A stretch of 46,676 nt of DNA, from NCBI GenBank assembly GCA_029250825.1, contig JAQXEN010000055.1:1-46676 (forward strand), read 5' to 3'. The position numbers and the translations under genes were made by a program. This document shows, in pieces, positions 1 to 46,676 of this stretch. The DNA comes from Porticoccaceae bacterium. Lineage in GTDB: Bacteria > Pseudomonadota > Gammaproteobacteria > Pseudomonadales > Porticoccaceae. Below the pieces are notes generated by a model, which saw nothing but the letters and a program-made list of their open reading frames with translations, did not search any database and was not told the DNA's origin. Each line of letters begins with the position of its first letter. The stretch's first letter is position 1.

Positions 1-1
1 A

Positions 2-1804
2 TTAAACGATGTTGCTGAGAATGGCTTACCCTATGAGCAGGTCGCGGCAAGCCTGCATCAGCTTGAGCTTTCTCAGCGTGAAATCTCTGGCGGATCATAC
101 CCCTATGGTTTAAATCTAATTCTTACCGCACTGACTAGCGCTACCCACCGCGGCGATCCGGTTTCACTGCTAGATTTAGATCCGGTATTAGAAAAACTTA
201 AGCAGCAGATACAGGATCCAAATTATATAAAGTCTCTAGCGCGCAAACTCCTGCTCGACAATAACCATCGCATACGTTTAGTACTCAAACCAGATACTGA
301 GCTTGCTCAGGCTAAGGATGCGGCTGAAAAACAACAGTTAGCCAGCATTAAACAAGCACTAAGCGATGAACAGAAACAGGCCATTATTGCCTCTGCTGAA
401 GCACTTAAACAACGCCAAGAAATGGAAGAAGATTTAAACATTCTGCCCAAGGTGGATATTTCAGATATCCCTAAAGAAAGTAGTTTTTCTGACCCCACAG
501 GACGAGAATTTAAATCTATTCCTATCACTAGCTATGCCGCAGGTACTAATGGAATAGCCTACCAGCAAATGATTATGCCCTTGCCGGAACTTAGCGCTGA
601 GCAAATGGATCTATTGCCACTGTACAGCACCTGCGTTACTGAAATGGGTGTGGGTAACCGCGACTATCAACAGACTCAACTCTGGCATTCTAGTGTTGTT
701 GGCTCTTATTCAGCAGCCACGGCAGTGCGTACTCATCGAGAAGATCTTAATCAGTTACATGGCAACCTGACTTTTGCCTGTAAGGGTTTAGCCAGCAATC
801 AGCAAGCCATGAGTGAATTAATGGAAGAGTCCTTTACACAGGCACGATTTGACGAACTTCCCAGGCTTGAGGAGTTAGTAGCACAGATTCTTACCCACAG
901 AGAATCCTCGGTTGTTAGTAACGGTCATGTTTTAGCCATGATGGCATCCAGCAGCGGCATGTCGCCCTATGGACAGCTCAAGCAACGCTGGGGCGGAATG
1001 ACTGGACTAGGTCTGCTCAAACAATTACGCGAGGCCATTAAATCACCGGCTGCACTTAAGGGTTTAGCAGAACAATTAAAAGCCATACATCAATTAGTAT
1101 TACAGCAGCAAAGGCAGTACCTGTTAGTTGCTGAAAAAGACAACATTGATGGGTTCGCTGCGACTATGGGTTCAGTATTCCCAAGTCAGCAAGCGCCTTT
1201 GCAAACCAACAATATTTTTGACTATCAGCCACAGCTTGAATCCATCAATCACTGCTGGACTGCTGCCACACAGGTGAGTTTTTGCGCCAAAGCCTATCCA
1301 ACCGTAACTGGCAGTCATGTTGATGCCCCTGCACTGACTCTGTTAGGCGGTATATTGCGCAATGGTTTCTTGCATCGCACCATCCGTGAACAGGGTGGCG
1401 CCTATGGTGGCGGTGCTTCACAGGATAGTCACACTGGCGCGTTTCGCTTTTTCTCTTATCGCGACCCTCGAATCGAAGGCACACTTAACGACTTCGATCA
1501 GTCTATCCAATGGGCCCTAGATAAGCCGATTAGTGGCGATAAAATTGAGGAAGCTGTTTTGGGTGTGATTGGCAGTATGGATAAACCAAGTTCACCTGCC
1601 GGTGAAGCCATTCAATCTTTTTACAGTGAGCTTAATGGCCGTAATCGACAGACTCAAACGGAATTTAGACAGCGTATTTTAAATGTCTCTGAAGCGGATA
1701 TTAAACGAGTTGCTGCAGAGTATTTAACCCCTGAAAAGGCACAAACCGCCGTGATTACCAACAGCGAATTAGCGGATGATACTGGATTGGATGTTATCTC
1801 TTAG
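2..1804 (+). CDS. M16C insulinase-family metallopeptidase, presequence-protease (PreP) type, 5' truncated
   Basis: The reading frame is open from the left edge, so only the C-terminal ~600 residues of an expected ~970 are present; the N-terminal HxxEH zinc site lies outside the window. What is visible matches the second half of PreP-type M16C peptidases: a helical hinge region, then a C-terminal M16 domain carrying GGAYGGGA followed by FFSYRDPR (near positions 1395-1470), the glycine-rich loop and Tyr/Arg pair that help bind substrate in this family. These enzymes degrade peptides, including cleaved targeting peptides, inside a closed chamber. No signal peptide can be judged. The stop lies one base before the cmoA start, so the two genes are probably co-transcribed. 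The family call is firm; the exact substrate is unknown. Confidence 0.9.
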   Translation, partial: LNDVAENGLPYEQVAASLHQLELSQREISGGSYPYGLNLILTALTSATHRGDPVSLLDLDPVLEKLKQQIQDPNYIKSLARKLLLDNNHRIRLVLKPDTELAQAKDAAEKQQLASIKQALSDEQKQAIIASAEALKQRQEMEEDLNILPKVDISDIPKESSFSDPTGREFKSIPITSYAAGTNGIAYQQMIMPLPELSAEQMDLLPLYSTCVTEMGVGNRDYQQTQLWHSSVVGSYSAATAVRTHREDLNQLHGNLTFACKGLASNQQAMSELMEESFTQARFDELPRLEELVAQILTHRESSVVSNGHVLAMMASSSGMSPYGQLKQRWGGMTGLGLLKQLREAIKSPAALKGLAEQLKAIHQLVLQQQRQYLLVAEKDNIDGFAATMGSVFPSQQAPLQTNNIFDYQPQLESINHCWTAATQVSFCAKAYPTVTGSHVDAPALTLLGGILRNGFLHRTIREQGGAYGGGASQDSHTGAFRFFSYRDPRIEGTLNDFDQSIQWALDKPISGDKIEEAVLGVIGSMDKPSSPAGEAIQSFYSELNGRNRQTQTEFRQRILNVSEADIKRVAAEYLTPEKAQTAVITNSELADDTGLDVIS

Positions 1805-1805
1805 A

Positions 1806-2558
1806 ATGACAAACAGTAATCGTGACAAGCTATTTTCAAAACCCCTCGGCAAGGTACCTAAGTTTGTCTTTGATAGCTCGGTGGTGGATGTTTTTCCCGA
1901 CATGATTCAGCGCTCGGTGCCCGGCTATCAGACGATTATTAATCTCTGTGGTGAACTGGCGGCGCGCTATGTGCGTCCCGACAGCAACTGCTATGACCTA
2001 GGCTGTTCTCTGGGCGCCTCCTCTCTGGCTATTGCCCAGCAAATCCATCAACCCGGTGTCAGTATTTTGGCGGTGGATAACTCTGCGGCCATGCTCGCCC
2101 GCTGTGAGACGCTGTTGCATCAAGATAACACCAGTCAGCAGGGGCAAAGTCCAGCCACAATCCAGTTAGTGGAAGGGGATATCTGTGATATTGAAATCAC
2201 CAATGCATCCCTAGTGGTGATGAATTTTACGCTGCAGTTTATTGCCATCGAAAAGCGTCAGGCACTGTTGGAAAAAATCTATGCCGGGTTAAACCCCGGG
2301 GGCTGTCTGGTGATTTCGGAGAAATTGCTGTTTGAGCCGGAATCCGTAAACCAACTGCTGTCGGAACTGCACCACCAGTTTAAAAGTGCGCAGGGTTACA
2401 GTGATTTGGAGATTAGTCAGAAGCGCGATTCTCTGGAAAATTTCCTCCTTCCAGAAACCCTTGAGACCCATATCAATAGAATAAAGGCCTGCGGATTTAA
2501 CGCCGCAAGCCCTTGGTTTCAATGCTTTAACTTTGCTTCGCTGGTCGCCATTAAATAG
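1806..2558 (+). CDS. cmoA: tRNA (cmo5U34) carboxy-S-adenosyl-L-methionine synthase CmoA
   Basis: CmoA makes carboxy-SAM from SAM and prephenate; CmoB then uses it to modify U34 of several tRNAs. The 250-residue length is normal. The N-terminus (DKLFSKPLGKVPKFVFD) and the SAM-binding motif YDLGCSLGASS near residues 60-72 are typical. I start at the ATG at 1806; the frame is open upstream but that extra sequence overlaps the peptidase and does not look like CmoA. The stop/start junction with the peptidase gene leaves one base between them, suggesting translational coupling. In many gammaproteobacteria cmoB follows directly, but here it lies about 1.9 kb away beyond two minus-strand genes. Confidence 0.95.
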   Translation: MTNSNRDKLFSKPLGKVPKFVFDSSVVDVFPDMIQRSVPGYQTIINLCGELAARYVRPDSNCYDLGCSLGASSLAIAQQIHQPGVSILAVDNSAAMLARCETLLHQDNTSQQGQSPATIQLVEGDICDIEITNASLVVMNFTLQFIAIEKRQALLEKIYAGLNPGGCLVISEKLLFEPESVNQLLSELHHQFKSAQGYSDLEISQKRDSLENFLLPETLETHINRIKACGFNAASPWFQCFNFASLVAIK

Positions 2559-2572
2559 CTGATATTAGCCCT

Positions 2573-4006
2573 CTAGCGACTGACAAATCCAGTAATGGTT
2601 TTGATCAGCTTGCGCACCTTAGGAGTGTAGGGAGGGTGCATCATATGACCACTGGCCCACTTGTCTTGCAACACACTGCGCTCGTGAGAAAATGCCTTGT
2701 AGCCCCACTCGCCACCGGACTTGCCAATTCCACTGTTGTTGACACCGCCAAAGGGTAAGTTGGGATGCACAAAGTGCATTACCACCTGATTGATACAGGT
2801 ATCGCCGGCACTGGTTTCCTCTAGCACCTTATTGATCGCTGCTTTGTCGCGACCGAAAAAGTACAGCGCCAATGGCTTGGGCTTATCATTGATAAAACCG
2901 ATCACCTCATCGAGATCAGTAAAGGTCATAATCGGCAGTACTGGGCCAAAAATTTCTTCATTCATAATCCGTGAATCCGTCGACATACCCTGAAGCAGTG
3001 TCGGCGCAATAAAGCGCTCCGCATCATCCACCTGACCACCGGCGATTAATTCAGCACCGCCGTCCAAAGCCTCAGATAAAAGCCCAGAGATACGACCGTG
3101 ATGACCTGAGTTGACCACCTGACAGTAATCGCCATTGGCTTTAGCATCGCTGCCCTCACCATACTGACGGGCCATGCTGCTCTTCAGCTCAGCGATCAAA
3201 TCGTCTTTAATGCTCTCGTGAACAAACAGGTAGTCCGGCGCAATACAGGTCTGACCATTGTTATTAAATTTGCCCCAGGAAACACTGCGTGCGGTTTTCA
3301 TTAGGTCCGCGCTCTTGTCCACAATCACCGGGCTCTTGCCACCCAGCTCCAATGTCACTGAGGTGAGGTTTTTCGCCGCCGCAGCCATAACATGTTTGCC
3401 CACTGCAGGACTGCCGGTAAAGAAGATATGATCAAAAGGCAGGCTGGTTAGATAGCTGGAAACATCCGCCTCACCCTGAAACAGACTAACCTCTTCAGGG
3501 CGAAATGCCTCTTCCACAATCTCGGCAATCACCTTGGACATATGCGGTGTCATTTCCGAGGGCTTTATAATCACTGTACAGCCGGCGGCAATCGCCGAGA
3601 TCATCGGGCCAAAGGTCAGATTAAATGGATAGTTCCAAGGCGAGATCACCAGACTGGTGCCCTTGGGTTCAGTAATGATTTTTGACGAGGTGCCGAGCAT
3701 AGTCATCGAGGCACTCACGGATACCGGCTTCATCCACTTTTTCAGTTTTTTGCGGGTGTGCGCCAGTTCAGACAGCACAATCATAATTTCAGCTATATCT
3801 ACTTCCGCTCCCGGCTTGCCAAAATCAGCCATAGCTGAGGCGTAAATCTTATCGTAAGAATTCTTAAAAACCTTCTCAAAGCGGGCCAGCACTTCGAGGC
3901 GCTGCTCACAGGTAGATTTGCGCAGCTTGAGGGCATAGGCCTTCTGCGCTGCAAGCGAAGCATCAATGGCAGATTTATTTTCCGCGCTTAGTTGTGAATT
4001 AGTCAT
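2573..4006 (-). CDS. Coniferyl-aldehyde-dehydrogenase-like NAD(P)-dependent aldehyde dehydrogenase
   Basis: A 477-residue soluble member of the aldehyde dehydrogenase superfamily. The general base Glu is in LELGGKSP (E220) and the catalytic Cys in NNGQTCIAPDY (C254); the cofactor-site Asn is in SPWNYPFNL (~residues 122-130). The short N-terminus, the C-terminal region and the TCIAPDY variant of the active-site motif are typical of the group annotated as coniferyl aldehyde dehydrogenase, which also oxidises medium-chain and aromatic aldehydes, so the true substrate is open. The gene is convergent with cmoA (14 bases between stops) and stands alone on the minus strand with slyX upstream. There is no sign of damage. 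Confidence 0.88.
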   Translation of the reverse strand: MTNSQLSAENKSAIDASLAAQKAYALKLRKSTCEQRLEVLARFEKVFKNSYDKIYASAMADFGKPGAEVDIAEIMIVLSELAHTRKKLKKWMKPVSVSASMTMLGTSSKIITEPKGTSLVISPWNYPFNLTFGPMISAIAAGCTVIIKPSEMTPHMSKVIAEIVEEAFRPEEVSLFQGEADVSSYLTSLPFDHIFFTGSPAVGKHVMAAAAKNLTSVTLELGGKSPVIVDKSADLMKTARSVSWGKFNNNGQTCIAPDYLFVHESIKDDLIAELKSSMARQYGEGSDAKANGDYCQVVNSGHHGRISGLLSEALDGGAELIAGGQVDDAERFIAPTLLQGMSTDSRIMNEEIFGPVLPIMTFTDLDEVIGFINDKPKPLALYFFGRDKAAINKVLEETSAGDTCINQVVMHFVHPNLPFGGVNNSGIGKSGGEWGYKAFSHERSVLQDKWASGHMMHPPYTPKVRKLIKTITGFVSR

Positions 4007-4150
4007 GAAATTCCCCTATCAATTAGATTAGCTGTGTTTTTTATTATTATGGTCTTCTAATGAGTCGTTAATTTCTCTTACCTTTGTCTCAGACTACAGC
4101 ATAACGCCGGTTAATTTTGACGAGTTGCGACTGACCGGTATTACGTACTT

Positions 4151-4372
4151 TTAATAATGGGGCGGCTTTTCATTCTGAGAACTATCACCCTCAGCCGCCA
4201 CATCCTGCAGTGCCTCCAGTCGCTGAATCATTGATTGATGGGCCAGAGTCAGAGTGTCGATCTCTTTTTGCTGCCGAAATATCTCTTCACTTAACTCGGC
4301 ATTGGTCATTTCTTGGTAAGCCAACTTCTCTTCAAGCTGCTCAAATCGCTGTTCTATTGTGTCGCTGTTCAT
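4151..4372 (-). CDS. slyX: SlyX family protein
   Basis: A 73-residue protein that is almost entirely a predicted coiled coil (EQRFEQLEEKLAYQE...), ending in PPHY, the conserved tail of SlyX proteins. The function of SlyX is not established; it is often found near slyD. I chose the ATG at 4372 (MNSDTIEQ) because family members start here; a GTG seven codons upstream (4393) is also in frame but adds sequence that does not fit. It is transcribed away from cmoB, leaving a short divergent promoter region at 4373-4453. Together with the aldehyde dehydrogenase it separates cmoA from cmoB. Confidence 0.88.
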   Translation of the reverse strand: MNSDTIEQRFEQLEEKLAYQEMTNAELSEEIFRQQKEIDTLTLAHQSMIQRLEALQDVAAEGDSSQNEKPPHY

Positions 4373-4453
4373 CGGTTTAAAAACTCTAGTCACTAAGCGT
4401 CAAACCATAGCGGAAATACCTTATAATTTACCACTTAAATTTTAGGTATCCGC

Positions 4454-5443
4454 ATGATCCCAACATCACTCGATTATGGCCCACTGTTTTCCTGGCTAGA
4501 AGAATCAGAACTCAGCCAATGGGGTCACGACCTGCCTGCACTGGTTGCCCAGCAACTGCGCCGCGAACGCTGGGGCGATATGCCCGAGTGGGAGGAGACT
4601 CTAAGGCGTCTGCCGGAGATTGACCCGCTCACCACTGACTTTAGCAATGCTGTGCAAATCGGCGATATCAGCCTGATGGACAAAGGCCGCCGTCTGGCTC
4701 TGCAAGCCACCCTGATGGGTCTGCACCCCTGGCGCAAAGGACCATACAATTTATTTGGCATGCATCTCGACACTGAGTGGCGCTCGGATTGGAAGTGGGA
4801 TCGTGTACTGCCCCACCTGGCTCCGTTAAAGGGCCGAACAATTCTAGATGTGGGCTGCGGCAATGGCTATCACTGCTGGCGCATGCTTGGTGCTGATGCC
4901 GAGCGCGTGATTGGTATCGACCCCTCGGCAAAATTTGTCTTTCAGTTTTACGCCATAAAACGCTTTGCCGGCAATCATCTGCCCATCGATGTGCTACCAC
5001 TGGGTATAGAACATATGCCTGAGAAAATGGCCGCCTTTGACACGGTGTTTTCCATGGGTATTCTCTATCACCGCCGCTCGCCAATGGACCACCTGAGAGA
5101 GCTGCGACAGCTATTAAAGCCCGGCGGCCAATTGGTACTCGAGACTCTCGTTATTGAAGGGGCCGAAGATCAGCTATTAGTGCCACAGGATCGCTATGCC
5201 AAAATGCCCAATGTCTGGTTTATTCCCTCCCCGGATATGCTGCTTAGCTGGATGAGCAAAAATGGCCTAAAGAACCCACGGATGGTGGATATCAGCACTA
5301 CCAGTATCGAAGAGCAGCGCTCCACAGACTGGATGAAGTTTGAGTCACTGGAAGATTTCTTGGATCCCAATGACCCAAGCAAAACCGTGGAAGGCCATCC
5401 AGCGCCAGTGCGAGCTGTCTTTGTTGCTGAGGCACCCTACTAA
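4454..5443 (+). CDS. cmoB: tRNA U34 carboxymethyltransferase CmoB
   Basis: CmoB transfers the carboxymethyl group of carboxy-SAM to 5-hydroxyuridine at tRNA position 34, widening wobble decoding. The 329-residue length is that of the family. An N-terminal helical region is followed by KGPYNLFGMHLDTEWRSDWKW-type sequence and the SAM fold with ILDVGCGNGYHCWRM near residues 130-145 and FDTVFSMGILYHRRSP near 196-212. The start ATG follows a T-rich stretch and no better start exists upstream. Its partner cmoA is on the same strand about 1.9 kb upstream, so the two cannot share the usual tight cmoAB arrangement. Confidence 0.95.
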   Translation: MIPTSLDYGPLFSWLEESELSQWGHDLPALVAQQLRRERWGDMPEWEETLRRLPEIDPLTTDFSNAVQIGDISLMDKGRRLALQATLMGLHPWRKGPYNLFGMHLDTEWRSDWKWDRVLPHLAPLKGRTILDVGCGNGYHCWRMLGADAERVIGIDPSAKFVFQFYAIKRFAGNHLPIDVLPLGIEHMPEKMAAFDTVFSMGILYHRRSPMDHLRELRQLLKPGGQLVLETLVIEGAEDQLLVPQDRYAKMPNVWFIPSPDMLLSWMSKNGLKNPRMVDISTTSIEEQRSTDWMKFESLEDFLDPNDPSKTVEGHPAPVRAVFVAEAPY

Positions 5444-5533
5444 TTTGCTGCTACATTTAGTGAAGACTCTCACAGTCGAGGCTCTCAAGCTCTCCGACTC
5501 TTCCGTAGGGAAGCCACAGCAAAAGGAACTATC

Positions 5534-6097
5534 ATGAATAAACTATTTTTCAGTCTCAGTATCGCCCTGCTAATGTCTCTTAGCGCCTGTAGCAACAGCC
5601 CCACCAAGAGCGCCGTCGAAAAGCGCCAGATCATTGTAGATATGCGCAATCAAGTGCTTCAGGACCTGTACAAAATTAAACCTGACGTCAAAGCACAGAT
5701 CGGCAATGCCGAGGGCTACGCGGTGTTTAGCAATGCCAATATCAACCTTATTTTTGCCAGTGTCGGCGCCGGCCACGGTGTAGTACGCGACAACCAGAGT
5801 GGTAAAAACACCTTTATGAAAATGGGTGAAGCCGGGCTTGGCTTGGGAATTGGGCTAAAAGATTTCCGTGCCGTATTTGTCTTTCACAGCCGCGATGCAC
5901 TGAGCCAATTTGTCGAAGATGGCTGGGCCTTTGGGGTCAATGCTGATGCCGCAGCCAAGGCCAGTGAGAAAGGCGCAGCTGTGGGTGGTGAAGCCACCTT
6001 TGACAATATCACCGTCTACCAGCTCACCGAATCTGGATTGGCTTTACAGGCGACTGTAAAAGGCACCAAATTCTGGCAGGATAGCGAGCTTAATTAA
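5534..6097 (+). CDS. SYLF/YSC84-domain lipoprotein
   Basis: A 187-residue secreted lipoprotein. The signal peptide MNKLFFSLSIALLMSLSAC ends in a lipobox (LSAC, acylated Cys at residue 19). The remainder matches the SYLF (YSC84-like) lipid-binding domain: the segment around AEGYAVFSNANINLIF, a glycine-rich GVGAGHGVV-like turn, and MGEAGLGLGIGLKDFRAVFVF. The domain binds phosphoinositides in eukaryotes; in bacteria these periplasmic or outer-membrane-anchored proteins have no settled function. The Shine-Dalgarno sequence AAAGGA lies 7 bases before the ATG. It is probably expressed with the following hotdog-like gene, 28 bases downstream. Confidence 0.85.
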   Translation: MNKLFFSLSIALLMSLSACSNSPTKSAVEKRQIIVDMRNQVLQDLYKIKPDVKAQIGNAEGYAVFSNANINLIFASVGAGHGVVRDNQSGKNTFMKMGEAGLGLGIGLKDFRAVFVFHSRDALSQFVEDGWAFGVNADAAAKASEKGAAVGGEATFDNITVYQLTESGLALQATVKGTKFWQDSELN

Positions 6098-6125
6098 TCC
6101 TAGCGACTATTTTACAGGGGCCGCC

Positions 6126-6839
6126 ATGTTCACCACCTCGATTGCCAAGCGCTACTGTGGGCCACCACAATCCGGTAATGGCGGCTACAGCTGCGGTCTG
6201 CTGGGAAAGCAGATTAATGGACCGAGCAGAGTTCGACTGCATTTGCCCCCGCCTCTGGAAACCCCATTAACCATTGAGTCGCTTAAGGATAGCTGGCAGC
6301 TAAGGCGAGGTGATGAGCTTATCGGTACTGCCGTAGCAGCCAAATTAGAGATGGTTCCACCGCAGCCGCCGAGCCTCGAGCAGGCGCGACGCGCAAGGGA
6401 CAACTATGAAGGCTTTGGCGAGCACAGCTTTCCCCAATGCTTTGTCTGCGGTACCGGCCGCCATCAGGGGGATGGTTTAAGGTTGTTTACAGGCGATATC
6501 AACGGTCAGAATATGGTGGCCTGTGACTGGGAGCCGACAGCCGATTTAGTCGATGGCAAGGGTCAGGTTAAAACAGAATTTATCTGGTCAGCCCTCGACT
6601 GTCCGAGCTATTTTGCACTGAATGTGCCAGTGGATCCCAAGGCTGTTTGTCTACTGGGTGAAATGACCGCCAGTATCGACAAGCCAGTGCCCGGTGATCA
6701 GCCACTGATTGTCTATGCATGGAAACGCTCGATAGAAGGCCGCAAACATTATTCTGCTGCGGCCCTCTGCACTGCTAAGGGCGAGGTGCTGGCCAGAGCC
6801 GAGCACCTGTGGATCAGACTTAACAAAGAGGCTCTCTAG
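6126..6839 (+). CDS. Hotdog-fold, thioesterase-like protein of unknown function
   Basis: A 237-residue cytoplasmic protein without signal peptide or membrane segments. A central FPQCFVCGTGRHQGDGLRLF motif (~residues 99-118), a later stretch of VKTEFIWSALDCPSYFAL and the C-terminal strand pattern (HYSAAALCTAKGEVLARAEH) suggest a double hotdog fold as in acyl-CoA thioesterase-like proteins. I cannot name a catalytic residue with certainty and know of no assigned substrate. It follows the SYLF lipoprotein on the same strand with AGGGG ahead of the ATG. Treat as a conserved hypothetical protein; the hotdog assignment is an inference from sequence pattern. Confidence 0.65.
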   Translation: MFTTSIAKRYCGPPQSGNGGYSCGLLGKQINGPSRVRLHLPPPLETPLTIESLKDSWQLRRGDELIGTAVAAKLEMVPPQPPSLEQARRARDNYEGFGEHSFPQCFVCGTGRHQGDGLRLFTGDINGQNMVACDWEPTADLVDGKGQVKTEFIWSALDCPSYFALNVPVDPKAVCLLGEMTASIDKPVPGDQPLIVYAWKRSIEGRKHYSAAALCTAKGEVLARAEHLWIRLNKEAL

Positions 6840-6911
6840 GCTAAGTCTTAGGCTAAATCTAAAGCCCTGAAGCTCCTCAGCTCTAAAGAAACCAGGCTAG
6901 AACCTAAAGCC

Positions 6912-8027
6912 TTAAACCTTCAACGCCTCATCCGCAGGCAGATAGCGATAACCCAGAGCATCTGCCACTGCCTTGTAAGTCACATGGCCCTTATGAACAT
7001 TTAGACCATTCTGCAAATGCTTATCCCTAAAAAGGGCATTAACCGGATCATCTGCCAGCGCCAGAGCATAGGGTAAGGTGGCATTATTTAGCGCAATAGA
7101 CGCTGTGCGCGCCACACCACCGGGCATATTGGCAACACAATAATGCACTACATCATCGACCACATAGGTGGGCTGCTGATGGGTCGTAGCGCGAGACGTT
7201 TCAAAACAGCCACCCTGATCGATCGCCACATCCACCACCACCGCACCCTTCTTCATGGGATTGATAATTGCCCGACTCAATAGTTTAGGTGCCGCCGCAC
7301 CCGGAATTAAAACTGCACCGATCACCAGATCCGCATCCAAGGCATACTCTTCAATGGTCGCCATCGTCGAGTAGACACAGTTGGCGCGACCCTCATACTT
7401 TGCATCCAGCTCCCGTAAGCGCGCAATAGAGCGATCCAGAATCGTCACATCAGCTCCCATACCCACCGCAATCGCCGCCGCATTGTCGCCGACCACACCA
7501 CCGCCAATCACCAACACCTTTGCCGGTGCCACACCGGGTACACCGCCGAGTAACACGCCTCGGCCACCCTGAGCTTTCTCCAAATGGTAAGCCCCCGCCT
7601 GCACCGACATGCGCCCCGCCACCTCGGACATAGGGGCTAATAAAGGCAGCCCACCCTGATTGTCAGTCACGGTCTCATAGGCCACACAGGTGGCACCGGA
7701 CTCGATCAATAATTTGGTCTGCTGCGGATCTGGGGCCAAATGCAGGTAGGCATAGAGAATCTGACCATCGCGCAACATTGCACATTCCGCTGGCTGCGGT
7801 TCCTTTACTTTGACAATCATATCCGCAGCGGCAAAAACCTCCGCTGCAGTGGACGCCATCTCAGCGCCCGCAGCACGGTATTCATCATCGCTAAAATCAA
7901 TCCCGACACCGGCATTCATCTCCACCGCAACCCGATGACCGCGAGCCACCAGCTCAACCACTGAAGAGGGTGTCAGACCGACACGGTACTCGTGATTTTT
8001 AATTTCCTTTGGAACCCCTACCAACAT
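6912..8027 (-). CDS. ald: Alanine dehydrogenase
   Basis: NAD-dependent oxidative deamination of L-alanine to pyruvate and ammonia (or the reverse). The protein has 371 residues, the usual length, when started at [15 protein letters not shown]; this ATG at 8027 has a strong AAGGAG six bases upstream, whereas the more distal ATG at 8054 lacks family similarity. The substrate-site Lys and His sit in IVKVKEPQ and YAYLHLAPD; the nucleotide fold is [16 protein letters not shown]-terminal [15 protein letters not shown] is typical. It is divergent from an Lrp gene with Lrp-type sites in between, the standard arrangement for amino-acid-responsive control of ald. Confidence 0.95.
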
Positions 8028-8063
8028 ATCAAACTCCTTATTTAACCGTTGCATAGCTATATC

Positions 8064-8148
8064 TAGCAGTAATTTTTATTGTTGCTACTTTAGATTTTTA
8101 TAAAAATATTTATTACTTTTATAGGAATTAAAGTAGAATATTTTTCTA
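8064..8148. promoter_or_regulatory. Candidate Lrp-binding sites in the ald-lrp divergent promoter
   Basis: The AT-rich 152-bp spacer between ald and lrp holds the 15-mer TAGAATATTTTTCTA at 8134-8148, which fits every position of the published E. coli Lrp consensus YAGHAWATTWTDCTR. A second dyad, TAGCAGTAAT...ATTGTTGCTA at 8064-8087, lies nearer ald. The first site is about 30 bp before the lrp start and could give autoregulation; the second could control ald. The match is seen; binding is inferred. Confidence 0.65.
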
Positions 8149-8179
8149 GTAAGAGACTTTAAACAGGAAAAAATGCTTT

Positions 8180-8674
8180 ATGCCTAACGATGAGAATAGT
8201 GCGGCTAAGAAACTCAGCAAAATCGATCGCAACATTCTGCGCATCCTACAGCGAGACGGCCGCATCAGCTATACCGAATTGTCACGAGAAGTAGGCCTCT
8301 CCGTCACCCCCTGTATCGAGCGCGTGAAACGTCTGGAGCGCAGTGGTTATATCGAAGGCTACACCGCCAAACTCAACCCTGAATTGCTCAATGCCGGGTT
8401 GGTGGTATTTGTGCAGATACGTCTCAATCACACCTCGCAGAAGAACTTTGAGGAGTTTCACCGTTCAGTGATGGATCTAGAAGATGTACAGAGCTGTTAT
8501 TTGGTTTCCGGCAACTATGACTACCTACTAAAAGCCCGAGTCGCGGATATGGGTGCCTACAGAGAGTTGCTCGGCAGCCGCATACTCAAGCTTCCGGCAG
8601 TCCAAGAATCCACCAGTTATGTGGTCATGGAAGAGCTTAAAGAAACCATGCAACTAGCAATTCCACAGGCTTAA
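8180..8674 (+). CDS. lrp: Leucine-responsive regulatory protein, Lrp/AsnC family
   Basis: A 164-residue DNA-binding regulator. The N-terminal winged helix (IDRNILRILQRDGRISYTE, then LSREVGLSVTPCIERVKRLE, residues ~14-55) and C-terminal RAM/Lrp ligand domain (NYDYLLKARVADMGAYRELL, ~115-135) are close to E. coli Lrp throughout, including the VVMEE motif near the end. It probably senses leucine or alanine and controls ald, which is divergently transcribed. A five-codon open frame beginning at the ATG at 8173 overlaps the start in another frame; its meaning, if any, is unclear. The gene ends about 100 bp before tRNA-Arg. Confidence 0.92.
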   Translation: MPNDENSAAKKLSKIDRNILRILQRDGRISYTELSREVGLSVTPCIERVKRLERSGYIEGYTAKLNPELLNAGLVVFVQIRLNHTSQKNFEEFHRSVMDLEDVQSCYLVSGNYDYLLKARVADMGAYRELLGSRILKLPAVQESTSYVVMEELKETMQLAIPQA

Positions 8675-8771
8675 AAAAGCCTGTAAAAAAACCCTCTGAA
8701 AGCACTCAAGGATTGTTGACACAACCGCCCCACACCCCTATAGTACGCGACCTCTGAAGGGACACAGTAAA

Positions 8772-8848
8772 GCACTCGTAGCTCAGCTGGATAGAGTACC
8801 CGGCTACGAACCGGGCGGTCGGAGGTTCGAATCCTCCCGAGTGCACCA
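8772..8848 (+). tRNA. tRNA-Arg (anticodon ACG)
   Basis: A 77-nt cloverleaf with encoded CCA. Acceptor GCACTCG pairs with CGAGTGC; the anticodon stem CCCGG/CCGGG encloses loop CTACGAA, anticodon ACG; the T arm contains GGTTCGAATCC. ACG reads CGN Arg codons after A-to-I editing. A strong terminator follows at once, and the 3' 18 nt are repeated downstream. Confidence 0.98.
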
Positions 8849-8854
8849 TATACG

Positions 8855-8886
8855 AAAAACCCCACTGCATGCAGTGGGGTTTTTTT
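8855..8886 (+). terminator. Intrinsic terminator of tRNA-Arg
   Basis: A perfect palindrome, AAAAACCCCACTGCA followed by its complement, ends in a run of T residues (8880-8886). It starts 6 nt after the tRNA CCA. A slightly shortened copy, with stem CCACTGC/GCAGTGG and eight or more T residues, lies 180 bp downstream at about 9035-9066. Confidence 0.9.
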
Positions 8887-8983
8887 GTATCTGGGGAACG
8901 ACGGTGGGTGAGAACAACTAGGTTTGACAAGGTTGCTCCAGCAAGCTTGGACCGAATCGCAATGCGATGAGCCCAGCGGGCGG

Positions 8984-9003
8984 AAATACCCCATAGGGTA
9001 TTT
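8984..9003. other. Hairpin between the two tRNA-end repeats
   Basis: AAATACCC and GGGTATTT form an 8-bp perfect stem with loop CATA. There is no T-tract after it, so it is not a typical terminator. It sits just before the second repeat copy. Confidence 0.5.
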
Positions 9004-9211
9004 ATGGTCAATCCTCCCGAGTGCACCCTATACGAAAAACCCCACTGCACGCAGTGGTTTTTTTTTGTATCTGGGGAACGACGGTGGGTGAGAACCTTCA
9101 GGTTCGACAAGGTTTCTCCAGCAAGCTTGAACTGAGTCGCACCGGGGTAGCGATTAAATCGGGCAATTAAACCGCAAGGTTTTCTTACTCCTGCGGTTTA
9201 ACTGATCAATC

Positions 9212-9715
9212 TTAAAACTTGAAATTAATTCCTGCAGATTGGCTCGACAGATCCCCATCAGTGGATGCACCAAGATTCCAACCTAATCCACTGTCACCTA
9301 GTGGGCCTCTAAGAACCACACCAAGAGCTGATTCTCCGTCAACATGCGCGACACTAACGTTGAAGTCTAGCCCTTCGCCGCTTATCTTTGCGTACCCTAT
9401 GGCTACACCGGCATCACTGCCAGCGTCTGAATCTTGGACCGAACCACCTATATAAAAAGATCCATCATTAAATGAACCAAATGCATAATCAGCATTCAAT
9501 GCAGTCACATCAGCACTAACACCATTCTCTGAAACACGAATATAGGATAGTCCTACAGCTGTTTTTCCACTGAAAACATTCATGGCGCTGAGCCGATAGC
9601 CATCAACAGACTCCCCAAAACCACTAATACGGAAGTAATCCGCCCCTACAAAAGACAGGTTATCAGCGAAGCTAACCGGTGACAGTAGCATTAGGCCCAA
9701 AACAATTTTTTTCAT
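9212..9715 (-). CDS. Small secreted beta-barrel-like outer-membrane protein
   Basis: The protein has 167 residues when started at MKKIVLGLMLLSPVSFADN, a clear Sec signal peptide with cleavage likely after SFA; the distal start at 9757 would spoil it. The mature part is rich in Gly, Ser, Asp and alternating hydrophobics (DGSFYIGGSVQDSDAG, AGVAIGYAKISGEG) and ends in GINFKF, a terminal Phe as used for insertion by the BAM machinery. Length suggests an 8-strand barrel. I recognise no named family. It lies alone in the low-density zone after tRNA-Arg. A 10-bp dyad (TTAAACCGCA at 9167 with its complement at 9192-9201) lies just after its 3' end and may help terminate it, although no T-tract follows. 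Confidence 0.75.
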   Translation of the reverse strand: MKKIVLGLMLLSPVSFADNLSFVGADYFRISGFGESVDGYRLSAMNVFSGKTAVGLSYIRVSENGVSADVTALNADYAFGSFNDGSFYIGGSVQDSDAGSDAGVAIGYAKISGEGLDFNVSVAHVDGESALGVVLRGPLGDSGLGWNLGASTDGDLSSQSAGINFKF

Positions 9716-10351
9716 GGTGTAACTCCCAAAATTTATACGATTAATAAAAAAACTCATGCGTTATCGCATGAAGTATTCATTATCGCATAGTTTTAGCTTA
9801 TTTCCACCCTGACCTTTTGATTTCTCTGTTCTTGTACCGAAGAATAAACGAGGATCATAAAAGTAAGATCTATATAGTCATCCATTCGTGACTATACAAA
9901 TTCGTTCTTTTACTAACCGCTTGAATTTAGATGAGATAAAGGTTCTCCAGTCATAGATTGGTTCAGCAAATCTACGTACTGTAACTTCGCCGAAAGAACG
10001 GCAACACATAAGGTATCCGGTTGGTAAAGAATACGGAGGGACGCAACATCAAGGATAAGATGCACTTTTCCCGCGAGTTCATGTTGAGCCTTATTAAAGC
10101 CGTGTCAAACAATTTTTGTAAGTTTCAACACCACTTCTGATTAACGAGAAGGCAATAAATAAATATTTTAATATCAGAGACAGGGATTTTGCTTTGAAGA
10201 GTGCCGATCCTAGCAATAGGTAAGGCGAAACCGGAACCGGAACTGTAATCCGTATTGGGCTGTTTAAAGATATAGGGTAAATCTGCATGCAAGAGTTATT
10301 ATTATTTTTTACAATTTCACTACGGGTTATGGCTAGCACAGCTCGGGCTGA
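9716..10351. other. Region without an intact gene
   Basis: Apart from the putative operator at its left end I find no convincing gene. A stretch on the minus strand at about 9920-10110 stays open for ~60 codons without a good start or recognisable motif, and could be a decayed coding remnant. The sequence is more AT-rich than the flanking genes. It leads directly into the truncated esterase. Confidence 0.5.
9755..9788. promoter_or_regulatory. Candidate operator: dyad plus direct repeat upstream of the small outer-membrane protein gene
   Basis: CATGCG-TTAT-CGCATG (9755-9770) is a perfect dyad about 40 bp upstream of the start at 9715. TTATCGCAT occurs at 9761-9769 and again at 9780-9788, 19 bp apart, roughly two helical turns. 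This is the arrangement of an operator for a dimeric regulator, but no regulator is identified. Confidence 0.4.
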
Positions 10352-10900
10352 GTTATCCGCAATGCTGACAAATATGGCTTTGACCCTGACAGTATAGTGT
10401 TAAGTGGACTCTCTGCTGGAGGCCACCTTGCGCTTATTACCGGCATGTTAACGGCAGAAGCCGGATTAGATGGCCGCTGCACCGATCCCGCCTCACAAGG
10501 GAAGACGTTTAAAGCTGAATTTCCTGAATTAGAAGTGGCTGCGATTGTTAGCTGGTTTGGCATTTCAGATGTAAATGATCTGATCAAGGGCCCCAATGTG
10601 AAAGGCTTTGCAATCAAGTGGATGGGCGCTCAGAAAAACAGAGGATCCATTGCAAAGCGTATTTCTCCGATTTCCTATATCCACAAAAATTTACCTCCAA
10701 TCCTTAGCATATATGGTGACAAGGACGAGGTTGCGCCCTACAGCCACGCTGTAAGCCTACATAAAATGTTGGATAATAACGGCACGCCGAACCAGCTGTA
10801 CACAGTAAAAGGGGCCGGACATCGTCTGCTTTCGGTTGCGGAATCAAAGGCTGTTTTTAAAGTGATTGACACATTCCTAGCTAAGCATGTTCATGAATAA
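10352..10900 (+). pseudogene. 5'-truncated alpha/beta-hydrolase (carboxylesterase, acetyl-esterase/lipase type)
   Basis: The frame opens right after an in-frame TGA at 10349 and encodes the C-terminal ~180 residues of an esterase. The nucleophile elbow GLSAGG (catalytic Ser), the acid loop YGDKDEVAP (Asp) and GAGHRL (His) are all present, so the triad is intact. The N-terminal portion with the HGGG oxyanion-hole motif, normally ~100 residues upstream, is missing, and the sequence before the TGA does not resemble it. The first ATG-type start, within SIVLSGLSAGG, would remove the beta strand before the nucleophile. I therefore call it a broken gene. It lies in the decayed zone downstream of tRNA-Arg. 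Confidence 0.75.
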
Positions 10901-11509
10901 GCTTTTTTTGGTCAAGAGTGCTGTTAAGGCCCTAAATATGTCCATATATAATTGACCACTGGTGCAATTACCTTATGGCATAGGTTGCCATGCAATACAT
11001 TAAGGGAATTAGCCGAGTCGATTCAGTTATGTAATGCATTTGACGGGACTGCGTTCAATACTCCTTAAGCGTAATACTTTGGAGCAGACAATTTAAAAGC
11101 TTACTATCTATAAGTTTGTAATCCGATCGCAATTCGATGACAAAACTAAAATAGCCAATGTTGCTTTCGTATCTTTTTTTATCTCTGGGCGGAATCATAG
11201 CGGCGCCTTCCATATGCTTCGGCGGTATTTAAAAGTTTGCCGCTTTCACAAATAGCCTATTAAGCAGGCCCAAATGTCTTACAGTGACAACCCGCCGACT
11301 CGGAATACCTGCGTTAGCGGGTCAAGACCGAACCTTAAAACGATTAGCCCAGCGAGCCGCTGATCACCAAAGGGTATGTACAGCCAGTCTACCCGCCTCC
11401 AATCACATCCAAAACCTCACTAAGTGCAGCAAAGCTTGTCGCAAAGGCCTATCACAATGCCTCCCTTAAGACTCACAAAATTCCTGACATACCTCCGCTA
11501 GTAAAAACA
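10901..11509. other. Gene-free region after the esterase remnant
   Basis: No RNA gene, repeat or recognisable coding remnant was found. A 61-codon plus-strand open frame at 11284-11469 has no family resemblance, no clear ribosome site and unconvincing composition. The region marks the right end of the low-density zone that begins at tRNA-Arg. Confidence 0.5.
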
Positions 11510-13309
11510 TTACACCCCTAAAAACTGCTCCGCAGTCAGGTCATAACAAGTACTATCCAATTCCGCTACCAACGCCAGATTGGGTTTGATTTTTGGCAGC
11601 TCATAGCGGAAGAAAAATTGCATCGCCGCAACCTTGCCATCATAAAACGCGTCGTCTGCTGTATTGCCCTTTTGCTTACCTTCTACCGCTGCAACGGCCT
11701 GCTTTAGCCACATCCATGCAATCACTAAGTGACCCATTGCATCCAAGAAAATGGTGGCATTAGCGAGCGCCAAGGAGGGATCTTCGGCCTGCGCCACGAT
11801 CGCGATGGTTTCCTCTATCAGGGTTAAGTATTCATTTAGCTGATCACAGTAACGTCCTAATTGAGCATGCCCTGCAGCTGAATCAATGGTTGCCTGCATC
11901 TCTTCACGAAGGATCGCTACCGCAGCGCCATCCTGCATGCGCACTTTGCGACCAAGAATATCAATACCCTGAATACCCCAGGTTCCCTCATGGATATGAT
12001 TGAGTCGGTTATCGCGATAGAGGCGCTCAACCGGATACTCACGGGTGTAGCCGTAGCCGCCCAAGATCTGGATGGCGAGTTTATTTGCTTCAAGACAGAA
12101 CTCTGAGGGCCAAGACTTACAGATCGGTGTCAACAGGTCGAGCAGCAGATCACGGCGCTGGTTAGCCTCTTGGTCATTCGATAGCTTCTTGGTATCGATT
12201 ATCTCTGCACAGTAATACATCAGAGTTTGAGCGCCTTCGATAAAGGCTTTTTGGGTCATCAGCATACGCTTGATATCGGCGTGTTCACTGATCATAACCT
12301 GGGGCTCTTCTGGATTACGGTTCACCAGAGGGCGGCCTTGGGGACGATTGCGGGCATAGTCCAAAGAATATAAATAACCACCGAGCGCAGACATAACCGC
12401 CGACATGCCAACAGAAATACGCGCCTCATTCATCATATGGAACATATTTGCCAAGCCCTGATTAGGCTCGCCAACTAGGTAACCGATAGATTCACCAGAC
12501 TCACCAAAGTTGAGTAGGCAGTTAGTGGCACCGCGACAGCCCATCTTATGGTTCAGACCCGCCAGAGCTATATTATTGGACTCGCCAATAGAACCATCGT
12601 CATTGACACGATTTTTCGGCACTAAAAATAGAGAGATACCTTTGACACCAGGAGGCGATCCGGGAATCTTCGCTAAGACCATATGGACGATATTTTCAGT
12701 GATATCTTGCTCACCGCCGGAGATCCACATCTTCGTGCCGCTAAGGGCATAAGAGCCATCGGCTTTTGGCTCGGCCTTGGTACGGATATCCGCCAGAGAA
12801 GAACCTGCTTGAGGTTCAGATAAACACATTGTGCCGAACCACTTGCCATCCACCAGATTGGGTAGATACTTGGCTTTAAGTTCGTCAGACCCACAGACAT
12901 TGAGCATATTAGCCACGCCCTGAGTCAGAAAGAGGTAGATATGAGCCGGATTGTTAGCGCATACAAACATGCCATTGAGGGCCTGATCTGCCATCCACGG
13001 CAACTGCAGTCCACCCACATCAGCGTCATAGGCTGAGGCACATAAACCGGCTTCCTGATAGGCGGCAATTGCCTCTTTGAGTTCAGGAATGGTTTCCACT
13101 TTGCCATCGACAAACTGCGGTTCATTAGCATCCAATTTAGAGGCACAGGTCAAAAACTGATCTTCAGCAATCGTTTGGCAGAGATCCAACATCGCATCTA
13201 GGGACTCGCGATCATAGTCGCCATAGCGCTCCGAATTGAGAATCTCATTCAACCCTAGGGTTTCATAGAGTACGAAGTCGAGATCTCGACGATTTACAAT
13301 CATTGACAT
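11510..13309 (-). CDS. Acyl-CoA dehydrogenase, large DmdC/FadE-like type
   Basis: A 599-residue FAD enzyme that forms an alpha-beta double bond in an acyl-CoA thioester. Features in order: N-terminal extension, dehydrogenase core with CLSEPQAGSSLADI and GTKMWISGGEQDI (FAD and substrate contacts), the C-terminal helical domain with QILGGYGYTREYPVERLYRD and HEGTWGIQGIDILGRK (catalytic Glu in HEGT), then an extra C-terminal domain. The length and extra domain are those of the group that includes DmdC, the methylmercaptopropionyl-CoA dehydrogenase of DMSP demethylation, and related fatty acyl-CoA dehydrogenases. DmdA, DmdB and DmdD are not in this window, so I leave the substrate open. A CoA-transferase lies upstream on the same strand after a 357-bp gap with its own likely promoter. 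Confidence 0.88.
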   Translation of the reverse strand: MSMIVNRRDLDFVLYETLGLNEILNSERYGDYDRESLDAMLDLCQTIAEDQFLTCASKLDANEPQFVDGKVETIPELKEAIAAYQEAGLCASAYDADVGGLQLPWMADQALNGMFVCANNPAHIYLFLTQGVANMLNVCGSDELKAKYLPNLVDGKWFGTMCLSEPQAGSSLADIRTKAEPKADGSYALSGTKMWISGGEQDITENIVHMVLAKIPGSPPGVKGISLFLVPKNRVNDDGSIGESNNIALAGLNHKMGCRGATNCLLNFGESGESIGYLVGEPNQGLANMFHMMNEARISVGMSAVMSALGGYLYSLDYARNRPQGRPLVNRNPEEPQVMISEHADIKRMLMTQKAFIEGAQTLMYYCAEIIDTKKLSNDQEANQRRDLLLDLLTPICKSWPSEFCLEANKLAIQILGGYGYTREYPVERLYRDNRLNHIHEGTWGIQGIDILGRKVRMQDGAAVAILREEMQATIDSAAGHAQLGRYCDQLNEYLTLIEETIAIVAQAEDPSLALANATIFLDAMGHLVIAWMWLKQAVAAVEGKQKGNTADDAFYDGKVAAMQFFFRYELPKIKPNLALVAELDSTCYDLTAEQFLGV

Positions 13310-13666
13310 GGTTATTCCTCTTTTGATTTTAGTAACGAGTGGCGTCCACTCACTAGCTAGTAATTTTTGCCGTCAACTGTGGGGGCACAGCTGCACAGAC
13401 CAGCCTGATAATGCCAAGTACGGAAGGCTAACGGGTTTGGTCTTATATTAACAATATTTGATCGTGATACCGATAATCATATAAGCCTTATACTATGTAC
13501 AAACAGCTATTTGACAGATCGCCGGCAAAGACCTTTGGAAAAGGAAATAGAGAACAATGTAGAGCGGAAAAAAACGAGAGAAATTGTGTAAAATCCTCTG
13601 CCTGATGTCGACTGTAAACCTCGTCTACGGTCGACTTTGTGCATCTTGTATTACCAGGCTGCTGTT
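13310..13666. other. Intergenic region between the acyl-CoA dehydrogenase and CoA-transferase genes
   Basis: It holds no gene. Near the CoA-transferase stop is an imperfect 10-bp stem (GTCGACTGTA at 13607 with TACGGTCGAC at 13626-13635) without a T-tract. The rest, moderately AT-rich around 13440-13500, probably carries the promoter for the acyl-CoA dehydrogenase. Confidence 0.5.
13337..13351. promoter_or_regulatory. Perfect dyad upstream of the acyl-CoA dehydrogenase
   Basis: GAGTGG-CGT-CCACTC lies about 30 bp before the start codon at 13309, in the position of an operator or 5'-leader hairpin. It might bind a TetR- or MarR-type repressor of the dehydrogenase; no such gene is adjacent. Confidence 0.4.
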
Positions 13667-14878
13667 TTACGGTAGCGCAGTTACCGCCACATCTCCGCTG
13701 CTGATAAGTTGGTCGATAGCCGACTGATCCCAACCTAGCTCGCCGAGTACTTCGCGACTATGCTCTCCCAACAGAGGGCTGGGTTTAGCCTGTGAAGTGG
13801 TAGCACCATCAAATTGCACTGGAGGCCGAGGCACGGTGAGAGTGCCCATCGCTTTTGTGACATAGGTTTCCAGTGCATCAATCGCCTGAATCTGTTCATT
13901 GGCTTCAAGTTCATCTTGATGTAAGCAGGGAGCACAGGGAACATCTGCAGCCTTTAGGGCGGCAACGGCTTTGGCTACACCAATATCGAAACGGGGATTT
14001 TTAAGTACCAAGCCCACCTCTTTCATATTCGACATACGCGAAGCGATACTGCCAAACAGCGGTGTATCCAGTAACTCCGGATAGCCAATCAATGGCAGAA
14101 GGGCCTGCCAGTGGCTGTCAGTGAGTGCCGCGACAGCGACTGCCCCATCGCTAAAATTCAGGGTTTGGAAATAATCTGCCCCGGGAGACATTTCAAATCG
14201 ATCATCATCTTTTAGGGTTTTATGCATCATGCCGTCTGGCCACATAAAGGCCAGGCAGGAGTGGAGCATGGAGATATCAATATGCTGGCCCTCACCAGTG
14301 GTTGCTCGAGCAACCAGAGCCGCGGTTGCAGCTTGGCACACCGTGTAGCTGGTGACTTTGTCGCAGATAAAGGTGCGAATATGATCGTAGCCATTATCAT
14401 CCGGAGACTGCAGATTGGTTAACCCAGACATTCCTTGAATAACATGATCAAAGGCCGGTTTGTCTGCCATAGGGCCTTGTTTGCCAAAACCGCTCACGGC
14501 GACATAGACTAACTTAGGATTAATTTGGCGCAGAACATCTGATCCCAACCCAAGACGGTCCATCACACCGGGGCGATAGTTATGCAGCAGCACATCAGCC
14601 CTTGCAGCCAGTTTTTTAACCGCCTCAAGTCCGTCCTCGGATTTTAGATCTATAGCCAGAGATCGCTTGCCACGATTGCAGTTATGGAAAAAGCCGGAAA
14701 CACCATTCTTCTGGGTTCCCAGAGGGCGCATTTGATCGCCGCGCAGTGGCGGCTCGACTTTAATCACTGTTGCTCCTTGGGCGGCCATAGTCATAGCGGC
14801 CAGTGAACAGGTGATCATATTAGACAGCTCAATAACTTCTAAGCCAGCGAGAGGCTGACGTGCAGTTGGGGCGCTCAT
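13667..14878 (-). CDS. Class III CoA-transferase, CaiB/BaiF family
   Basis: A 403-residue single-domain CoA-transferase that moves CoA between carboxylic acids. The Rossmann start (LAGLEVIELSN), VIKVEPP, the NRGKRSLAIDL motif (~69-77) and LLHNYRPGVMDRLGL (~97-111) are all typical. The catalytic Asp is probably D173 in FICDKVT, followed by a second conserved region ATTGEGQHIDISML. Its acid substrate cannot be told from sequence. Because it precedes an acyl-CoA dehydrogenase on the same strand, the pair may activate and then dehydrogenate one organic acid. It differs clearly from the two-domain DddD-like enzyme elsewhere in the window. Confidence 0.9.
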   Translation of the reverse strand: MSAPTARQPLAGLEVIELSNMITCSLAAMTMAAQGATVIKVEPPLRGDQMRPLGTQKNGVSGFFHNCNRGKRSLAIDLKSEDGLEAVKKLAARADVLLHNYRPGVMDRLGLGSDVLRQINPKLVYVAVSGFGKQGPMADKPAFDHVIQGMSGLTNLQSPDDNGYDHIRTFICDKVTSYTVCQAATAALVARATTGEGQHIDISMLHSCLAFMWPDGMMHKTLKDDDRFEMSPGADYFQTLNFSDGAVAVAALTDSHWQALLPLIGYPELLDTPLFGSIASRMSNMKEVGLVLKNPRFDIGVAKAVAALKAADVPCAPCLHQDELEANEQIQAIDALETYVTKAMGTLTVPRPPVQFDGATTSQAKPSPLLGEHSREVLGELGWDQSAIDQLISSGDVAVTALP

Positions 14879-15060
14879 AGGGGTGCTCTTTTATTATTAT
14901 TGGTCCTGAGCAATAAAGTATTACATAGCCGGAGGCTTAGGTCACCCTGAGGTAGAGATTCACTATCTGGCGCTTTAAAGTCACTGACTGGCGGTTGGAC
15001 GATAGTGGGTGCAAGCGCTAATAGCAGCGACCCGTTACCTCTTTTAATCAACCAAGCCCC

Positions 15061-15095
15061 TGTCATCTCGACAGAGCGCAGCGACAAAAGATCTC
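15061..15095. repeat. Possible dispersed repeat element
   Basis: The sequence TGTCATCTCGACAGAGCGCA and the following GCGACAAAAGATCT resemble a class of short intergenic repeats (TGTCAT-TCGAC-GAGCGCAGCG-AGAGATCT) seen in multiple copies in some bacterial genomes. Only one copy is in this window, so its repeat status is untested. Confidence 0.35.
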
Positions 15096-15162
15096 TAAAA
15101 CACCGTCAAGACAAGGGACTTAAGCCCCAAAACCAGGCCCAAAAGACGCCCCGCCGCCAACC

Positions 15163-16632
15163 TCAATCAGCCCTATAAAACCCCATCGCTTTATCCCGCA
15201 CCGAACCCACCCTCAGATTCAAAATATCCAATAGGTAATTCTGATGTAGCTTCCAAGGGCTCTTATCCCCCTGCTTAGGAAACTGATCCATAGCACGATC
15301 CACATATCCCGATGCCAGATCTAAAAACTGCAGGCGCTTAACACTGGGGTCATTATTGGCCACACAGTATTGATAGTGATGCCTGTCCATATAAGTCAAA
15401 AGGCGACAGACATAGCTGCTAGTGAGATCGCATTTAAGCGTCCAAGAGGCATTGGTGTACCCCGCAGCCAAGGCCAGATTGGGTATACCGCTAAACATCA
15501 TGCCCTTGTAGGTAAGGCTATCTGAGACCTTTGTCTCAACACCATCTACCTTGAGCTGCATGCCACCCAACAGCAACATCTCAAGACCCGTGGCAGTAAC
15601 AACTATATCCGCTTCGAGAAGTTCTCCAGACTTAAGCTGAATACCCTTCTCGGTAAAGCTTTCAATGTGATCGGTGACAATACTCGAGGTGCCTTTGCGC
15701 AGGGAACGGAACAGATCGCCGTTGGGCACCAGACAGAGGCGCTGATCCCAGGGGTTATAGCTGGGATTAAAATGCGTATCTATATCAAAGTCATCGCCCA
15801 TCCAAGCATGCACAACTTTACGGATCAGTTTTTTGACATAGTTGGGATAGCGCCGACTAGCCTGAAATAGCAAGGCCGTCATGGTGACATTTTTCCAGCG
15901 TGTTAAATCATAGGCAAACTGCTCAGAAAACCAGCGCCGAAATTTCATACTGGTGGCATCTACATCGGGACGCGACAACACATAGGTTGGCGAGCGCTGG
16001 AGCATAGTCACATGGCCCGCGGTCTCGGCCAGAGATGGCACCAGAGTAATCGCAGTGGCACCACTGCCGATAACCACGATCCGCTTGCCGCTGTAATCGA
16101 GACCCTCCGGCCATAATTGCGGATGCACAACCTGACCTTTAAATTGATCAACACCGGGAAAATCCGGTGTGTAACCCCGGTCATAACGATAGTAACCCGT
16201 GCAGCTATAAATAAAGTTACAGGTCAGTGTTTCTGGCTCAGACTCAAGCTGCTTATCAGCTACGGCTGTGTTCTCTAAGGTCAGGGTCCACTTTGCCGTG
16301 GCGCTATCCCAGCAGGCGGCAACAACTTTGCGCTGATATTGAATATGCTTATCGACACCATACTCAGCGGCACTCTCTTTAATGTAATCGCGAATTGCCG
16401 GACCATCGGCAATCGCCTTGGGGTTTAACCAAGGCTTAAAGTTATACCCCAGAGTGTGCATATCCGAATCTGAACGAATTCCCGGGTAGCGGAACAGATC
16501 CCAGGTACCGCCCATACGCTCGCGGCTCTCTATAATTCTGTAGCTTTTATTATGGTGTTTGAGCTGTAAGTGGCAAGCTGCGCCGATACCAGAGAGGCCG
16601 GCGCCAATAATAATCATGTCAAAGTGGTTCAT
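15163..16632 (-). CDS. Flavin-containing (Baeyer-Villiger-type) monooxygenase
   Basis: A 489-residue FAD/NADPH enzyme that inserts oxygen into ketones or oxidises N or S atoms. The FAD-binding site is IIIGAGLSGIG (residues ~7-17). The type I BVMO fingerprints are both present: GGTWDLFRYPGIRSDSD (~41-57) and FKGQVVHPQLWP (164-175). The NADPH fold is VVIGSGATA (~186-194). No signal peptide is present. The gene stands alone between the CoA-transferase and the lytic transglycosylase, so its substrate is unknown. Confidence 0.9.
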   Translation of the reverse strand: MNHFDMIIIGAGLSGIGAACHLQLKHHNKSYRIIESRERMGGTWDLFRYPGIRSDSDMHTLGYNFKPWLNPKAIADGPAIRDYIKESAAEYGVDKHIQYQRKVVAACWDSATAKWTLTLENTAVADKQLESEPETLTCNFIYSCTGYYRYDRGYTPDFPGVDQFKGQVVHPQLWPEGLDYSGKRIVVIGSGATAITLVPSLAETAGHVTMLQRSPTYVLSRPDVDATSMKFRRWFSEQFAYDLTRWKNVTMTALLFQASRRYPNYVKKLIRKVVHAWMGDDFDIDTHFNPSYNPWDQRLCLVPNGDLFRSLRKGTSSIVTDHIESFTEKGIQLKSGELLEADIVVTATGLEMLLLGGMQLKVDGVETKVSDSLTYKGMMFSGIPNLALAAGYTNASWTLKCDLTSSYVCRLLTYMDRHHYQYCVANNDPSVKRLQFLDLASGYVDRAMDQFPKQGDKSPWKLHQNYLLDILNLRVGSVRDKAMGFYRAD

Positions 16633-16700
16633 AAGCGATCTTTTTTTATTATTTAAACAAAATTAGTCCACTGACCACCGACTAGTGTTTGAAACCCAAG

Positions 16701-17342
16701 TCAGAATGGCCACCAACCTTTTACCGCCTTATCCAGAGCTGGCTGACAACGGCTGAGTTGAGAACTGTACGCCGATGCCTGTTTTTTTACCTTGGCCGCA
16801 ACGCCACTCAAAAACTTTTTCTTTTTATAGCTGCCGCTTTTAAAGCCACCCCAACCCTCGTGATAGGCAAGGTATTGCTGATAGGCATCCCACTTTGAAA
16901 GACCGAGATTTTTCTGGCTCTTGTCCGTGTACCAACCGACAAAATTAATCGCGTCGGAGAACTTATCGCGATCGTGACTCCAGTGCCCAGTGTCCCGGCG
17001 ATAGTCGTCCCAGGCTGGATCCTGAGCCTGGGCGAAACCATAGGCAGAGGATCGTCGCGGCAGTGGAATAAAGAAAAACTTTGGACGGTCTGGACGCACA
17101 TCGTGACGGAAGCTGGATTCCTGATTGATAATCGCCATCATCACCGAAATCGGTGTACCCCAGCGTTTGTTGGCGCTGCGCGCAGCTTTGTACCAGTCGG
17201 TTTCGCCGCGAAAAATCGCACAGACATCATTGGTGTCAGATGGCTTATAGGTAGCACAGCCAGACAGAGCCAATATCAGGCTCGCAAGAAGGATCTTGAA
17301 CAGGGGAAATTCAGATAGTTTTAAGCGGTGTTTTTTAAGCAT
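16701..17342 (-). CDS. Lytic-transglycosylase (SLT) lipoprotein
   Basis: A 213-residue envelope protein with a signal peptide ending in the lipobox LSGC (Cys29). The SLT-type lysozyme-like domain carries IINQESSFRH, with the catalytic Glu at residue 75, then SAYGFAQAQDPAW and AYHEGWGGFKSG, matching peptidoglycan transglycosylases that cleave between MurNAc and GlcNAc. It ends in GWWPF. It may take part in cell-wall turnover or in opening the wall for a machine; no such machine is nearby. A 216-bp spacer separates it from the divergent purU operon. Confidence 0.87.
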   Translation of the reverse strand: MLKKHRLKLSEFPLFKILLASLILALSGCATYKPSDTNDVCAIFRGETDWYKAARSANKRWGTPISVMMAIINQESSFRHDVRPDRPKFFFIPLPRRSSAYGFAQAQDPAWDDYRRDTGHWSHDRDKFSDAINFVGWYTDKSQKNLGLSKWDAYQQYLAYHEGWGGFKSGSYKKKKFLSGVAAKVKKQASAYSSQLSRCQPALDKAVKGWWPF

Positions 17343-17558
17343 TAGTTAGGTATTGTGTAGCCTGAAATTAGTCACTTAGCACAGATAATTAGCCTATCTA
17401 TAGATCAACAGTAGAGTTGCTAATTCCCTCCCAGATTGATTGACCATTCTACAGACTTCGCGGCATTATTCATGCGCTTTGTTAAACGCCTTCAAAGCGT
17501 GTTTAATTGCTGCTTGTGCAACCTTTAACCACAGCAAATTTACCAGCGGACTTTTATC

Positions 17559-18437
17559 ATGACGACCATGCCACAAGAGGCAAATAACTATATTTTCACC
17601 GGCACCTGTCGCGCAGGCAGTGGCGTAGTTGCAGCAGTGACAACCTATCTAGCCGAGCGCGGCTGTTATATCTGCGCCCTTGAGCAGTTTGACGATGATT
17701 CCACAGACAAGTTTTTTATGCGCGCCGTATTTCGTCCGCAGCAGAATTCGCCATCAATTGACGATATCAGAGCATCCTTTAGTGAAGTATCTGACAGCTT
17801 CGAAATGGATTGGAATATTCACGATCCCAAGGTGCCAGTTAAAACCCTGATTATGGTTTCAAAATATGATCACTGCCTGGACGATATTTTATATCGCCGC
17901 CGCAAAGGGGAATTCAATATGGAGGTCACCGCAGTGGTGTCCAATCATACTGACCTGCGAGCCATGGTTGAGCGCGAGGGCATTTCCTTTATCCACCTGC
18001 CGATAACCAAAGATACCAAAGCTCAGCAGGAACAGCGGCTGCTGGAAATTGTCAATGAAACCGGTACCGAGTTGGTGGTGTTAGCGCGCTATATGCAGAT
18101 TCTCTCCAATCAGCTGTCAGCCCAACTATCCGGTCGCTGCATCAATATTCACCACTCTTTTCTGCCCGGATTTAAAGGTGCCAAACCCTATCATCAGGCC
18201 TATGAACGGGGCGTAAAAGTGATCGGTGCGACCGCTCACTATGTTACTTCAGATCTCGATGAAGGTCCCATTATCGAGCAGATTTTGACCCGCGTGAACC
18301 ACAACTACAAACCGGAACATCTGGTCAGAGTCGGCCGCGACAACGAGAGCATGGCCCTGACTAAAGCTATTACTTATCACATCGAACGGCGAGTGTTTCT
18401 CGACGGTAACAAGACAGTGGTGTTTTTAGGCGGCTAA
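17559..18437 (+). CDS. purU: Formyltetrahydrofolate deformylase
   Basis: A 292-residue enzyme that hydrolyses 10-formyl-THF to THF and formate. An N-terminal ACT domain (FTGTCRAGSGVVAAV..., residues 10-90) is followed by the formyltransferase fold, with NIHHSFLPGFKGAKPY (catalytic His region) and ATAHYVTSDLDEGPII (catalytic Asp) in the expected order. It lies 28 bases before soxB and opens the purU-soxBDAG operon. Sarcosine oxidation loads methyl carbon onto THF, and purU can free THF again, so the context fits C1 disposal from N-methyl groups. The exact N-terminus is not certain: a second Met lies three residues in. Confidence 0.93.
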   Translation: MTTMPQEANNYIFTGTCRAGSGVVAAVTTYLAERGCYICALEQFDDDSTDKFFMRAVFRPQQNSPSIDDIRASFSEVSDSFEMDWNIHDPKVPVKTLIMVSKYDHCLDDILYRRRKGEFNMEVTAVVSNHTDLRAMVEREGISFIHLPITKDTKAQQEQRLLEIVNETGTELVVLARYMQILSNQLSAQLSGRCINIHHSFLPGFKGAKPYHQAYERGVKVIGATAHYVTSDLDEGPIIEQILTRVNHNYKPEHLVRVGRDNESMALTKAITYHIERRVFLDGNKTVVFLGG

Positions 18438-18465
18438 ACACCGCTGACATCATTATGGAGGCTCC

Positions 18466-19707
18466 ATGCCATTTGGACTTTTAAAGTACGGACTCAATAG
18501 CGAATACCCAGCGCAACACCACTTTAGTCCTGCCACTGAGCTTAAAAAGCACTATGACGTGGTGATTATTGGCGCCGGCGGTCACGGCACCGGCATCGCC
18601 TACCATCTGGCAAAATACCACGGCATAACCAATGTCGCGGTACTGGAAAAAAGTTATCTCGGCAGTGGCAATACCGCTCGTAATACCGCGGTTATTCGCT
18701 CTAACTACCTAACCGAAGAAGGCGTCACCTTCTATCGCGAGTCAGTGAAACTCTGGCAAGATCTGAGCAACGAATTTAACTACAACGTAATGATGGAAAA
18801 CCGTGGCCAGCTGACCCTGGCCCACAGCGATGCCGCGATCCGTAGCTTTCGCTGGCGCGCCGAAGTCAATCAGCATATGGGCGTGCGCTCGGAGCTGATC
18901 GACCGCCAGCAGATCGCCGAAATGGTGCCCAATCTCAATATGTCAGAAGACTCACGCTTTCCCATTATGGCCGGCCTCTGGCACGCCGATGGCGCCACCG
19001 CCCGCCACGATGCAGTGGCATGGGGCTATGCCAAAGGCGCCTGTGAGCGCGGCGTGGAACTGCACCAACTTACCGAAGTAGAAGATATAGAAGTGACTGG
19101 CGGTCGAGTCACCGCCGTTAAGACCAATCGTGGACGCATTGAATGCGGCTGTGTGGTTCAGGCCGTCGCCGGTGCCAGCTCTGTAGTTGCCAAAATGGCC
19201 GGCATTCCACTGCCGATTCACTCCTACCCACTACAAGCTATGGTCACCCAACCCTACAAACCGATTTTGACTCCTCATGTCAGCTCGCCCCACCTGCATG
19301 TCTACACCCACCAGACATCCCGCGGCGAATTTGTTATCGGCGGCGGCTCCGACCCCTACCCGCTTTACAACACCCGCGCCACGCTAGATCAGCGCGAGTC
19401 ACTCACCGCAGCGGCACTGGAATTATTTCCGTTTTTGGCTCAGGCGCGCATGCTGCGTCAGTGGGCTGGCACCACGGATATGACACCGGACTACAGCCCG
19501 ATTATGGGACTCAGCCCGGTGGAAAATTATTACCTAGATGCGGGCTGGGGCACCTGGGGCTTTAAAGCGACACCGATCTGCGGCAAAACCATGGCCGAGC
19601 TGGTGGCGACTAAAAAAGTCCCAGAGATTATCAAGCCCTTTGAACTCGAGCGCTTCTATAAATTCGAGCAGATCAACGAAGCCGGCGCCACTGCCGCCAG
19701 CCACTAA
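18466..19707 (+). CDS. soxB: Sarcosine oxidase beta subunit (heterotetrameric type)
   Basis: A 413-residue flavoprotein that oxidises a secondary N-methyl amine. The FAD fold VVIIGAGGHGTGIAYHLAK lies at ~32-50, and SGNTARNTAVIRSNYLTEEG (~67-86) is typical of the beta subunit. His181 in ARHDAVAWGYA matches the His that binds FMN covalently in characterised enzymes. A strong GGAGG precedes the ATG. It is followed by soxD, soxA and soxG. The substrate need not be sarcosine itself: related complexes act on other N-methylated compounds, and the odd delta subunit supports caution. Confidence 0.93.
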   Translation: MPFGLLKYGLNSEYPAQHHFSPATELKKHYDVVIIGAGGHGTGIAYHLAKYHGITNVAVLEKSYLGSGNTARNTAVIRSNYLTEEGVTFYRESVKLWQDLSNEFNYNVMMENRGQLTLAHSDAAIRSFRWRAEVNQHMGVRSELIDRQQIAEMVPNLNMSEDSRFPIMAGLWHADGATARHDAVAWGYAKGACERGVELHQLTEVEDIEVTGGRVTAVKTNRGRIECGCVVQAVAGASSVVAKMAGIPLPIHSYPLQAMVTQPYKPILTPHVSSPHLHVYTHQTSRGEFVIGGGSDPYPLYNTRATLDQRESLTAAALELFPFLAQARMLRQWAGTTDMTPDYSPIMGLSPVENYYLDAGWGTWGFKATPICGKTMAELVATKKVPEIIKPFELERFYKFEQINEAGATAASH

Positions 19708-19726
19708 TAAGAGAGGGGAGAGAGCA

Positions 19727-20056
19727 ATGAAACTATTAACCTGCCCTTTAAATGGCCCGCGCAATATTAGCGAGTTCACCTACGGTGGTGAGTATCATCC
19801 TATGCCGGACCACCAACAGGTCGCGGCACGGGAGTGGGCGGAGCATGTATTCTTCCATGACAATGCCGCCGGTGTGGTTATCGAATGGTGGTGTCACAGC
19901 GCCAGTTCTTACTGGTTTTTAGCCGAGCGCAATACCATCAGCGATCAGATATTGCGGACTTTCCCCGCTGATGAAATCTTTACCCAGCGCATCGACTTCG
20001 AGCCAGCGCCCGAGCCAACTATCAACGCAACTCCCACTGCGGGAGAGAGCCAATAA
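19727..20056 (+). CDS. soxD: Sarcosine oxidase delta-subunit homologue with altered zinc site
   Basis: A 109-residue small subunit. The start at 19727 follows GAGAGGGGAGAG and gives the typical N-terminus. The Zn2+ of the characterised Stenotrophomonas delta subunit is bound by Cys6, Cys9, His59 and Cys63. Here residues 6-9 read CPLN, so Cys9 is Asn, and the later motif is WWCHSASSYWF, so Cys63 is Ser. Only one Cys and one His of the four appear to remain. The stop overlaps the soxA start by one base (TAATG), so the genes are translationally coupled. This matches a variant clade of delta-like proteins rather than the canonical subunit. Confidence 0.88.
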   Translation: MKLLTCPLNGPRNISEFTYGGEYHPMPDHQQVAAREWAEHVFFHDNAAGVVIEWWCHSASSYWFLAERNTISDQILRTFPADEIFTQRIDFEPAPEPTINATPTAGESQ

Positions 20057-22971
20057 TGTCCCATACAAGTCGTTTATCGCCACCCTTTGGCTCACTGATT
20101 GACCGCCAGCAACCGATTCATTTTCGCTTTGAAAAACGCAACTATGAGGGTTTCGCCGGGGACAATATTGCCAGTGCGCTGGCCGCCAATCAGCAGTGGT
20201 TGCTGAGTCGATCCTTTAAATATCACCGTCCACGGGGTGTATTGACCATGGCTGGGCAGGATGCCAACAGCATGATTCAACTGCCCTCGGATCCCAATGC
20301 CCTGGCCGACCGCGTCGCCATCAGTGATGGACTTGAGGTCATGGGACAGAACTACAGCGGCAGCCTCAATCGCGATAGCGGCGCCCTGCTCGGGTTATTC
20401 TCCCGATTTTTACCCGTCGGCTTTTATTACAAAGCCTTCTTTAAGCCCCGCGGCATTTGGGAAAAGTGGGCACCACTGATTCGCAAAAAAGCAGGCCTTG
20501 GGGTCATTAATCAAGACTACCAGTCCGAGTATTACGACAAGCAGTATCAGTTTTATGATGTCGCCGTGATCGGCGCCGGCCCTGCAGGTCTCTCTGCCGC
20601 ACTGCAAGCGGCAAAAACAGGTGCCGAAGTGCTGTTGGTTGATGAGAACGCCAGTCTCGGTGGATCCCTCAACTACAGCCGTCTCGATGCCGAGGGAATA
20701 GCCGCTCGAGAATTGCGCCAACAACTGGTTGCTGAGGTTGAAGCCAGTGCCAATATTACCGCCATGACCAGTGCCACCTGCAATGGTTGGTTCGCCGATA
20801 ACTGGCTGCCGATTATTTGTGGCAAGCGACTCTACAAAGTCCGCGCCAAACAAACCATTCTCTGTGTTGGCTCACTCGAACAGCAGGCGGTTTTCCACAA
20901 TAACGACCTGCCCGGTGTAATTATGAGCAGCGCCGCCCAGCGACTGATGCATCTCTATGGCGTGCGCCCGGGCAAAACCGCAGTCGTGGTTACTGGGAAT
21001 AACGAAGGCTACGCCACCGCGTTGGATCTTCTCGACGCCGGTGTTCAGGTGAAAGCAATTGTTGATCTGCGCCAGCAGCCTGAATATAACGAGATTGCGC
21101 AATATGCCCTGAGTAAAGGTCTAGAGGTAAAAACAGGATATGCGGTTTACGCGGCCAATAAAGATCGCAGCGGCCTCCATCTGGGTTCGGTGGAAGTCCG
21201 TGAAATTATCAGTCAGGGTGTCTGCGCTGCCTCCGGGGAAACAATCGCCTGCGACACGCTGTGTATGTCCGTGGGTTACACCCCCACCTATCAACTGATC
21301 TGTCAGGGTGGCGGCCAGCTGAGTTATGACGATGATAGCTCCATGTTTACCCTCACCAATTGCCCCGACAACTGCCAGATTGCAGGATCGGTCAACAGTC
21401 ACTGGCAGCTGGGCGATGTGATCGCCGATGCCCAACGAGCGGCTATTATTGCCACCAACGAATTAGGACTCAGCACGCAAGCCCTGCCGGACGCTATTAC
21501 CCTATCCCAGCATCAGGGTCCCAACTTTGGCTGGCCGATATTTGCCCATCCCAAAGGCAAGGAATTTGTCGACTTTGATGAAGATTTGCAGATTGCCGAT
21601 ATTATCAATGCCACCCGCGATGGCTACGAACATGTTCAGCTTGTTAAGCGCTACTCCACCTGCGGCATGGGTCCCTCACAGGGCCGCCATTCGGCATTGG
21701 CAACGGCTCGTCTAGTTGCCGCGGCCACCAACAAAACCGTGGCTCAAACCGGTGTCACCACCGCACGACCGCCTTTTTCCGCCGAGCATCTGGCCCACAG
21801 TGCCGGGCGCAGCTTCTATCCCGCTCAGCGCAGCAATATGCACTATCGTCACCTTGAAGCTGGTGCCCAGATGCTGCAGGCCGGTGCCTGGTATAGACCC
21901 GCCTATTACGGCACTACCAATCAGCGCGAAAGCAGCATTAATAATGAAGTTAAAAATGTGCGCAACAATGTTGGTCTAGTGGATGTGTCGACTCTGGGTG
22001 GACTCGAAGTGCGCGGGCCGGATGCCGCAGAATTTTTAAACCGCTTTTACACCTTTGCTTTTTTAAAGCAGCCCGTGGGCAAAGCCCGTTATGCCCTGCT
22101 CACCAATGAAGCTGGAGTGGTGATTGATGATGGCGTCGCCTGCCGCTTTAGTGAACAGCATTACTATGTGACCGCCACCACCGGCGGTGTCGGCAATGTC
22201 TACCAGAGTATGCTCAAGTGGAATGCCCAGTGGCGTCTCGATGTGGATATAGCCAATGTCACCTCGGCCTATTCCGCGGTGAATATCGCTGGCCCCAATG
22301 CTCGCAAAGTGCTAGCCAAGCTGTGCTCGGATATTGATCTCGGCAGCGAAGCCTTCCCCTATATGGGGGTCCGTGAAGGCACTGTTGCAGGCATTGCCGC
22401 CCGAGTTATTCGCGTTGGCTTTGTCGGTGAGCTAGGCTATGAAGTGCATATACCGCAACATTGTGGCGAAGCCCTCTGGGACGCTTTAATCGATGCTGGC
22501 GCCGAATTCTCGATCAAGCCATTTGGCATTGAAGCGCAGCGTATTTTACGTCTCGAGAAAGGCCATATTATTATCGGCCAAGATACCGATGCCATGTCCA
22601 ATCCGACTGAGGTCAATATGGCCTGGGCTATCGCCAAGAAGAAGCCCTTTTTTGTCGGCGGCCGCAGTATTCAAGAGCTTAATAAAGCGCCGCTCAAGCG
22701 TTGTCAGGTGGGCTTTGTGGTCAACGACCTGAATGCGCCGATTCCCCTGGAGAGCCATCTGGTGCTGGACGGTGATCGCATGACTGGGCGAGTGACCTCC
22801 TGCAATTATTCTCCGACTCTCAACAAGCCTTTGGGCCTAGCCTTTGTCGAACCAGACCAGGCTGAGGCTGGCAGTCACTTCAAGATCAAATCCAGCGGCG
22901 GTGTTATGGTCGATGCAATGGTAGTGGAACTGCCTTTCTATGACCCCGAAACCCAGCGTCAGGAGCTTTAA
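20056..22971 (+). CDS. soxA: Sarcosine oxidase alpha subunit
   Basis: A 971-residue multi-domain protein. In order: an N-terminal 2Fe-2S-fold-like domain (~20-110, without iron ligands visible) with HRPRGVLTMAGQDAN; an NAD-binding pyridine-disulfide oxidoreductase fold, VAVIGAGPAGLSAALQAAK near 170-190; a linker with RYSTCGMGPSQGRHS; and a C-terminal aminomethyltransferase (GcvT-like) module from about residue 610, with VDVSTLGGLEVRGPDAAEF and FGIEAQRILRLEKGH, which binds THF and takes up the methylene group. It overlaps soxD by one base and soxG follows after two bases. The arrangement is that of the heterotetrameric oxidase making 5,10-methylene-THF. Confidence 0.94.
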   Translation: MSHTSRLSPPFGSLIDRQQPIHFRFEKRNYEGFAGDNIASALAANQQWLLSRSFKYHRPRGVLTMAGQDANSMIQLPSDPNALADRVAISDGLEVMGQNYSGSLNRDSGALLGLFSRFLPVGFYYKAFFKPRGIWEKWAPLIRKKAGLGVINQDYQSEYYDKQYQFYDVAVIGAGPAGLSAALQAAKTGAEVLLVDENASLGGSLNYSRLDAEGIAARELRQQLVAEVEASANITAMTSATCNGWFADNWLPIICGKRLYKVRAKQTILCVGSLEQQAVFHNNDLPGVIMSSAAQRLMHLYGVRPGKTAVVVTGNNEGYATALDLLDAGVQVKAIVDLRQQPEYNEIAQYALSKGLEVKTGYAVYAANKDRSGLHLGSVEVREIISQGVCAASGETIACDTLCMSVGYTPTYQLICQGGGQLSYDDDSSMFTLTNCPDNCQIAGSVNSHWQLGDVIADAQRAAIIATNELGLSTQALPDAITLSQHQGPNFGWPIFAHPKGKEFVDFDEDLQIADIINATRDGYEHVQLVKRYSTCGMGPSQGRHSALATARLVAAATNKTVAQTGVTTARPPFSAEHLAHSAGRSFYPAQRSNMHYRHLEAGAQMLQAGAWYRPAYYGTTNQRESSINNEVKNVRNNVGLVDVSTLGGLEVRGPDAAEFLNRFYTFAFLKQPVGKARYALLTNEAGVVIDDGVACRFSEQHYYVTATTGGVGNVYQSMLKWNAQWRLDVDIANVTSAYSAVNIAGPNARKVLAKLCSDIDLGSEAFPYMGVREGTVAGIAARVIRVGFVGELGYEVHIPQHCGEALWDALIDAGAEFSIKPFGIEAQRILRLEKGHIIIGQDTDAMSNPTEVNMAWAIAKKKPFFVGGRSIQELNKAPLKRCQVGFVVNDLNAPIPLESHLVLDGDRMTGRVTSCNYSPTLNKPLGLAFVEPDQAEAGSHFKIKSSGGVMVDAMVVELPFYDPETQRQEL

Positions 22972-22973
22972 TA

Positions 22974-23678
22974 ATGTCATCGACTACCCCTAACCAAATA
23001 GCCACCAACGCTCTGCGTCGCAGCCAACTGTATCGCCGTCATATGGCCATGAGTGCGGCTTTTGAAGCACTTACGGACAGCACAGTGGTGTCTTGTTACG
23101 GCACCGGTGAAGGGGAACTGAAGCAGGCACAGCACCTTGGTCTGGCGGATCTCTCAACCCTGCCACGCGCGGGTTTTAAAGGTCTGGGCACCCCGGACTG
23201 GGCCGCGGGTCAGGGACTCCAACTGCCTGTACAGCCCAATCGAGCCAATCTGCAAGATGACGGCACATTGGTTGCCCGTCTGTCTCAGACTGAGCTGTTA
23301 TTGGCCAGTAACTTGGATGGACTGTCTGAGAGCATTGCCAATATTTCTCTGGGTTCGCAGCTGCCGGAGCGGGTCTATAGTTTGCCCCGCAGTGACAGTC
23401 ACAGCTGGCTAGTACTCTGTGGTAGCCAAGCAGCAGCCACCCTATCCAAAGTCTGCGGTGTCGATTTGCGCCCCCACAAGTTTGCCAATGGCGAAGTGGC
23501 ACAGACCTCCATTGCAAAAATCAACGGGGTATTGGTGCGCAATGATCTGGGCGAAACCCTCAGCTACAGTATTTTTAGCGACAGCAGCTCGATTGAGTTT
23601 TTATGGGATAGCCTGCTCGATGCTATGGCGGAATTTGAAGGTACCGCGGTGGGTATTCAGGCACTGCGAGACTGTTGA
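22974..23678 (+). CDS. soxG: Sarcosine oxidase gamma subunit
   Basis: A 234-residue subunit with the GcvT-related fold of SoxG; it has no catalytic role of its own in characterised enzymes. The N-terminus (LYRRHMAMSAAFEAL) and LRPHKFANGEVAQTSIAKINGVLVR are recognisable, although the family is weakly conserved. The start is two bases after the soxA stop. It ends the purU-soxBDAG operon. The sequence after it is occupied by a broken toxin-antitoxin pair on the other strand. Confidence 0.9.
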   Translation: MSSTTPNQIATNALRRSQLYRRHMAMSAAFEALTDSTVVSCYGTGEGELKQAQHLGLADLSTLPRAGFKGLGTPDWAAGQGLQLPVQPNRANLQDDGTLVARLSQTELLLASNLDGLSESIANISLGSQLPERVYSLPRSDSHSWLVLCGSQAAATLSKVCGVDLRPHKFANGEVAQTSIAKINGVLVRNDLGETLSYSIFSDSSSIEFLWDSLLDAMAEFEGTAVGIQALRDC

Positions 23679-23691
23679 AAATCTTCGGCTG

Positions 23692-23872
23692 TCACGCCGC
23701 TAACGGCTCTAACACCTGAGGGCGGCTCTGAGCCACTTTTTTTAGGCTCACTGCAGCACTATCCGGTTGCCTGCGCCCCGGCTCCCACTCCCGCAGAGTG
23801 CCAGTGGCAATTCCCCATTAGTTTGGCAAAAGCGAGCTGAGATTTCAGCAGTTCCTTTGGAACAGTAATCAC
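23692..23872 (-). pseudogene. Frameshifted XRE-type (HigA-like) antitoxin remnant
   Basis: Read on the minus strand from a GTG at 23872, the frame gives PKELLKSQLAFAKLMG, then a single extra G in a G4 run (~23815) shifts it. After removing one G the reading continues GIATGTLREWEPGRRQPDSA and VSLKKVAQSRPQVLEPLAA to a stop at 23692. This is the helix-turn-helix and tail of antitoxins that pair with RelE/HigB toxins (canonical pattern: FA.LLGVS..TL..WEQGRRQP...A..LL). The N-terminal part is also missing. It directly follows a toxin remnant. Confidence 0.7.
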
Positions 23873-24017
23873 CAACAACTGCTCTGGGATTGGTGGCGAT
23901 ATAAATTATAAACTGCTCGTAATCTGCAGCACTCCAGACCTTACTCGCCTTGGACATGAACAGCCCTGTCTCTATTGCTGTATGCAAAGAGCTTATGAGG
24001 CTAAGCCGGTACCTCAT
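23873..24017 (-). pseudogene. RelE/HigB-type toxin remnant, N-terminal half
   Basis: From the ATG at 24017 the reading SLHTAIETGLFMSKASKVWS followed by AADYEQFIIYIATNPRAVVG resembles the first ~45 residues of RelE/HigB2 toxins (pattern: IET..F.......L...EY..FQ..L..NP..G..I). The second half with the catalytic basic residues is deleted, and the frame runs straight into the antitoxin remnant, giving a chimeric 89-codon open frame. The toxin-then-antitoxin order is that of higBA-type pairs. Confidence 0.65.
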
Positions 24018-24213
24018 CTAAAGTATCAGCACTAAGTGATGGAGGTCATTTCGGCCGCACAGAGGCACCAATAGTGGAATCCAATGCACAGTTACTCAGA
24101 GTAAAATTGAATTAATACTAGTTCAGCAAATCAGCAAAAGTGCTTTGAGAAAAAAACAGCAAACTTAGCTACCACCGATTGCAAACCAAGTAGCGCCATA
24201 AGATACTGACCCT

Positions 24214-25191
24214 ATGAAAAAAAATAAAAATATCGAAATCGGCGCATTAAAAATCTTCGCCGCGGTATCCAACTCAGAGACACTGACTCAGGCTGGCGAA
24301 AAGCTCGGCATTACTCAGTCGGCGGTTTCACAGGCAATCAAGCAGCTGGAAATACAAACCGATACTCAGCTCGTAATCACCCGCTCGCGACCGATTAAAC
24401 TAACCCCCAGCGGCCAAGTCCTAAAAGACTATGCCATGCAAGTTATCGAAAAAACTCAGCGTATGTTCTCCGATGTGAGCATGGCCTCCAAGGGCGGTTT
24501 GGTGCCCCTCAATGTGGGAATGGTTGACTCCTTTTGCGATGTCGCCGGCCTGCAATTGATGCAGCAACTCAAACCCTATACCTCACGACTGGCGCTGCGC
24601 ACCGGTTTGGTTTCACCCCTGACTCAGGCCCTGCTCAACCGGGATTTGGATATATTGATTACCGGTGATCCTCTGGACGAACACCCGCACCTGCAGCGCT
24701 ACCCCTTGCTGCGCGATCCCTTTGTGGTATTGGTATCAAAGAAATGTAGCCTGCCCTCTGAACTGAATATTCAGTGGTTGGCAGATAACCTGCCATTTAT
24801 TCAGTACAACCGTCAGTCGCGGCTCGGCACTTTGACCGACCTGATTGCCCGGCGCATAAATATAAAGTTGATGACCAACTACGAGCTGGACAGCACCCAG
24901 ACATTGCTGCGCTTTGTGCAGTCGGGCCACGGTTGGGCCATTGTTACCGGGCTCTGTATGGTGCGCTATCCACAGCTGCTTGAAGATGTAGAAATTATGC
25001 CATTAGCCAATGGCAATCACGCTCGCTATCTATCACTGCTCTGTCGACCCGATGAGCTGGGCAAGTTGCCGCAGATGAGCGCCGAGATCTGCCGCAACCT
25101 TTACAGCGATGAGATTGTTCCCCAGCTGGAAAAAATTGCCCCCTGGCTCAAACAACAGGCCTATGCCATCGACAAGATGCCGGCTATTTAA
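24214..25191 (+). CDS. LysR-family transcriptional regulator
   Basis: A 325-residue activator or repressor. The N-terminal winged helix is clear (LKIFAAVSNSETLTQAGEKL then GITQSAVSQAIKQLE, residues ~12-46), followed by a periplasmic-binding-like effector domain (~95-300). It lies between the sox operon and the DMSP genes on the same strand as sox, so either could be its target. It is convergent with the serine hydrolase gene. No effector can be named. Confidence 0.88.
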   Translation: MKKNKNIEIGALKIFAAVSNSETLTQAGEKLGITQSAVSQAIKQLEIQTDTQLVITRSRPIKLTPSGQVLKDYAMQVIEKTQRMFSDVSMASKGGLVPLNVGMVDSFCDVAGLQLMQQLKPYTSRLALRTGLVSPLTQALLNRDLDILITGDPLDEHPHLQRYPLLRDPFVVLVSKKCSLPSELNIQWLADNLPFIQYNRQSRLGTLTDLIARRINIKLMTNYELDSTQTLLRFVQSGHGWAIVTGLCMVRYPQLLEDVEIMPLANGNHARYLSLLCRPDELGKLPQMSAEICRNLYSDEIVPQLEKIAPWLKQQAYAIDKMPAI

Positions 25192-25212
25192 ACCTCGCAT
25201 CAAGAGATCGAT

Positions 25213-26616
25213 TTAATCCTCTAGTGCCGCCAGAATATCGGCAGAGAACCTCGCGATATCAAAGCGCTGGCCGTCTTTGTGATCATAGCCCCTGCGCACA
25301 ATCACCAGATTTCGTGAGGGGATAATCATCATACTTTGGCCCCGCTGACCCTCCGCGTTAAACGCATCATCAGGCATGCCCTCAAAGCGACTTGGGTAGA
25401 GCCAAAACTGCGCGCCATAACCGGGAATTTTGGCGCCCTCAATTTCCAGAGGTGGTTGGGCAGGTCCCGGAGCGCTGACATAGTCGCGCCAGCCGCTGGG
25501 CAAGATCCGCTCAGCGCCCCACAGCCCATCGTTGAGATATAAAATACCCAGGCGACCAAGATCTCTCGAAGTAGTCCAAATCTGGCTGGATAAGACAAAA
25601 TTTCCCTGCCAGTCAGTTTCCGCAACACTGTTGTGCATACCGATTTTGTGGAATAGATTTTCACTGGGAAAGCGCAGCATTGCCTGATCATTATTTAGCG
25701 ATGCCCTAAGACTGCGAACCGCCAGCATGGTGTCATTATTGGCGTATTTGAAGGTCGTGCCTGGCGTCGCCTCGAGCTTGGTGGCTGTTGCATACTCAGT
25801 GACCGAACCACCGCCAAAATAAATATCCGGTGTATTGGCGCCATTTATCGTGCTATCCAATCCACTGGACATTTGCAGCAAATGCTCCAGCGTTATTTGC
25901 TGACGTTTATCCCCAGGTGTTGACCATTCGGGAATGTTGGCAGGCGCTTTGATATCCACCAGACCCTGTTCCACTGCGATACCCATTATGGTGGCAGTAA
26001 TAGCCTTGCCCACGGACCAAGTGCGCTGTGAGGTATAGGGCGTGTAACCGGCCCTGTACTGTTCTATGAGTAATTTATCAGCCGTTGTTACCAATACCGC
26101 GCTGGTACTGTTGAGATCGCCATAGGTTGCACTGTTAAGTGCCTTATCGACGATACTACTGAGAGCTAGATTAGATTTGTGATTCTGCCCTAAGTTATCT
26201 CCAAAGGGCCAAAGCGCATCTACCCTAGAGCTAACCTCTTTGATGGGTGCACTGGGCAACAGTTTGCGGCTATCTAGGCTGGCGCCGACTGGCAACTGTG
26301 CACAGCCAAATCCCCTGCGCCAGACCGCATAGCGCGGCGGCAAATGATCGGCAAACTCAGCGGCGACATATTTTTCTTGAAGATTAATTTGCGCGTCCGG
26401 CAACTGGGCAAAGGTATCGCGAAAGTCCACACGGATACCTGTGAGTTCATCAGCAGCAATCATTGCAGCAGACTTGCCCCCGTTAAATGTCGCGCCACAG
26501 GTGAGCACCACTTTGTAGCCCGCCACCTGAGCGGCCAGTGGGATCGGCGGCGGCTCTGAGGCATAGGCGCAGAGCGCGGCCATGCAGAGTAATGGGGCAT
26601 AAAGGTAGCGGCACAT
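25213..26616 (-). CDS. Secreted serine hydrolase, class C beta-lactamase/esterase family
   Basis: A 467-residue exported enzyme: signal peptide MCRYLYAPLLCMAALCAYA, then a ~100-residue N-terminal extension, then the penicillin-binding-protein-like domain. The SxxK motif is S201-V-G-K204 and the YxN motif is Y291-A-N293; the C-terminal part contains GQSMMIIPSRNLVIVRRGYD. Such proteins are mostly esterases or peptidases rather than beta-lactamases; related genes occur beside many catabolic clusters without a known role. It lies 138 bases after dddD on the same strand and may be co-transcribed with it. Confidence 0.85.
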   Translation of the reverse strand: MCRYLYAPLLCMAALCAYASEPPPIPLAAQVAGYKVVLTCGATFNGGKSAAMIAADELTGIRVDFRDTFAQLPDAQINLQEKYVAAEFADHLPPRYAVWRRGFGCAQLPVGASLDSRKLLPSAPIKEVSSRVDALWPFGDNLGQNHKSNLALSSIVDKALNSATYGDLNSTSAVLVTTADKLLIEQYRAGYTPYTSQRTWSVGKAITATIMGIAVEQGLVDIKAPANIPEWSTPGDKRQQITLEHLLQMSSGLDSTINGANTPDIYFGGGSVTEYATATKLEATPGTTFKYANNDTMLAVRSLRASLNNDQAMLRFPSENLFHKIGMHNSVAETDWQGNFVLSSQIWTTSRDLGRLGILYLNDGLWGAERILPSGWRDYVSAPGPAQPPLEIEGAKIPGYGAQFWLYPSRFEGMPDDAFNAEGQRGQSMMIIPSRNLVIVRRGYDHKDGQRFDIARFSADILAALED

Positions 26617-26754
26617 AATCTAAACCATTATTAGGTGCGCCAGCGTATCGCTAATTAGCTGTTAATAAAAGCTAAGCAGGGGACTAATAACTCTGGGTAT
26701 ACAGTGTCTTTGATAAAAAGCCCGTCATCCGTATTCAGTCGGTTATGCCCCCTG

Positions 26755-29385
26755 TTAGATTATCAAGCCAGGATCCTCATCCATATCCCCTGACAGATCC
26801 GCAGTCTGAGCCAGTGAAACAGTGGCCGTGGAAATGGCAAAAGATTGACTGCCATAATCTGACGGCAGGTGCTCATCAGTCCAGCCCAGAGAAGCCACTT
26901 TACTCTCAATCATCTGCTCAACCTCTGCCGCGGAATAATCTACCGAGAGAAGAATTTCACGGGTGGACTGGCCATGTCGCTCAGTGGCAGACACCGACCG
27001 AATCAAACTGTTTGTTGGTCGAATGGCATAGTGGTCGATCTGGGTCAGACAGTGTCCACTGGGGTGATTGGCATCAATTGAAAAAGCAAAGCTGCCCAGA
27101 TCAATACCGACAAACCCATCCGCCTCGCGACTGTACATAGCACGCAGGGTCTCAATAGACTGAGGCTGTGCCGCAGCGATATCAGCGGCGACAAAACGCT
27201 TAACCCACTCCTCCGAAGAAGCCTGTTGAAAGGCCACGGTCAAAAAGGTTTGAATATCGCCGGCTATGGCGATGCCCTGAAGACCGGGTACATCGGTTTC
27301 CAGACGGGCAAGATCTCCATCACTGGCATCGATAAAAATCCAGTCATCCCAGGTTTTATAAAAATGAGACAGAGCATGGTTGCCCATAGCTGCGCGACCA
27401 GAAGGCTCGTTAAACGGCTCCAGCCCGGCATAATCAAAACAAAATGGCAGCTGCGCCAGATTGGTTACAGCAGACAGGGATGTGCGCGCCCGGCAGGCAA
27501 CGCCGGTTTTTAAGTGATGGTAGAGGGCAACCGCCATACCGACACCGCCGGCAAAACCGCAGTTAACATCCAGAGTTCCCAAGTGGGCGTGCTCTTCTGG
27601 TGTCTCGAGCCCACCAAAGCGCGACATGATGCCGCTATTGGCCTGAATAATATCGTCATAACCGATGTAGTTGGTTTTGGAGCCAGTGCTGGGGCCGCCA
27701 AAACAATCGAGGCGACAAAACAGCACACCGGGATTAATTTTCTGCAAACTATCATGATCCAACCCGAGGCTGACCATCTGTCGCTCGGGGGCATTGATCA
27801 CCACCATATCGACACTGCGCACCAAGCGTTCAAAGGCCTCACGCCCCTGAGTCTGATTGATATCAATCAGACCGCTGCGCTTACCCATGTCCGACTGAAA
27901 CGCAAACAGCGTACCGATCAGTGGGTCATAAGTGGGCACCACCGACTGCAGCTTAATAATATCGGCGCCAAAGCGCGCCAGAAAAGCGGAGGAATGTGGT
28001 CCGGCAATAACATTGGTCAGATCGAGAATACGCACGCCATCGAGCCAACCCGTCTTGTCCATCCAATTGGTTTGCCCATCGCCCTTAGAGATCTTAGGGC
28101 GGGTGACGGTCTCAGCCGCAGCCACCGCTTTTAACAGCTCCAGAGCCACATCAAAACTCACCATTGTGCGGGGTTTTGGCGCTAGCATCAGATGCGCAGA
28201 ATCCTCCAGCCAGGTTATGGGACCCGGCTGCTTCATCAAACCATATTCCGCATCATTGACCTCAACAATCAGACCTGCGCTATTGCAGTGATCGCTGTTA
28301 ACCCACTCGTTGGTGGTGCGATGAGGGGCACCGGGTATTTTACCCTGACCAAAAATAACGCCCCATTCGTCAGAGCTCTTGGTGAGAAACACCAGCTTCA
28401 TTTTTTCAGCAATAATATCCGCCCATTTTTTCGGCAACGGATAGACACCAATAGAGGTTTCTCCGTCCCACTGGCTAACCGGCGCATGCAGGTCTGTGGT
28501 ATCCGGAAGCCCTTCGGCAACCAATTCCTCATAGAGACCCAGCACTTCTAAACAGCGTCGCGCGTGGGTCCGGTGAGATGGACAGACACAGTAAAACTTG
28601 CGGCCATCGGCACAATCATAGCTGCGGTAAAAGGGATCCAGATATTCCTGTAGCGCGTCATAGCTCAGGTCAAAGGGAATATTGGCCTGATTGCGGCGCT
28701 CGATCTCAAGCTCACGCATGGTCTTGTAGCGCTCGGGCAGTCCATCGACAACATAGGAGTTGTAGGACAGCCCTTCCATCATCGCCGCAACCACAGGTAC
28801 TTCAATACTGTCGCCGCTACCGGTTTTTTCCCGACCAAAGAGCGCCAGAGCCAATGCGCTAGCACCGAGACAGGTGGCGTAAGAGGAACCCAGTGGCAGT
28901 GGCGAAAAGCAGGGATTGAGGCCCATCAAAACACGGTTAAAGCCCATATCGGTGAAGGCGCCGGCGGTGGCAGCCACCACTGCTTCAGTGGCTTTCCAAT
29001 CGCGGCGCAGTTGGTCATTGCTGGCAAAACCAGGCATCGACAGAGTGATCAATTCGGGACGCTGCTCGCGCAGCTGTTGAAAGTCGACACCGAGCTTTTC
29101 CAGCACACCGGGGCGGAAGGATTCAATCACAATATCAGCCTGACCGATTAGGCTCAGAGCCTGAGAGAGACCCTGTTGGCTTTTTAAATCCAGGCGCAGG
29201 CAGCTCTTGTTGCGGTTTAAAATAGCATTGGCAGCGTGATCCCACTGGGGACCCTGGGGTGGATCTATATGGATCACCGTGGCGCCCAGATCCGCCAAGA
29301 CCATAGCCACTGCAGGTGCCGCTATTTGCTGACCGAAATCGATAACCCGAACGCCAACAAGTGGCAACTGAGCTTGTTTTTCCAT
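26755..29385 (-). CDS. dddD: DMSP CoA-transferase/lyase DddD
   Basis: An 876-residue fusion of two class III CoA-transferase domains, each with its own Rossmann start: VGVRVIDFGQQIAAP (~10-24) and DGVRILDLTNVIAGPHS (~449-465). DddD of Marinomonas uses acetyl-CoA and DMSP to give DMS and 3-hydroxypropionyl-CoA, with catalytic Asp602. Here the matching Asp is D606 in HLGTLDVNCG of domain 2, while the same place in domain 1 reads PLGSSYA and lacks the Asp. The length, domain order and single Asp fit DddD; the C-terminal ~40 residues extend beyond the usual length. The gene is divergent from dddB-dddC, which supply the next steps. The start ATG follows AGGGGTC. A different acyl substrate is possible but less likely given the neighbours. 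Confidence 0.88.
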   Translation of the reverse strand: MEKQAQLPLVGVRVIDFGQQIAAPAVAMVLADLGATVIHIDPPQGPQWDHAANAILNRNKSCLRLDLKSQQGLSQALSLIGQADIVIESFRPGVLEKLGVDFQQLREQRPELITLSMPGFASNDQLRRDWKATEAVVAATAGAFTDMGFNRVLMGLNPCFSPLPLGSSYATCLGASALALALFGREKTGSGDSIEVPVVAAMMEGLSYNSYVVDGLPERYKTMRELEIERRNQANIPFDLSYDALQEYLDPFYRSYDCADGRKFYCVCPSHRTHARRCLEVLGLYEELVAEGLPDTTDLHAPVSQWDGETSIGVYPLPKKWADIIAEKMKLVFLTKSSDEWGVIFGQGKIPGAPHRTTNEWVNSDHCNSAGLIVEVNDAEYGLMKQPGPITWLEDSAHLMLAPKPRTMVSFDVALELLKAVAAAETVTRPKISKGDGQTNWMDKTGWLDGVRILDLTNVIAGPHSSAFLARFGADIIKLQSVVPTYDPLIGTLFAFQSDMGKRSGLIDINQTQGREAFERLVRSVDMVVINAPERQMVSLGLDHDSLQKINPGVLFCRLDCFGGPSTGSKTNYIGYDDIIQANSGIMSRFGGLETPEEHAHLGTLDVNCGFAGGVGMAVALYHHLKTGVACRARTSLSAVTNLAQLPFCFDYAGLEPFNEPSGRAAMGNHALSHFYKTWDDWIFIDASDGDLARLETDVPGLQGIAIAGDIQTFLTVAFQQASSEEWVKRFVAADIAAAQPQSIETLRAMYSREADGFVGIDLGSFAFSIDANHPSGHCLTQIDHYAIRPTNSLIRSVSATERHGQSTREILLSVDYSAAEVEQMIESKVASLGWTDEHLPSDYGSQSFAISTATVSLAQTADLSGDMDEDPGLII

Positions 29386-29807
29386 GACCCCTAACCTTCT
29401 ATATCACTCTACTTATGTGCTTAGTCAGACTCATTTAAAAACTGATCTGGCTGCTTATGGGCGGCATATTAAGAGTGAATTATTCACCGCACCATCAATT
29501 AAAAATTGGCCTCAGGCATGGTTTTTTTTATGCCTCGAAAAGCATCCTCACTGAAATTCGAAAACCCTATAAACACTGGCCTAGAGCGCTATTAGCCGAG
29601 ATACCTAGGGCGCTTTACAGGGTTAAATTTAGACCTGTTTTAGACCCACTGACACAATGATTTTGGGGGCTTTGGGTGGGGTTTTTAAATACTCACTAAC
29701 ATTTTCACCTAAAAACAATACAAAACGTATCGTTATGCTATTTAAACTCTAAAAATGGGTGTAATATCGCCGGCATAAATATAATTAATAACTGGGGGAG
29801 CAACAAA
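29386..29807. promoter_or_regulatory. Divergent dddD/dddB promoter region with candidate operator
   Basis: The 422-bp spacer has no gene. At 29724-29734 it carries the perfect dyad AACG-TAT-CGTT, about 75 bp before the dddB start and of the size used by IclR-family regulators. An IclR and a LysR gene lie in the dddBC operon. The Shine-Dalgarno of dddB is GGGGGAG at 29794-29800. The binding protein is inferred. Confidence 0.5.
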
Positions 29808-30965
29808 ATGTCCGTGCAAATTATCCTGCCACGCATCCTGCAAGTGGGTGCTGGCGCCAGTCAGCAGGCTGGCACCATCGTCAAAGCCCTAGAATGTCAG
29901 CGTCCCTTGATTGTCACCGACAAAATGATGGTGCAACTGGGTTATGTGGCGGCTATTCAAGAGCGCCTTTCAGCTCTGGGTATTGATTCCGATGTATTCG
30001 ATGACACGGTGCCCGAACCCACGGTGAGCTCAATTCAGGCTGGGGTCGAAATGGTGCGCAATGGCAGCTACGACTCGATTATCGCAATTGGCGGTGGCAG
30101 CCCTATCGACAGTGCCAAGGCCATCAGTATTCTAGGAAAATATGGTGGCGTGATGCGGGACTATAAGTTTCCCCGTGTGGTAAGCGAACCCGGCCTGCCG
30201 ATTATCGCCATCCCCACCACTGCTGGTACTGGCTCTGAAGCCACCCGGGTGACAATTATTACCGATGAAACCAACGATGAGAAAATGCTCTGCGTGGGTA
30301 TTGGCTTTATGCCTACGGCGGCACTGGTGGACTACGAATTAACGCTTAGCCTGCCGGCCCGCACCACTGCCGATACAGGTATCGATGCCCTGACCCACGC
30401 GATGGAAGCCTATGTGAGCAAAAAGGCTAGCCTCTATAGCGACACCCAGGCGATTGCAGCAATGAAACTACTGGCGCCAAATCTGCGTCGGGCTTTTCAC
30501 AATGGCAGTGATCGGGATGCACGAGAGGCAATGATGCTCGGTTCCACTCTGGCGGGAGTCGCTTTCTCCAATGCCTCGGTAGCATTGGTTCACGGCATGA
30601 GCCGCCCGATTGGCGCTTTCTACCATGTGCCTCACGGACTCTCCAATGCCATGCTGCTGCCGGCGGTCACTGAATACTCTATTCCAGCAGCCCCGCAGCG
30701 CTATGCCGACTGCGCCAGGGCAATGGGTGTTGCCGAAGTCAGCGACAGCGATGCACAGGCCAATGCAAAATTGATGACGGAACTGTATGCCATCAATGAA
30801 GAATTACAGGTGCCGACTCCGGAACAGTTTGGCATTTCCAGAGAGCACTTTTTTGACAATCTCGAGACTATGGCGGAGCAGGCGATTGGCTCTGGCTCTC
30901 CCGGCAATAATCCCCGGGTGCCCAGTGCAGAGGACATTATTCAGATCTATAAAAAACTTTGGTAA
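29808..30965 (+). CDS. dddB: Iron-containing alcohol dehydrogenase, DddB-type (3-hydroxypropionate dehydrogenase)
   Basis: A 385-residue group III alcohol dehydrogenase. The nucleotide-binding motif is GGGSPIDSAK (95-104) and the four metal ligands are D193, H197, H262 and H276 (TGIDALTHAME, VHGMSRP, HVPHG), with family spacing. In the DddD pathway DddB oxidises 3-hydroxypropionate, released from its CoA ester, to malonate semialdehyde. The position directly opposite dddD and before a CoA-acylating aldehyde dehydrogenase matches the ddd clusters of Marinomonas and Halomonas. On its own the family would not reveal the substrate; the neighbours decide it. Confidence 0.88.
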   Translation: MSVQIILPRILQVGAGASQQAGTIVKALECQRPLIVTDKMMVQLGYVAAIQERLSALGIDSDVFDDTVPEPTVSSIQAGVEMVRNGSYDSIIAIGGGSPIDSAKAISILGKYGGVMRDYKFPRVVSEPGLPIIAIPTTAGTGSEATRVTIITDETNDEKMLCVGIGFMPTAALVDYELTLSLPARTTADTGIDALTHAMEAYVSKKASLYSDTQAIAAMKLLAPNLRRAFHNGSDRDAREAMMLGSTLAGVAFSNASVALVHGMSRPIGAFYHVPHGLSNAMLLPAVTEYSIPAAPQRYADCARAMGVAEVSDSDAQANAKLMTELYAINEELQVPTPEQFGISREHFFDNLETMAEQAIGSGSPGNNPRVPSAEDIIQIYKKLW

Positions 30966-31005
30966 GTCTTTTTATAACAGGTCTTTTTATAACAGGTCTT
31001 TTTAA
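30966..31005. repeat. 15-bp tandem repeat between dddB and dddC
   Basis: The unit GTCTTTTTATAACAG occurs at 30966-30980 and 30981-30995, followed by a partial third copy (GTCTTTTTAA). It starts right after the dddB stop. The AT-rich tract after it leads to the dddC ribosome site (AAAGGAAAC). It may be polymorphic between strains. Confidence 0.85.
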
Positions 31006-31077
31006 TTACAAGAGTCTCAATTAACAGAGCCTTAATTAAATAAAATATTTTTAACACTTTCTTAAAGGAAACAAATC

Positions 31078-32574
31078 ATGGCCACAGTCGGACATTTTAT
31101 TAACGGTCAGATCATCACTGATGAAGTACGCACTCAGGATGTCTACAACCCATCCACTGGCGCTGTCAGCAAGCAGGTTTCACTGGCATCAAAAGCGACC
31201 GTTGAAGAGGCTATTGCCGCCGCTCAGGCTGCTTATCCAGCATGGCGTGATACGCCAGCCATCAAACGCGCCCGGGTAATGTTTAAGTTTAAAGACCTGC
31301 TCGAGCAAAACGCGGCTAAAATTTGCCAGATGATCGGTGAGGAGCATGGCAAGATTTCTCATGATGCCGCCGGTGAACTGCAGCGCGGTATCGAAAATGT
31401 CGAGTTCGCCTGCGGAGCGCCAGAACTGTTAAAAGGCGAGCACAGTAAAAATGTCGCCCCGGGCATCGATTCCTGGAGTGAGTTTCAACCTCTGGGTGTA
31501 GTGGCCGGTATTACACCGTTTAATTTTCCCGCTATGGTGCCCCTGTGGATGTATCCTATGGCCATCGTCTGCGGCAACTGTTTTATCCTCAAGCCCTCAG
31601 AGCGGGATCCCAGCTCAACCCTGTATATCGCTTCACTGCTAAAAGAAGCAGGCCTCCCCGATGGCGTCATGAATGTGGTCAATGGCGACAAGGAAGCAGT
31701 GGATACCTTGTTGCACGATGAGCATATCAAGGCGGTAAGCTTTGTCGGCTCAACGCCAATTGCCGAGTATATCTACAGCACCGCCAGTGCCAATGGCAAA
31801 CGCTGCCAAGCCCTCGGCGGCGCAAAAAACCACGCCATAGTGATGCCCGATGCGGATATGGAAAATGCCGTCAATCAACTGCTGGGTGCCGCCTTCGGTA
31901 GCTCCGGCGAACGCTGCATGGCGCTCTCCGTTGCAGTAGCCGTTGGTGATGCCGCCGGCGACGCCCTGGTGAGCAAAATGACTGCCGCGATGGAAGCCCT
32001 AAAAGTTGGACCATTTAATGACAGCAACAATGACTTTGGCCCGGTGATTACCCAGCAGCACAAGGACAAAGTGGTTGGCTATATCGACAGTGCTGAACAG
32101 CAGGGTGCGACCATTGTGGTGGATGGGCGCAATCCTGAGATCGCCGATCATAAGCAGGGGTTCTTCGTCGGTGGCACACTTATCGATGGCGTCACCGCTA
32201 CTATGGAAAGCTATAAAGCGGAGATTTTTGGCCCTGTATTACAGGTTATTCGTGTCGACAGCATGCAGGCAGCGATGGATCTTATCGATGCCCATGAATA
32301 CGGCAATGGCACCTGTATATTCACTCGTGACGGTGAAGCGGCGCGCTACTTCTCAGATAATATTCAAGTGGGCATGGTAGGAATTAATATTCCCTTGCCG
32401 GTGCCAGTCGCCTATCACAGCTTTGGTGGCTGGAAGCGCTCACTGTTTGGTGACCTCCATGCCTACGGCCCAGATGCAGTGCGGTTTTATACCAAGCGCA
32501 AAACCATCACGCAGCGTTGGCCATCGGCGGGTGTCCGCGAGGCGGTGTTGTTCTCAATGCCAACCATGAGCTAA
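31078..32574 (+). CDS. dddC: CoA-acylating malonate/methylmalonate-semialdehyde dehydrogenase, DddC-type
   Basis: A 498-residue member of the MmsA group, which turns malonate semialdehyde into acetyl-CoA and CO2 with NAD+ and CoA. ITPFNFPAMVPLWMYPM (~145-161) and the active-site segment AAFGSSGERCMA (catalytic C280) are diagnostic; the usual general-base Glu of hydrolytic aldehyde dehydrogenases is replaced in QALGGAKNH, as expected for the CoA-acylating type. It completes the DddD-B-C route from DMSP to acetyl-CoA, which would also supply the acetyl-CoA used by DddD. The iclR gene follows with its probable start 23 bases after this stop. Confidence 0.9.
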   Translation: MATVGHFINGQIITDEVRTQDVYNPSTGAVSKQVSLASKATVEEAIAAAQAAYPAWRDTPAIKRARVMFKFKDLLEQNAAKICQMIGEEHGKISHDAAGELQRGIENVEFACGAPELLKGEHSKNVAPGIDSWSEFQPLGVVAGITPFNFPAMVPLWMYPMAIVCGNCFILKPSERDPSSTLYIASLLKEAGLPDGVMNVVNGDKEAVDTLLHDEHIKAVSFVGSTPIAEYIYSTASANGKRCQALGGAKNHAIVMPDADMENAVNQLLGAAFGSSGERCMALSVAVAVGDAAGDALVSKMTAAMEALKVGPFNDSNNDFGPVITQQHKDKVVGYIDSAEQQGATIVVDGRNPEIADHKQGFFVGGTLIDGVTATMESYKAEIFGPVLQVIRVDSMQAAMDLIDAHEYGNGTCIFTRDGEAARYFSDNIQVGMVGINIPLPVPVAYHSFGGWKRSLFGDLHAYGPDAVRFYTKRKTITQRWPSAGVREAVLFSMPTMS

Positions 32575-32597
32575 TGACCGCTAAAGGAGTTGTAACC

Positions 32598-33380
32598 GTG
32601 GAAACCAGCGGCAGAGAAAAAGGCTCTAGCATTAGCCGGGTCATGGATATTATTGAGGCGGTATCCAAAGCTGAGCGGCCTCTGTCGCCAGCGGATCTCG
32701 CCTGTATGTTGGCGATTCCCAAGCCCAGTATTCACCGCCTGCTAAATCAATTGGAAGGCGATGGTTTTGTCCAGACCACCATGCGTGGACTGATTGTTCC
32801 GGGCCTGCGTTTGCACGGTGTCGCCTGGGGTGTCTTGCACAGCCAGCGTTTTAGCGCAGCCCGCCGTGCGATTTTAGAGCAGCTTACGGAACAGATTGGT
32901 GAGACCTGTGGCATTGCCATCGCCAATGGCAGCGAAATGATCTATTACGATCGCGTGCAGTCGGACTGGCCATTGCAACTCAATCTGCCGGTGGGCAGCC
33001 ACACTCCAGCCTGGTGCACAGCCAGTGGCAAACTCTATCTCAGCTCACTGCCCAAGCAGCGGCGTCAAAAGATTATTAGTCACCTGCCGCTGCGTCAATA
33101 TGCGCGCAATACCATTGTCGATGCCAAGCTCTTGGAGATCGATTTGGGAACCATTAAGCAGCATAAGATCGGTACCGATAATGAGGAGTTTGTCGATGGT
33201 ATGGTGGGCTGCGCGGTACCCATTTTGGACAGTGAGGGAAGACTCTGCGCCTGCCTGTTTATTCATGCGCCAATACTGCGTAAAAGTCTTGATCAATTAC
33301 TTAGTTACAGTGATATTCTGCATACAGCGGCCAGGCAATTGGGTTCGCTAATCGATGGCCCAGACAGCACCAATGGCTAA
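32598..33380 (+). CDS. IclR-family transcriptional regulator
   Basis: A 260-residue regulator: winged helix in residues ~15-75 (SRVMDIIEAVSKAERPLSPA then KPSIHRLLNQLE), then the IclR effector domain (GETCGIAIANGSEMIYYDRV, PAWCTASGKLYLSSL). I start at the GTG at 32598 because AAAGGAG lies 8 bases upstream and the length fits the family; an ATG at 32574 overlapping the dddC stop (TAATG) is an alternative. It is the third gene of dddB-dddC-iclR-lysR. A dyad of IclR-operator type before dddB is a likely target. The probable inducer is a DMSP-pathway intermediate, by inference. Confidence 0.88.
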   Translation: METSGREKGSSISRVMDIIEAVSKAERPLSPADLACMLAIPKPSIHRLLNQLEGDGFVQTTMRGLIVPGLRLHGVAWGVLHSQRFSAARRAILEQLTEQIGETCGIAIANGSEMIYYDRVQSDWPLQLNLPVGSHTPAWCTASGKLYLSSLPKQRRQKIISHLPLRQYARNTIVDAKLLEIDLGTIKQHKIGTDNEEFVDGMVGCAVPILDSEGRLCACLFIHAPILRKSLDQLLSYSDILHTAARQLGSLIDGPDSTNG

Positions 33381-33395
33381 CCACGAGAGATAATA

Positions 33396-34307
33396 ATGAA
33401 AAAGAGACTGCCCCCACTCAACTGGTTGCGCTCCTTCGAAGCCGCTGCCCGCCACCTTAATTTCACTCTGGCTGCCGCCGAATTGAATATGACTCAGGCA
33501 ACTATTAGTCAGCAGATTAAAGGTCTCGAGTCACAGCTTGGCTGTGCATTGTTTATCCGTTTACCTCGGGGTTTAGAGCTGACCGATGCCGCCCGTGCCT
33601 ATATTCCCGGTGTTCGCGAATCCATTGAAAAACTCGCGGTAGTCACTGACGAGGTGTTTGGCAAAGAGCGCAGCCACACTCTTACCGTGCGCGTTAATCT
33701 GGTGTTTTTCAACACTTGGCTGGCTCCGCGTCTGGCGGATTTTCGGCGCAACTATCCGGATATTGATCTGCGCTTTACCAGCAATATCTGGTTGGATTCA
33801 GTCAACAAAGAGGCGGATATCGAAATCCGTTATGGCAAAGGCATGTGGCCGGATTTAATCAGTGATCGGCTGACCTGGGATCAGTTGATTCCGGTCTGTA
33901 GTCCGAAGCTATTGAGCGGCGACCACAGCAGTCGCGAGACACTGCCGCCAACCACCGCAGAACAGCTGACAGAGCACACGCTGCTGCATGTTATCGGCTA
34001 TGAAGAGGGTTGGGGCTACTGGCTAAAGAAACTCGGCCATCACAGTATCGATGCCTCTCAGGGCATTCACTTCGACTCATTGATCACGGCTATGGAAATG
34101 GCGGTGCAGGGACATGGTATCGCTCTTGGCCGCACCTCTCTGGCAGCAACTCTACTGGAGTCTGGACGGTTGATTAAGCCCTTTGATGAAGGAGTCTCCA
34201 CCGAGGAAGCATTCTTTATCGCGATCCCCTCCAACAAACCTATTCAAAGCCATGTGCAGGCATTTCGCAGCTGGGTGATTCATCAGGGCCAGAGTGCGCG
34301 TTACTAG
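33396..34307 (+). CDS. LysR-family regulator, GcvA-like; candidate DddR
   Basis: A 303-residue LysR protein. The N-terminus PPLNWLRSFEAAARHLNFTL is the GcvA/AmpR-type start, followed by TQATISQQIKGLESQLGCALF (helix-turn-helix). The effector domain spans ~93-295. It lies 15 bases after iclR, so two regulators share the end of the dddBC transcript. In Marinomonas a LysR protein, DddR, activates the ddd genes; this one may be its equivalent, although sequence alone does not prove it. It is convergent with the 242-aa gene. Confidence 0.87.
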   Translation: MKKRLPPLNWLRSFEAAARHLNFTLAAAELNMTQATISQQIKGLESQLGCALFIRLPRGLELTDAARAYIPGVRESIEKLAVVTDEVFGKERSHTLTVRVNLVFFNTWLAPRLADFRRNYPDIDLRFTSNIWLDSVNKEADIEIRYGKGMWPDLISDRLTWDQLIPVCSPKLLSGDHSSRETLPPTTAEQLTEHTLLHVIGYEEGWGYWLKKLGHHSIDASQGIHFDSLITAMEMAVQGHGIALGRTSLAATLLESGRLIKPFDEGVSTEEAFFIAIPSNKPIQSHVQAFRSWVIHQGQSARY

Positions 34308-34328
34308 ACTGGGAACAAAAACAGCCGT

Positions 34329-35057
34329 TTAGCCAGCGCCGGCCCGGGAGCTATCCGTGGATTCAACAAGGATTCTGGCGACCAGGTCATCGAGGGTATG
34401 CCAAAGCGCTTCATCGATCTCTATGCCCTGCTCTAACGAGTCTCTGTAGCTGTCCATCATTTCTTCCCCGGTAAAGGTTTCGAGCAGTGTGCCAAACTGC
34501 AGCTGGGCTGCATACTGTTCTTCAATCAGCGCCAAATCTGCCCCGCAAAACAGCCTGAGAGATTGGGGATCAAGGGTCTCAGTGATAGTGAAAGTCTGAT
34601 ATTCCGGCAGCTCGGCCCCCGCTTCGATAGACACCTTGACGCAGTAATCTAGCTGCCGCCAATAGGCAATAAAGGCGTAATTCCGCTGCGCCGCTTTAAC
34701 CAATCGCTGTAAAATAAAGCTTCGGTTATAACAGTTAACCAGCTCCAGCCCGGCGCTAAAGCCCGGCACCACCTGAGATCTGATCAGATCAACCGCTTCA
34801 GCTCCACAGAGCAAAATTGAGGTGCCTTTGCCATCGAGCACTGAATCATGGGCATCTTCCTGAATCAGGTCCGCATGAATCGGCGCCGTGGTATTCAAAT
34901 AGTTTAGAGCCGCCTGCAGTCGATCGAAGCCATCAAAACCATGGGTCTCTAACCAGATCACCATATCCGCGGCATCACTGTAGTCGCCGGGCTGGAACCC
35001 CAAGCCCTCAAACGCCTTCCTCAGGGAAGCCATCAATTCATTTTTAGATACTTTCAT
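34329..35057 (-). CDS. Unassigned 242-aa protein, possibly DUF3726-like
   Basis: A soluble, acidic protein with no signal peptide, no membrane helix and no motif I can tie to a reaction. The first 50 residues (MKVSKNELMASLRKAFEGLG, then ETHGFDGFDRLQ) resemble the N-termini of DUF3726 proteins and, weakly, the N-terminal helices of Ldh2-type dehydrogenases; I hold this loosely. The middle has GKGTSILLCGAEAVDLIRS and a run of aromatic residues (YAFIAYWRQLDYC). It is the last gene of the BCCT operon, only 5 bases after the 583-aa protein, so the two are probably made together and may form a complex. Function unknown. Confidence 0.75.
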   Translation of the reverse strand: MKVSKNELMASLRKAFEGLGFQPGDYSDAADMVIWLETHGFDGFDRLQAALNYLNTTAPIHADLIQEDAHDSVLDGKGTSILLCGAEAVDLIRSQVVPGFSAGLELVNCYNRSFILQRLVKAAQRNYAFIAYWRQLDYCVKVSIEAGAELPEYQTFTITETLDPQSLRLFCGADLALIEEQYAAQLQFGTLLETFTGEEMMDSYRDSLEQGIEIDEALWHTLDDLVARILVESTDSSRAGAG

Positions 35058-35062
35058 GGTGC

Positions 35063-36814
35063 TCAGCGCGCAGTTAACACAGGTTTGATTGGAAACTGCC
35101 AGTCATCGACAAAGGGTTTGCCAAAATCACTGATCAGCGGAGCGCCCTGAAACATAGTATTGCGTACCCAGAGGCGTGAACGGGGGTCAAACTTGCTGAC
35201 GCCAAAAAACGACAGCTTGCAGCGCAGCAAATGAATGGGCAGCACATCCGCATCAATCAGATTTCCGCGAATTTCACCGTACTGACTCTCGGCCATAGTT
35301 TGAATACGGGCGACAATGCCACTGTAATGGGGGTTGTTCAGAATAAAGTGCGCAACATTTTGCCGCGGGTGGGCCTGATGGTAGTCATGCAACAGGTTGT
35401 AGCATTCCCGTACCCGGCGACCGATGGCCAGCGGCATTTCTTTTTCCATGCCCATATCAAAATTGGTTTGACCGAGGCGCGGTTCCATTTTCTCTTGGGA
35501 GCGATACCAAAACACGCCCATTGACTCAAAACGCTCAAAGTCGATGGCGAGAGCCCAGTCGTATTTATCTTCGGTAATCTCCAATAACTGGGCGACAGAC
35601 ATTTCTGGGGTAACCTGATGGGACTCCTCTACCCCCATCTGCTCCTCAAGGCCATCAACCAGCTCTGGATAGAGTTCGATCAGCAGTGTATTAATCACTT
35701 CCTGAGTCTCTATACCCCATTGCTGTTCGGCGTACTGGACTAGATCCGCCCAGACAAAATGTGCCTTAGCCAGGGCAGCGCCCTGCTCTTGTAGCCATCG
35801 ATGAAGCAGCTGTAATTCGCCTCGCACCACCACATTGGAGTTACTCTGACGCTCGTCAGCGGTGATAATTTCACCGAGGTGTTGAATAACCCGCAGTGTC
35901 GCTTTATCCAGTCGTTCGAGGGTCGCCTTATCAACACCGGTCTCACTGGCGGCAACTACGGTAGCCAACGCCGTTTCACGCATTTCAATCCACTGATTGA
36001 TTAACAGCGGATGGTTAATTAAAAACGGCGCCATTCCAAGACCCGTGGAATTGCCAATACCAATATAGCGTTTGATATCTTGATGCAGTGGCACCGCAGT
36101 ATCTGGCGCCCGTTGGGCAGCCAAATAATCCGCCTGCTGCATACTAAAGTGACGCAACATATAACAGGTGAACATCTCAGCGGCAAAGGGCCGGGCAAAG
36201 TCGCGATGCTTGGTGCGAACCTTTTCCCAGTCCGCCATACCCAGCTTGCCACTGCCATAGGCTGCAGTGGTGCGATAGAGGTAACCCACTTCGGCAATAA
36301 CATCCACATCAGGTTGACGGCCAAGGGTCAGTTCATCCACCACATAGTCAAAGGTACGGGCGCTGCGATTGGCGCGGGATAGCACCAGCACTCTGGAGTC
36401 CACACGCCCGGCTTCCTGTTTCGGAACATTGGCACGCAAGAATTCAAGCTGTTCAGCATCCACTGTGCCTTCACAGAGGGCCATAGTCAGATCCCACTGA
36501 TTGGCGATAACCCGATCATTGCGATTATCTGGATCCAGATAATGGGAGAAAAGCACATAGCTAAAGATGCCGAAGGTAGCATCGATCTGATAGACCACGG
36601 TGCCATAACCCTGCTCATCGAGATCAAATACCGAGCTGGTTATCTGCCAGTTCTCCGCCACCATGCGCCGAATTAGGGTACGCATAAAGCTGAGACGTGA
36701 TTGATGTAAGCTACCCAGACGTTCCAACTGCATAACCTGACTGGCAGGACGCAGCGGCAAAATCTGTGGATTGCTATGGGTTTGTTGCCCTAATGACTGC
36801 GGATCTTTCTGCAC
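35063..36814 (-). CDS. Unassigned 583-aa protein in the BCCT operon
   Basis: A large cytoplasmic protein with no signal peptide, no transmembrane helix and no enzyme signature I recognise. Seemingly conserved-looking blocks are FMRTLIRRMVAENWQI (~43-58), GYLYRTTAAYGSGKLGMADW (~177-196), IGIGNSTGLGMAPFLINHP (~250-268) and SKFDPRSRLWVRNTMFQGAP near the C-terminus. It is mostly helical with many His, Arg and acidic residues. The start is GTG at 36814 with AGG upstream; a Met at residue 28 is the next choice. It is flanked by the BCCT transporter (23 bases upstream) and the 242-aa protein. An enzymatic role in breaking down the transported compound is a guess from context. Confidence 0.78.
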   Translation of the reverse strand: MQKDPQSLGQQTHSNPQILPLRPASQVMQLERLGSLHQSRLSFMRTLIRRMVAENWQITSSVFDLDEQGYGTVVYQIDATFGIFSYVLFSHYLDPDNRNDRVIANQWDLTMALCEGTVDAEQLEFLRANVPKQEAGRVDSRVLVLSRANRSARTFDYVVDELTLGRQPDVDVIAEVGYLYRTTAAYGSGKLGMADWEKVRTKHRDFARPFAAEMFTCYMLRHFSMQQADYLAAQRAPDTAVPLHQDIKRYIGIGNSTGLGMAPFLINHPLLINQWIEMRETALATVVAASETGVDKATLERLDKATLRVIQHLGEIITADERQSNSNVVVRGELQLLHRWLQEQGAALAKAHFVWADLVQYAEQQWGIETQEVINTLLIELYPELVDGLEEQMGVEESHQVTPEMSVAQLLEITEDKYDWALAIDFERFESMGVFWYRSQEKMEPRLGQTNFDMGMEKEMPLAIGRRVRECYNLLHDYHQAHPRQNVAHFILNNPHYSGIVARIQTMAESQYGEIRGNLIDADVLPIHLLRCKLSFFGVSKFDPRSRLWVRNTMFQGAPLISDFGKPFVDDWQFPIKPVLTAR

Positions 36815-36837
36815 AGCGCTACCTAACTATCAAGTGA

Positions 36838-38364
36838 TTAAATCAGGCCCTGTTCGGAGGCCATCGTTTTTGCCAACCTTGGAGCATTCCAAAGCGACGG
36901 TAATAAAATCAGTGATACGGGGACTGCAGTCACCACGATAAATGACTGTAACGCAGTTACGCCGCCAGACCCAATTGAGATCAATATAGCGGCCAGCACA
37001 CCCATCATAATGCCCCAGAACACACGCAGTGCTGTGGGCGGATTATCGGTACCGGTCATGACCATAGAAACGGTGTAGGTCATGGAGTCGCCAGTGGTGG
37101 CAACAAAGATCGTTGTCAGCACCAAAAACAGTACTGAGACTAAAAAGCCCCAGGGCAACTGCTGGGTTATGGCCAACAGGGCTGCCGGCATACCAGAGGC
37201 GGCATAGGGAGCAGAGATCACTCCGGGGTTAGCAAGCTCAAAAGCAATGCCAGTGCCGCCGACAATAGTAAACCAGAAATAAGTTACCAGCGGTGCAATT
37301 AATGACAGGGTAATAATCAATTGGCGAATCGTACGGCCGCGAGAAATGCGCGCAATAAACATTGCCATAAGTGGGCCATAGCCAATAAACCAGCCCCAGA
37401 AAAATACCGTCCAGCCATTCACCCAACCGCTATCTGCGCGGTAACTGGCCATGGGAATAAACTCAGTAATCAACACACCCACGGACTGAATAAAGCTATC
37501 AAAAATAAACGCCGTTGGCCCTACCAATAAAATAAAGCCCATCAACAGAATCGATAAACCAATATTAAACGAGCTCAGTATTTGAATACCCCGAGTCACA
37601 CCTGACACTGCGGAGACCGTGTAGATTGCGATCAGACCCAGAATAATAATCAACTGTGTACTGTAACTGTCGCTGACACCAAACAGTTCCGAGAGGCCAA
37701 AGCTGGCCTGCAGCCCTAAAAAGCCAATCGGCCCTACCGTGCCTGAAACCACAGCCACAACTGAGGCAGCATCGATAAAGGCACCCATCCAGCCATGCAA
37801 AACTCGCTCACCAAACACCGGATAGAGCAAAATACGGGGTTTTAGGGGCAGACCTTTATCGTAGTGCAAATACATAAAAATAATTGCAGTGAGACTGCCG
37901 AGAATAGACCAGGATAAAAAGCCCCAGTGCATGTAACTCTGAGCCAGAGCCGGGTATACCGCCTCGGGACTGGCAGACTCCACATCGAATAGTGGCGGCG
38001 AAGAAATAAAGTGCGCCATAGGCTCTGCCGCAGCCCAAAATACACCGCCGCCAGCCAGCAGCGTACACATAATAATCGCCACCCACTTAAAGGTGCTGAT
38101 ATCCGGTGCACTGAGATTGCCCAATCGCGCCTTACCGGAATCGCTTATCGCCACAGCCAGAGCAATCAAAAAGGTTAATAGCATTAAGACTTGCCAGTAA
38201 GCGCCAAACAATGTGGTGGCACTGCCAAAAGCACTGTTCACCAGCGCCGACAACAGATCAATATCCAGCAGCGCAATGGCGACAAACAACAGCAAGAAGC
38301 CGCCGCTCAAAATAAACACCGGCCAGTCGATGGCCGGTGATTTTTCGCTATGCTGCTGAGTCAT
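36838..38364 (-). CDS. BCCT-family betaine/choline/carnitine-type transporter
   Basis: A 508-residue inner-membrane carrier with about 12 hydrophobic helices. The family signature GWTVFFWGWFIGYGPLMAMF followed by IARISRGRTIRQ (~317-349) contains the aromatic residues that bind trimethylammonium or dimethylsulfonium groups. The glycine stretch CTLLAGGGVFWAAAEPM (~99-115) is the region that decides coupling ion in BetP-type carriers. There are no long terminal extensions, so osmosensing is unlikely and substrate uptake for growth more probable. Its start overlaps the dipeptidase stop (ATGA). DddD clusters usually carry a BCCT transporter, DddT, so this may import DMSP; but it is locked in the other operon, and could serve that pathway's own betaine. 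Confidence 0.92.
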   Translation of the reverse strand: MTQQHSEKSPAIDWPVFILSGGFLLLFVAIALLDIDLLSALVNSAFGSATTLFGAYWQVLMLLTFLIALAVAISDSGKARLGNLSAPDISTFKWVAIIMCTLLAGGGVFWAAAEPMAHFISSPPLFDVESASPEAVYPALAQSYMHWGFLSWSILGSLTAIIFMYLHYDKGLPLKPRILLYPVFGERVLHGWMGAFIDAASVVAVVSGTVGPIGFLGLQASFGLSELFGVSDSYSTQLIIILGLIAIYTVSAVSGVTRGIQILSSFNIGLSILLMGFILLVGPTAFIFDSFIQSVGVLITEFIPMASYRADSGWVNGWTVFFWGWFIGYGPLMAMFIARISRGRTIRQLIITLSLIAPLVTYFWFTIVGGTGIAFELANPGVISAPYAASGMPAALLAITQQLPWGFLVSVLFLVLTTIFVATTGDSMTYTVSMVMTGTDNPPTALRVFWGIMMGVLAAILISIGSGGVTALQSFIVVTAVPVSLILLPSLWNAPRLAKTMASEQGLI

Positions 38365-39356
38365 GCTCGCGCCTTGCCGACAAAAGACTTATCAAAAAAT
38401 GATAGCCAATTCTGACCCATTATTTTGCCGATATCGGTGTCGCTAAAGCCCACATCTTCAAGACCCTGAGCAACAGTGTGCATATCCTTTGACCCAACAA
38501 ACCAGCTTGGCTGACGCGGCCATGCGGGACTAGCAGCAGTGCCCTCCCCATGGTCGATGCCCATAGTCCAACGGCCACTGCGCATCCATTCGAGCACCGA
38601 GTAATCCCAGTTTTCGCAGAGATCTGAACCAATACCTAGTCGGTCGATACCAATCATTTCCGCGGTTTGCATAATCATCTGGCAAAACTCGGGCAGGGTG
38701 CAGTCCGAGCCATTTTTTAGGTGAAACGGATACATGCTAAAACCCAACATGCCCTCAGATTCGCCAATTGCCCGCAGCACTCTGTCGGATTTGTTGCGCA
38801 GTGCCCCGTGAAAGAAACCCGGGTTTGCGTGGGTGATAGCAATTGGTCGTTCAGAGATTTCAATCGCCTCGAGGGTCGACTTTTCAGCACTGTGGGACAT
38901 ATCAATAACCATGCCCACGCGGTTCATCTCTTGGATAACCTGTTTGCCAAAGCGGGTAATACCGCCGTCTTGTTCTTCATAGCAGCCGGTGGCCAACAGA
39001 CTCTGATTATTATAGCTGAGCTGCATTATCCGCACCCCCAGCTGGTGCAATATCTGCACCATCTTCACATCATCTTCAATGGGCGAGCAGTTTTGAAAAC
39101 CAAAGATAATACCCACTTTTCCAAGGCGCTTGGCTTCAAGGATATCTGCCGCGCTGTGCACGGGCATAATCAGATCCCCGTGATCGAGAAAGTGACGATT
39201 CCAGTGACCAATATTTTCCAGTGTCTCGCGACTATTTTCCCAATAGGCGATGGTCACATGAATAGTATGCATTCCGGCCCGCTGAGCCTGTTCAAATAGT
39301 TCTCGATTCCAATTGACGTATTGCAGGCCGTCAATCAGGAGCATATCTTTGTGCAT
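38361..39356 (-). CDS. M19 renal-dipeptidase-like protein with altered metal site
   Basis: A 331-residue TIM-barrel protein of peptidase family M19. Canonical members have an HxD pair early on (DGHNDxP) and a bridging Glu; here the first motif reads LIDGLQYVNWN (residues 7-17), and the stretch where I would place the Glu reads FGFQNCSPIEDD (85-96). H155 (DMSHSAE), H176 (ITHANP) and the Asp of LGIGSDL are kept. The same DGLQY-type M19 form occurs in the dimethylglycine/glycine-betaine gene region of Pseudomonas (PA5396), so it is a betaine-associated clade. It may hydrolyse another amide or C-N bond, or use one metal. It overlaps the BCCT gene by 4 bases. Confidence 0.88.
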   Translation of the reverse strand: MHKDMLLIDGLQYVNWNRELFEQAQRAGMHTIHVTIAYWENSRETLENIGHWNRHFLDHGDLIMPVHSAADILEAKRLGKVGIIFGFQNCSPIEDDVKMVQILHQLGVRIMQLSYNNQSLLATGCYEEQDGGITRFGKQVIQEMNRVGMVIDMSHSAEKSTLEAIEISERPIAITHANPGFFHGALRNKSDRVLRAIGESEGMLGFSMYPFHLKNGSDCTLPEFCQMIMQTAEMIGIDRLGIGSDLCENWDYSVLEWMRSGRWTMGIDHGEGTAASPAWPRQPSWFVGSKDMHTVAQGLEDVGFSDTDIGKIMGQNWLSFFDKSFVGKARA

Positions 39357-39369
39357 GGCTGGCTCCCTC

Positions 39370-40815
39370 TTAGTAGGGCTTGCTGTAGTTGGTTTTTATA
39401 ATGGTGTAAAACTCGCGAGCATACTGACCCTGTTCCCGCGGGCCGTAACTTGAATTTTTGCGGCCGCCAAAGGGCACGTGATAGTCGGTACCTGCGGTGG
39501 GCAGATTGACCATCACACAGCCTGACTGTGAGTGACGCTTAAAATGGCCGGCATGCTGTAATGAGTTAGTGATAATCCCCGAGGTAAGACCAAACTCGGA
39601 GTCGTTCGACACCTCAAGGGCCTCTTCATAACTGGCAACTTTGATCACACAGGCGATGGGGCCAAACACTTCTTCACGATTGATACGCATCTTGTTATGA
39701 GTATTTACAAACAGTGTCGGCGACATAAAGTAGCCTTCAGTGTCTAGCTGCAGTCGCTCACCACCCACTGCTAACTCGGCACCTTCATCTTTGGCAATCT
39801 GGATATACTCGAGATTCTGTTCAAGCTGACGGGCATCGACCACCGGGCCAATCTGGGCGCCTTCGGTCAAGGCATGACCCACAACCAGCTGGCTCACTGC
39901 TGCGCTGAGCTTTTCCACAAAGGCATCATGGATACCCGCTTGGACGATAATTCTTGAGGAAGCAGTGCATTTTTGACCGGTACCGAAATAGCCACCGGCA
40001 ACCGCACAGCTAACCGCGGTATCCATATCCGCGTCATCTAATACCACCAGCGCATTTTTGCTGCCCATCTCCAACTGTACTCGAGCCATATTGTCGATGG
40101 CATTGCGGGCAATATGACGACCAACACCCACGGAACCAGTGAAGGTTACCGCTTGAATATCAGCGGAGGTACAGAGAGTCTCACCGACATCGCGGCCAGA
40201 ACCCATAACCAGATTAAACACACCAGCGGGCAGACCGCTGCGGCTAATAATATCCGCTAGGATCCAGGCGCTGGCAGGAACCAGCTCAGCGGGCTTCAGG
40301 ACTACAGCATTGCCATAGGCCAGAGCCGGCGCCACTTTCCATGCCGCCACTGCCATAGGGAAATTCCAAGGGGTGACTATGCCGATAACACCGAGAGCTT
40401 CGCGGTGCACTTCTACATCCACACCGGGACGCACTGACTGGGTATTTTCCCCCATCAGACGCAGAGATTCGGCGCCATAGTATTGAAAGAATTGACCTGA
40501 GCGATAGACCTCGCCAACGCCTTCGGCGCGAGTTTTGCCCTCTTCCCGAGCGAGAATCTCACCGATTTCACCGCTGCGAGCAATCAGCTCTGCACCAATA
40601 AAGTCGAGTACCTGCTTGCGCTGCTCCAAGCCGCTCTGAGACCAGCCAGCAAAGGCGGCATTGGCTGCCGATATAGCTGCAAGGCAGTCTTCCGGGGACG
40701 CTTTGGCGTAATGCCCGACTACATCGCTGGTGTCTGAAGGGTTAATATTTTCTATTACTGCTGAGCTACCAACCCACTGGCCATTAATATAGTTCTGGAA
40801 CACTTCGTGACTCAT
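39370..40815 (-). CDS. NAD(P)-dependent aldehyde dehydrogenase, 2-oxoglutarate-semialdehyde-dehydrogenase-like
   Basis: A 481-residue aldehyde dehydrogenase. Catalytic Cys is C283 (FGTGQKCTAS) and the general base E249 (QLEMGSKN). The QLEMGSKNA form and the C-terminal motif GTDYHVPFGGRKNSSYGPREQ are those of the group with 2-oxoglutarate (2,5-dioxopentanoate) semialdehyde dehydrogenases of sugar-acid and hydroxyproline catabolism. It is first in the operon ALDH-M19-BCCT-583-242, with a strong GGGGAG before the ATG and 13 bases to the M19 gene. A semialdehyde from a C5 skeleton is the likely substrate by homology; the upstream steps are unknown. Confidence 0.9.
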   Translation of the reverse strand: MSHEVFQNYINGQWVGSSAVIENINPSDTSDVVGHYAKASPEDCLAAISAANAAFAGWSQSGLEQRKQVLDFIGAELIARSGEIGEILAREEGKTRAEGVGEVYRSGQFFQYYGAESLRLMGENTQSVRPGVDVEVHREALGVIGIVTPWNFPMAVAAWKVAPALAYGNAVVLKPAELVPASAWILADIISRSGLPAGVFNLVMGSGRDVGETLCTSADIQAVTFTGSVGVGRHIARNAIDNMARVQLEMGSKNALVVLDDADMDTAVSCAVAGGYFGTGQKCTASSRIIVQAGIHDAFVEKLSAAVSQLVVGHALTEGAQIGPVVDARQLEQNLEYIQIAKDEGAELAVGGERLQLDTEGYFMSPTLFVNTHNKMRINREEVFGPIACVIKVASYEEALEVSNDSEFGLTSGIITNSLQHAGHFKRHSQSGCVMVNLPTAGTDYHVPFGGRKNSSYGPREQGQYAREFYTIIKTNYSKPY

Positions 40816-40874
40816 ACTGACTCCCCTGTTTTAATCGATTAGCGCCTTGCGGCTGTGTAATCTTATGCTTATTC

Positions 40875-40915
40875 AGCTATAAATCTAATTAAAAATTAAT
40901 ATAGATATATAAGCT
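40875..40915. promoter_or_regulatory. Candidate LysR operator between the ALDH operon and lysR
   Basis: AGCTATAAATCTA (40875-40887) and TAGATATATAAGCT (40902-40915) form an imperfect inverted repeat around a TTAAAAATTAA core. It lies about 60 bp from each divergent start, the usual place for LysR-type control of the operon and of lysR itself. Confidence 0.5.
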
Positions 40916-40973
40916 AAATTAATTTATTGTTATTGATCTTAAAAATTCTTTTGAAAACCATAAAGGTCTTCTT

Positions 40974-41876
40974 ATCAACCACTTAAATGTCAGTCTCCGA
41001 CACTTGCGCAGCTTTATTGCGGTGGCCAATGAGGGCAGCTTTAACCGTGCGGCGGAAAAACTCTCCCGCACCCAACCGGCTATTACCTTAGCAGTAAAAC
41101 AACTCGAAGAGTTTATTGGCTTAAAGCTTCTGCAACGCACCACACGGAATGTCAGCACTACTGTGGAGGGGGAAAACTTTTTGCCTATTGCGGAACGTCT
41201 GGTACGGGATTTTGACAGTGCAATCTATGATCTGAGAGCCACCGCAGAGGGTCGCAGTGGCCATGTGAGCATGGCCGCAGTGCCCTCGGTAGCCACCAAC
41301 CTGCTTCCCGATATTATCAAAACCTTCGCCACTGAATTTCCCGGTATTAACCTGCATCTGGACGATGATAGCTCTCGGGGTGTGCAGGGGCGTGTGGAGC
41401 GCAATGAGGTGGACTTTGGCATAGGCAGTATGTGGAATCCCAATAAGCTACTGGAATTCACACCGTTGTTTGCCGACAAGCTTGAATTGATCTGTCACCG
41501 AGATCATCCCCTGGCTCAAAGCACTGACATGATTGGCTGGGAGCAACTGAATAAGGTGACCTTTCTTGACACTGGTGTCACCAAGGCCCTGAGAGCGCGC
41601 CAAGACTTGGGGGAATCGAAGTTTGATTTCCCCAATATCACCACATTGATAGCCATGCTCAGATCTAATCTGGGTGTTTCGGTGCTGCCCTCTCTGGCGA
41701 TACCGAAATCATCAGACGATCTAGTATCGAGGCCACTCACACCCACTGAGTCCAGTGAAATCTATCTGATTACCCGCAACGACTGGGCCCTTTCTCCAGC
41801 CGCTGAGGCAATGATTGAGACGATTATCCGCGAGACGCCTCAACAGGTGGCGAAGTACGGTTTAACGATTCTTTAA
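40974..41876 (+). CDS. LysR-family regulator with an unusual start
   Basis: About 300 residues; the winged helix reads HLRSFIAVANEGSFNRAAEK then LSRTQPAITLAVKQLE. The first standard start, TTG at 41004, cuts the first helix. The same frame is open upstream and gives INHLNVSLRHLRSFIAVA, a full LysR N-terminus, yet it has no ATG, GTG or TTG. AAAGG lies 7 bases before an ATC at 40974, so a rare AUC start, or a 1-2 base error or mutation after the ATG at 40987, would explain it. It is divergent from the ALDH-BCCT operon, with a dyad between, and is its likely regulator. Its stop abuts the reductase stop. Confidence 0.85.
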   Translation: MNHLNVSLRHLRSFIAVANEGSFNRAAEKLSRTQPAITLAVKQLEEFIGLKLLQRTTRNVSTTVEGENFLPIAERLVRDFDSAIYDLRATAEGRSGHVSMAAVPSVATNLLPDIIKTFATEFPGINLHLDDDSSRGVQGRVERNEVDFGIGSMWNPNKLLEFTPLFADKLELICHRDHPLAQSTDMIGWEQLNKVTFLDTGVTKALRARQDLGESKFDFPNITTLIAMLRSNLGVSVLPSLAIPKSSDDLVSRPLTPTESSEIYLITRNDWALSPAAEAMIETIIRETPQQVAKYGLTIL

Positions 41877-42896
41877 TCAGCTGGCACTATTGATAAACTC
41901 AACACAGCTAGCATGAGTCTTGGCACTTACAGTAACCCCTTCCGCAGCGCTTTTGGCGCGATTGGCATAGCGGCGATTGCCTGGAATACGCGCGCCCTCC
42001 ATCCCTGCCAAGCGCTCTAAGAATTCCTCGGAGTGGTTTAACCATCCCTCGGCGTCACCAAAAGCACTAGGATCTATGGCGAGCATAAATTCACCGCCAT
42101 TCGGTGGACCGCCATCGTTATTGTCATTCTTCTGAGCTTCGTAACTGAAGTCCATACCGGTAAGACCGGCGACGAGCAGCTCAATCATCATGGCGATGGT
42201 AGAGCCCTTATGGCCGCCAAAGGGCAGCAGCGCGCCGCCATCAATAATCTTTTGCGCGTCTGTGGTCTGATTGCCATCCCCATCGACACCGGTTCCCATT
42301 GGCACAGGATGGCCATCTCGGGCGGCGATCATCACCTCTCCCCGCGCCATAGACGCAGAGGCCTGATCAAATACCATCGGCGGTTTGTCACCGCGGGGCC
42401 AACCAAAGCACATCGGGTTAGTGCCAAAGAGAGGCTCTTTGGCGCCAGCGGGCACCACAGCGGGCTTGTAGGTAGTAAAGGCCATCGCCACTAATCCAGC
42501 TTCGGCAATGGGTTCAACCTCAACCCAGAGCGCGGCGAAGTGATGCACATTGACCAGTGCCATAGCCGCAATACCATTCTCCCGAGCCGCTTCAATTAGG
42601 GCTTCACGACCCTTTTCTAGGGCCAGTGGGGCGTAGCCATGATCACCGTCAACCTTGACCACTGCTGGGGAGATACGAGTAACGCTTGGGTTGGCATTGC
42701 CATTGACCTTACCACTGCGCAGGGAGGCAATATAGCCAGGCATGCGGAATAAACCGTGGGAGGCACTGCCGTCGCGCTCGGCTGAGGCAATGGTGCGCCC
42801 CAGCGCTTCAGCGTTATCGCTGTTACAACCATTGGCTACCAAACATTGCTCTACCAACTGCTGAATTTCTCTTTCAGTCATTACTATTTCAGTCAC
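41877..42896 (-). CDS. Ldh2/MDH-family reductase, similar to piperideine/pyrroline-2-carboxylate reductase DpkA
   Basis: A 339-residue NAD(P)H enzyme of the malate/L-lactate dehydrogenase (YlbC/Ldh2) family. ASAERDGSASHGLFRMPGYI (~32-51), VHHFAALWVEVEPIAE (~117-132), FGTNPMCFGWP and GGALLPFGGHKGS are close to Pseudomonas DpkA, which reduces delta1-piperideine-2-carboxylate and delta1-pyrroline-2-carboxylate to L-pipecolate and L-proline. I start at GTG 42896 because the extra TEIV matches DpkA's N-terminus; ATG at 42881 is possible. Its neighbour is the operon with a C5-semialdehyde dehydrogenase and betaine carrier, so a role in cyclic imino-acid metabolism is attractive. Other Ldh2 substrates (malate, lactate, ureidoglycolate) are less likely. 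Confidence 0.87.
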   Translation of the reverse strand: MTEIVMTEREIQQLVEQCLVANGCNSDNAEALGRTIASAERDGSASHGLFRMPGYIASLRSGKVNGNANPSVTRISPAVVKVDGDHGYAPLALEKGREALIEAARENGIAAMALVNVHHFAALWVEVEPIAEAGLVAMAFTTYKPAVVPAGAKEPLFGTNPMCFGWPRGDKPPMVFDQASASMARGEVMIAARDGHPVPMGTGVDGDGNQTTDAQKIIDGGALLPFGGHKGSTIAMMIELLVAGLTGMDFSYEAQKNDNNDGGPPNGGEFMLAIDPSAFGDAEGWLNHSEEFLERLAGMEGARIPGNRRYANRAKSAAEGVTVSAKTHASCVEFINSAS

Positions 42897-42952
42897 ACTG
42901 CACCCCCACTAATCGATGTTGTTTTTTTATTTAGGTTTTACTCACTCTCTAT

Positions 42953-44932
42953 TCAAGAGGGATATCGATCTAACACTGGACCCAAGGCTTCTTTTAACGG
43001 ATCTAAGTAAGGCTCAAAATTCTTCCACTGATCAATACCGCCACGATAGATAGGCTGACGTACCTGCTCAGAAGAGGGTGTTCGCACCGCGCGCTCGGTT
43101 TTATAAAAACTTAAGCAGGCCTCTTCAAAGGGCAGTCCACAGTAGTTCAAAATTCGACGTACCTGGGTCTCAAAGTCGTTGACCACATCCTCGTACTGCA
43201 CATGCAATATTTGCTCGGGAAAGGCCGTCTGCCAGAAGTCCATCAGCGACTCGTAGTCGCGGAAATAGGTTCCAGCATCAGCAAGGTCATAACTAAAGGC
43301 CTGACCTTCAGCAAACAGCTGTTTGTAACCACTAAAGCAACAGCCCAGAGGATGACGGCGGGCGTCGATAATCTTGGCGTTGGGCAGCATCAGTTTAATC
43401 AAGCCAATATGCCTAAAATTGTTCGGCATCTTGTCAATAAAGAATGGCGCACTCTGACGGTGAACCTGAGTATCAGCAATATACGCTTCGCCAAACTCAC
43501 GATATTTGTTGCTATCTAGGGTTTCTAAAATGCCCGGGTATAAATTATCCCCAGTCATATTGCCGCCTCTACGCAGCTCGTTTACCAACGAGAGAACATT
43601 GGGCAATTCAAGGGTGCCGTCCACCTGACTGTGAGAGGACAGTATTTGCTCTAGTAGGGTCGAACCCGCACGAGGTAAACCGACCACAAAGATTGGATCA
43701 GCTGCACTGTGCCCAGAGTCCTTGGCAGCGCCAATAAACTCGGGGCTAAAGACCTGTTTTTGCTGATTAAATTCATCGGTCATCTGCTCTGCAGAATAGC
43801 GACTCTGAGCTTTTTTCGCTTTATTGCCTGCGGCGTAATGACTAAATGCCTGATCAAATTTTTCCGCATCTTCAAAGGCTTTGCCCAGAGAAAAGTTGAT
43901 ATAGACCCGATCCATAAACTTTAAGTCATCGCCCTTTAACTGCGCGAGCATTTTGCCAATATCGTCATCATTGAACTTGACCGTTTTTAGGTTCGCCAGA
44001 GAATGCCAAGCTTCACCATAGGCGACACTGCTCTGAGTGGCCTTTTTGTAGGACGCAATAGCCTCGGGAGTATTGCCGCGAGTCTTTAGGGCGTGCCCTT
44101 TTGATGTGAGTGTTACCGGATCCCCAGGGATCTTGGCAAGAACACTATCAAACAGCTCTAAAGCCCTGTCATAGTCGCCCATCTGCATACATAAAACCGC
44201 ATATAGCGATTCAAAATGGACATTGCTAGGGTTGTCTTTGTAGAGCGTTAGAACCTCTGCATGAGCAGCTTCAATCTTTTGTCGCTTGCGCAGGGCTTCA
44301 ATATAGTCAACCCGCAAGAGGTCATTTTCAGGTTCCAGCTTAAGCGCACTTTCGAGTAAAAACTCGGCATCATGGAGTATATTTAACTTCATACCCACAT
44401 CTGCGAGAAGCCTCATGGCCTCTACATGGTGTGGACGCTGCTTTAAAAATTCCCGACACAGGTCCTCTGCATTGGACAGCTTGCCTTGGGCAATATGGTC
44501 CATTGCCGCAATCAATGACGGCGGCATTTTCAAAACCCGTTCCAAATGAGGCTTTAATCGAAGCGCCTCTGGTTCTCGATTTTGCTTGAGCAATATCTCA
44601 ATCTGTCCGCGCCAACTTCCCTGCAATGAGGGATTAGCATGGGTAGCTCGGGTGTACAGGTGCAGTGCCTGCTTTAAATTGCCCTTGGCACGATGAATAT
44701 GGCCCTCTTCCTGAAGACCTCGTCCATAACTCGGGGCAATTTTTCGCAATGCCTTTAACTGCTCCAAAGCCTCATCTAATCGGTTGAGGTATCTCAGACA
44801 AACTGCGCTGTAATAAAAAGCATCAACACTGCTAGTCTGGGTTTCAAAGATAGACGCTAAGGCTACAAGGGCATCATCAAACCGCTTATCACGCATCAAT
44901 TGTTCAATCTGAATCTTGTCTTGTTGGTTCAA
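42953..44932 (-). CDS. TPR-repeat sulfotransferase
   Basis: A 659-residue protein: about eleven tetratricopeptide-type helical repeats (residues ~1-390) followed by a PAPS-dependent sulfotransferase domain. The 5'-phosphosulfate loop is VVGLPRAGSTLLEQILSS (~416-433), and DKMPNNFRHIGLIKLMLPNA with DARRHPLGCCFSGYK is the 3'-phosphate-binding region. The start is TTG at 44932, supported by AAGGA 8 bases upstream; no ATG fits. It lies downstream of a TonB-dependent receptor gene, a pairing common in marine gammaproteobacteria, perhaps to sulfate a surface or substrate molecule; the acceptor is unknown. An intrinsic terminator separates the two genes. Confidence 0.88.
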   Translation of the reverse strand: MNQQDKIQIEQLMRDKRFDDALVALASIFETQTSSVDAFYYSAVCLRYLNRLDEALEQLKALRKIAPSYGRGLQEEGHIHRAKGNLKQALHLYTRATHANPSLQGSWRGQIEILLKQNREPEALRLKPHLERVLKMPPSLIAAMDHIAQGKLSNAEDLCREFLKQRPHHVEAMRLLADVGMKLNILHDAEFLLESALKLEPENDLLRVDYIEALRKRQKIEAAHAEVLTLYKDNPSNVHFESLYAVLCMQMGDYDRALELFDSVLAKIPGDPVTLTSKGHALKTRGNTPEAIASYKKATQSSVAYGEAWHSLANLKTVKFNDDDIGKMLAQLKGDDLKFMDRVYINFSLGKAFEDAEKFDQAFSHYAAGNKAKKAQSRYSAEQMTDEFNQQKQVFSPEFIGAAKDSGHSAADPIFVVGLPRAGSTLLEQILSSHSQVDGTLELPNVLSLVNELRRGGNMTGDNLYPGILETLDSNKYREFGEAYIADTQVHRQSAPFFIDKMPNNFRHIGLIKLMLPNAKIIDARRHPLGCCFSGYKQLFAEGQAFSYDLADAGTYFRDYESLMDFWQTAFPEQILHVQYEDVVNDFETQVRRILNYCGLPFEEACLSFYKTERAVRTPSSEQVRQPIYRGGIDQWKNFEPYLDPLKEALGPVLDRYPS

Positions 44933-44950
44933 AGTACGTTTCCTTCAGGC

Positions 44951-44977
44951 AAAAATATGCCCCTAGACGGGGCATAT
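44951..44977 (-). terminator. Intrinsic terminator between the TonB receptor and sulfotransferase genes
   Basis: On the minus strand ATATGCCCC-loop GTCTA-GGGGCATAT is followed by a run of T residues. It ends transcripts of the receptor gene about 26 bases after its stop, just before the sulfotransferase ribosome site, so the latter may depend on read-through or its own promoter. Confidence 0.85.
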
Positions 44978-45002
44978 AGATTTAACATTTGACTACTTTC
45001 AA

Positions 45003-46676
45003 TTAGAAATTGTAAGTCAAACGCATTCCCATAGTACGGGGTCTTGCGTATGAAACACGCTCTCTATCATTTACGAAGTTACGCGATAGTTCCGCACGCT
45101 CATCGGTTAGGTTGTCGACAAACAGCTCAGCACCCCAAGTGTCACCGGTTATACCAGCAGTAATACCCATCATAGTCCAGCTTTGGATTTCATCGCGGTT
45201 CATGCGAATAATATCACTATAAGACTCATCAGAGTGGGCAACATGCGGCATCACGTGAGCAACAAAACCAGAGGCCAAAGTCCATTCGTAACGCGCCTGT
45301 AAGTTGGCTTGAAATTCAGGAGCAAAGGCCAGCGAATCGCCTTTAACAACGTCATCTGTCGGCGTTAGTACCTTGGTGATCTCAGTGTCGAGGATCGATA
45401 CACCACCACTAACTGTCAAACCCTGGAACGAATCAAGCGCTAGGATAAAGTCAGCTTCTACACCAGTAACCTCAGCATTTGCTGCGTTATCAGAGAAGAA
45501 CAGGTTAGCAATCGACGGATCGAAGATTGTAGTCTGTAGGTTTTCGATTTCAACAAAGAAGGCGCTACCATTGAAGCGTAACTGGCCGTCCATCAGGTCA
45601 GTTTTCCAACCAAATTCATAGTTGGTTACTTCATCGGTCATCAGCTCAAACGGAACTGTATAGCCAGCAGCGTTTGATGCGCCACCAGGACGGTTCAGCA
45701 GTCCGGGACGGAAACCCTCGGAATAAGTACCGTAGAACAGCACGTCTTCACTGGGAGTCCAGTTCAATGTCGCCTTGACAATAGTACCGCTAGTCTTGGC
45801 TTCATCAGGTGCTTTTAGTGCATTGAGGATACCAGTGATTTCTACATCACTGATCGCGTTGGGCGCATTGGCTACAGAGCCACGTCCAACACTGAAGCTA
45901 TCAGCAGCAGTTAAAGCTGCTTTAACTTCATCAAAGGTAACACCGTCTTCAAATGTGATTCGAGTCGCTAGCTTACTGTCACCAATAAAGGTCAGCTTGC
46001 CATCGCCATCATACAGGTCGGTGATATTAGTACCGAATGCGTTAACGTCTGTACCTTGGAAGAAGTTACCGAACGAAGAGTTGGCGCCGCCTTCCATATC
46101 AACACGGACGTCATACCAACGAGCACCTGCAGTAAAGGAGAACTCATCATTGAGATCAAAGGTGACTTCACCAAAAATGCCGACCTGTTCATCGGTACGT
46201 TTAATGTCATTCCTGAAAATGGTATCGCGCTCAAAAGGACCAGTTTGGGACAGGAAGCCATCATCAAAAGGCAAGTTCAACGGTGAATCTGCGCCGTCAT
46301 ACAAGTTCCAGAAGTTAGCTTGAGTCATACCAGGGTAGCGGAAGTTTACGCGTTCCTGAAGCTCTAGATCGCTGTAGAAAGCGCCACCAGTTGCTCGTAT
46401 TGACTTACTCTGATCTGTGGTAAAACGCAGTTCATGAGTGCTGACGGTCGTTTCACTGTAGCTTTCAACATAAGTATCTGGTGCGTAGCAAGTGCCAGCA
46501 GGGATGTTGGAGGCATATCCAGGGTTGTAATAGTTATACTCAGGATAGGTCACTGTGGTGTCACAGATGTAGTAAGGGAGATACTGACCGACAAATAAGT
46601 AATCGGTGTAATCCACTACCTGATCCGTTTCACGCTTGGTATAAGCTCCAGCATAGACAATATCTAGCTCGCCAAT
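45003..46676 (-). CDS. TonB-dependent outer-membrane receptor, N-terminal part outside the window
   Basis: The C-terminal ~557 residues of a TonB-dependent receptor; the frame is open to the right edge, so signal peptide, TonB box and plug are not seen. The barrel shows typical blocks: HELRFTTDQSKSIRATGGAF, EFSFTAGARWYDVRVDME, LFYGTYSEGFRPGLLNRPGG, NYEFGWKTDLMDGQLRFNGS and the end MGMRLTYNF with terminal Phe. Such receptors take up siderophores, B12, sugars or oligomers. The insertion rich in Tyr, Pro and Cys near the left end of the fragment (~46440-46600) belongs to an extracellular loop. The substrate is unknown. Confidence 0.93.
   Translation of the reverse strand: MGELDIVYAGAYTKRETDQVVDYTDYLFVGQYLPYYICDTTVTYPEYNYYNPGYASNIPAGTCYAPDTYVESYSETTVSTHELRFTTDQSKSIRATGGAFYSDLELQERVNFRYPGMTQANFWNLYDGADSPLNLPFDDGFLSQTGPFERDTIFRNDIKRTDEQVGIFGEVTFDLNDEFSFTAGARWYDVRVDMEGGANSSFGNFFQGTDVNAFGTNITDLYDGDGKLTFIGDSKLATRITFEDGVTFDEVKAALTAADSFSVGRGSVANAPNAISDVEITGILNALKAPDEAKTSGTIVKATLNWTPSEDVLFYGTYSEGFRPGLLNRPGGASNAAGYTVPFELMTDEVTNYEFGWKTDLMDGQLRFNGSAFFVEIENLQTTIFDPSIANLFFSDNAANAEVTGVEADFILALDSFQGLTVSGGVSILDTEITKVLTPTDDVVKGDSLAFAPEFQANLQARYEWTLASGFVAHVMPHVAHSDESYSDIIRMNRDEIQSWTMMGITAGITGDTWGAELFVDNLTDERAELSRNFVNDRERVSYARPRTMGMRLTYNF

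Follow-up and report, generated by a model that had tools for sequence, protein, structure and literature searches.

A widespread bacterial operon that probably serves the catabolism of homarine or a related N-methylated zwitterion

Genes of the window

The DNA analysed (46,676 nucleotides of a Porticoccaceae bacterium, contig JAQXEN010000055.1; hereafter the window) contains five packed minus-strand genes that encode an ALDH, an M19-family protein, a BCCT-family transporter, a 583-aa protein (P583), and a 242-aa protein (Table 1). Their spacings, re-measured as 13 bases, an overlap of 4, 23, and 5 bases, agree with an earlier sequence-only reading of this DNA, and a Pfam profile search confirmed the ALDH, M19, BCCT, and LysR assignments in the window. 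The same reading placed one divergent LysR gene ahead of the operon; this gene is present and is likely the regulator of the operon, but a second LysR gene, of the GcvA type, lies at the other end. A LysR cluster is found in 72 of 105 loci. The functional unit is probably larger than the five genes first listed, with Ldh2/DpkA and mgdABCD belonging to it too, and the TPR-sulfotransferase gene is a repeated neighbour across loci.

Table 1. Features of the operon and its surroundings in the window.
Feature	Position	Strand	Basis or remark
PurU, formyltetrahydrofolate deformylase	17559..18437	+	adjoins mgd
MgdA, N-methylglutamate dehydrogenase FAD subunit (sarcosine-oxidase-beta-like)	18466..19707	+	identity comparison
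MgdB (SoxD-like)	19724..20056	+	position between mgdA and mgdC only
MgdC (SoxA-like)	20056..22971	+	identity comparison
MgdD (SoxG-like)	22974..23678	+	position and conservation in island
Two-domain CaiB (DddD-like)	26755..29385		Pfam; beside operon
GcvA-type LysR	33396..34307	+	at 3' end of operon; kept in congeners
242-aa DUF3726 protein	34329..35057	-	Pfam PF12525
P583 (583-aa protein)	35063..36814	-	GTG start
BCCT-family transporter	36838..38364	-	ORF list and Pfam, 503.7 bits
M19-family protein	38361..39356	-	ORF list and Pfam
ALDH	39370..40815	-	ORF list and Pfam
LysR	41004..41876	+	Pfam; divergent from operon
Ldh2 oxidoreductase, DpkA (delta1-piperideine-2-carboxylate reductase) type	41877..42896	-	Pfam and structure-sequence match
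TPR-sulfotransferase	42953..44932	-	upstream of Ldh2

The ALDH had been described as KGSADH-like and the 2,5-dioxovalerate/KGSA dehydrogenase profiles are indeed the nearest, but both scores are under the curated cut-offs (499.8 bits versus 750 and 487.4 versus 770).

The M19 protein, P583, and the DUF3726 protein

The M19 protein matches PF01244 (246 bits, cut-off 26) and its nearest solved relative is 2i5g (E 4.5e-67), which we take to be a protein from P. aeruginosa. The binuclear metal ligands of M19 dipeptidases are HxD, Glu, His, His, and Asp. The operon protein belongs to the same sequence family as the renal dipeptidases and has in common with them His, His, Asp, and Arg (His155, His176, Asp245, and Arg187 in the window), whereas HxD and the bridging Glu, replaced by Gln in the window, are lost throughout the group examined. 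In particular, in an alignment of 95 rows including the window, the Glu position is occupied by Gln in 93 rows and by a gap in 2, the HxD positions are L in 91 rows and Y in 90 rows, and the full ligand set is absent from the group, in agreement with the earlier remark that the usual dipeptidase ligands are missing. An M19 paralogue on another contig of the same genome (C81) keeps Glu at the aligned position and its sequence contains HGD, although its N-terminus was misaligned.

P583 and the 242-aa protein had both been listed as unassigned. This stands for P583, which gave no Pfam or NCBIfam match at E 0.01 and whose AF2 model (pLDDT 88.9, pTM 0.89) has no clear fold match among solved structures, but not for the 242-aa protein, which matches DUF3726 (49.3 bits versus a cut-off of 22.1) and has a known fold. 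Profile and fold similarity to the Ldh_2 superfamily assign to it a shortened Ldh_2 fold, about 100 residues shorter than that of the malate/lactate dehydrogenases, and the DG.ASHG motif of the latter falls in a gap of the DUF3726 profile alignment; the SHG histidine motif, which has a catalytic role in the Ldh_2 superfamily, is not conserved in the alignment of DUF3726 proteins. The proposal that the two proteins form a pair is borne out, the DUF3726 gene following P583 in the same orientation at a distance of at most 2.6 kb in 96 of 103 loci and fused to it in one more. The gene set occurs widely yet has been little studied; P583 belongs to no known family, and two of the other proteins resemble inactivated relatives of known enzymes. 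P583 and the DUF3726 protein thus offer a way to study how folds that look inactive are put to new use next to a protein without classification.

Conservation, RidA/Ldh2 exclusion, and Mgd association

Across 103 P583 loci the genes are associated more than by chance: within 9 kb of P583, M19 is found in 94 loci, ALDH in 82, and BCCT in 69. Glycine-betaine ABC transporters occur at some P583 loci and, together with BCCT, they back in most loci the betaine-type substrate suggested at the outset; six congener islands are without the operon's BCCT between M19 and P583. The operon had been presented as a candidate new one, which is not supported: its gene order recurs outside its own genome, it is widespread, and it probably corresponds to the homarine operon described in 2026.

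The best solved matches of the window Ldh2 are 1wtj/2cwf/2cwh (E 1.5e-90, the next being 1.4e-41), DpkA being the nearest solved structure, and the Ldh2 of TM1040 is likewise nearest to delta1-piperideine-2-carboxylate reductase; the window protein is a probable imine reductase. PMC6110843 describes DpkA both as an imine reductase and as an N-methyl-amino-acid dehydrogenase; the window Ldh2 differs from it in genomic setting and, probably, in an acyclic dicarboxylic substrate. RidA and Ldh2 are mutually exclusive (0/103 loci with both), and the switch between them takes at least six changes on one FastTree tree.

Compared with a SoxB and a SoxA that each exceed the cut-off of their family, MgdA is 43% identical to the SoxB and 71% to a protein of a gmaS-like cluster, and MgdC is 35% identical to the SoxA and 58% to its gmaS-cluster counterpart; both window proteins score under the soxB and soxA cut-offs, and MgdB has no NCBIfam match at E 1e-20. 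The N-methylglutamate (methylamine) pathway, gmaS-mgsABC-mgdABCD, shares with the window MgdABCD and the purU neighbour, which also adjoins an Acinetobacter gmaS-like cluster, but it includes GmaS, of which none was found at E 1e-60 in the 36 genomes searched, among them the Mgd-bearing genome of the window; N-methylglutamate must therefore come from elsewhere. The mgd genes are directly downstream of P583-DUF3726 in HTCC2148 and at two other loci (L086, L100), and follow BCCT at a further one (L089).

Mgd without GmaS (E 1e-60) is present in 8/18 non-RidA genomes versus 0/21 RidA genomes. In a class sample of 274 genomes P583 occurs in 6/19 genomes with MgdA versus 6/255 without it (Fisher 3.5e-5, a significance overstated by the related genomes in the samples); conversely, 13 of the 19 MgdA genomes are without P583 and six of the 12 P583 genomes are without MgdA. 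P583 is found in 6/12 of the genomes with MgdA but no GmaS of at least 55% identity, and in 0/7 of those with such a GmaS. Five genomes other than that of the window combine P583 and this "orphan" Mgd with a 38-40% GmaS-like protein, in one case (G047) directly beside mgdA, so that their orphan state depends on the identity threshold; the genus of the window and the 8/18 non-RidA genomes are free of this weakness. At the roseobacter loci tested and at L032 the neighbour is a true sarcosine oxidase, not Mgd, and within the genus a SoxB-like gene tracks P583 as closely as Mgd does; since the genes form one island, joint inheritance could account for part of the P583-Mgd link.

Proposed pathway and alternatives

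On balance, we favour the view that the operon encodes the breakdown of an N-methylated zwitterion. The most likely substrate is homarine (N-methylpicolinate), and the gene set is probably that of the recently published homarine operon. Alongside the observed gene content, conservation, RidA/Ldh2 exclusion, and Mgd association, we infer the substrate, the reaction order, and every catalytic step, which most likely amount to uptake of the zwitterion, probably homarine, and its conversion to glutamate. The BCCT carrier would bring in the substrate; P583 with DUF3726 as its partner, together with the M19 protein of non-classical type, would open the ring and give an aldehyde, in a presumed order and by a presumed chemistry; the ALDH would oxidise the aldehyde, giving a dicarboxylic acid of the (N-methyl)imino or enamino kind. 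The Ldh2 of this genome, which is of the DpkA type, would reduce the imine to N-methylglutamate, which MgdABCD would demethylate to glutamate, while PurU would deal with C1. In other lineages RidA stands in place of Ldh2 and would probably hydrolyse this imine, yielding methylamine and a 2-oxo acid; compared with the published homarine pathway, RidA-type loci would form a branch releasing methylamine. The route from homarine to N-methylglutamate requires a one-carbon loss, for which no gene considered here clearly accounts. More tentatively, and at less than even probability, P583 could be an enzyme of new fold that opens the ring of N-methylpyridinium carboxylates, working together with DUF3726 as a pseudo-dehydrogenase subunit and with M19 as a pseudo-dipeptidase. 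The pathway would then have two exchangeable ways out of a single imine, hydrolysis by RidA or reduction to N-methylglutamate by a DpkA-type enzyme, and these would have replaced one another several times during evolution.

The homarine catabolism pathway published in 2026 (Ferrer-Gonzalez et al., Nat Microbiol 11:1531) reportedly comprises genes named homABCDER, five structural genes and a regulator, a set that this operon matches, with N-methylglutamate as the product. On this overall resemblance the operon is probably the same, and the carriers of both are environmental. Homarine, already named in the sequence-only reading, is retained as a candidate on the Mgd link seen here and on the 2026 report of Mgd participating in homarine catabolism, as cited in PMC13390433. 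It is a phytoplankton osmolyte rapidly drawn down by marine bacteria, according to PMC12817926. If the assignment is true, P583 would be a marker gene for homarine turnover, and the RidA/Ldh2 switch would predict methylamine release versus a methyl group kept as C1.

A different N-methylated compound (proline betaine, N-methylproline, hydroxyproline betaine, or trigonelline) might be the substrate in place of homarine and reach the same imino-acid intermediate, a doubtful reading that nevertheless carries some weight: BCCT and OpuA-type carriers are unspecific and the transporter type varies between loci (a branched-chain-type ABC transporter in Mesorhizobium L033, no BCCT beside the operon copy of P. 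inhibens DSM 17395), the hosts include terrestrial or plant-associated ones, Rieske and DMGDH-like genes are near P583 in 3/103 and 5/103 loci, and the genes that accompany a distant version in S. meliloti are different ones (for an ABC transporter, an aminotransferase, SSADH, and RidA). However, to our knowledge the known proline betaine routes use neither P583 nor DUF3726, and the Mgd link points to N-methylglutamate, reportedly the product from homarine.

It is improbable that P583, DUF3726, and M19 are accessory to glycine betaine, dimethylglycine, or sarcosine catabolism, even if sarcosine oxidase genes adjoin several P583 loci, the one such locus tested also having a GbdR-like regulator (203 bits, cut-off 480), 2i5g is the nearest solved M19 protein, and, according to PMC12093977, the dgcAB genes of Vibrio natriegens and P. 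aeruginosa are preceded by one for a predicted dipeptidase. None of the 51 RidA loci has an mgdA, soxB, or DMGDH-like neighbour and one has a Rieske gene, which is near P583 in only three of the 103 loci. Moreover, we know of no aldehyde or imine step of the kind proposed here that glycine betaine demethylation would need. DMSP catabolism, less probable still, is suggested by the two-domain CaiB, Fe-ADH, and MMSDH genes that adjoin the operon in the window and in congeners and by the DMSP demethylase genes next to the operon copy of P. inhibens, but the 21.7 kb locus of HTCC2148 (L043) has P583 and mgd with no DddD, Fe-ADH, or MMSDH matches. The GcvA-type LysR may have a role for the ddd-like genes.

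Composition and conservation of the operon

Checking of the gene coordinates confirmed the positions and spacings of the five minus-strand genes proposed by the sequence-only reading, and Pfam gives the same families for its ALDH, M19, BCCT and LysR proteins. Of the two proteins left unassigned there, the 583-aa one (P583) indeed has no match in profile searches of Pfam or NCBIfam, whereas its 242-aa partner belongs to Pfam DUF3726; likewise, the divergent LysR regulator is present, but a further one lies at the opposite end.

Coordinates of the operon and of associated genes in the window
Feature	Position	Strand or remark
MgdABCD-like genes, 'sarcosine oxidase'	18466-23678	
Two-domain CaiB CoA-transferase (876 aa), Fe-ADH, CoA-acylating MMSDH	26755-32574	
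GcvA-type LysR	33396-34307	far end of operon
DUF3726	34329-35057	minus
P583	35063-36814	minus
BCCT carrier	36838-38364	minus
M19	38361-39356	minus
ALDH	39370-40815	minus
LysR	41004-41876	divergent
Ldh2	41877-42896	
TPR-sulfotransferase	42953-44932	

The neighbourhood search suggested for P583 covered a non-random sample of loci, many ending at contig edges; 105 were clustered, and the P583 cluster is present in 103, the base of the counts. Its partners recur: same-strand DUF3726 lies within 2.6 kb downstream in 96 loci (about 1 kb off in three) and is fused to P583 in one (L033), while M19 (94 loci), ALDH (82), BCCT (69) and a betaine-type ABC ATPase (four) are found within 9 kb. The operon is a real, conserved, betaine-type system. 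Of 589 stretches that a pattern match picked from the genome collection, at least 578 carry P583, and the best 80 were kept. It also occurs in 168 plasmid records (E 1e-5), in 12 of 274 class-sample genomes, the window's own counted, and in 15 of 36 relatives, own included, all 15 being members of the own genus; hosts include Pseudomonas, Halomonas, Marinobacter, Vibrio, Psychrobacter, roseobacters, rhizobia, Bacillales and the haloarchaeon Natrinema.

A second copy (LysR-DUF3726-P583-BCCT), whose P583 is 82% identical, is truncated by the edge of contig C49 of the own genome (L016, 3875 bases). The Sinorhizobium meliloti homologue retrieved from plasmid records (about 31% identity) is part of a distant P583-DUF-M19 trio (pSymA 11944-15390, L034) adjoining IclR, an ABC transporter, an aminotransferase, SSADH and two RidA genes, and this trio probably serves a different substrate. 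On a Natrinema versiforme plasmid, archaeal P583 is accompanied by a partner resembling Ldh_2, by BCCT and by a gene of the dihydrodipicolinate-synthase family; in Phaeobacter inhibens DSM 17395, the operon is adjoined by a gene for DMSP demethylase and by others of dmd type.

Ldh2, RidA and N-methylglutamate dehydrogenase

The functional system probably extends beyond the five-gene operon of the sequence-only reading. Among solved structures, the top match of Ldh2, like that of its TM1040 counterpart, is delta1-piperideine-2-carboxylate reductase, DpkA (for the window protein E 1.5e-90; runner-up 1.4e-41); DpkA is an imine reductase making N-methyl-amino acids, according to PMC6110843. The 'sarcosine oxidase' genes of the window are, judged by similarity, MgdABCD-like: their products score under the sarcosine oxidase cut-offs, and MgdA and MgdC match Acinetobacter plasmid proteins at 71% and 58% against 43% and 35% for sarcosine oxidases passing their cut-offs; the Acinetobacter plasmid also encodes an amidotransferase and a glutamate ligase of type III that scores over the TIGR03105 cut-off. 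Mgd directly follows P583-DUF3726 in HTCC2148 and two further loci (L086, L100), and comes after BCCT in L089. The TPR-sulfotransferase gene also adjoins Ldh2 in L047, L049 and L060.

RidA proteins hydrolyse imines and enamines. RidA is found in 51 of the 103 loci, Ldh2 in 19 and neither in 33, and the two never co-occur (0/103; Fisher 5e-7, kinship uncorrected); the labels switch at least six times on one FastTree tree, and in Marinomonas (L055) Ldh2 holds the slot occupied by RidA in related layouts. Since RidA and the DpkA-type Ldh2 replace each other beside one ALDH, a shared (N-methyl)imino-acid product is suggested. Mgd should be needed by the reductive version only, so that the product in the own genome would probably be N-methylglutamate, then glutamate.

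MgdA was searched in 39 genomes (L048 left out) and found in 9 of 18 non-RidA and 3 of 21 RidA genomes; because all three of the latter (69-83% identity, 3-5 kb off) and one of the former (66%, same contig) have GmaS, Mgd without GmaS amounts to 8/18 versus 0/21 (Fisher 7e-4). GmaS at E 1e-60 was absent from 36 genomes, own included, the same query matching strongly elsewhere. In the class sample, P583 is present in 6 of 19 MgdA genomes versus 6 of the 255 lacking MgdA (Fisher 3.5e-5). Seven genomes have GmaS at 55% identity or more; each of them carries MgdA and lacks P583, which is present in 6 of the remaining 12 MgdA genomes (5/11 leaving out the own genome). Against an orphan Mgd, the five non-own genomes with both MgdA and P583 each carry a GmaS-like protein of 38-40%, so that 'orphan' there hinges on the threshold; in one of them (G047, C16:19767-22358) such a gene (38%) lies directly upstream of mgdA.

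Probable homarine catabolism and the congener islands

The homarine operon is reportedly named homABCDER and is reported to yield N-methylglutamate and glutamate; ALDH, M19, P583, DUF3726 and Ldh2, five structural genes, plus a regulator fit this name. The operon most likely belongs to this recently described system. This reading accounts neither for the one-carbon loss from homarine to N-methylglutamate nor for the roles of P583, DUF3726 and M19. What is new is detail on the parts and the two alternative exits. PMC13390433 cites a 2026 study as reporting Mgd participation in homarine catabolism, and PMC12817926 describes fast homarine drawdown by R. pomeroyi.

All six islands compared in five congeners contain P583, DUF3726, M19, Fe-ADH, MMSDH and mgd genes; DddD is present in five, and Ldh2 in both islands that extend far enough on either side. 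The operon's own BCCT is found in none of the six; in three, another BCCT (32-33% to it) adjoins Fe-ADH, and the operon BCCT adjoins P583 in three further congener loci (L142, L143, L154). The CoA-transferase, Fe-ADH and MMSDH genes of the window are similar to a DddD-DddB-DddC cluster for DMSP. One genome (G284) holds the P583-ddd-mgd island in two copies (L159, L160-L161).
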